Shown here piece after piece: positions 1 through 35,288 of a stretch of DNA of 35,288 nt; positions within the stretch are counted from its first letter, which is position 1; each line of letters begins with the position of its first letter. This stretch comes from Desulfovibrio sp. (GTDB lineage: Bacteria > Desulfobacterota > Desulfovibrionia > Desulfovibrionales > Desulfovibrionaceae): contig JAIKXS010000047.1 in NCBI GenBank assembly GCA_024683955.1, forward strand, positions 1 to 35,288. The letters are read 5' to 3'. Below the pieces are notes generated by a model, which saw nothing but the letters and a program-made list of their open reading frames with translations, had not been told where the DNA came from and made no database searches. A program made the translations under genes and the position numbers.

Positions 1-242
1 CCAGCATTGGCAAGAAAGCGTCTGACAGATTTGACCGCACCCTTATCGGTAACAGGCTGCGGGTGCGGACGATGAAATGTTGCCAGTACGCCGTTTAGCT
101 CCACTCGGACACGAGACCCGCGTCCTTCGCTAATTTCAGCATCACAAGCAATCAACAGGCTTTCAATGTCCGCCCACAATATTGACGACAATACCGGGTC
201 GGCAAAAATGGCAATCAGCGTTTTATGGTGTTTACTATTCAC
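1..242 (-). CDS. hicA: HicA-family mRNA interferase toxin (3' end missing)
   Basis: The reading frame starts at a GTG at 242 and runs off the left edge, giving about 80 residues. The fold core typical of HicA is visible: a W-x-D-I-E-x-L-L helix, the E-I-x-E-G-R-G-S-R-V strand, the catalytic-histidine strand F-H-R-P-H-P, and the D-K-G-A-V-K-S-V-R-x-F-L end. HicA is a small double-stranded-RNA-binding-like ribonuclease that cleaves mRNA and is neutralised by HicB, whose gene normally follows and would lie outside the window. No Shine-Dalgarno is visible, but TTGACT and TATCAA are spaced 16 bp apart just upstream, so the leader would be very short. Family assignment is strong; the start codon is less certain. 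This lies to the left of the tRNA-Glu scar, so it is probably island cargo. Confidence 0.85.
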   Translation of the reverse strand, partial: MNSKHHKTLIAIFADPVLSSILWADIESLLIACDAEISEGRGSRVRVELNGVLATFHRPHPQPVTDKGAVKSVRRFLANA

Positions 243-387
243 AATTTTTTGATACCATATAGTAGTGACAAGTCAAGTAGATTCTATTTGAAAGGGGGTT
301 AGGAGGGGGTTAGTTCGGGGTGTATGCGGATGTATTTTCGTGTATCTGGATGTGTCATAACCATTTGAAATTGTTGATTTTACAGGA

Positions 388-443
388 TCAGGATACGCCT
401 TTTCACGCCGTCAACAGCGGTTCAAATCCGCTTGGGGACGCCA
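388..443 (+). pseudogene. 3' part of tRNA-Glu(UUC), likely integration scar
   Basis: The segment carries the end of the D arm, an anticodon loop TTTTCAC (anticodon TTC), a perfectly paired T arm (AGCGG-TTCAAAT-CCGCT), the 3' acceptor strand TGGGGAC, discriminator G and encoded CCA. The matching 5' acceptor strand GTCCCCA and the first part of the D arm are absent upstream, and the anticodon stem has one C-C mismatch, so it cannot be a working tRNA. Phage-type integrases commonly use tRNA 3' ends as attachment sites. A tyrosine integrase lies 1.2 kb to the right, so this is best read as an att copy left at an island boundary. Confidence 0.8.
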
Positions 444-455
444 CCAAAGAAATCA

Positions 456-490
456 GGCAGTTACGATAAAAATCGTAGCTGCCTTTTCTT
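456..490 (+). terminator. Intrinsic terminator behind the tRNA-Glu remnant
   Basis: A 12-bp stem (GGCAGTTACGAT with ATCGTAGCTGCC, one T-G wobble) closes on an AAAA loop and is followed by TTTTCTTTG. It lies 12 bases after the CCA end and probably was the tRNA's own terminator, carried along with the 3' end. Confidence 0.75.
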
Positions 491-497
491 TGTATAT

Positions 498-589
498 GCT
501 AACCTATTGCTAATCACTCGCGCATTCGTTGTCTGGAGCGGTTTTGCGAGGATTGAACTAACACTTTACTTGGTTAGCATGCTGTTAGC
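498..589. repeat. Four GCTAAY repeats, possible integrase arm sites
   Basis: GCTAACC (498-504) and GCTAATC (509-515) lie on the plus strand. Two inverted copies, GGTTAGC (572-578) and TGTTAGC (583-589), follow about 60 bases later. Paired and inverted short repeats next to an attachment core are the usual layout of arm-type binding sites for lambda-class integrases. The repeats are seen; the role is inferred. Confidence 0.35.
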
Positions 590-811
590 ACCCTCGCCCG
601 CGATACGGGATAACTTGGGACTCCCCCTCTTTAAACATTCGCCAGTTCGTAATTTCATACCAAAGGCATCAGCAATGCGACGAAATGCAAGCATGAGTTC
701 CTGTTGGCTTCCATCGGCAAGTAAAGAGTTGAGATATTCTGCTGCAACAGAAGGGTTATTGCGAAGGCTCTTCGCTGTAGCCTCATCATGGGAAATATAG
801 GGAGTAATCAT
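566..811 (-). pseudogene. Truncated addiction-module antidote protein
   Basis: From an ATG at 811 the first 50 or so residues resemble the N-terminal half of small antidote proteins of the HI1420/TIGR02684 type (H-D-E-A, A-A-E-Y-L-N, L-x-x-A-F-R-R-I-A-D-A-F-G-M). Such proteins are about 95 residues and continue into a helix-turn-helix half, usually ending in a G-M-K-L-like segment. Here the frame departs after F-G-M-K-L and ends within 30 unrelated residues beside the scar repeats, so the DNA-binding half is missing. An internal deletion joining two similar F-G-M segments is possible. It sits 42 bases after the XRE antitoxin in the same direction. It was recognised by motif memory only. Confidence 0.45.
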
Positions 812-852
812 TGCCAAGACTGTTCTCGTAATCGTTACAAAAACAGTATTTC

Positions 853-1137
853 CTAAACGACTTCATCACGTGGAACAATTGCGAGCTTGTACCCCATAGG
901 GGTAAGCACCTTAAAAAGAGTATCTATTTGAGGAGTAGCTTTCATTCTCTCCAATCGGGCGACAGCAGATTGTTTAAGGCCTGCTGCTTCCGCAAGTTGC
1001 CTCTGTGTTAGCCCCTTTGCCTCACGCGCTTCAATCAGTTTACCAATCAATTCAACTTCAAATTCAATTCTCGCACGTTCAGATGGCGATAGATTATTAT
1101 CATTGTTATAGAAATCACGAAAGCTTGTGCTTGACAT
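853..1137 (-). CDS. XRE-family antitoxin (HigA-like)
   Basis: The protein has 94 residues. A central helix-turn-helix (roughly residues 37-60, L-T-Q-R-Q-L-A-E-A-A-G-L-K-Q-S-A-V-A-R-L) is followed by the short strand Y-K-L-A-I-V near the end, typical of antitoxins paired with RelE/HigB-type toxins. The ATG at 1137 is chosen because GAGGAG lies 8 bases upstream; the start 18 bases earlier would sit on that ribosome site. It begins one base after the toxin stop, in toxin-first order as in higBA. It would bind its toxin and repress the promoter at 1522-1549, probably through the 16-bp palindrome there. Confidence 0.8.
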   Translation of the reverse strand: MSSTSFRDFYNNDNNLSPSERARIEFEVELIGKLIEAREAKGLTQRQLAEAAGLKQSAVARLERMKATPQIDTLFKVLTPMGYKLAIVPRDEVV

Positions 1138-1138
1138 A

Positions 1139-1453
1139 TCACATGCTCCTCTCAAGAAAATCTTTCAAATTTCTCGATGCCTGCTCGATTTCTTTAACAG
1201 GTGTATTTTTAGTCTTCTTTATAAAATGATGTAACAATACAAATTTATTATCACGCCAATAAAAGAAAAGAATTTTGTGTGCCAATGGTCTCAATTCCCA
1301 TAGATTACCATCAAGATACTTTACTTGAGGTTCGCCGATTCGCGTTCCATAGGTTTCTAATGCTCGTATATATGTCAGTATTTTTTGATATTGAATACGG
1401 GCATCTTTACTCGTCTGAGCTTTATTTCGAAGTTCAATCAAAACTTCTTTCAC
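1139..1453 (-). CDS. RelE/HigB-type toxin with a stop at its natural second codon
   Basis: From a GTG at 1453 the 104-residue product matches the Gp49/HigB branch of RelE-fold ribosome-dependent ribonucleases: Y-L-D-G-N-L-W-E-L-R-P, then I-L-F-F-Y-W and F-V-L-L-H-H-F-I-K-K-T. The frame is open further upstream and encodes the expected first strand (V-E-F-Y-E-D), but the ATG that should start it, at 1498, is followed at once by TAA. Only the internal GTG can start the protein in frame, which would remove about 14 residues including the first beta strand. The toxin is therefore probably inactive or poorly made, while the promoter and antitoxin are intact. Confidence 0.75.
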   Translation of the reverse strand: MKEVLIELRNKAQTSKDARIQYQKILTYIRALETYGTRIGEPQVKYLDGNLWELRPLAHKILFFYWRDNKFVLLHHFIKKTKNTPVKEIEQASRNLKDFLERSM

Positions 1454-1521
1454 TGGCTGTGAGCCATTTTTATCTTCATAAAACTCAACTTCTTACATCG
1501 CAATACCCTTTATCGTGCATA

Positions 1522-1549
1522 ATTATAACAAATTTGTTATTGCTGTCAA
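1522..1549 (-). promoter_or_regulatory. Strong promoter with 16-bp palindromic operator (toxin/antitoxin)
   Basis: TTGACA (1549-1544) and TATAAT (1527-1522) are both perfect consensus hexamers, 16 bp apart, reading leftward. The perfect palindrome ATAACAAATTTGTTAT (1525-1540) covers the spacer and enters the -10 box, as expected for autorepression by the antitoxin. Confidence 0.8.
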
Positions 1550-1645
1550 GTGCTCTACACCGCTTCCACGCAAAAATCTACCGCTATCGCCGATTATCTG
1601 TTTTCACCTGCTCTGCTCGTCCATGCCCGGTCGAATTCGTATGGC

Positions 1646-2776
1646 TTATGCAAGCGCCATCGACGACAGCAACCGCGCCGCTTCTGCCCCTTGGTTGGGA
1701 GCCAAGTGCGCATATCGCTGGGGCATGATGATTGACTTGTGCCCCATAAGCCGCTGCACCGTGTAAAGAGGAACGCCAGACTGAACAAGCCACGAGGCAA
1801 AGGTATGCCGCAGCGTATGAAATACAACCTTGTCGCGGGGGTCGGTTATGCCCTCATTGAGCTTGGTATCGCGGAGAATCATGCGGAAGCCGGGGCTAAT
1901 CTGGTGATGCGGCGTATTCCTCGTTCCGGCTTTCGGAAAGACCAGACGGCCGGGTTGCCCCTTTGTTTCGGCCTGATGCTTTTCAAGCATGTCCTTAACC
2001 TGTTCGGGCATATAGACGACGCGGTTCATGGCGTTCTTGGAATCCATGACCGTGATTGTTCCGTCCGTGAAGTTGACATGCTCCCAGCGCAGAGTGAACA
2101 CTTCCCCAGCCCGAAGGCCCGTATACAGGGAAACAAGCGCCATCTGCCACAGGCTGGGGCTGCGGTCGTGCAAGGCATCCAGCAACGTCTTGGCCTCAGC
2201 CTTTGTCAGAAAACGCATACGGCGTCCGTCGCTCTGCTGAACTTTCACGTTTTCCGTGGGAATGGGGCCTTCATACAAGCCCCACTGCGCCGCCTGCCGG
2301 AATATCTGGCCGAGGAGGTTCAAGGTGTGCCGCGTGGATTGCGGAGACAGGTGCGACTCGCCCTTTCTCAAGGCGTCAACTTCCACGGCGGTGATGCTTA
2401 TAAGCGGGAGATGCCCCAGTTTTGGCTTTATGCGCTTTTCGTAGATGCCTACGGCGTCCATGGGGCGCTTGCGCATGACTTCAAGGTAATCCGAACGGAA
2501 ACGCTCGAAGACCTCATCCAGCTTCAGGCGGGCATTGTCGGCGGGAAGGGAGTCCACCTTGCGGGCGTGCTTGAGACGTTCGGCGCGAACATGGGAGGCC
2601 ATGGACGCGGTGACTTTCTCGCTGAGCCAGCCGACCTTTTCCCATATGAGCTTGCGCTCGCCGGGAAGGCGGAAACAGATGTCATAGCAGACATCCGGCT
2701 TGCCGCGGTATCGACGGCTTTCATGATCTCGCGCATAAACGCCTGTGTAGTTTGTTTTATTACGCTTTGAGGGCAT
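1646..2776 (-). CDS. Phage-type tyrosine integrase
   Basis: The protein has 376 residues, normal for a full-length island or prophage integrase. An N-terminal arm-binding region is followed by a core-binding SAM-like domain (about 85-175) and the catalytic domain. All catalytic residues are visible: R222 (T-G-L-R-A-G-E), K247 in the beta hairpin, H320 and R323 (H-T-L-R-H-T), H346 (G-H-K) and nucleophile Y355 (Q-R-Y-A-H-L). AGGAG lies 7 bases before the ATG. It would integrate and excise DNA at an attachment site. The only candidate site here is the tRNA-Glu remnant at 388-443, which lies past the 3' end of the gene. No second att copy is visible to the right. Confidence 0.92.
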   Translation of the reverse strand: MPSKRNKTNYTGVYARDHESRRYRGKPDVCYDICFRLPGERKLIWEKVGWLSEKVTASMASHVRAERLKHARKVDSLPADNARLKLDEVFERFRSDYLEVMRKRPMDAVGIYEKRIKPKLGHLPLISITAVEVDALRKGESHLSPQSTRHTLNLLGQIFRQAAQWGLYEGPIPTENVKVQQSDGRRMRFLTKAEAKTLLDALHDRSPSLWQMALVSLYTGLRAGEVFTLRWEHVNFTDGTITVMDSKNAMNRVVYMPEQVKDMLEKHQAETKGQPGRLVFPKAGTRNTPHHQISPGFRMILRDTKLNEGITDPRDKVVFHTLRHTFASWLVQSGVPLYTVQRLMGHKSIIMPQRYAHLAPNQGAEAARLLSSMALA

Positions 2777-2838
2777 CGTGCGGCTCCTGGCTAAACATTG
2801 CGTGGTTCATCCGGATTTTGCGTACTCGGGGGAGGGGG

Positions 2839-3231
2839 ATGACAAATCCAACCAACTTGTCGTCCGGACATGGTGGGGAGACAAGGTTTAAAGAAGCACT
2901 GAAACTTAATGCGCCTCTTGCCGCTGCTTATTATATGAAAGAAGACTTGCGACAATTCTGGGAACAGTCGGGCAGGGAAAGCGCTCAAAAAAGTAATTGA
3001 CGACTGGGTGGAAAGAGCCAGGAAATCCGGCATTTGGCCTTTGATAAAGATTGGCAACACCATTGCCGCATATACGTTCGACATTCTGAATTGGTATGAC
3101 CATCCGCTGTCCTCAGGCCGGCTCGAAGGCGCAAACAACAAGATAAAAGCACTCAAGCGGATGGCATATGCTACAGAGATTTCGAATTTTTCAAGCTCAG
3201 AATACTGGCCATTCACGAGGCAAGGTACTAA
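2839..3231 (+). pseudogene. ISL3-family transposase, C-terminal fragment
   Basis: The segment matches the end of ISL3 (IS204/IS1001/IS1165) transposases: R-F-K-E-A-L-K-L-N, A-Y-Y-M-K-E-D-L-R-Q-F-W, then D-D-W-x-x-R-A, the strongly conserved W-Y-D-H-P-L-S-S-G-R-L-E-G-A-N-N-K-I-K, and a tail Y-R-D-F-E-F-F-K-L in another frame ending in L-A-I-H-E-A-R-Y and a TAA at 3229. Two single-base shifts break it: an extra A near 2970-2975 and a missing G after K-R-M-A-Y near 3170. The first roughly 270 residues are absent, so it is dead. It lies just upstream of the integrase, pointing away from it. Confidence 0.85.
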
Positions 3232-3470
3232 CGGATGAACCGGTTTTGTTTCCTCTTCCTCCCTAAACCTCATCTTGCTGCCACTGTACGGTGGCGGATA
3301 ATGACCGCCCTCCCCTCCTCTTTCCAAGTTTCCTGCGAATACACTTTTTTGTAGAAGCCTGTCTTCCCGAGCTGACAGCCGGAACTTTTGGTGAGGCGTT
3401 GCTTTCTGAACCGTTTCCAAAGCCGTTTCCGGAGTATTCGTTTCTTAGCGTGATACTTGAACAGTTCTCG

Positions 3471-3758
3471 GGGGGCATGCTCGCGTCTTATTCCGTGTTC
3501 GGGACATTGTATCCGTTCAGGTCTGTAACAGAGAAGGTCTTCGTATCCATATAAATTCGGAACTCTCCAGGTAATTTCACTCTTGCTTTGGTAGTCATAT
3601 CCCGGACAGCTCTTCCCTCAGACGGGACAGCAAGACTGCCTGCTTTTAAACGGCATCACATGAGCAAGAATTCTTTTGTGGATGCATTTTTCTTTCTGAA
3701 AGGAAACAGGAACCTCTTGTTCTTCAAAAGAAATCACTCGAATTTGATTGAGATCCAT
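3471..3758 (-). pseudogene. ISL3-family transposase, N-terminal fragment with internal TGA
   Basis: Read leftward from an ATG at 3758, the frame gives the ISL3 zinc-ribbon region: S-C-C-P-V-(stop)-G-K-S-C-P-G-Y-D-Y, then W-R-V-P-N-L-Y-G-Y, and R-I-Q-C-P-E-H-G-I-R. The in-frame TGA at 3620-3618 replaces the first zinc-ribbon cysteine of the C-x-x-C pair, one base from TGC or TGT. Similarity stops at about 3471. It is inverted relative to the C-terminal piece at 2839-3231, so the two are not one gene with a gap. I see nothing recognisable in 3232-3470. Confidence 0.7.
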
Positions 3759-3894
3759 GAGGTTTTTTAGTATTATGTAAGGTGTAGCCATCGAGACACC
3801 TTCATATTATTGTTCTGATAAACATAATGTAGTGTGTTTTCGATAGCTTTTCAATTTGTATGACACAAAAAAAGTAAATGTGTGAAGCTGCTCG

Positions 3895-4053
3895 GTGATT
3901 TCTCCTCGCCAGGCCTTAGCCCCTTATGCCTCAAGCCTTCGCCGACATACAAGGCATCCTTCGGCGGTCCGCTGCCGGCAGCTATGTAACCGACCTTGCA
4001 TGCGCTCGGCTTTTCGGCATGTCGGGCTTGCGACGCTGGCGGAGGGAAATCAC
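3895..4053. mobile_element. 159-bp MITE-like element with 18-bp inverted ends
   Basis: The left end (3895-3912, GTGATTTCTCCTCGCCAG) and the reverse complement of the right end (4036-4053, GTGATTTCCCTCCGCCAG) agree at 15 of 18 positions. The interior is GC-rich between AT-rich flanks, holds a perfect 12-bp palindrome GCTGCCGGCAGC at 3971-3982 near the centre, and nested hairpins such as GCCTT...AAGGC. No gene is convincing inside; an 82-residue frame on the minus strand runs through it. Size, inverted ends and lack of a transposase fit a miniature inverted-repeat or REP-type element. I see no clear target duplication. The flanks 3759-3894 and 4054-4190 hold nothing I recognise. Confidence 0.55.
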
Positions 4054-4189
4054 ATGAAGAAGAGAATTGCACAGTCTCTAGAGATTGTTGTAAAAACATG
4101 CGCTATCTCTACCCACTATCCCTGCAGAAGGACCAAATGACCACGCCCTAAATAGAAATTTGCACCAATACTAATTCCTTACAGAGCCA

Positions 4190-4230
4190 AAAAAAAAGGG
4201 ATTTCCCCGAAAAGGAAATCCCGTTTTTTC
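4190..4230 (-). terminator. Terminator of the DUF2325 gene
   Basis: A perfect 9-bp stem GGGATTTCC/GGAAATCCC (4198-4222) is followed leftward by at least nine T residues and rightward by TTTTTT, so it can work in both directions. It ends the small gene at 4249-4518. Confidence 0.85.
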
Positions 4231-4248
4231 CCAGGAAGACGTAAGAAC

Positions 4249-4518
4249 TTACTGCAGGCAGTCACGGAGGGAGGAAACACCACACGAATGTACCATACGA
4301 AGGGGAATATTCTTTGAACGCGCAAGCTGAACGGCCTTGCGTTTTGCCTCATGGGAAATTTTATTGGTAAAGACAATCATGGCGTCAGGATTCCCGATCT
4401 TGTCAACAAAATTACGCTCGTTACGGCTTATGCAGCGAAGACGGCATCCTTGTGCCTTGGCTGCAGCAATATAATCTGACTTCAATCGATCCATTCCGCC
4501 AATTAAGGTGACGCACAT
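4249..4518 (-). CDS. DUF2325-domain protein, single-domain
   Basis: The 89-residue protein is one DUF2325 domain: L-I-G-G-M-D-R-L-K at the start, D-A-M-I-V-F-T-N-K-I-S-H-E-A-K in the middle and H-S-C-G-V-S-S-L-R-D-C-L at the end. The ATG at 4518 is used because GGAG lies 6 bases upstream. An in-frame GTG at 4557 overlaps the promoter -10 box and so cannot be translated from it. The domain resembles a Rossmann-like half with conserved His and Cys residues, but its biochemical role is not established to my knowledge. The gene is its own transcription unit, sharing only direction with the trp operon. Confidence 0.85.
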   Translation of the reverse strand: MCVTLIGGMDRLKSDYIAAAKAQGCRLRCISRNERNFVDKIGNPDAMIVFTNKISHEAKRKAVQLARSKNIPLRMVHSCGVSSLRDCLQ

Positions 4519-4556
4519 ACCAGACTCCAAAGCTAGTGGTGAACGATATGAGGACA

Positions 4557-4585
4557 CTATAAATGAAAAAGATTTTCAAAGTCAA
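4557..4585 (-). promoter_or_regulatory. Promoter of the DUF2325 gene
   Basis: TTGACT (4585-4580) and TTATAG (4562-4557) are 17 bp apart, reading leftward, placing the transcript start near 4550, about 30 bases before the ATG. Confidence 0.7.
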
Positions 4586-4686
4586 GATCTTTTTTCCGAT
4601 TTTTTCCCCCAGATTTTTCCCCCTCCGCAGGCAGAAAACGCGTACGCAAAGAGAAGCGATAAGGAAGGCGGGATGACCGACGAAGG

Positions 4687-5454
4687 CTAGCGCCAGCGTG
4701 CCAAAAAGTCAGCGGCGCTCTGTCCGTCACTCAAGGCGCGAATAAGGGCACTCCCAAAAATCACGGCATCCGGCCGCGCCTTTTCTGAAAGACCTGCCAG
4801 CTGCTTTGGATCCTGCAAACCGAAGCCGAGGGCTATGGGCAGGGAAAATGCTTCTCTGGCACGAAGAAGGGTCTCTTCAAGTTCCGGAGGGAAGGAATTC
4901 CTTGCTCCCGTAACTCCCATGACGGACACCACGTACACATAGCCCTCGGAGCACGCGGCGTACTCCTTCATGCGCTCAAGAGATGTATTGGGACCGACAA
5001 GCGTTATCAGGGCAATTCCCTCCTTTCGCAGGGCGGAACGCATGGGCTCACTTTCCTCAAGGGGAAGATCAGGCACAATAAACCCCGTCACACCGCCCTC
5101 TTTCGCCTCACGGGCAACCTTTTCAAGGCCGTACTGATAAAAGGGATTATAGTAGCCCATAAGCACGAGATCCGCCGAAAAAAGCCCCTTGCGGTCCATA
5201 AGCCCGTGCATGATGTCCCTGACACACACGCCCTGCTGCAAGACTTCCTTGGACGCAGCCTCTATAACCGGCCCGTCAGCGCAGGGATCGGAGAAGGGAA
5301 CGCCTATTTCAATTATGTCAGCGCCGTTTTCATCAAGCTCCACCATTGTGGGCCAAAAGGACGAACGGTCGGGGAAGCCGGCCGTCAAAAAAGGCACCAG
5401 CGCCGGTTTTCCCGCTGCCTTGGCCGCACTGATTTTTACTTCAAGACTATGCAT
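4687..5454 (-). CDS. trpA: Tryptophan synthase alpha subunit
   Basis: TrpA cleaves indole-3-glycerol phosphate to indole and glyceraldehyde 3-phosphate; indole is channelled to TrpB. The 255-residue TIM barrel has the catalytic pair at the same numbers as the E. coli enzyme: E49 in I-E-I-G-V-P-F-S-D-P and D60 in A-D-G-P. The phosphate-binding end is F-G-S-A-L-I. Length is normal or slightly short. The ATG lies 3 bases after the trpB stop (TAG-GCC-ATG), so translation is probably coupled. It is the last gene of the trp operon; I see no strong terminator in the 100 bases after it. Position 58 is Cys where Leu is usual, beside the active site. Confidence 0.97.
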   Translation of the reverse strand: MHSLEVKISAAKAAGKPALVPFLTAGFPDRSSFWPTMVELDENGADIIEIGVPFSDPCADGPVIEAASKEVLQQGVCVRDIMHGLMDRKGLFSADLVLMGYYNPFYQYGLEKVAREAKEGGVTGFIVPDLPLEESEPMRSALRKEGIALITLVGPNTSLERMKEYAACSEGYVYVVSVMGVTGARNSFPPELEETLLRAREAFSLPIALGFGLQDPKQLAGLSEKARPDAVIFGSALIRALSDGQSAADFLARWR

Positions 5455-5457
5455 GGC

Positions 5458-6648
5458 CTATTCCCCCTCTCCCATGAAATCTGATCCCAGATAGCCGGTG
5501 ACAATCCCGAGGTCCTTATCGCCACGGCCCGAAAGATTCACAAGCACGTTGGAGCCTGCTGCGAATTCCTGAGGATGATCAAAAACCCAGGCAAGAGCAT
5601 GGGACGACTCAAGAGCCGGAAGGATACCTTCCGTTCTACAAAGACGCATGAAGGCTGCGATCACATTGGCGTCCTTCACCATGCCGTATGTGACACGCCC
5701 CGATTTCTGAAGAAAGGCATGTTCCGGACCGACTCCCGGATAGTCAAGACCTGCTGATATGGAATGGGAAGGTTCAATCTGTCCGTCGGCATTCTGCAGA
5801 AGCATGGTGTAGTTGCCATGCAATACACCGGGAGTTCCGAGGGTGAGGGAGGCGGAATTAAAGCAGCCTGTCTCGCCGCTCCCCGCCGCTTCAACACCGA
5901 TAAGGCGCACACCCGGCTCATCAAGATATTCGGCAAACGCACCGATGGCGTTGGATCCCCCGCCGACACACGCCACAACCGCGTCAGGAAGGGAGCCCGT
6001 ATGCTCGCGCATCTGCACTTTGGATTCCCTGCTTATCACCCGCTGAAAAAGCTTCACAAGGGAGGGAAAAGGATGCGGCCCCGCTGCGGTTCCAAAACAA
6101 TAATGGGTCGTTGCCTGCTCTCTGATCCAGACGCGCAGGGTTTCATTGATGGCATCCTTCAGGGTTCTTGATCCTGTGGAAACAGGATGCACCTTCGCGT
6201 TCAGAAGGCGCATTCTCGCCACATTGCTTGACTGTCGTTCCACATCCTCGGAGCCCATATAGATCTCGCACTCAAGACCGAGGCGTGCCGCGGCGCAGGC
6301 GGTTGCCACTCCGTGCTGTCCGGCACCTGTTTCGGCAATCAGTTTGCGTTTGCCCATGTATTTGGCAAGGAGAGCCTGGCCCAGGGCATTGTTAATTTTA
6401 TGCGCTCCCGTATGCAGAAGGTCCTCACGTTTGAGCCAGAGGGTAAAGCCAAGTTCCTTCGAAAGCTTAGGACACTTGGTTACCGGTGTCGGCCTGCCTG
6501 CAAAATCATGCAAAAGAAGCTGCAATTCCTCTTGAAACGCGTCTTTCGGCAAGAGTGTCTCCATGGCCTCTTCCACCTCACGCAGGGGCGGAATCAGGAG
6601 TTCAGGCACAAAACACCCGCCGAATTCTCCAAAGTATCCTTTTTTCAT
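5458..6648 (-). CDS. trpB: Tryptophan synthase beta subunit
   Basis: TrpB joins indole with L-serine using pyridoxal phosphate. The 396-residue protein starts with the usual G-Y-F-G-E-F-G-G-C-F-V-P-E. It has the PLP lysine K84 (T-G-A-H-K-I-N-N), catalytic E106 (E-T-G-A-G-Q-H-G) and the phosphate loop G-G-G-S-N-A-I-G. It is the TrpB1 type, consistent with its position next to trpA. The ATG at 6648 has only a weak ribosome site. A 218-base gap separates it from trpF, the only gap in an otherwise tightly packed operon. I find no convincing gene, promoter or hairpin in that gap. Confidence 0.97.
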   Translation of the reverse strand: MKKGYFGEFGGCFVPELLIPPLREVEEAMETLLPKDAFQEELQLLLHDFAGRPTPVTKCPKLSKELGFTLWLKREDLLHTGAHKINNALGQALLAKYMGKRKLIAETGAGQHGVATACAAARLGLECEIYMGSEDVERQSSNVARMRLLNAKVHPVSTGSRTLKDAINETLRVWIREQATTHYCFGTAAGPHPFPSLVKLFQRVISRESKVQMREHTGSLPDAVVACVGGGSNAIGAFAEYLDEPGVRLIGVEAAGSGETGCFNSASLTLGTPGVLHGNYTMLLQNADGQIEPSHSISAGLDYPGVGPEHAFLQKSGRVTYGMVKDANVIAAFMRLCRTEGILPALESSHALAWVFDHPQEFAAGSNVLVNLSGRGDKDLGIVTGYLGSDFMGEGE

Positions 6649-6866
6649 CAGATATCAGGCGTTTACCGTTTCATCCAAAGGACAAACAGCAACGCCACCT
6701 CCTCTTCCTTAATTGGTTCCCCACGCACAATCTGTACGCAGCACTCAAAAAAACATCGGTCGCCGGCAAAACAACGCGCTTTCCCGTCAAAAAGCCATCT
6801 ATCCCCCGTGAAATTCTGCGGGCTTCAGGCAAATCCGACGTCCAACAAAATGGCTGAAACTCGTCA

Positions 6867-7487
6867 TCAGGCCGACTGAATACCCCGTAGCACATGAAGC
6901 GCATCCCGCATTTTAGCAGGATTTTTCCGCCCCGGGGCCTCTTCCACGCCGGAATTGAAATCCACACCGTCCGGCCTGCATTCGAACCAGGCCCGGCGAA
7001 CGTTTTTGGAGGAAAGGCCGCCCGCAAGAAACCAGGGACGGGAAAATGATATGCCTGCCACTTCCTCCCACGAAAAGCTTCTGCCGCTTCCGCCGCTTGT
7101 AAAACCGGCATCCAGAAGATAGTAGGCGGCATTGGGATGTTTCTGCACCGCGGCGTAGAGCTGAGCTTTATGGCTATAGCGGTCGGGCCAGAGCACCCGG
7201 ATAACCCGGTCGGCGCCTATGGCCTCGGCGACATCTTCTGATTGTGCCCCATGAAGCTGGGCGTAATCAAGCCTTGCCTTGTGCATAATACGGCATATCT
7301 CAGACGCATCGTGACCGACAAAGACACCGACCCGGCCCATTGTGCCGGTCTCACATGAGGCAACCCATTCCGGATCGACATATCGGGGACTTTTTTCGGC
7401 AAATATAAACCCGCAAAGATCAACCTGCAGTTCCCGTGCGACTGCGACATCCTCATTTCTTGTCAGTCCGCATATTTTAACAAGCAT
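6867..7487 (-). CDS. trpF: Phosphoribosylanthranilate isomerase
   Basis: TrpF performs the Amadori rearrangement of N-(5'-phosphoribosyl)anthranilate. The 206-residue TIM barrel begins M-L-V-K-I-C-G-L-T-R, giving the catalytic Cys6. The catalytic Asp is D126 in L-D-A-G-F-T-S-G-G-S-G, and the phosphate site is L-A-G-G-L-S-S-x-N-V. The start is fixed by this conserved N-terminus: the ATG shares one base with the trpC stop (TAATG), typical translational coupling. The open frame extends far upstream, but only as a shadow of trpC. TrpC and TrpF are separate here, unlike the enterobacterial fusion. Confidence 0.96.
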   Translation of the reverse strand: MLVKICGLTRNEDVAVARELQVDLCGFIFAEKSPRYVDPEWVASCETGTMGRVGVFVGHDASEICRIMHKARLDYAQLHGAQSEDVAEAIGADRVIRVLWPDRYSHKAQLYAAVQKHPNAAYYLLDAGFTSGGSGRSFSWEEVAGISFSRPWFLAGGLSSKNVRRAWFECRPDGVDFNSGVEEAPGRKNPAKMRDALHVLRGIQSA

Positions 7488-8278
7488 TACCCTTCTCCCC
7501 GTAGCAGACGAAGGCTTTTTTCGGGCTCGCCCCCCTGCATAAGCTGTGTTCCGCACAATACCGCAGAGAACCCGGCATCGCGTGCACGAATAAGATCCGC
7601 CGTTTCCCTGATGCCGCTGGCAGCAATCCATGTCTCCCCCTTTTCGGGATGATGGGCATGAGCCAGCTCGAGGGTCGCCATGGTGTCCACCGTAAAATGC
7701 TCAAGATCCCTGGCGTTCACCTGGATAAGCGTTGCCCCGCTCTCCCTTGCAAGGGCAAGATCAGACGCATCAAAGACTTCAACGACAGCTTCTATTCCGT
7801 AACGGAGAGCCTGTTCCCTGAGGCTGCGCAGCTCGCTGACGGAAGGGGTCAGGCGAACGATCAAAAGCAGGGCCGAAGCCTCCGTTTCCGCCGTGGCCTC
7901 AATCTGCAGGGGATCAAAAATAAAATCCTTGCGCAGAAGGGGAAGAGGGCTTTCCGAAAGGGCCTGTCGTGCCTCATGAAGAAAGGAAAGGTGCCCCTTA
8001 AAAAAGTTTTCTTCCGTCAGAATGGAAAGGCATGTTGCGTGCGCCCGAACGTAGGCCCTTGCCACCTCTGCCACGGAAAGGCTCCCGCAGATGTCGCCCG
8101 CGGAGGGAGATGCGCGTTTATACTCGGCAATGACCGGCAACGGGGGGAAGAGAGAATCCCTGAGAGCATCAGTGAAGGAGAGCCGATCTCCTCTGAAAGG
8201 AGAAAAGTCCTTCCCTGATCGCGCCCGCAGTGCGGCGATCTCCCCTTCTTTGGCTTTGCGAAAGCGTTCAAGCTGCAT
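7487..8278 (-). CDS. trpC: Indole-3-glycerol phosphate synthase
   Basis: TrpC closes the indole ring by decarboxylation of CdRP. The 263-residue barrel has the expected active-site residues: E52 and K54 (A-E-Y-K-R-A-S-P-S), K117 (L-R-K-D-F), E167 (V-V-E-V-F-D), N188 (I-Q-V-N-A-R-D-L, usually N-N-R-D-L), and S-G-I in the phosphate region. Its ATG overlaps the end of trpGD by 11 bases and its stop overlaps the trpF start. Confidence 0.96.
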   Translation of the reverse strand: MQLERFRKAKEGEIAALRARSGKDFSPFRGDRLSFTDALRDSLFPPLPVIAEYKRASPSAGDICGSLSVAEVARAYVRAHATCLSILTEENFFKGHLSFLHEARQALSESPLPLLRKDFIFDPLQIEATAETEASALLLIVRLTPSVSELRSLREQALRYGIEAVVEVFDASDLALARESGATLIQVNARDLEHFTVDTMATLELAHAHHPEKGETWIAASGIRETADLIRARDAGFSAVLCGTQLMQGGEPEKSLRLLRGEG

Positions 8279-9860
8279 CGACTATTTTCCTCCCGACTCC
8301 CGCCATCACGGCGTCCCTCGCCCGGACCATGGCCTTCTGCAAATCAAGGGAATCCTCAAGGAGGTAGACGGCAAGGCCCACATTGAGCACGATCATATCC
8401 AGCATTGGCGCGGGCCCGTTGCCATCAAGCAGGGCCTCAAGAACCTGGATGGCCTCCCGCTTTGAATGCACCTCGAGATCGCCCGATGTGCAGCGCTTGA
8501 TTCCGAAATCCTCGGGATCAAGAGGCAGCGGCGCAGCCTTTCCTTCCCGCACTTCGACAATGGTTGCCGGACCGAGGGGCGTCACTTCATCATACACCCC
8601 GGCTCCGCACACAACCGCCCCGCGCTGTTGCCCAAGGTCCTGAAGGGTTTCCGTCAGCAGGGGCATAAGGTCCGGATGGCCCACGCCCAGAAGAATATGA
8701 CTGGGCTTTGCCGGATTAATCAGGGGACCGAGCACATTAAAGATGGTTCTCACGCCGAGAGCCTTGCGGATGGGGGCGATGTTCTTAAAAGAGGGATGAA
8801 AATTCTGGGCAAAAAGAAAGGTGAAGTGATTCTTCTCAAGCTGTCCGAGGAGCTCATCCGCTTCCCTGACAAAGGGAAGACCGAGTCCCTCAATGGCGTC
8901 CGCACTGCCGCAGGTCGAGGAAACAGCCCGGTTTCCGTGCTTTGTCACGTAATAGCCCATGCCGGCGAGAACGAGAGAGGAGGCGGTTGAACAATTGAAG
9001 GAATGACGTCCGTCACCGCCTGTTCCAACCACGTCAATATGGGGCTTCTCAATAGGCGGCACATAAACGGCCCTCCCAAGCGCGGCCTTTGTCGCTTCGG
9101 CAAGCTCCACGGCGTCCTCGCCCTTCATACGCAGTGTCATGAGGAACGCCGCGGCCTGTGCTTCGGAAAGATGTCCGTCCATCAATTTTCCAAAAATCTC
9201 GGCGGCCATGTCGCGACTCAGGGTCTCTCCGGCTGCCAGGGTCTCCAAAATCAGGGGGAAGCGATCCTTTTTCTCTTTTCTGGCCATCACGTTCTGGGGA
9301 AAATTCCCAAGAAGTTTCATGCCGTCGGGCGTCAGAACCGATTCCGGATGAAACTGGACACCGACCCAGGGACGGTCGCGGTAACAGAGAGCCATAACCT
9401 CATTTTCCGGACCCCGAGCTGTCACCCGGAAATGGGGATTTGCCTCGTCGCTCTCCACATGAACCACAAGTGAATGGTAGCGCCCGACCTGCATGGGGGA
9501 CTGAACACCCGTGAAAAGTCCCTCTCCCGTATGGGAGATCATGGACTGCTTGCCGTGCATGATGGTGGGCGCACGCACGACGTCGGCCCCTCCAAAAAGT
9601 CCGAGGATCTGATGCCCGAGGCAGACACCAAGCACCGGGACGGTCGGGGAAAGCTTCTCAAGAAATTTAAGACAGTGACCGGCATTTTCAGGTCTGCTGG
9701 GTCCGGGTGAAAGACAGACCATTTCCAGATCCGTCCGCTCCGCCATGGAGAGAAGAGCGTCATCGTCGTTATATACAACCGTCACTTCCCGGCCGAGAGA
9801 CTGAAAGGCCTGCACAAGATTATAGGTAAAGGAATCATAATTATCGATGAGCAGAAACAT
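8268..9860 (-). CDS. trpGD: TrpG-TrpD fusion: glutamine amidotransferase plus anthranilate phosphoribosyltransferase
   Basis: One 530-residue chain carries both activities, as in E. coli TrpD (about 531 residues). Residues 1-190 form the class I amidotransferase that feeds ammonia to TrpE, with triad C80 (G-V-C-L-G-H-Q), H171 and E173 (F-H-P-E-S-V). After a short charged linker near 193-201, the phosphoribosyltransferase half shows G-T-G-G-D (279-283), N-C-S-T-A-S and the K-H-G-N-R-A-V-S-S substrate loop. The ATG at 9860 is chosen because the amidotransferase N-terminus F-L-L-I-D-N-Y-D-S-F starts there. AAGGA lies 8 bases upstream, inside trpE, which it overlaps by 20 bases. Desulfovibrio genomes I remember have separate trpG and trpD, so the fusion is notable. 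Confidence 0.96.
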   Translation of the reverse strand: MFLLIDNYDSFTYNLVQAFQSLGREVTVVYNDDDALLSMAERTDLEMVCLSPGPSRPENAGHCLKFLEKLSPTVPVLGVCLGHQILGLFGGADVVRAPTIMHGKQSMISHTGEGLFTGVQSPMQVGRYHSLVVHVESDEANPHFRVTARGPENEVMALCYRDRPWVGVQFHPESVLTPDGMKLLGNFPQNVMARKEKKDRFPLILETLAAGETLSRDMAAEIFGKLMDGHLSEAQAAAFLMTLRMKGEDAVELAEATKAALGRAVYVPPIEKPHIDVVGTGGDGRHSFNCSTASSLVLAGMGYYVTKHGNRAVSSTCGSADAIEGLGLPFVREADELLGQLEKNHFTFLFAQNFHPSFKNIAPIRKALGVRTIFNVLGPLINPAKPSHILLGVGHPDLMPLLTETLQDLGQQRGAVVCGAGVYDEVTPLGPATIVEVREGKAAPLPLDPEDFGIKRCTSGDLEVHSKREAIQVLEALLDGNGPAPMLDMIVLNVGLAVYLLEDSLDLQKAMVRARDAVMAGVGRKIVDAA

Positions 9861-11283
9861 AGTCTCCGTCCTTTGTCTGCAAAACATGACGCATAATTGC
9901 CGATTTATTACACACTTCCTTCCATTCAAGCTCGGGATCGGAATCGTGCACAATGCCTCCTCCGGCCTGCCAGCAGAGAATTCTGTCGCGCTGCCACATG
10001 CTCCGGATGGTGATGCCCATGTCAAGATGCACATGCCCCGGATCAAGGCCGATCCATCCTATGCAGCCCGCGTAGGGACCGCGAGCTCCGCCTTCGAGCT
10101 CACGGATAAGTTCCATGGCCCGGATCTTCGGAGCACCGGAGACCGTACCTGCCGGAAAGGTTGCCGCAAGCACGTCGAGGGCGTCGAGACCGTCCATAAG
10201 GGTTGCCGTGACGGAACTTGTAAGGTGCATAACATGAGAAAAACGCTCAACCTGCATGGAACGATCAACCTTCACCGTTCCGGGGGCCGCGATGCGCCCG
10301 AGGTCATTTCGCCCAAGGTCCACCAGCATGACGTGCTCAGCGCATTCCTTCGGATCATTGAGGAGTTCGCTTGCAAAAAATTCGTCTTCCCGCTCATCCC
10401 GGCCGCGACGGCGGGTGCCCGCGATGGGGGAAAGCGTCAGATGTCCGTCTTCGCAGCGCACCATGACTTCCGGAGAGGAACCGAAAAGGGTGATTGCGGG
10501 AAGATTCATGTAGAACATGTAGGGAGACGCGTTGATACGCCGCATCCTGCGGTAGAGTTCAAAGGCGTCCCCCTGATACGAGCAGGAAAAACGCACGGAG
10601 GGAACGACCTGAATGGCCTCTCCGCTGCGTAATAATTCCTTGATGCGTTCTACCCAGGCTTTGTAGCCCTCACCGTCGGGAGAAGCATTTTCGAGGGATG
10701 AAGCCTCCTCCCATGCCTTTTCAAGAAAACGTTCCTGATCCGCGTCGGGGAGACTGCGCCCGCTCACGAGGGTTCTGTGTTCGCCAAGACTGATCTGGCA
10801 GAGTCGGTTGTAGAGATGATCAAAAAGAAGGATCGTCGACGGCAGGACGAGACAGCACTCAGCCTCGGACACGGGCATGACCTTCGCAAGGCGCTTTGAA
10901 AAAAGGGCCGCCATTCCAAATCCCAGATAACCGTACAGGGCACGGGTGATCGGGGGGAGATCCGTTTGTTCCGGAGCCTCGACACGTATGCGTCGCATAA
11001 CGGTACGGACACCTTCAAGGAAATCCGTTCCCTCAAGGGAACGCAACGGCTCAAGACGCTGGTCTTCTATCTCAAGATGCAGAAGGCCATCTCTGCACGA
11101 AAGCACAAGGGCATAGTCGGAAAGAAGCACGCTATAGCGGCCCCATCGCCCGTCCACCTCAGCGCTCTCAAGCAGTATGCCCCGTCCTGACGAGGTCAGA
11201 CCTTTAAAGAGACTGATCGGGGTATCCATATCGGCCGGGAGCCACCGTGCCTCCTGCTGCAAATGAATTTTTTGCTCTTCCAT
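9841..11283 (-). CDS. trpE: Anthranilate synthase component I
   Basis: TrpE makes anthranilate from chorismate with ammonia from TrpG. The 480-residue protein keeps the L-L-E-S motif (37-40) of the tryptophan feedback site, and the chorismate-binding end with G-T-V-S-G-A-P-K and Y-A-G-C-I-G-W. The ATG at 11283 is preferred (GAGG 8 bases upstream); a GTG directly before it (11286) is also possible. The gene follows the attenuator terminator by about 30 bases, so it is controlled both by leader-peptide attenuation and, judging from L-L-E-S, by feedback inhibition. Confidence 0.97.
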   Translation of the reverse strand: MEEQKIHLQQEARWLPADMDTPISLFKGLTSSGRGILLESAEVDGRWGRYSVLLSDYALVLSCRDGLLHLEIEDQRLEPLRSLEGTDFLEGVRTVMRRIRVEAPEQTDLPPITRALYGYLGFGMAALFSKRLAKVMPVSEAECCLVLPSTILLFDHLYNRLCQISLGEHRTLVSGRSLPDADQERFLEKAWEEASSLENASPDGEGYKAWVERIKELLRSGEAIQVVPSVRFSCSYQGDAFELYRRMRRINASPYMFYMNLPAITLFGSSPEVMVRCEDGHLTLSPIAGTRRRGRDEREDEFFASELLNDPKECAEHVMLVDLGRNDLGRIAAPGTVKVDRSMQVERFSHVMHLTSSVTATLMDGLDALDVLAATFPAGTVSGAPKIRAMELIRELEGGARGPYAGCIGWIGLDPGHVHLDMGITIRSMWQRDRILCWQAGGGIVHDSDPELEWKEVCNKSAIMRHVLQTKDGDYVSAHR

Positions 11284-11312
11284 CACACAGGCCTCGTTCG
11301 TTTCACAACCAT

Positions 11313-11341
11313 AAAAAAAAGCCGCCTCGCGAGGAGACGGC
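11313..11341 (-). terminator. trp attenuator terminator
   Basis: GCCGTCTC-CTCGC-GAGGCGGC folds into an 8-bp stem (one G-T pair) followed by eight T residues. It lies between the leader peptide and trpE. The 5' arm and loop (11339-11330) can instead pair over 10 positions, including two wobbles, with 11392-11383 inside the leader frame just after the Trp codons. This forms the antiterminator expected when ribosomes stall on tryptophan codons. Confidence 0.9.
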
Positions 11342-11370
11342 CTAGACTATCAACATTCTAAAACGAAGGT

Positions 11371-11457
11371 TTATAGGACACACATCTCCCCGAAGCGGTT
11401 TTCACGCCACCAAAAGCTAAAGAAAAAAGAGAAGGAGAAGGTGTTGAAATTTTGCAT
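11371..11457 (-). CDS. trpL: trp operon leader peptide
   Basis: A 28-residue frame starts at the ATG at 11457 and stops with TAA. It contains tandem tryptophans W16-W17 (F-W-W-R), preceded by a run rich in Phe and Ser. Its stop lies about 30 bases before the attenuator stem, and the antiterminator arm (11392-11383) overlaps its final codons, which is the classical attenuation layout. No Shine-Dalgarno is visible. The promoter -10 box ends only six bases before the ATG, so the transcript may begin at the A of the start codon. The tandem Trp codons make the call firm; the leaderless idea is inference. Confidence 0.9.
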   Translation of the reverse strand: MQNFNTFSFSFFFSFWWRENRFGEMCVL

Positions 11458-11463
11458 GCAGTT

Positions 11464-11492
11464 TTTTTACGTGCAGGACCGGAACCTGTCAA
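11464..11492 (-). promoter_or_regulatory. trp operon promoter
   Basis: TTGACA (11492-11487) and TAAAAA (11469-11464) are 17 bp apart, reading leftward. The predicted transcript start is at about 11457, the first base of trpL. No TrpR operator was recognised. Confidence 0.7.
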
Positions 11493-11505
11493 GTGATTTT
11501 TTCAA

Positions 11506-11610
11506 AAAAGCCGTATCAGAGCCCTTTTCGGCTCCTTTTTTCCGACAAGAAGCATAGAGACAAAAATTTTTTCTCTGAAAACGAGCCTGCAGGGCGGTCA
11601 AAAGACCGGA
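11506..11610. other. Intergenic block with several short hairpins
   Basis: Between the divergent trp and nrdD promoters lie GAGCC-CTTTTC-GGCTC followed by CTTTTTT (plus strand). An overlapping minus-strand stem AGCCG...CGGCT is followed by TTTTTT. Further on are GCC-TGCA-GGGC and CGGTC-AAAA-GACCG. These could be terminators insulating the two operons or part of a small RNA. No gene is visible from 11493 to 11662. Confidence 0.35.
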
Positions 11611-11662
11611 AAATCTTCCTAAGCGAGAGCATTCGGGCAAAAAAGTGGAAAGCGGGGAAAGC

Positions 11663-11691
11663 TTGACAAAAAAAAGGAGTATTTCTAAACT
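11663..11691 (+). promoter_or_regulatory. nrdDG promoter
   Basis: TTGACA (11663-11668) and TAAACT (11686-11691) are 17 bp apart. The transcript would start near 11698, leaving a leader of almost 200 AT-rich bases before nrdD. I looked for paired NrdR boxes and found none that convince. Confidence 0.65.
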
Positions 11692-11892
11692 GTTTTTTAG
11701 TAAAATTCTCGCTAGAAAGACGGTACACACACCAATTTCAGGCGAGAATATATATTTTTACACACTTTGTACTTTTTTTCACGTGTTTTTTTACTAATAC
11801 ACAACTCGTCTTTAAATTCTGTCCTTCCTGTATTTTTTCAATATAACAATATTATAACGCCCAAAAAGACCAGTAAAACAAGGATATTCTCC

Positions 11893-14148
11893 ATGCCTGA
11901 CACCATCATTAAACGCGACGGAACGGTTGTTGACTTTGACCAATCAAAAATTCTCAACGCCATAACCAAAGCGAATCAGGCTGTAAAAGAAGAAATGACG
12001 CCGACAGAGCTCATCTTTGTTACCGAGAAAGTCTGCAGAGAGCTTGACGAAAAGAATCTTCGCAATGTGGAAGAAATACAAGACGTGGTAGAAGAAAAAC
12101 TCATGCAGTACGGCTATCGTGATACTGCAAGGGCATATATCATTTACCGTTCCGAGCATACAAAATTACGCAATGCAGAGTCCTATCTTATGGAAATATA
12201 CAAAACTCTGACATTTGCGCCCGCCATTGAGGAAGACATAAAACGTGAAAACGCCAATATAGATGGCGACACGGCCATGGGAACCATGCTGAAATACGGT
12301 TCCGAAGGATCAAAATATTTTATCGACAACTACATTCTTCCCAAAGACGCCTCTGCAGCCCATATCAACGGCGACATCCACATTCACGACAAAGATTTTT
12401 ACATGCTGACGGAGACATGCTGTCAGATTGATCTCATCAGCCTCTTTAAAGACGGCTTCTCTACAGGTCATGGCTACCTGAGGGAGCCCAATTCTATAGA
12501 AAGCTACGCCGCCCTTGCCTGTATTGCCATCCAGGCAAACCAGAACGAAATGCACGGCGGACAGAGCGTCCCCAATTTTGATTACGCCATGGCGGACGGC
12601 GTTCAAAAAACCTTTGTCAAAGAATACCGTAGTGCGTTTTCGAGCTTTCTCTCCATCACCTGCTCAATGGACCGCGAGACAGCCAGAAAAAAAACGGACG
12701 AGTACCTGAAAAAGAGCATGATCACGCCGACCATGAGCAATGGGGAGGCGTTGCGCAAGGCGCTCAGTTCTCAATGTCCGGAAGACGGCGAACTGCTTCA
12801 AAAAGCTCATGACTATGCGATTGACACAGCGTTTGCGAGCACGGATCGTCATGTCTATCAGGCCATGGAGGCCTTGATCCACAATCTGAACACCATGAAT
12901 TCCAGAGCCGGTGCACAGGTTCCCTTCAGTTCTATAAACTACGGAACCGACACATCCCCCGAAGGCCGCATGGTGATGAAAAATCTCCTGCTCGCAACCC
13001 AGGCCGGCCTTGGCAACGGAGAGACGTCCATTTTTCCCGTGCAGATATTCAAGGTCAAGGAAGACGTCAACTACAACGAAAGCGATCCAAACTACGACCT
13101 TTTCAAACTGGCCATGGAAACATCGGCAAAACGTCTCTTCCCCAATTTCAGCTTTCTCGACGCCCCCTTTAACAAGGCCTACTACAAAAAGGGCGACTAC
13201 AATTCAGAAGTGGCCTACATGGGCTGTCGGACCCGCGTGCTCGCCAACGTCTTTGACCCTGAACGAGAAATCACGTGTGGACGGGGAAATCTGAGTTTCA
13301 CGTCCATCAACCTGCCCCGCATTGCCCTTGAATCCGAAAAGGACGTGGACAAATTCTTTACCCTGCTCGACGAGCGGATTGATCTTGTCTTCCGCCAGCT
13401 GATGCACCGCTTTAAGATTCAATGCCAGCGAAAGGTCCGCAACTATCCTTTCCTCATGGGAAACGGCATTTGGATCGATTCCGGAAAACTTGACTGGGAT
13501 GATACCATCGACACCATCATTCGCCACGGGACGCTCACCCTTGGATTCATCGGTCTTGCGGAAACGCTTACCTGTCTCACGGGAAAACATCACGGGGAAA
13601 GCGAAGCGAGCCAGGAACTGGGGCTAAAAATCATCGGCCATATGCGTAAACGCTGCGATCAGAAAAGTCAGGAGGACAAGCTCAATTATTCCCTCATCGG
13701 CACCCCTGCAGAAAGCCTGAGCGGGCGCTTTGTCCCGCTTGACCGGGCTCGTTTCGGCGTCATCCCCGGCATCACCGACAGGGACTACTACACCAATTCA
13801 TTTCATATTCCGGTCTATTTTCCCATCAAGGCCTATAAAAAGATTCAGCTTGAAGCCCCCTACCATGCATTCACAAACGGTGGTCATATCACCTATGTGG
13901 AGCTCGACGGGGACACCTGCAAAAACATGAAGGCCTTTGAAAAAATCATACGCTATATGCATGACCAGGGTATCGGCTACGGATCCATCAATCATCCCCT
14001 TGACCGGGATCCGGTCTGCGGCTACACGGGCGTGATCAATGATGTCTGCCCTCGCTGCGGTCGCCATGAAGGGGAAGGAGTAAGCGAGGAAGTGCTGAGA
14101 GAACTGCGCCGCAAATTTCCCCACATGCCAAAAATAAAAGCCCACTAG
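11893..14148 (+). CDS. nrdD: Anaerobic (class III) ribonucleoside-triphosphate reductase, C-terminus apparently short
   Basis: NrdD reduces ribonucleotides to deoxyribonucleotides under anaerobic conditions using a glycyl radical installed by NrdG. The start at 11893 is chosen because an ATP-cone begins there (I-I-K-R-D-G-T-V-V-D-F-D) and AAGGA lies 8 bases upstream; the open frame before it looks non-coding. The product has 751 residues: ATP-cone (about 1-95), barrel with N-G-D-I-H-I-H-D, T-C-C-Q-I-D-L, M-G-C-R-T-R-V and G-R-G-N-L-S-F-T-S-I-N-L-P-R, then a zinc-site region with C709, C719 and C722. It ends about 30 residues later. The usual R-x-T-G-Y-L or R-V-C-G-Y-L glycyl-radical segment is missing, and no other frame supplies it. 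Confidence 0.93.
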   Translation: MPDTIIKRDGTVVDFDQSKILNAITKANQAVKEEMTPTELIFVTEKVCRELDEKNLRNVEEIQDVVEEKLMQYGYRDTARAYIIYRSEHTKLRNAESYLMEIYKTLTFAPAIEEDIKRENANIDGDTAMGTMLKYGSEGSKYFIDNYILPKDASAAHINGDIHIHDKDFYMLTETCCQIDLISLFKDGFSTGHGYLREPNSIESYAALACIAIQANQNEMHGGQSVPNFDYAMADGVQKTFVKEYRSAFSSFLSITCSMDRETARKKTDEYLKKSMITPTMSNGEALRKALSSQCPEDGELLQKAHDYAIDTAFASTDRHVYQAMEALIHNLNTMNSRAGAQVPFSSINYGTDTSPEGRMVMKNLLLATQAGLGNGETSIFPVQIFKVKEDVNYNESDPNYDLFKLAMETSAKRLFPNFSFLDAPFNKAYYKKGDYNSEVAYMGCRTRVLANVFDPEREITCGRGNLSFTSINLPRIALESEKDVDKFFTLLDERIDLVFRQLMHRFKIQCQRKVRNYPFLMGNGIWIDSGKLDWDDTIDTIIRHGTLTLGFIGLAETLTCLTGKHHGESEASQELGLKIIGHMRKRCDQKSQEDKLNYSLIGTPAESLSGRFVPLDRARFGVIPGITDRDYYTNSFHIPVYFPIKAYKKIQLEAPYHAFTNGGHITYVELDGDTCKNMKAFEKIIRYMHDQGIGYGSINHPLDRDPVCGYTGVINDVCPRCGRHEGEGVSEEVLRELRRKFPHMPKIKAH

Positions 14149-14167
14149 GGGCTCTTATAACAATACT

Positions 14168-14725
14168 ATGAATAAAGAAATTCTGGCAGAAACGCGCATA
14201 CCTCTTGCGGGCATGGAGGAGGAATCCATCGTAGACGGCCCGGGGCTCCGTTTTGTCATCTTTACCCAGGGATGTCGCCACAACTGCAAAGGCTGTCAGA
14301 ACCCCCAGACACACAGCCTGGAGGGAGGGACTCTCCACAGTCTCTCGGACCTTATGGACCTCTATGCCACAAACCCCCTCCTTGACGGCATGACCTTTTC
14401 GGGAGGAGAACCCTTTCTGCACGCGGAAAAACTTGCTCTTCTTGCCAGGGCCGTCCACAGTGCGGGCGGCACCATAGTCACCTATACGGGCTATACCTAT
14501 GAAGAACTCAGGGAAGGCGTGCTCAACGGCTCATCACCGGCCTGGGGTGCCCTTCTCGACGAAACAGATCTCCTCATCGACGGTCCATATATCGAAGAAC
14601 AACGGGATCTGGACCTCCTCTTTCGGGGCAGCGCAAATCAGCGCATTCTTGACCGCAACGCCCGCCTGACCCTCGACTCACATCCGTTCGCTACCAGCAA
14701 CCACCATACCCGAAAAGTTTCATAG
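14168..14725 (+). CDS. nrdG: Anaerobic ribonucleotide reductase activating protein
   Basis: NrdG is the radical-SAM activase that abstracts hydrogen from the NrdD glycine. The 185-residue protein shows the cluster motif C36-x3-C40-x2-C43 (G-C-R-H-N-C-K-G-C), preceded by D-G-P-G-L-R. The S-adenosylmethionine motif T-F-S-G-G-E-P follows. It begins 19 bases after nrdD, so the two are co-transcribed. It converges with nifS; the 63 bases between carry a small ACGGG-TATG-CCCGT hairpin with no T-run. Confidence 0.95.
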   Translation: MNKEILAETRIPLAGMEEESIVDGPGLRFVIFTQGCRHNCKGCQNPQTHSLEGGTLHSLSDLMDLYATNPLLDGMTFSGGEPFLHAEKLALLARAVHSAGGTIVTYTGYTYEELREGVLNGSSPAWGALLDETDLLIDGPYIEEQRDLDLLFRGSANQRILDRNARLTLDSHPFATSNHHTRKVS

Positions 14726-14788
14726 CGCGCCTGAAAGAACGGGTATGCCCGTATCAAGCACGGTCTGCGCAGCTGAGGAATGCCTTTT

Positions 14789-15943
14789 TCAGTCCTTGAA
14801 GGGAGAAAGGGCACGAAGTGTTTCTATTATCCCAGGCACTTCCTTCAGCACATGCGCTATTTCCGCCTCCGTCGTGTAACGGGAAAGAGAAAAGCGGACG
14901 GAGCCGTGGGCATAGGAAAAGGGAACCCCCATGGCCCTGAGAACATGGGACGGTTCAAGACTCCCCGAGGTACAGGCCGAACCGGAACTCGCGCATATGC
15001 CGACACGGTCAAGCATGAGAAGAATGGCTTCACCCTCTACATTCTTGAAGGAAATATTACTGGTATTCGGAAGACGGTGATCGACATCACCGTTGACCCG
15101 CGCTCGGGGAACGGCCTCAAGAAGCCCCTGTTCAAGCCTGTCACGAAGCTTCCCGACCTTTTCCTCCTCGTGCATGTGCTTCATCGCGAGGGAACAGGCC
15201 TTACCAAGCCCTATGATATACGGAACATTTTCCGTTCCGGCCCGTCGACCCTTTTCCTGATGCCCACCGCGCATAAAGGGGCGGAAAAGAACATTTTTCC
15301 GGACAAACAGCATGCCGATGCCTTTCGGGGCATGAAGCTTATGCCCGGAAAGAGAGAGCATATCGATGGGCAGGCGGCTCAGATCAACATCCTTTTTTCC
15401 GGCAATCTGCACTGCGTCAGTATGAAAGAGAACGCCCATCTCATGAGCCATGGACGCCATCTCCTCCACAGGAAAAAGAGTTCCAGTCTCATTATTGGCG
15501 AACATGACCGAGACAAGGGCCGTATCAGGCGTCAGAGCCCTTTTGTACTCGTCAAGATCAATGCGCCCGAACGAATCCACCGGAAGACGCGTCACGGAAT
15601 ACCCTTCTCGTTCCCAGTAGGCAGCTACATTAAGGACGGCCGGATGCTCGACGGCGGTTGTGATAAGATGACGTTTTTCAGGCTGGGTGGCAATGGCGGA
15701 CCAAAAGGCGGTATTGTCCGACTCTGAGCCGCACGAGGTAAAGATGATCTCATCAGGCTCTGCGTGGAAAAGCGCCGCGACCTCCTCTCTTGCCTTTGTA
15801 AGAGAGTGCTGTACCTCACCACCAAAGGAATACATGCTTGAAGGATTGGCATAGGAGGAAGTAAAGAAGGGGAGCATGGCCTCCGTCACTTCAGGAGCAA
15901 TAGCCGTTGTGGCGTTGTTGTCAAGATAGACCCGTTCCATCAT
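14789..15943 (-). CDS. nifS: Cysteine desulfurase NifS
   Basis: NifS takes sulfur from L-cysteine and passes it as a persulfide to the NifU scaffold. The 384-residue fold-type I PLP enzyme starts V-Y-L-D-N-N-A-T-T. It has H100 (E-H-P-A-V), the PLP lysine K202 (S-G-H-K-L-H-A-P-K-G) and the persulfide cysteine C324 (S-S-G-S-A-C-T-S-G). The first ATG overlaps the nifU stop by four bases (ATGA), so the two are coupled. A second ATG follows immediately. Confidence 0.96.
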   Translation of the reverse strand: MMERVYLDNNATTAIAPEVTEAMLPFFTSSYANPSSMYSFGGEVQHSLTKAREEVAALFHAEPDEIIFTSCGSESDNTAFWSAIATQPEKRHLITTAVEHPAVLNVAAYWEREGYSVTRLPVDSFGRIDLDEYKRALTPDTALVSVMFANNETGTLFPVEEMASMAHEMGVLFHTDAVQIAGKKDVDLSRLPIDMLSLSGHKLHAPKGIGMLFVRKNVLFRPFMRGGHQEKGRRAGTENVPYIIGLGKACSLAMKHMHEEEKVGKLRDRLEQGLLEAVPRARVNGDVDHRLPNTSNISFKNVEGEAILLMLDRVGICASSGSACTSGSLEPSHVLRAMGVPFSYAHGSVRFSLSRYTTEAEIAHVLKEVPGIIETLRALSPFKD

Positions 15944-17187
15944 TCTCCCTCCAAAAGCACGATATCTTCCTCAAGCTGTGTCCGGATACGTGATTCAAGC
16001 CGTGAAAGCCGCTCCTTCTTCTCACCCGACTCAATATGAACGGTCACTCTAAGTCCGTCCACGTCAAGCAGGGTCGCTTTTTCCCCTTCCTTCAGAATAT
16101 CAGAGGACTCTCCTAAAATTCTTGTCACTCCCTGCATACGGGCAACGTTTGTCAAGTGCTTCCGTACGGCCCCCTTTCCTGTGTCAGAGCTTCCCTTTTT
16201 GAGCTCGGCCGCCAGGATTTCCGCAATCTCATTGCGGCATTCCCCGCACGCACCGCCGGCCTTGGTGTAATCGGTAACCTCATCGACACTTGTAAGGCCG
16301 TTTTCCCGAATGACGCGAATAATCTGGGCATCTGTCACACCAAAGCACTTACAGACAAGCCTGCCGATCTCCTGTGCATGGGGAACCGGTGCTTCTCCGC
16401 GCCAGTTGCGGATAGCCGCCTCCAGCGCCTCCTGCCCCATGACCGAACAGTGCATCTTCTCACGCGGCAGACCGCCGAGCTTCGCCACAATATCGTTGTT
16501 CGTCACCTTGAGTGCGTCCTCAACCGACATGCCGATGATGATATCCGTGAGAACAGAACTCGAAGCAATGGCGCTCGCACAGCCAAAGGTTTCAAATCCG
16601 GCCTTTTCGATGACACCCTCGTCACTGATTTTGAGATGGAGCCGCAAGGCATCGCCGCATGCGAGACTGCCCACTTCTCCCACTGCGTTGGCATCAGCAA
16701 GAGGTCCGGCATTATGCGGATGTAAAAAATGGTCATGGACAGCTTTTGTATAATCCCACATAACGGTCTCCTCCCGGTGCCGTTGTGCATCAAGCAATGT
16801 TTGTAACGTGATGGTGCGCAGATAGCACCGGATCTGTAAGGCAAATGAAAACCAAAACCAGTGAAGGCCGCACGTTCCGAGTCGTTCACAGCATGGCTGT
16901 TCGGCCAGACAGTCAAGGGCAAAAAGCGGACCTTCAAGACAGACAAAAAGATCTTCAAGCCGGATACAACGCGGCTCCACAAGAAGTCTGTAGCCGCCAC
17001 CGGAACCACGCTCAGCCGCAAGAATGCCGAGAGGCTTGAGTGCGTGCACAATCTGTTCAAGATAGCCGGGAGAGATCCCTTCATCTCGGGCGACAGAGGC
17101 AAGACTTACGGTCTTCTTTTCCTGCCCCTCCAGGGCAAGACGCAGAAGGAAACGCAGTCCGTAACGTGTGCGGGTCGAAAAACGCAT
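15940..17187 (-). CDS. nifU: Rrf2-family regulator fused in frame to NifU Fe-S scaffold
   Basis: One 415-residue frame holds two proteins that are normally separate. Residues 1-142 are an Rrf2/IscR-type regulator: winged helix with S-P-G-Y-L-E-Q-I-V and G-S-G-G-G-Y-R-L, then C93, C99, C100 and C106, spaced like the IscR cluster cysteines. From M143 (16761) it is NifU: scaffold cysteines C177, C203 and C247; a BFD-like [2Fe-2S] domain with C279, C281, C314 and C317; and an Nfu-like end without its C-x-x-C. A strong GGGAGGAG lies six bases before codon 143, so nifU can also be translated alone. The frame starts 3 bases after the metA stop. Confidence 0.93.
   Translation of the reverse strand: MRFSTRTRYGLRFLLRLALEGQEKKTVSLASVARDEGISPGYLEQIVHALKPLGILAAERGSGGGYRLLVEPRCIRLEDLFVCLEGPLFALDCLAEQPCCERLGTCGLHWFWFSFALQIRCYLRTITLQTLLDAQRHREETVMWDYTKAVHDHFLHPHNAGPLADANAVGEVGSLACGDALRLHLKISDEGVIEKAGFETFGCASAIASSSVLTDIIIGMSVEDALKVTNNDIVAKLGGLPREKMHCSVMGQEALEAAIRNWRGEAPVPHAQEIGRLVCKCFGVTDAQIIRVIRENGLTSVDEVTDYTKAGGACGECRNEIAEILAAELKKGSSDTGKGAVRKHLTNVARMQGVTRILGESSDILKEGEKATLLDVDGLRVTVHIESGEKKERLSRLESRIRTQLEEDIVLLEGE
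16763..16776 (-). promoter_or_regulatory. Internal ribosome-binding site for nifU
   Basis: CGGGAGGAGACCGTT directly before the ATG at 16761 is an excellent Shine-Dalgarno placed inside the open rrf2 frame. It implies a second, NifU-only product of 273 residues besides any Rrf2-NifU fusion. Confidence 0.75.
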
Positions 17188-17190
17188 AGG

Positions 17191-18129
17191 CTACGAGATC
17201 ACCCTTGGCAGATCGTGTATGGCGCTCAGCGTAAAGGGAGTCTCCTGGTAGACGTAGAAATTCAGCCAGTTGCTGAAGAAAAGATGCGCATGGGCACGCC
17301 AGTTCATGCTTGGCACGGCGCTTATGTCGTCGTCCGGATAATAGTGACAGGGCACGGAAGGCGCGAGGCCCCTATTGAGGTCCCTGTGGTACTCCATATC
17401 AAGCGTATCGCGGTCGTACTCAAAATGGCCTGTCATAAAAATCTGGCTGTGATCTCTGTTCTCCACCATGGTCAGGCCGGCCTCTCGGGATGCTGCTAGG
17501 ATTCGAAGAGACGGAACGCGAAGAATATCTTCGGCTCGCACCTCGGTTTTCCGGGAATGGGGTGCATAGAAAATATCATCAAAACCGCGAAACAGACGGC
17601 ACTCGGGATGGAGCACATGGTGGGAAAAAATACCCGAGACCTTTTCCTCAAGCAGATATTTGGGAACATTGAAAAAATGGTAGAGGGCGGCCTGGGCAGC
17701 CCAGCAGATGTAGAGTGTGGAATAGACGCTGCGCCGGGCGTATTCCATGAGTGAAACCAATTCATCCCAGTAGTCCACTTCTTCGAAGGAAAGGTGCTCA
17801 ACAGGAGCTCCCGTAACGATCATGCCGTCAAAACTCAGTGACTTGATTTCATCGTAGGTCTTATAAAAACGCTCCAGATGCTGGAGGGGCGTATGTTTTG
17901 ACTCGTGCGCCCGGGTCCGCAAAAGGGTGATGTTGACCTGAATCGGCGTATTGCCAAGCAGGCGCAGGAGCTGCGTTTCCGTGGCTATTTTTGTCGGCAT
18001 AAGATTGACGATGGCGATTTCAAGAGGACGGATATCCTGATGACTCGCTCTGTCATCCGTCATGACAAAGATGTTTTCACCCTCAAGGGCGAGACGTGCC
18101 GGAAGATCGGTGGGTATTTTAATGGGCAT
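17191..18129 (-). CDS. metA: MetA-type homoserine O-acyltransferase (probably acetyl-CoA)
   Basis: The enzyme activates homoserine for methionine synthesis. The 312-residue protein has the catalytic cysteine C142 (I-C-W-A-A-Q-A), H235 and E237 (G-H-F-E-Y-D), all at the family's usual numbers. Residue 111 is Glu (G-A-P-V-E-H). In this family Glu at 111 is reported to favour acetyl-CoA and Gly succinyl-CoA, so the product is probably O-acetylhomoserine. The ATG at 18129 is used: GAGGA lies 6 bases upstream and the conserved M-P-I-K-I-P begins there. It is the first gene of an operon with rrf2-nifU and nifS, behind a promoter with a palindrome. Confidence 0.95.
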   Translation of the reverse strand: MPIKIPTDLPARLALEGENIFVMTDDRASHQDIRPLEIAIVNLMPTKIATETQLLRLLGNTPIQVNITLLRTRAHESKHTPLQHLERFYKTYDEIKSLSFDGMIVTGAPVEHLSFEEVDYWDELVSLMEYARRSVYSTLYICWAAQAALYHFFNVPKYLLEEKVSGIFSHHVLHPECRLFRGFDDIFYAPHSRKTEVRAEDILRVPSLRILAASREAGLTMVENRDHSQIFMTGHFEYDRDTLDMEYHRDLNRGLAPSVPCHYYPDDDISAVPSMNWRAHAHLFFSNWLNFYVYQETPFTLSAIHDLPRVIS

Positions 18130-18149
18130 GGAAAATCCTCGTGTATGAA

Positions 18150-18177
18150 ATCTTAGTACGATACTAGGTTTTGTCAA
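18150..18177 (-). promoter_or_regulatory. metA operon promoter with TAGTA-TCG-TACTA operator
   Basis: TTGACA (18177-18172) and TAAGAT (18155-18150) are 16 bp apart, reading leftward. Between them the perfect inverted repeat TAGTA-TCG-TACTA (18154-18166), extendable by one or two bases on each side, fills the spacer and touches the -10 box. This is a typical repressor position. The Rrf2 domain encoded in the same operon is the obvious candidate ligand, by inference. Confidence 0.7.
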
Positions 18178-18190
18178 GAGCTCCGCATGT

Positions 18191-18220
18191 AAAAAAAGAC
18201 CCTCCTTAAAAAGGAAGGTC
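18191..18220 (-). terminator. Terminator between the ferredoxin-like gene and metA
   Basis: GACCTTCC-TTTTTAA-GGAGGGTC forms an 8-bp stem (one T-G pair) followed leftward by seven T residues, just upstream of the metA promoter. Confidence 0.85.
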
Positions 18221-18292
18221 GCAAGAAACGTTTCTTCGGAAGCATACCCCGACGGGACGGGGAATACCTGAACAACGCGGCCAGAGACCGAT

Positions 18293-18946
18293 CTAGGGAA
18301 CCGTAACCGTAATGACATCAACGGGCATGGATATCCCGAGGTTCTTCCTGACCTCCTCAAGCAGCCGAAGAATACCGCCGCAGCAGGGAACGCTCATCCG
18401 TAAAACAGTGATGGAGGCAAGGTCTCCCGAGGAAAAGATATCAGTCAGGTGCGTCCGCAACTCTTCCCAGGGCTCAAGTTTCGGGCAGCATATGACGGGA
18501 ATACGTCCGGGCATGTACCCGGTGTGCAGGGAAGGAAGCGCAAAGCCCGCGCAGTGGGCGGCAAGCAGAAGGTGTGCCCCGCTCAGAGAGACTTTGGCAG
18601 AAGAAAGCAGACGAAGTTCTATCGGCCAGGAGGGAAGAACAGCATTAAGCGTCGTTCCACGGGCGCCCAAAGCCTCCGCGGGACGGAGCAGAGAGGGCTT
18701 TCTGGCGCTGTTTTCCCTTTTCTTATCAGTGGCCTTTTCGTCAAACGGCTCTGCCTCACGTTCCTCTATGCTCAACGCTCCGTTCGGACAGTGGAGGCAT
18801 GCTCCAAGACCATCGCAGTAGCTCTCGGAAAGAAGTTTTGCCTTGCCGTCGACAACGGCCAAAGCACCCTCCGCGCAGGCCAGAACGCATTCCCCGCAGC
18901 CATCGCAGAGTTCCTCGTCTATGTGAATAATCGGTCGTCTGCCCAC
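18293..18946 (-). CDS. Dicluster [4Fe-4S] ferredoxin-like protein
   Basis: The 217-residue protein has two cluster-binding motifs in its first 60 residues: C-x2-C-x2-C-x3-C (C-D-G-C-G-E-C-V-L-A-C) and a second C-D-G-L-G-A-C-L-H-C-P in which the first spacing is longer. The remaining 150 residues, with C-A-G-F-A, I-C-C-P-K-L and P-C-C-G-G-I, resemble a conserved cysteine-containing domain found with such ferredoxins in anaerobes, but I cannot assign a reaction. It starts at a GTG with a G-rich ribosome site, 29 bases after glnN, and ends before the terminator at 18191-18220. It is probably co-transcribed with glnN. Confidence 0.85.
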   Translation of the reverse strand: MGRRPIIHIDEELCDGCGECVLACAEGALAVVDGKAKLLSESYCDGLGACLHCPNGALSIEEREAEPFDEKATDKKRENSARKPSLLRPAEALGARGTTLNAVLPSWPIELRLLSSAKVSLSGAHLLLAAHCAGFALPSLHTGYMPGRIPVICCPKLEPWEELRTHLTDIFSSGDLASITVLRMSVPCCGGILRLLEEVRKNLGISMPVDVITVTVP

Positions 18947-18975
18947 ATTTCCCCCAAAACGCGCGTCATGCCCTT

Positions 18976-21165
18976 CTATTTGTCAAAAAGGATCTCTTCA
19001 TAATTCGGAAGCGCCCAGAGGTCATCAGGCACCCGTGTTTCCAGGGCGTCAGCGGCATCACGTGCCTTCTGCATCAAGGGCAGAATCTCCTGACAATAAA
19101 AGGCCGCTTTTTCCTCTGTTTCCTGCAGGGCATCACACGAAGCAATCGCTTTTTCGAGTTCAAGCACCGCGTCCTGAAGAAGACGCACATAGCCCGTGAC
19201 TTCATCAAGCGTCGTCACCCTGCTCTCCAGGCCAATGGCTGCCATCTGTGCGGCCGTATGGGCGAGCTCTCCCTGATAGCGCATGCCGGCGGGGAAAATC
19301 ACGGTTCTGGCGAGACGGATGACAAGATGGGCCTCGGTACGCACGGTCTTGCAGTACTGATCAAGATAAATGTCACGTCGGGCCGTCAGTTCGGCCTTCT
19401 TCAATATCCCATAGCGTTCATAGAGTTCGACAACGTCCGGTCTCACAAGCACGGGCAGGGCTTCCGGGGTGTTTTTCAGATCCGGAAGTCCGCGTCTGCG
19501 TGCTTCCCTGTGCCACACATCGGAATATCCGTCGCCGTTGAAGATCACGGCGCTGTGCTCTTCGATGACGTGTCTGATGAAGGACTGAACAGCCTCGTTA
19601 AAGGGGGTTGCGTTCGAAAGCTCCCGTTCAATCCAGTCAGCGGCAAAGCCCAGTGAATCGGCCATCATGACGTTCAGGGCGGTAACAGAGCTTGCAGCGG
19701 ACTGGCTTGAGCCAAGGGCTCTGAATTCGAAACGATTGCCCGTGAAGGCCATGGGGCTTGTACGATTGCGGTCTCCGGGATCAGTCGGTAATGGTGGCAG
19801 GGTTTCGACGCCCACGTTTATACGCCGGCGGCCTGTCTCCCCACGGTCTTCAGTGCGACCGGCCCGGAAGGCTTCAAAGACCTCCGTCAGCTGATCGCCG
19901 AGGAATATGGACATGATGGCCGGCGGGGCTTCGTGAGCACCAAGGCGGTGGTCATTGCTGGCGCTTGCGACGGTGGCCCTGAGAAGGCCCCCGTATTTGT
20001 GGACGGCCCTGATCATGGCCGCGCAGAAAACAAGAAACTTGGCGTTTGAATGGGGGGTCTCCCCGGGATCAAAGAGTGAGCCCAGCTCCGCGTTACCCAA
20101 TGAGTAATTCACATGTTTCCCGCTGCCGTTAATGCCGGCAAAGGGTTTTTCGTGCAAAAGACATTTGAGGCCGTAGCGTTTTGCCACGTTCCGCAGTGTC
20201 GCCATAATCAGGTGGTTATGGTCAATGGCCAGATTGCTCGGTTCAAAGAGCGGCGCGATTTCGTACTGGCTCGGTGCCACCTCGTTGTGACGTGTACGCA
20301 CGGGAACGGCGAGTTTGTAGAGCTCCCGCTCCACCTCCATCATGCAGGAAAGAACGCGCTGGGGAATCACGCCGAAATACTGATCACTGAACTCCTGCCC
20401 CTTGGCCGGGCGTGCACCGAAAAGAGTACGACCGGCGATTTGCAGATCGGGACGGGCGAAATTAAAATTGTGATCAACAAGAAAGTACTCCTGTTCAAGG
20501 CCCGCGTAGGAGACGATTGGGAGATCGGTATGGACGTTGAAAAGAGCAAGGACCCGCTGTGCTTCACGGTTTACGGCCTGTCCTGAACGGAGGAGCGGCG
20601 TTTTCTTATCCAGGGCAACACCGGTCCACGATAAAAACATGGTCGGAATGCAAAGAAAGGTCCCGTTGGGGTTTTCCATAATGTACGCCGGACTTGTCAC
20701 ATCCCAGGCCGTATAGCCACGGGCCTCAAAGGTGGAACGCAGTCCGCCGGACGGGAACGAGGAGGCGTCAGGCTCACCGCGGATAAGCATGGAGCCGGAA
20801 AATTCCGCAATAACCCCGCCGCGGCCGTCGGGCATGATGAAGCTGTCGTGTTTTTCAGCCGTCTGCCCCGTCAGTGGGTAGAAAACATGGGTAAAGTGTG
20901 TTGCCCCCTTCTCAATGGCCCAGTCCTTCATGACAGCGGCAACCGTATCCGCAATGGATGGATCCATGCGCTCCCCAAGGGTAATCGTCTTATGCAGGGA
21001 GTGATAAACGGCCTTTGGCAGGCGCTCACGCATCACGCGATCACTGAAAACATTACGCCCAAAGATATCAGCGGGGCTTGTTTCCGAAAAATTGAAGGAC
21101 GGGTTCCCGGCCTTATAGGTTGTAATAGCCTGAATTGCCGCGCGACGTGCACTGTTGCTGTTCAT
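18976..21165 (-). CDS. glnN: Glutamine synthetase type III
   Basis: GlnN makes glutamine from glutamate, ammonia and ATP. It is the large dodecameric type III form common in Bacteroidetes, cyanobacteria and some anaerobes. The 729-residue length is typical of the type. Visible motifs are E-K-H-D-S-F near the start, [18 protein letters not shown], the glutamate-binding [10 protein letters not shown] and G-A-H-E-A-P-P-A-I. The ATG at 21165 is chosen because AAGGAGA lies 9 bases upstream; the frame is open for 22 more codons without support. It lies between slyD and the ferredoxin-like gene in the same direction. No small type I regulator (PII) gene is nearby. Confidence 0.95.
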
Positions 21166-21266
21166 GAAACGTTGTCTCCTTCTTGCCCGCCCTGCATCTG
21201 AAGCCGACATACACCTCTGTCCCGGGGGCACGGACGGAAAATCGGCCGACGGAGCGAAAAAACGCC

Positions 21267-21695
21267 CTATTCAACGGAAAGAATATCAATAGCAAAGGTC
21301 AGGGTTTTTCCGGCAAGTTCGGGATTGCCGTCGAGAACGATCTCTTCTTCGGTAACATCTTTGATACTGACAAGCAGAACACCTTGTTCACTCGAAAGCT
21401 GAAGCTTTGTACCGATCTCTAAAGGAATGGAATCGGGAACCTGCACCCTGGCGACACTGAAGATCTGATCCGGATCGTAGGGTCCGTACGCCTCTTCGGG
21501 AGGAATGGTCACCGTGACGCTTTCCCCGGCTTTCTTTCCTTCAATGGCCTTTTCAAAGCCGGCAATAAGCATTCCTGCCCCCTGCTCAAACGTGAGGGGC
21601 TCCCGCTCACGCGAAGAATCAAAAACCGTTCCGTCTTCAAGTGTTCCTGTATAATGGACGCTGACTTTTCTGCCTTTTTCCACAATAATGTCCAT
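21267..21695 (-). CDS. slyD: FKBP-type peptidyl-prolyl isomerase, SlyD-like
   Basis: The 142-residue protein has the FKBP start [18 protein letters not shown] and the [18 protein letters not shown] core, with an inserted IF chaperone domain (about 70-120, E-A-Y-G-P-Y-D-P). It therefore belongs to the SlyD/SlpA group of isomerase-chaperones, without the His-rich metal tail of E. coli SlyD. The ATG at 21695 follows GGAGG by 7 bases. It is cytoplasmic (no signal peptide). The 101 bases to glnN hold nothing I recognise. Confidence 0.93.
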
Positions 21696-21756
21696 AGGTG
21701 GTCCTCCGTGTTTCTCTTCCTGTGTTGAAGCATATCGCGCCATGTTATGTCAATCA

Positions 21757-22125
21757 AAAGCAGGCAAAAAGAAGATCTGTGGCGGATACGGTCGCTCGTC
21801 AAAACACGGGGAAGAAGATACGTCTTGGCTGGCACGTGAGCCCTGAAGAAAATTTCCTCACTGCAGCATCTGAGACGGGTCGAAACAAAAACGCCCTTGC
21901 CATGCCGCTCTGCTGGAGTGACACGGGATAGTTCTCATCTTCACGTCAGAGCTCGGAAGACGGGATCTGTCTCCTTCGCCCCATGACACGGCATCGCCAC
22001 CATTCAGGGCCGACACCGTTCCTTTGTCTGAACACATATAAAGATCAAAAAGCCTCTGACAACTCCGGAACGTCCCGAGAATCTGCACTAATGAACGGAA
22101 TCGGGAGAGTTTGAGAATAAATTTT
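21757..22125. other. Intergenic region without recognised genes
   Basis: The divergent gap between slyD and lysA contains only short unsupported frames. No tRNA, riboswitch core or terminator could be recognised. A TTGACA near 21757 on the minus strand may be the -35 box of slyD, but its -10 box is unclear. Confidence 0.4.
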
Positions 22126-22156
22126 CTTGACAGATACTACGTCAAGCAACCATAAT
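22126..22156 (+). promoter_or_regulatory. lysA promoter with CTTGAC-N9-GTCAAG inverted repeat
   Basis: TTGACA (22127-22132) and CATAAT (22151-22156) are 18 bp apart. The perfect inverted repeat CTTGAC (22126-22131) / GTCAAG (22141-22146) covers the -35 box and spacer and could be an operator. Transcription would start near 22163, leaving a leader too short for a lysine riboswitch. Confidence 0.65.
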
Positions 22157-22199
22157 ACTTAGCTTTACTTCACGCTTTTCTCATACTGAGGAGCCAACC

Positions 22200-23471
22200 A
22201 TGTCATCACTTTCCCCTCATACGGATGCCGTCACCTTTTTCGGGACATCACGGCCGGAGCTTCTTGCGAAAGCGTTCGGAACGCCGCTCTATGTCTATAA
22301 CGAAACCATTCTCCGGCAAAACTGCCGCGACCTAATGCAGCTTTCCTCCATTCCGGGATTCGGCGTCAACTATTCCGTCAAGGCAAATGCCAACCCCGTG
22401 CTTCTCCGCATCCTGCGCGAAGAGAAGCTTGTCGTGGACGCCATGAGTCCGGGGGAACTCTACATGGATTTTCTTGCAGGTTTTACGCCGGAAGAGATTC
22501 TCTACATCTCAAACAATAATTCCGAAGAGGAGATGGCCAACGCCCTTGCCCACGGTGTCATCATAAGCGTGGACTCCCTCTCACAGCTTGAGATGGCAGG
22601 ACGTCTCAATCCGGGAGGCCGGGTGATGATCCGCACAAATCCGGGTATCGGTGCCGGCCACAGCGACAAGGTCATCACAGGCGGCAAAGCAACAAAATTC
22701 GGCATCGTTCCGGAAAAGATGCCGGAAGTACTCGCTCTTCTTGAGCGCTACAACCTGACCCTCGTCGGCATCAACCAGCATATAGGCTCCCTCTTTATGC
22801 AGGAAGACGGCTATCTCGACGCCGTGGCCATTCTCCTCTCTCTTTTTGAGACCCTGCCGGAATCAATCCGGCGGCAGATTGGCATTCTTGATTTCGGAGG
22901 AGGCTTCGGTATCCCCTACCACAAGCATGCCGGGGAAGCCAGACTTGATATGAAAAGCCTCGGCAAAAAACTGACAGATATGCTTTCCGCCTGGCGCGAC
23001 AAGACCCGTTACAGCGGACGCTTTCTCGTTGAACCTGGTCGCTATGTCATGGCGGAAGCCTGCGTGCTCATCGGCCGGGTCACAGCGGTCAAGGACAACG
23101 GGCTCAAACACTTCTCCGGGACAGATATCGGCTTTAACCAGCTCATGCGTCCGGTGCTCTACGATTCCTATCACGAAATCGAGCTCTTCCCCTGCGACGA
23201 CACCCCACGCCCGTCTCTTGTCCAAACCGTGACGGGTAATATCTGCGAAAGCGGTGACATTCTTGCCAAGGAACGGGAACTTCCCAGCATGCGCGAAGGG
23301 GATCTCATCGGCGTGCTTGACGCTGGCGCCTACGGTTTCAGCATGGCTTCGACCTACAATCAGAGACAGCGTCCTGCGGAAATTCTGATCAACCAGGAAG
23401 GTCTCCCCCGCCTTATTCGCCGCAGGGAAAGTCTTGAGGACCTCTGTCGGACAGTTGCGGGTCTCAGGTAA
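22200..23471 (+). CDS. lysA: Diaminopimelate decarboxylase
   Basis: LysA performs the last step of lysine synthesis, decarboxylating meso-diaminopimelate with PLP. The 423-residue protein has the PLP lysine K61 (Y-S-V-K-A-N), H194 (Q-H-I-G-S), the glycine-rich phosphate loop D-F-G-G-G-F-G and catalytic C349 (C-E-S-G-D), which comes from the partner subunit. GAGGAG lies 6 bases before the ATG. A related carboxynorspermidine decarboxylase is less likely because C-E-S-G-D and E-P-G-R-Y are intact. It starts a rightward group with the MATE and DUF2156 genes. Confidence 0.94.
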   Translation: MSSLSPHTDAVTFFGTSRPELLAKAFGTPLYVYNETILRQNCRDLMQLSSIPGFGVNYSVKANANPVLLRILREEKLVVDAMSPGELYMDFLAGFTPEEILYISNNNSEEEMANALAHGVIISVDSLSQLEMAGRLNPGGRVMIRTNPGIGAGHSDKVITGGKATKFGIVPEKMPEVLALLERYNLTLVGINQHIGSLFMQEDGYLDAVAILLSLFETLPESIRRQIGILDFGGGFGIPYHKHAGEARLDMKSLGKKLTDMLSAWRDKTRYSGRFLVEPGRYVMAEACVLIGRVTAVKDNGLKHFSGTDIGFNQLMRPVLYDSYHEIELFPCDDTPRPSLVQTVTGNICESGDILAKERELPSMREGDLIGVLDAGAYGFSMASTYNQRQRPAEILINQEGLPRLIRRRESLEDLCRTVAGLR

Positions 23472-23503
23472 GTAAAGACTGGGAACAGCCTCTTCCCCGC
23501 CCC

Positions 23504-24943
23504 ATGAGCATCCATCAAGACTTTCGACTTAAAAGCATCTGGAACCTGGTCTGGCCCCAGATGCTGACCATGTATTCCGTGGTGCTTACGGGACTTACGG
23601 CTGTCTGGACGGCTGGACAGATCAATGCCGACACCCAGGGCGCCCTTGGCATGGTCAACCAGTGCGGTTTCTTTCTGATGGTTGTTGTCATGGCCATTTC
23701 AAGCGGCGCCACGGCAGCCGTAAGTCAGTCTCTCGGTGCCGGAAAAGAACAGCGTGCAAAACGCTATATAAGTGTGACCATTGTGGGGAGTTTTTTTCTT
23801 GGTGTCCTTTTGGCCGCCCTGGGCTACGGTCACGGACGCCCCGTCCTTTCAATTCTCATGGTTCCCGATGCCATTCTGCCACTGGCCGAGAAGATGTGGG
23901 ATCTTTCCATGCTCGCCCTGCCGGCCCAACATGTCTATGCGGCAACCGGTGTCATCTTCAGAGCAACAAGGCTTGTGATTCCCCCGCTCTGGATCGCCCT
24001 TTTCATCAACATTATTAACCCGTTCCTCTGTCTTGGACTCGGACTTGGCTACTTCGGCTTTCCGACCATGGGCTTTGCCGGTCTCATCATTTCCAATATC
24101 GCAGCCCAGAGTATAGGGGCCTTTCTGCACTGCCTTCTTCTTGTCAGACACGGATCACTTACCATAAGGCATCTCCCCCCGATCCGATGGCTGCACGTAG
24201 GACTCCCCTATCTTCTCAAGGTGGCCGTACCAGCAGGTCTGGCAAGCCTTGTGTGGCAAAGTGGCTATCTCCTGCTTTTTGTCCTCGTCGCGTCCTTACC
24301 GAAGGACGGCGTCACGGCTCTTGCCGGACTCACTGCAGGACTTCGTATCGAGTCTCTCCTTTTTCTGCCCGGAATGGCCGTCAATTCCAGCATCGCCGTT
24401 ATTGTCGGCAACTGCCTTGGCGCACAACGGGAAGATGAGGCAAGAAGACTCTCATTGCTTGTCACACTCATTACAACAATGGCCCTGAGTGGTCTTGCCC
24501 TCGCCATATGGCCCTTCAGAGAAGATATTGCGGCCCTTTTTGCCAACGATCTTGAGACAAGAAGCCATATAGTCTCCTACCTCACCTACAATCTCATCTC
24601 GACGCCTTTTTCCATTGCAAGCACTGTTATGGGCGGCGTTATGGTGGGTGCCGGCGCTACCCAGTTCAATCTTGCGGTTTACGGCGGCTGTGCCTGGTTT
24701 ATCCGACTGCCCGTTGGATGGCTTCTTGGTCACAAACTCTGGGGCACGGCGTCGGGCATTTTCTGCGCCATGCTCATTTCCCAGGTTGTACAGACAATCC
24801 TTATGATTCTCGTTATCAAATATGCGCCCTGGACCAAGTACACCCTGCAAAAAATAAAGCGTGCCAGACAGACTGAAACAGAATCTAACGAAAAAAAAGA
24901 AAAATCCTCCGCAGAGCGGACGTCGCAATCAACCACAATTTAA
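23504..24943 (+). CDS. MATE-family efflux transporter
   Basis: The 479-residue inner-membrane protein has about twelve hydrophobic segments in two similar halves, and the MATE signature region near the start (W-P-Q-M, then G-L-T-A-V-W, A-I-S-S-G-A-T-A-A-V-S-Q-S-L-G-A-G). Such proteins export drugs or metabolites using sodium or proton gradients; the substrate cannot be read from sequence. The last 35 residues are a charged, Lys/Glu-rich cytoplasmic tail. It begins 33 bases after lysA with a poor ribosome site and is probably in the same transcript. Confidence 0.9.
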   Translation: MSIHQDFRLKSIWNLVWPQMLTMYSVVLTGLTAVWTAGQINADTQGALGMVNQCGFFLMVVVMAISSGATAAVSQSLGAGKEQRAKRYISVTIVGSFFLGVLLAALGYGHGRPVLSILMVPDAILPLAEKMWDLSMLALPAQHVYAATGVIFRATRLVIPPLWIALFINIINPFLCLGLGLGYFGFPTMGFAGLIISNIAAQSIGAFLHCLLLVRHGSLTIRHLPPIRWLHVGLPYLLKVAVPAGLASLVWQSGYLLLFVLVASLPKDGVTALAGLTAGLRIESLLFLPGMAVNSSIAVIVGNCLGAQREDEARRLSLLVTLITTMALSGLALAIWPFREDIAALFANDLETRSHIVSYLTYNLISTPFSIASTVMGGVMVGAGATQFNLAVYGGCAWFIRLPVGWLLGHKLWGTASGIFCAMLISQVVQTILMILVIKYAPWTKYTLQKIKRARQTETESNEKKEKSSAERTSQSTTI

Positions 24944-24961
24944 ACGATACCAGGAGTATCT

Positions 24962-25843
24962 GTGACCTCCTTCACTCCCATACAGCTCTCAGAACGAGAA
25001 GACTACTACCGCATCTGGCATGCTACTCCCGAGCATTCCATCGACTACACCCTTGCCAACCTTTGGGGATGGCATCGATATTTCGAACTTTCCTGGTGTT
25101 TTGCGGACGAAATCATCTTCATTAAACAGGAAAGACAGGAGCCGATTTTCTGGGCACCCCTCGGTCCCTGGGAAAAAATCGACTGGGACAGGGTTCTCAG
25201 CAGACTTTCCGACGAGCAAAAAACCTTCATCCGCGTGCCGGAACTCCTTGTCGACATATGGCGGGAACAAATCCCCGACCGCATCCATGTTGTTGAAAGC
25301 CGGGGTCAGTGGGAATACCTCTACAAGCAGACAGACCTCGCAACGCTGCCCGGTAAGGCCTTCCACAAAAAGAAAAATCACTACTCATCGTTTGTCAAAA
25401 CATATGGAGAACCGGACTATCATCCTATCTGCGACAGTATTGTGGAAGACGTCCTCTCCCTCCAGGATGAATGGTGTCAGTGGCATGAATGCGAGGATTC
25501 GACATCCCTTCAGGCTGAAAACGAAGCCATCAACCAGGTTCTTTCCCACTGGCAGTGCTTCCAGGGAATGCAGGGGGGGGCGATATATATTGATGGCAGG
25601 ATTGCCGCCTTTAGCGTGGGGGAAAAACTTGATGAAAAAACCCTTGGCGTCCACTACGAAAAAGGGCTCCTCGGTTATAAAGGCATTTATCAGGCAATGA
25701 ACAGAACCTTTGCCGCGAACGCTGGAAAAGAATATGAGCTGCTCAACCGCGCACAGGATCTGGATGAAGAGGGTCTCCGCCAGGCCAAGGAAAGCTACCA
25801 TCCGAGTCTCTTCCTCAAAAAATACCAGGTTATGGTCGACTGA
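24962..25843 (+). CDS. DUF2156-family protein (GNAT-like fold)
   Basis: The 293-residue protein matches the DUF2156 family, related to the catalytic domain of phosphatidylglycerol lysyltransferases and built of two GNAT-like halves. Typical segments are D-Y-T-L-A-N-L-W-G-W near the start, H-K-K-K-N-H-Y-S-S-F near 135, G-A-I-Y-I-D-G-R-I-A-A-F-S-V-G, and N-R-A-Q-D-L-D-E-E-G-L-R-Q-A-K-x-S-Y-x-P near the end. No membrane segment is present, so it is cytoplasmic. It starts at a GTG with AGGAG 5 bases upstream, 18 bases after the MATE gene. Function unknown; aminoacyl- or acyl-transfer is plausible. Confidence 0.88.
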   Translation: MTSFTPIQLSEREDYYRIWHATPEHSIDYTLANLWGWHRYFELSWCFADEIIFIKQERQEPIFWAPLGPWEKIDWDRVLSRLSDEQKTFIRVPELLVDIWREQIPDRIHVVESRGQWEYLYKQTDLATLPGKAFHKKKNHYSSFVKTYGEPDYHPICDSIVEDVLSLQDEWCQWHECEDSTSLQAENEAINQVLSHWQCFQGMQGGAIYIDGRIAAFSVGEKLDEKTLGVHYEKGLLGYKGIYQAMNRTFAANAGKEYELLNRAQDLDEEGLRQAKESYHPSLFLKKYQVMVD

Positions 25844-26036
25844 AACGGCAGGGAGCAGGTCTCACTCATTCGCGAAAAGAAAGAAACTGGCGCTGCCTGA
25901 CGCATTCCCGTGTCAAGACGCCTCTTGTCTCTCCGGGAAGACAAAGGCAGAACGTCTTTAAAAACAGGAGAATACAGTTTCTCGACCGTCAGAGTTCCCT
26001 CATTGCCTCCATAAATACCAACCCGCAAGGGCACAA

Positions 26037-26075
26037 AGAAGGCGGCAAAAAAATAGCTGCTCTTCTTTTTTCAGT
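26037..26075. terminator. Possible bidirectional terminator between convergent genes
   Basis: GAAG-GCGGC and GCTG-CT-CTTC pair imperfectly around AAAAAAATA, with TTTTTT after the stem on the plus strand and a short TTTC run on the minus strand. It lies between the DUF2156 gene and pbpC. The rest of 25844-26179 holds nothing recognised. Confidence 0.4.
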
Positions 26076-26179
26076 TGAGGAAGCAGAGCCATTCGTATCC
26101 CGGGGGACATGCGGACGGACCGCGCGCAGCCCCCCTTCAAAGGCAAACAGGACTCTTTTTCCGGGACCAGGTGGTCTCC

Positions 26180-28498
26180 TCAAGGTCTGGCCAGTACCGG
26201 CACTTCAATCACGCTTGAACGTAAGGAGTCATCCACTGCCATAATGTGGTAACTGCCTGGAGCGAGCTCAAGGGGGAAGGCGCTCCCGGGAGATCCGTTT
26301 CCAACAAAGACGCCGTTCACATACCAGTTGATTTCCTTTGTTCCGGCATCGGCATGGGCCAGAAGCGCGATCCTCGCCTTCCGGTCCGCGCCGTATGCGT
26401 AATAGATAAGCCCGCGCTTTGGACTCGTAATTCGCGGAGGATTTCCCCTCTCCTGTCCGCGACAGGCCTCCTCAAAAGGCGGAGGAGGAGGCTTAGGAAG
26501 CCCCGCCCTCGCAAAAAGCTGGCCAAGATCACTTGGCCAGAATTCCCACACGATTTCCTTCGTCTTCCCCTCTTCTGGAAAACAGGCACGCAACCCTTCG
26601 CTGTTGACGGTGATCCTGCGCAGAATCCCGGTCTTCCTGACGGGCGACACTCCAGGAATGAACCATGTCTCCGTTCTGTCTTCGCAAAGGCTGGTATCTA
26701 CATCTCCGCTCACCGTGCAGACCTCAATCCGTTCCACATTGACGGAACTATCAGGGATGCTCAGGCGCTCAACAAGTGGTTCACTGCGGGCAATACGCTG
26801 CGCAATATCCATAAAAAGGGGTTCGGCAACGCGTCCTCCGACAAGGAGTGGGTTGGCCCTGTTATCAAAATTGCCGATCCAGACAATAAGCACGTACGGT
26901 CCAAAAATGCCGCACGTCCAGGCATCCCGAAACCCGTTGGAAGTTCCGGTTTTGAGACGCACGGGAAGGAGCCTCCCTCTCTCCGTCCTGAGATATTTGT
27001 CCGAACGCGGATCTAGCAGCATCTGGCAGGTAACAAATGAGGCTTCCGGAGACAGGACACTCTGTCCCCGGGTATCAGTCGCCCCGAACAGCATACGCAG
27101 GGGACGGCGGACCCCCTTATTGGCAAGAAGAGCGTAGAGTTCGGCCTCCTCCCTCATACTGACCTCCGCACCGCCAAGCACAAGCGCCAGGCCGTAGTGA
27201 GAGGCACTTTTCTGAAAACGAACCCCGGCATGGGCAAGAAACGTATAAAGATCCGGAGAACGGAGCTTTTGGGCAAGGGCTATGGCAGGAAGATTTCTGC
27301 TTGATCTGAGGGCGTATTCCGCGCTGACGGGCCCCTTGAAGCTGTGATCAAAATTTTCGGGGTCATAGCCCTGAAAGCTTTTCGGCGTATCGGCAAGAAT
27401 TGTTCGTGGATGAATCAACCCCTGTTCAAGAGCCAGAGCATAAATAAAGGGTTTCAGGGTGGAACCCGGAGAACGGCGTATTCTCGTTCCGTCAATCTGT
27501 CCCCCTATGGAGGCATCGGAAAAGTCCGCACTGCCAACAAGGGCACGCACTTCAGAGCTCGGCCAGTGCACAAGAAGGGCGCTGGCATTTTTCAGACCAA
27601 AGGCCGCGTTTCTTGCCACAAAACGGCGTATTTGCTCTTCGAGTATCTTCTGGCGGTTGCCATCGAGCGTTGTTCGAAGAGGAGCTCTGGACGATTTTCC
27701 ATCCTTCTCAACCTGGCTAAGCACATCCTGCACAAAGTGCGGTGCTCTGAAGGGCAACTCCGATACGCTCCGTATACGTAGTGGCGCAGTGTCTTCAGCC
27801 CGTGTACGCAATCGTTCCCTTGCCGCCTGAAAATGGGGATTATCCATGGATGGCCGGCGTCGCACGGGATTTTGCGGCACAAGCATAAGGGCTTCGGCTT
27901 CCTCCCTTGTCAGGCGGGACGTTTTCTTATGAAAATAAATCTGTGCCGCGCTCTCAAGCCCCTCCACGTTCCCGCCGTAGGGAGCAAGACAGAAGTAAGC
28001 TTCAAGTATTTCCTCCTTCGTAAAATGCCGTTCCAGACAGAGCGCCCAAAAGATCTGCTGCAGTTTTCCGAAGACCGATTGCGTGTACAAATGATAGCGA
28101 AGCCGCGCCGTCTGCATGGTAAGGGTTGACCCCCCCATACGACGCCCTCCGCTCACGATACTCATAACCGAACGGGCCAGCGCGCCGACATTGACACCGG
28201 GATGTTCCCAGAAATACCGGTCCTCATACTCTATCACCCGTTCAAGAGCCCAGCTCGGAATGGAGGAAAGCGGGGTGTAGAGGCGGTATTTCTGATCCGT
28301 TGTGAGGGTGATCCGCAAAAGTCTCCCGTCACGGTCCTCAAGAACGGTCGAAAAATCGACGTCGGACAGAAGAGGATCTACAGGCACAAGGCCGAGCGCC
28401 AGCCAGAACAGCCAGATGAACAGAAACGGCCCCAGAAAAAGGGCAGCAAGCCGATATACGGCTCTGCTGCCCACAAAAGCACGAAGGAAATAGCCCAC
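26180..28498 (-). CDS. pbpC: Penicillin-binding protein 1C
   Basis: PBP1C is a bifunctional class A murein synthase anchored in the inner membrane. In the 772 residues one sees a membrane segment (about 15-38), the GT51 glycosyltransferase with E92 (E-D-R-Y-F-W-E-H) and G-G-S-T-L-T-M-Q-T-A, and the transpeptidase with S346-x-x-K349 (S-T-L-K), S400-R-N402 and K516-T-G. The end is the PBP1C-specific BiPBP_C domain with a proline run (K-P-P-P-P-P) before it. It starts at a GTG one base after the alpha-2-macroglobulin stop, with GAGGTG upstream, so the two are translated together, as in E. coli yfhM-pbpC. Confidence 0.96.
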   Translation of the reverse strand: MGYFLRAFVGSRAVYRLAALFLGPFLFIWLFWLALGLVPVDPLLSDVDFSTVLEDRDGRLLRITLTTDQKYRLYTPLSSIPSWALERVIEYEDRYFWEHPGVNVGALARSVMSIVSGGRRMGGSTLTMQTARLRYHLYTQSVFGKLQQIFWALCLERHFTKEEILEAYFCLAPYGGNVEGLESAAQIYFHKKTSRLTREEAEALMLVPQNPVRRRPSMDNPHFQAARERLRTRAEDTAPLRIRSVSELPFRAPHFVQDVLSQVEKDGKSSRAPLRTTLDGNRQKILEEQIRRFVARNAAFGLKNASALLVHWPSSEVRALVGSADFSDASIGGQIDGTRIRRSPGSTLKPFIYALALEQGLIHPRTILADTPKSFQGYDPENFDHSFKGPVSAEYALRSSRNLPAIALAQKLRSPDLYTFLAHAGVRFQKSASHYGLALVLGGAEVSMREEAELYALLANKGVRRPLRMLFGATDTRGQSVLSPEASFVTCQMLLDPRSDKYLRTERGRLLPVRLKTGTSNGFRDAWTCGIFGPYVLIVWIGNFDNRANPLLVGGRVAEPLFMDIAQRIARSEPLVERLSIPDSSVNVERIEVCTVSGDVDTSLCEDRTETWFIPGVSPVRKTGILRRITVNSEGLRACFPEEGKTKEIVWEFWPSDLGQLFARAGLPKPPPPPFEEACRGQERGNPPRITSPKRGLIYYAYGADRKARIALLAHADAGTKEINWYVNGVFVGNGSPGSAFPLELAPGSYHIMAVDDSLRSSVIEVPVLARP

Positions 28499-28499
28499 G

Positions 28500-31400
28500 C
28501 TACTTCACCTCAATCACTGACCCCTTGCTGTCACCGCGTTTCGCAGGTTCATACATGGCTTCGGCGTGGGCGCCCGGCACAACAAAACGTCCCTTGGTCA
28601 CAGCGCGAAGTCTGTAGGAGAAGCAGCGCTCGTCCGTCGAGAGATTCGCAAAGAAAAGAGCCCGGTCCTCTCTGCGCTCATAGCGTAACAGGCCCTCCGG
28701 TTTTTCCTGCGCATTCTTTTCAAGAATGGGCTCAAGACCGCCTGCCACAAGATCAATAAGAACGGCGTTCTGAAGAGCATCTCCGTGGGAGCGGGCACAA
28801 ATTTTTGCCTCCACGACATCGCCCCGTTCAACGCTGGACACGGAATTGCCGGAGCGGTCAAGAAGACGCTTGCTCACTTCAATACCACTGGAACTTTCCT
28901 TCATGGACGCCTTGGTATCAAAGCCCTGTTCCACAAGAAGGGCAGAAAGCATTGGCGCATTGGGTGCATGAATGCCAAAGCGGGTGCACCCCGGTGCTTC
29001 AAGCACGAACAGGCCGTCTACGGTCTGCATCTTCTCCTGATCTAGGAATCCTTCGGCATATTCAAGGCATTTTGCGGAAAGGCCCTTGGCCCGTTCTTCC
29101 GTTTTGGACGCGATTTCTGCCAGAGCTCTGGATGTCATTGCAAGATCTACCGTGGTTGCCCATTCGGAAAGACCGGCATCGATGAGAGAGGAGACAAGAG
29201 AAGTGCGATCAGCCTCATTGGTAAAGGTCTGTTCGAGAATAAGAGCATGAAGCGCGCGGGCCATACCGGTCGAGAAGAGGCTGTCCGTCGTTGTCTGGAC
29301 GGTACCCTTCGGGAGGCGCTCGGTGGCACGTTTCTTCAGGCGCAACGTCGCAAAGCTCTCGGCGAGAAGACTTGCCAGCACGTCTTTTTCCCAAGCCGTG
29401 GTGTTTTTGGAAAACCAGTCCTCAAGGTTGGAGAGTTGTGCTGTCATAATACGGCCATTGCGCTGCAGAACCCAGGCACCGTAGATTTTCCTCCGGCCAT
29501 CGGTGACGCTTTGCGGCGTACGGCCGACCAGGTCCTCGACAAGTGCAAGGACCCTGTCAAGAAGATCTTCCGGCACGGCAAGTCCGTGCTCCTGCATGGT
29601 CACAAGGAAATCCGCCGCGTAAACGGTCACAAATGTATCCGGATCATCTCCTCCGGGCCACATGGATATTCCATCCCAGTCAATGGAACTGCGGATGGCC
29701 GAAAGTGCCGCGTCGATAGCTTCTTCGCCCTCTTTTGCAGCACGGGCCTTCGAGATATTCGGCCGGATGAGCACGCGGTCGCGAAGCGCCGGACGATCAT
29801 GAAGCACCGCATAAGGCATAGCCTGACTTATTTTTTGTTCCGTGCACCCATAGGGGTAGACGGAAAGACGCTCAAGCACGGCTCTAAGACCGAGAAGCGA
29901 ACCGTCGGAAAGTGTCACCGAACGGTAAGCGTTATGAGGATACAGTGTTCTCGAGCTCGTTACAATGCGCTCATCGCCCTGGACGGGAAGAGAGGCAAGG
30001 GGAAGGAGGCTTTCCGTCGTCAGGAAGGCACTCGCGGGGCGCACGGAAATACTCTGACTGCGCTCTGATGTCTTGTTACCGGCCTTCGCCGTGAAGGCAA
30101 ACGACTGGGCACCCAGTCTGTCCTTCACACGGACGGAAAACGGAAGAACACGTTCAGCGTTTTCAGGAACCTGAAGACGCTCCTTCTGTTTTCCAGAGAC
30201 AAGTTCAAATCCGTCTGGGACATCGATGTCCACATCAATCATCGTTTTCTCGCCGCTTCCCTGAATGGTGTTAGCGACAACCAGACCTCCGGAAAAGACG
30301 TCGTTGGGCGCCACAACAAGAGGAAGTTCGGGCTTCAGAATAATGCTCCCGCGGACCAGCCCCTTTTTCATCTGACTTCCGCAGCGAAGAGTTTCGCCCT
30401 CAAGAGAGCTACCGACAGCCATAATCCGGAATGCACCGCCAAAGTAGGCAGGGACATCGACGGTATAGGTCACAGGCGTTGAACCGACTTCCAACAGGTT
30501 GGACCACACGGCGAAGGGAGGTTCGCTCTTTCTCCGGAAGGGGTTGAGGAATCGGCCTCCACCGGATCCCATACCACCACCGAATCCTGGGATGCGTCCA
30601 CGGAGGCGCTCATGATCGGGCATAAGCAAATGGTAGGCCTCGCGCGTCATAACATCGAGAGCCCGCTCGGTCAGGAGTTCCTGCAAAGGACGTGGCAGGG
30701 TAAAGTCCGTCAGCTGCAGAATACCTTCGTCAACCACAAAAAGCTGAACGTGGCCCTTGTGCTTGGACTGAAGAGTAATGGTCATTTTCTCGCCGGGCAG
30801 GACCCGCTCCGGTGCGTCCACACGGATTCCCATATCTCTTGCATCCACGCCGCACGTGATAGGAGCGACCGCGAAAGCGTGGGGATTCATGTAAATGGCT
30901 TCGGAGGACTGATCGCGCACAAAGGAAACGTTGAGATAGCCCCGGCCTTCGAAATCCTTAGGTATGGTAAGTTCATGGACACTTTCACCGGGTTCCGCGG
31001 AGAACCACTTATGGGCACTCACATGATCACGTTCAAGAGTCACAAGCCCCGTGCCTGCAAAAGGAGCAGAAAGCTGGAAATGAATCGTATCACCGGGTGC
31101 GTAGTGCTCCTTGTCAAGCACAAGGCGGAGTGATCCGTTGGACATGACGGTCTCGCTGCCGGGCTTGGCCAGACGATTACCGGCTACTGTAAAGGGAATC
31201 TGCCCAAGCTCTGTGCCGTCTGAAGCGGTCACGGTCAGGAGATAATCACCCGGTTTCTTTGTCGGCAACGGCCAACTTGTCCCCTTGGACGTAATGGTCA
31301 TTTTTTTGGATTCCAGTTCCGTATCAACGGGACGGGCATCATAGCGGTAATGCCCCTGAGCATCGCTCACGAGACTTGTGACAAAACGGCGTGCAGAAAG

Positions 31401-34142
31401 CGTCATAACAACGTTTTCAAGGGTGATCGGCTCAATATTTTCGTTCAAGACGAGAAGAGAAAGATCACCGGAACTTCCCTCCGGTATGTATTGGAGGGCA
31501 TTGGCACCGTGTTCGGGTTTGTAGCCGAGAACAAGGCGTTTCGGGGAATAGAGGTGGGTAAATGTGCGGCCGACTCCACGTCCGCCTCCCTTTTCAAGAC
31601 CTTCCACCTCAAGAAAGCCTATCTGTGAGCCGAGCCCGAGAGAAGCAAGCGGCAGATCATAGGTGACGGAACCCGTCTCATCGGTCACCTGGTCAGGAAG
31701 TTCTATGGTCTGGCTTTGGCCCACGCCACCCGCATCACAAAAGGTGTAATCGGAATAGCCGGTAAACGAGAGGGGTTTCGGTTCTGTGCGGAAACGCGCC
31801 TTGATGCGATTTCCCACGGCCTTTTCACCGTAAAGGGTCGTCAAGCCGACACGAAGACGTGCCTTACCCGCGGTCGATATCCAGCCGTTGGGCTTTTTGC
31901 CCACATAGTCAAGAGAAAGAGCCAGGGTATCTGGCTGGAACTCCTCGACGCGCGTTTTCGTGCTCCCGAGCACGGTCAACGTCTTGTCGGCCCCCTCTAA
32001 AACAACATCAAGGCGATAGGTTCCAGTTGCCGAATTCACCTCTGATTTCCACTCGATTGTCGCCATACCGTCCGCACTGAGTTTCACGGGCGAACGCATA
32101 ACCTCACTGTCCTCGGGGGTGTAGAGAATGGCAAGAAGAGGGAGGGATGCAAGCGGTTTCCAGGCGTGGTTGCGAACGATCGTTCCAAAATGAAGGGTTT
32201 CACCCGGCATGTATACACCGCGCTCAGTAAAAACGCTCGCCATAAGGCCGCCTTCGGCGGAGTGGCGACCGGCCACGGCAAAATCATCATAGCTGACAAC
32301 GCTCGCGGCATCCTCTAGGGAGAGCCAGCCAAAGCCGCCTTCATAGCTGCCAAGAAGGGCCGTCGGCCTTTTCTCCCGTGTCATTCCGTATGTGGATGGA
32401 AGAGTGCACACGCCATCGGCGTCGGTCTTCGCGCTGGCGACCGGCAGGCCATTGGCTCCAAGGAGTCTGACGTCAACTCCCTTTAGACTTTTGCCGCTTG
32501 AGACACTGCGCACGAAAACCATATGGCTGCCGTCAGACTGGGTTTTAAGCATCATGCCAAGATCTGAACAGAGAAGAAGGCGACTTGCCTGACACTGCTG
32601 CTTCCCCTTTGCCATACCTTTCAGCGTCAGAAGGAAAAGAGCGCTCTGTTCCTTTCCTAAAAGAGTGGCCATATCAAGACTTGTATACTGTGCCTGTCCT
32701 TCCTTGTCGTTCTGGAGACGGACAGTCCCTTCACGGACAAGAGACAAATCATCAACATTCAAATCCTCATCAATGTCGAAGCCCGTTTTAGCTGCGGCAA
32801 GAGCAAGGAACGGCTCACGGACTGCCGCAACGCGCCAGGATATGCTTTCAAGGCCGACACTGTGAAGATCGATTTTCTGCCCGTTGCGAAGTGCTAGCAG
32901 ATTCCCTGGTTGCAAAAAATTGATTTCAGGGTTGAGACTCGGAACACTCCTGATAAAACGGCGGACCCGCTGCAGGGTGAAACCGCTCGTTGAGGCAAGG
33001 CCGGTTTTCATGGCGCACATAACGCCACGTCCCGCTTCCACAGGAAGACGGAGTCGAATTTCTGTTGCCGGCTCTTCGGCAGGCTGCAGAAGAGTTGGCG
33101 TCAATTTCTGGCTTTTTGCGATGTCGTCCGGTGAAAGGGCAGGCATGCGCTCCCACTGACAATCTTTCGCTCCCGGATTAGAGGAGGCCTTCTTCGGCAG
33201 TAGGAGAAGATCTAAGGAGTTCACAACATCCTTAGGCTTTGTCTGCATGCTTGTTGTCACGACAAGCTGGTAGCCGCGTCCGAGATTCTCATCGTAGCAC
33301 GGCTCAATGATCATATTTTTCACGTCCATGGCCCGATCGGTCCCAACGATGGGGATATCGGCAACAGAGCGGACGCTCTTTCTGTTCTTTGTCTGCGCAA
33401 GGACCCGTTTACCGTCCTCCATGACGTAGGAGGGAAAGCCCTGCACAACAAGGGAGGCTGTTGTCGTTTTAGCGGGAAGCGCGAGAACAGGGACATTGAT
33501 GACAACACTGTCGCGGGACTCATTCCAGACGAACTGCATGGGACCAAAACGGAGATTTTTATCGTTGGTAGCGCTGTTCAGGCTAATATTCTTTTCAAGA
33601 ACGTTAGGGGAAACAGGATAAATAAAACGCAAGGGAACCGAGAGAACGTGCTTTCCCTTGGAGGAGGGATCAAGCCAGAACGTTTCATGCTCAATGAATA
33701 CGCCCTGTCCCTGAGTGCGGTAGATGACATTAGGGTTCAGAGAATAGCGTTCGGGAAGGGAAACCTGATCAAGAGAAATGGTATAGGCCGTATCAGGCTG
33801 AAGATGGGTTTCAGGAATGAATCGCATTCCTGTCTCGGAAACCCATCGCCAAACGCCTTTGACATTCGGAGTCATACGCATGCCTTCAACACGCATACCC
33901 TCCTTGCCGGGAGGTGGTGCCTGGCACTCAGAATGCCATCTGTTGCCGTATTTTTTTTTGCAGGTCTCAACATCCATATCAATGGAAAGATAAATACCCT
34001 CCTGCCAGGATTGAATTGAGGGATTACTGGTTACAACACGGCGGTAACTGGAACCAGCATCAGCCTGCGACGGAAGAAAAAAAAGAAAGGAAAAACAAAA
34101 AAACAAAAAAAAAGAGGAAAAATGACGGGAATTATAGTACAT
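28500..34142 (-). CDS. Bacterial alpha-2-macroglobulin with thioester
   Basis: This 1880-residue periplasmic protease trap starts with an extremely Phe-rich signal peptide (residues about 8-25) and a likely signal peptidase I site after A29 (A-D-A). There is no lipobox, unlike the lipoprotein of E. coli (YfhM). A series of macroglobulin-like beta domains is followed by the thioester motif C1433-T-E-Q (G-C-T-E-Q), whose bond captures attacking proteases, inside an alpha/alpha toroid domain, and a C-terminal receptor-like domain. A glycine-rich stretch at about 1180-1200 (G-F-G-G-G-M-G-S-G-G-G) may be the bait or a linker. The ATG has GAGGAG 5 bases upstream. Paired with pbpC, it probably guards the cell wall after outer-membrane damage. 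Confidence 0.94.
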   Translation of the reverse strand: MYYNSRHFSSFFLFFCFSFLFFLPSQADAGSSYRRVVTSNPSIQSWQEGIYLSIDMDVETCKKKYGNRWHSECQAPPPGKEGMRVEGMRMTPNVKGVWRWVSETGMRFIPETHLQPDTAYTISLDQVSLPERYSLNPNVIYRTQGQGVFIEHETFWLDPSSKGKHVLSVPLRFIYPVSPNVLEKNISLNSATNDKNLRFGPMQFVWNESRDSVVINVPVLALPAKTTTASLVVQGFPSYVMEDGKRVLAQTKNRKSVRSVADIPIVGTDRAMDVKNMIIEPCYDENLGRGYQLVVTTSMQTKPKDVVNSLDLLLLPKKASSNPGAKDCQWERMPALSPDDIAKSQKLTPTLLQPAEEPATEIRLRLPVEAGRGVMCAMKTGLASTSGFTLQRVRRFIRSVPSLNPEINFLQPGNLLALRNGQKIDLHSVGLESISWRVAAVREPFLALAAAKTGFDIDEDLNVDDLSLVREGTVRLQNDKEGQAQYTSLDMATLLGKEQSALFLLTLKGMAKGKQQCQASRLLLCSDLGMMLKTQSDGSHMVFVRSVSSGKSLKGVDVRLLGANGLPVASAKTDADGVCTLPSTYGMTREKRPTALLGSYEGGFGWLSLEDAASVVSYDDFAVAGRHSAEGGLMASVFTERGVYMPGETLHFGTIVRNHAWKPLASLPLLAILYTPEDSEVMRSPVKLSADGMATIEWKSEVNSATGTYRLDVVLEGADKTLTVLGSTKTRVEEFQPDTLALSLDYVGKKPNGWISTAGKARLRVGLTTLYGEKAVGNRIKARFRTEPKPLSFTGYSDYTFCDAGGVGQSQTIELPDQVTDETGSVTYDLPLASLGLGSQIGFLEVEGLEKGGGRGVGRTFTHLYSPKRLVLGYKPEHGANALQYIPEGSSGDLSLLVLNENIEPITLENVVMTLSARRFVTSLVSDAQGHYRYDARPVDTELESKKMTITSKGTSWPLPTKKPGDYLLTVTASDGTELGQIPFTVAGNRLAKPGSETVMSNGSLRLVLDKEHYAPGDTIHFQLSAPFAGTGLVTLERDHVSAHKWFSAEPGESVHELTIPKDFEGRGYLNVSFVRDQSSEAIYMNPHAFAVAPITCGVDARDMGIRVDAPERVLPGEKMTITLQSKHKGHVQLFVVDEGILQLTDFTLPRPLQELLTERALDVMTREAYHLLMPDHERLRGRIPGFGGGMGSGGGRFLNPFRRKSEPPFAVWSNLLEVGSTPVTYTVDVPAYFGGAFRIMAVGSSLEGETLRCGSQMKKGLVRGSIILKPELPLVVAPNDVFSGGLVVANTIQGSGEKTMIDVDIDVPDGFELVSGKQKERLQVPENAERVLPFSVRVKDRLGAQSFAFTAKAGNKTSERSQSISVRPASAFLTTESLLPLASLPVQGDERIVTSSRTLYPHNAYRSVTLSDGSLLGLRAVLERLSVYPYGCTEQKISQAMPYAVLHDRPALRDRVLIRPNISKARAAKEGEEAIDAALSAIRSSIDWDGISMWPGGDDPDTFVTVYAADFLVTMQEHGLAVPEDLLDRVLALVEDLVGRTPQSVTDGRRKIYGAWVLQRNGRIMTAQLSNLEDWFSKNTTAWEKDVLASLLAESFATLRLKKRATERLPKGTVQTTTDSLFSTGMARALHALILEQTFTNEADRTSLVSSLIDAGLSEWATTVDLAMTSRALAEIASKTEERAKGLSAKCLEYAEGFLDQEKMQTVDGLFVLEAPGCTRFGIHAPNAPMLSALLVEQGFDTKASMKESSSGIEVSKRLLDRSGNSVSSVERGDVVEAKICARSHGDALQNAVLIDLVAGGLEPILEKNAQEKPEGLLRYERREDRALFFANLSTDERCFSYRLRAVTKGRFVVPGAHAEAMYEPAKRGDSKGSVIEVK

Positions 34143-34268
34143 GGCAACTCCTCAAGAAATAAAAAGAGGAAGGATAATTTTGAAAAGAGTAGCCTAAAAG
34201 AAAGGAAGTGAAAAGAGGAGAAGAAAGAGGGAAGCAATAAAAAAGGAAAAAAGGCAGGAAAACGTCTC

Positions 34269-35135
34269 TCAGATTTCCTCATAAAAAAGAGAACATGTAT
34301 GTGAACGCAGGGAAGGAAGGACTTTTTCAAGGAGTACACCATCGACTGACGGCGTTCCATAGCCGTAGGTGACAATAATTCCCTGCATCACAAATTCCGA
34401 CGCCCTCGTAACCGCCATGGGAAGACTTTCGCCCTGAAGAAGAGCACCAAGAAGTACGCTCGAGAATGTATCGCCAGTCCCGGGATAAAAGGCAGGAAAA
34501 CGGCGGTTTTGAACACGCCAGAACCTGTTGGCAAGCGAATCAAAGGCCACAACAGAAACAAGATCGGGGTTTGATGCAGGGGCACTCGTGATTACAACTG
34601 ATTCAGGCCCCATCTCAGCAAGGCCGCGAAGCTGATCTTTCAGGCCCGAAAGAGAGATAGCATCGGAGAAAGGCTCCTTCAGCAAAAAGGAGGCTTCCGT
34701 AAGATTTGGAGCAATGATTTTAGCAAGCCCGACAAGGTGACGCTGCGCGTCAACAAGTTCAGGAGTTTGGGTGGGATCAAGAACACCGTTATCACCAAGA
34801 ACCGGATCAACAAATGCAAACCCGTGAGGCAAAAGACAGGAATGAATGGTTTCAGCAGCAATTTCGATCTGTTTCGGAGATCCCAAAAAACCACTGTATA
34901 CGGCATCAAAGGCAAGTCCAAGAGATTTCCAGTGATGAAGGAAAGCTCGCATTTCCTGGGTCAGATCAAGAAAGGAAAAATTCGTCATGCCTGACGTCTG
35001 CGAAGACAGGACGGCAGTCGGCATTGGACAGACCTGAATTCCCATGGTGGTGAGAATTGGCATGACAAGGGAAAGGGATGCCCGACCAAAGCCGGAAATG
35101 TCATGAATGGCGCATATACGCGTCAAGGGGTACAA
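34269..35135 (-). CDS. pdxY: Pyridoxal/pyridoxamine kinase
   Basis: The enzyme phosphorylates pyridoxal (and related B6 vitamers) for PLP salvage. The 288-residue ribokinase-fold protein shows the PdxY/PdxK start I-C-A-I-H-D-I-S-G-F-G-R-A-S-L, D-P-V-L-G-D-N-G in the nucleotide region, and the anion-hole motif G-T-G-D-T-F-S-S with the catalytic Asp. The TTG at 35135 is chosen because AGGAG lies exactly 6 bases upstream and no in-frame ATG is nearby; the frame upstream runs into the 5S rRNA. The ribosome site directly touches the T-run of the rRNA terminator, so no separate promoter fits between them. Confidence 0.9.
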   Translation of the reverse strand: MYPLTRICAIHDISGFGRASLSLVMPILTTMGIQVCPMPTAVLSSQTSGMTNFSFLDLTQEMRAFLHHWKSLGLAFDAVYSGFLGSPKQIEIAAETIHSCLLPHGFAFVDPVLGDNGVLDPTQTPELVDAQRHLVGLAKIIAPNLTEASFLLKEPFSDAISLSGLKDQLRGLAEMGPESVVITSAPASNPDLVSVVAFDSLANRFWRVQNRRFPAFYPGTGDTFSSVLLGALLQGESLPMAVTRASEFVMQGIIVTYGYGTPSVDGVLLEKVLPSLRSHTCSLFYEEI

Positions 35136-35147
35136 GGCATGCTCCTG

Positions 35148-35174
35148 AAAAAAAAGAGGGGGCGTAAAGCCCCC
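35148..35174 (-). terminator. rRNA operon terminator
   Basis: GGGGGC-TTTAC-GCCCCC (35174-35158) is followed leftward by TC and eight T residues, about 12 bases after the 5S end. Confidence 0.9.
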
Positions 35175-35186
35175 ATAAAAAAAATT

Positions 35187-35288
35187 TGGCAGCGACCTAC
35201 TTTCCCACATGACGTTATGCAGTATCATCGGCGATGAAGAGCTTAACTGCCGAGTTCGGGATGGGATCGGGTGTACCCTCTTCTCTAT
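35187..35288 (-). rRNA. rrf: 5S ribosomal RNA (5' end outside the window)
   Basis: Read leftward, the segment has the conserved 5S pieces: CCCATCCCGAACTCGG in loop C, GCCGATGATACTGC, and the ending GGGAAAGTAGGTCGCTGCCA. About 102 of the usual 115-120 bases are present. The rest of the rRNA operon would lie to the right. Confidence 0.93.

Follow-up and report, generated by a model that had tools for sequence, protein, structure and literature searches.

The question raised by this locus is how a class III ribonucleotide reductase (RNR) could work when its nrdD gene ends before the glycyl-radical segment. A sequence-only reading had described an NrdD lacking its glycyl-radical C-terminus and concluded that either the copy is dead or its radical domain comes from another polypeptide. 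We considered both in the window, by which we mean the whole 35,288 nucleotide stretch of Desulfovibrio DNA that was analysed, and then in the rest of its genome (G000), in related and distant genomes, and in phage records.

The truncated large chain and its neighbours

The class III RNR features of the window are all on the forward strand:

11893..14148 (+), nrdD, large chain, catalytic subunit of class III RNR without a glycyl-radical segment (751 aa, then TAG)
11902..12162 (+), ATP-cone domain, residues 4-90 (PF03477, E 6.6e-22)
12418..12423 (+), Cys176-Cys177, presumed barrel cysteine region (columns of alignment A3, residue check)
13219..13230 (+), finger loop Met443-Gly-Cys445-Arg, a single-cysteine MGCR motif (invariant A3 columns, residue check)
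14017..14058 (+), zinc-site cysteines C709, C719 and C722 (invariant in A3)
14062..14145 (+), tail RHEGEGVSEEVLRELRRKFPHMPKIKAH, C-terminal to the zinc site (shuffle test p 0.022)
14168..14725 (+), nrdG, radical-SAM activase (TIGR02491, Fer4_12, Radical_SAM)

The window chain passes the Pfam gathering score for the NRDD barrel and covers positions 1-531 of that 562 position profile, the last 31 being absent, and its match to NCBIfam PRK07111 reaches 715 of 746; the reported loss of the C-terminus is confirmed. There are 29 residues between C722 and the TAG stop (about 30 had been counted), and nrdG does begin 19 bases past that stop. The statement that the other frames do not hold the missing segment is also correct: a motif search of all six frames of 10747-15570 (locus L001) was negative, and when the entire genome was screened in six frames with NRDD, no glycyl segment appeared on the window contig. 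In alignment A3 Cys176 is invariant and Cys177 nearly so, and we take this pair to have the barrel cysteine role and C709, C719 and C722 to be zinc ligands. By the criteria for class III RNRs, then, the chain has the MGCR finger-loop cysteine and lacks a glycyl-radical segment of its own; an MGCR finger-loop class of NrdD is described in the available text of a paper on RNR insertions (PMC9669993). The adjacent activase scores slightly below the TIGR02491 cut-off (122.9 bits against 126.1, E 1.1e-35), which is nevertheless its best match among 17 models. An assembly error in the window contig is an unlikely cause of the short NrdD, because the NrdD match ends at the same profile position in 20 other Desulfovibrio genomes, a shared ending of the kind that the sequence-only reading had proposed to look for.

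Two neighbouring regions of the window were noted in passing. An aminotransferase class V gene (14792-15943), IscS-type by neighbourhood, adjoins 15943-17187 (-), where an Rrf2-type regulator is continuous in one ORF with NifU/IscU scaffold and BFD-like [2Fe-2S] domains; we regard the fusion of a regulator with its scaffold as probably unusual. Farther along, 26183-34142 (-) holds an 1880-aa bacterial alpha-2-macroglobulin and, after it, a penicillin-binding protein that carries a BiPBP_C domain, a common pairing.

A stand-alone glycyl-radical peptide and its distribution

The whole-genome NRDD search returned two matches, the window gene (1-531) and a second on contig C7 that spans profile positions 525-562 only. 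A search for a short stand-alone glycyl-radical protein, which had been suggested from the sequence, thus yields exactly one other NRDD match, a 57-aa C-terminal domain:

C7:117341-117511 (+), stand-alone glycyl-radical peptide, 57 aa from its ATG (NRDD profile 525-562)

The open frame has 58 codons, AAGGAGA precedes its ATG, and the 57-aa product is MLMESDLFKEEIRTKAPKVGEGVKFERIRRITGYLVGTLDRFNNAKRAEEHDRVRHG, which contains RRITGYLVGTLDRFNNAKRAEE with Gly33 as the presumed radical glycine. Scored against PF13597, this peptide (P0002) reaches 32.8 bits versus 26.2; it matches NRDD and not Gly_radical (PF01228), whose sole match in this genome lies within an 825-aa frame. A profile of 31 stand-alone peptides matched one sequence in the PDB, the Prevotella copri NrdD, at residues 709-738, and the window chain aligns with residues 7-246 and 284-706 of that NrdD (with an internal gap), so that large chain and peptide occupy it without overlap. 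All 31 peptides have the glycine, although the motif by which they were selected itself contains it. Their pN/pS of 0.12 (231 pairs from 22 loci, 31 codons each, some loci near-identical) points to purifying selection on the stand-alone form.

The pairing of short large chain and separate peptide extends across the genus. In a sample of 41 genomes (the window's own and 40 relatives), an NrdD match ending at 531 was present in 21 Desulfovibrio genomes, all 21 of which also have one or more separate C-terminal matches, and the stand-alone peptide was absent from all three Desulfovibrio genomes with fused NrdD only. One further Desulfovibrio (G014) had no NRDD match, and another (G016) carries a fused NrdD alongside the split one. 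In other families of the order NrdD was fused in 15 of 16 genomes, the remaining one (G039) being without a match. Of the 21 split genomes, 16 have the peptide gene in the interval from nrdD to nrdG, and G000, G003, G012, G016 and G024 have it outside that interval; in G003 a peptide adjoins an nrdG-type radical-SAM gene away from nrdD. In the window genome it is unlinked to nrdD (different contigs), so joint expression of the two has to be assumed; the ORFs downstream of the relocated peptide are alike in the window species and in a second species, G024. By these counts the split in Desulfovibrio is a conserved system rather than one broken copy. G029, one of the 15 genomes from other families with fused NrdD, has an extra C-terminal match, RIVGYYRPVSAWN, which was excluded from the peptide count for its different motif. 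The element concerned (L055:1573-1728, +) lies in a 169-aa frame whose end, RIVGYYRPVSAWNRGKREEYKDR, resembles a glycyl-radical segment and includes a CASC motif; it may be a separately encoded radical domain belonging to another NrdD subtype.

Similar arrangements recur in other gut-type bacteria, among them Bacilli, Clostridia, Mailhella and Anaerobiospirillum. Among the 80 best genome loci resembling the peptide, which were chosen by likeness to the stand-alone form, 67 were stand-alone and 13 fused. Thirty genomes carrying such loci were searched whole, and 26 of them (one, G064, being G003 again to judge by its coordinates) combine an NrdD match ending at 531-547 with a separate peptide; they include Massiliimalia, Butyricicoccus, Mogibacterium, uncultured Bacilli, Candidatus Anaerobiospirillum and Mailhella. 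A second NrdD match, running up to 560 or 562, is present in seven of these 26 (G043, G044, G050, G051, G055, G057, G065). G041 is likewise split, a single stop separating the two parts. Where a class was sampled evenly, the split proved uncommon. In the class of G042, 52 genomes besides G042 itself had an NRDD match, and none of them had a stand-alone peptide above the cut-off; G112 had a single partial match (510-549) below the cut-off, within a 776-aa frame. In the class of G041, 35 further genomes had an NRDD match, and two of these stand out on profile span alone: G204 combines a match that stops at 538 and a separate C-terminal one with a full-length NrdD, and G221 has a separate C-terminal match in addition to a full-length NrdD. 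In a database of 5.8 billion proteins at least 7996 of 31-100 aa match the peptide, some of which may be pieces of broken or truncated genes.

Three of the 30 genomes (G068, G069, G070) have a fused NrdD. Two of these hosts also encode stand-alone radical proteins with an extra N-terminal part: one of at most 127 aa in Clostridium sporosphaeroides (G069, L302:2599-2979, -), which has 2889 database relatives, some named anaerobic ribonucleoside-triphosphate reductase, and one of 89 aa in a Clostridiales MAG (G070, L303:2547-2816, -). These proteins may be spare parts for the fused NrdD and represent the stage preceding the split.

Phage loci, large-chain tails and alternative explanations

Stand-alone peptides are frequent in viral sequence. 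A motif search of the 80 best IMG/VR loci found 78 stand-alone and none fused; the two that the motif missed are matches below the family cut-off. Fifty of the 80 records, many of them possibly fragments, were searched whole, and 47 had the C-terminal match without any NrdD, the other three (G132, G142, G144) having a truncated NrdD too. L170, outside those fifty, has a truncated NrdD. In Desulfovibrio, the neighbours of 16 loci were scanned: at 6 of them (L036, L037, L042, L046, L048, L050) an extra peptide copy has a terminase, endolysin, baseplate or tail gene no more than about 0.6 kb away, and at L045 one is near RusA; at L053, also among the 16, the motif search did not find the peptide. 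One genome, G021, carries the same peptide next to the same baseplate gene at two places (L048 and L049, near 976 kb and 2817 kb of G021:C1), each time in a 69-aa open frame. In Eggerthella phage EL753P1 (L073) the nrdD (annotated CDS 688-3546) has no radical segment, and a radical-segment-like stretch, broken into two pieces, follows about 0.45 kb downstream.

Split large chains appear to retain a trace of the lost domain. In fused enzymes a short linker connects the zinc site with FERIRRITGYLVG; split chains terminate in tails such as GEGVSEEKLRELRRKYPHMP or GEGVPMERIKNSSL. When 82 tails were compared with the peptide consensus, each against shuffles of itself, 64 reached p<0.05 and 44 p<0.01, although these tails are mutually related and hence not independent tests. 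The reversed consensus gave 12 and 0, eight shuffled consensuses gave 0-6 and 0-2, and a cruder cut of the tails gave 56 and 34. For L264, L158 and L101 the similarity runs over 35-37 columns including KG or KGY (p 0.002, 0.002 and 0.008), while the tails of L031, L073, L093, L106 and L109 had no radical-domain similarity in the cruder-cut run (p>0.4). To judge from these alignments, the tail of a split large chain looks like the decayed start of a radical domain, with some tails not fitting.

Trees were built with the C-terminus excluded from 110 rows, obtained from 151 large chains (121 distinct) by dropping 11, namely L063, L073, L107, L161 and chains below about 40% identity. Split and fused states change 9 times on the FastTree topology and 7 times on that of IQ-TREE, direction not inferred, and well-supported branches force at least 4 changes. 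A single clade of fused rows was rejected (p 2.8e-66).

These observations bear on three other explanations of the window gene. The first holds that the small proteins are YfiD-like spare parts for an NrdD cut by oxygen and not an obligatory subunit. A fused NrdD does accompany a stand-alone C-terminal match in G069, G070 and G221 (the last by profile span only), the phage records mostly carry the peptide alone, and the tail of the large chain is similar to the beginning of the peptide, much as YfiD duplicates a strand left in cut pyruvate formate-lyase (PFL), according to the accessible portion of PMC8683613. The window genome, however, has no intact NrdD to repair, so there the peptide must be in use from the start, and we consider this explanation of the window system very unlikely; a spare-part role is likely true for hosts with fused NrdD and not for the window genome.

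Less probable still is that the window nrdD is dead or decaying and that dNTPs come from another reductase. The chain does lack the essential glycine, and a class I/II reductase (PF02867) accompanies the split NrdD in 17 of the 21 Desulfovibrio genomes. Against this, PF02867 was not found in the other four (G000, G012, G024 and the 63% complete G011), the finger-loop and barrel cysteines are intact, the identical ending is conserved across the genus, and comparison with the nearest relative (L018) gives a pN/pS of 0.168 over 749 codons, by which ratio the window NrdD is under purifying selection. The window genome assembly is 92.8% complete, and another RNR could lie in the missing part. Of the two options first offered, the separate polypeptide is thus upheld by the 57-aa peptide and its conserved pairing, and the dead copy is not. 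We do not argue that the peptide is essential in the split genomes with PF02867, in G016, or in the 7 of 26 paired genomes noted above, because another reductase or a fuller NrdD is present in each.

Recoding, by stop read-through or frameshift, of nrdD and peptide into one chain can be dismissed as having next to no chance, since even though nrdD and peptide are in frame, separated by one stop, at 19 listed loci (14 once repeats of one genome are removed), the window genome has them on different contigs, only 1 of 16 Desulfovibrio operons (G006) shares a frame, and all 22 peptide genes examined have a GGAG-type ribosome-binding site before the ATG.

Proposed mechanism and significance

The window very probably encodes the large subunit of a two-subunit class III RNR whose glycyl radical is carried on a separate peptide. 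The sequence evidence for such an enzyme is strong, comprising homology, linkage, co-occurrence, conservation, the fold class of the large chain and the finding of no other RNR in the assembly. In the proposed mechanism the 57-aa peptide would dock on the truncated NrdD such that the Gly33 loop enters the barrel beside Cys445; NrdG would abstract hydrogen from Gly33 of the docked peptide, and the radical would move to Cys445 for formate-dependent reduction of ribonucleoside triphosphates, i.e. catalysis in trans. Oxygen would then cleave the small peptide only, and its cheap replacement would make it an oxygen fuse; the peptide radical subunit might also be exchangeable. A single-chain mimic of large chain plus peptide was modelled from alignment A6, and placed the glycine loop at a pLDDT (31-41) too low to show docking. 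Three other alignments for the mimic were set aside, A2 and A4 for placing the radical domain of the fused rows on the first-row linker and A5 for scattering the small peptides.

The predicted enzyme shares with known class III NrdD/NrdG systems (PF13597, PRK07111; P. copri 8p23, phage T4 1h7a) the ATP-cone, the barrel fold, MGCR, the zinc-site cysteines and the NrdG neighbour; those enzymes carry the glycine in the same chain, whereas here the glycyl-radical segment is a separate gene elsewhere in the genome. The peptide would act in trans in the manner of YfiD/GrcA and phage T4 Y06I, which the consulted part of Andorfer et al. 2021 (PMC8683613) presents as small stand-alone glycyl-radical domains, one bacterial and one phage, and which, as in the pair proposed here, share sequence between two chains; its profile match, however, is to NRDD rather than to Gly_radical. 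YfiD/GrcA and Y06I are also repair parts for PFL, an enzyme that keeps its own glycine, whereas the partner here would be an NrdD. The window large chain has no radical glycine of its own, so the peptide, unlike YfiD, should be obligatory. The split class II RNR of Pseudomonas aeruginosa reportedly keeps radical residue and barrel together. As far as the available text of PMC4520616 goes, that enzyme is likewise an RNR in two polypeptides, but it is class II and B12-dependent, the window enzyme being class III.

Within the portion of Andorfer et al. to which we had access, YfiD and Y06I are the only validated spare parts, both for PFL, and such proteins are said to be possible for other glycyl radical enzymes (PMC8683613). 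The partial texts of four further sources are silent on the arrangement proposed here: a phage RNR survey treats nrdD broken by introns, inteins and fragmentation and does not describe a split peptide (PMC3653736), the RNR insertion paper (PMC9669993) and a paper on non-glycine radical enzymes (PMC11528403) do not mention a split NrdD, and a Fusobacterium review mentions autonomous cofactors for PFL only (PMC12288474). Searches of the open-licence PMC literature brought up no split NrdD of this sort; one may be in print elsewhere.

How the two-subunit form arose is a matter on which we stand evenly divided. One course of events is that class III RNR repeatedly became two-subunit with an exchangeable radical subunit, a stand-alone domain of chromosomal or phage origin serving first as a spare part for a fused NrdD, the fused domain then decaying (leaving the GEGVxxExLR tail) and the peptide becoming obligatory, with peptide-only phages refreshing or taking over the host DNA-precursor supply during infection; we would give it an even chance.

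Current annotation masks the split, in that the five peptide relatives with names among the 120 matches listed are all called hypothetical protein, and the truncated large chain still passes the cut-off of PRK07111. Judged by sequence, the peptide is a strong candidate for a spare-part-like radical protein of a DNA-precursor enzyme, recurrent in several anaerobe groups. If this is true, the radical could be titrated, exchanged and studied in trans; oxygen cuts could be survived cheaply; and phages would possess a lever on host dNTP supply that is often shorter than 70 residues.
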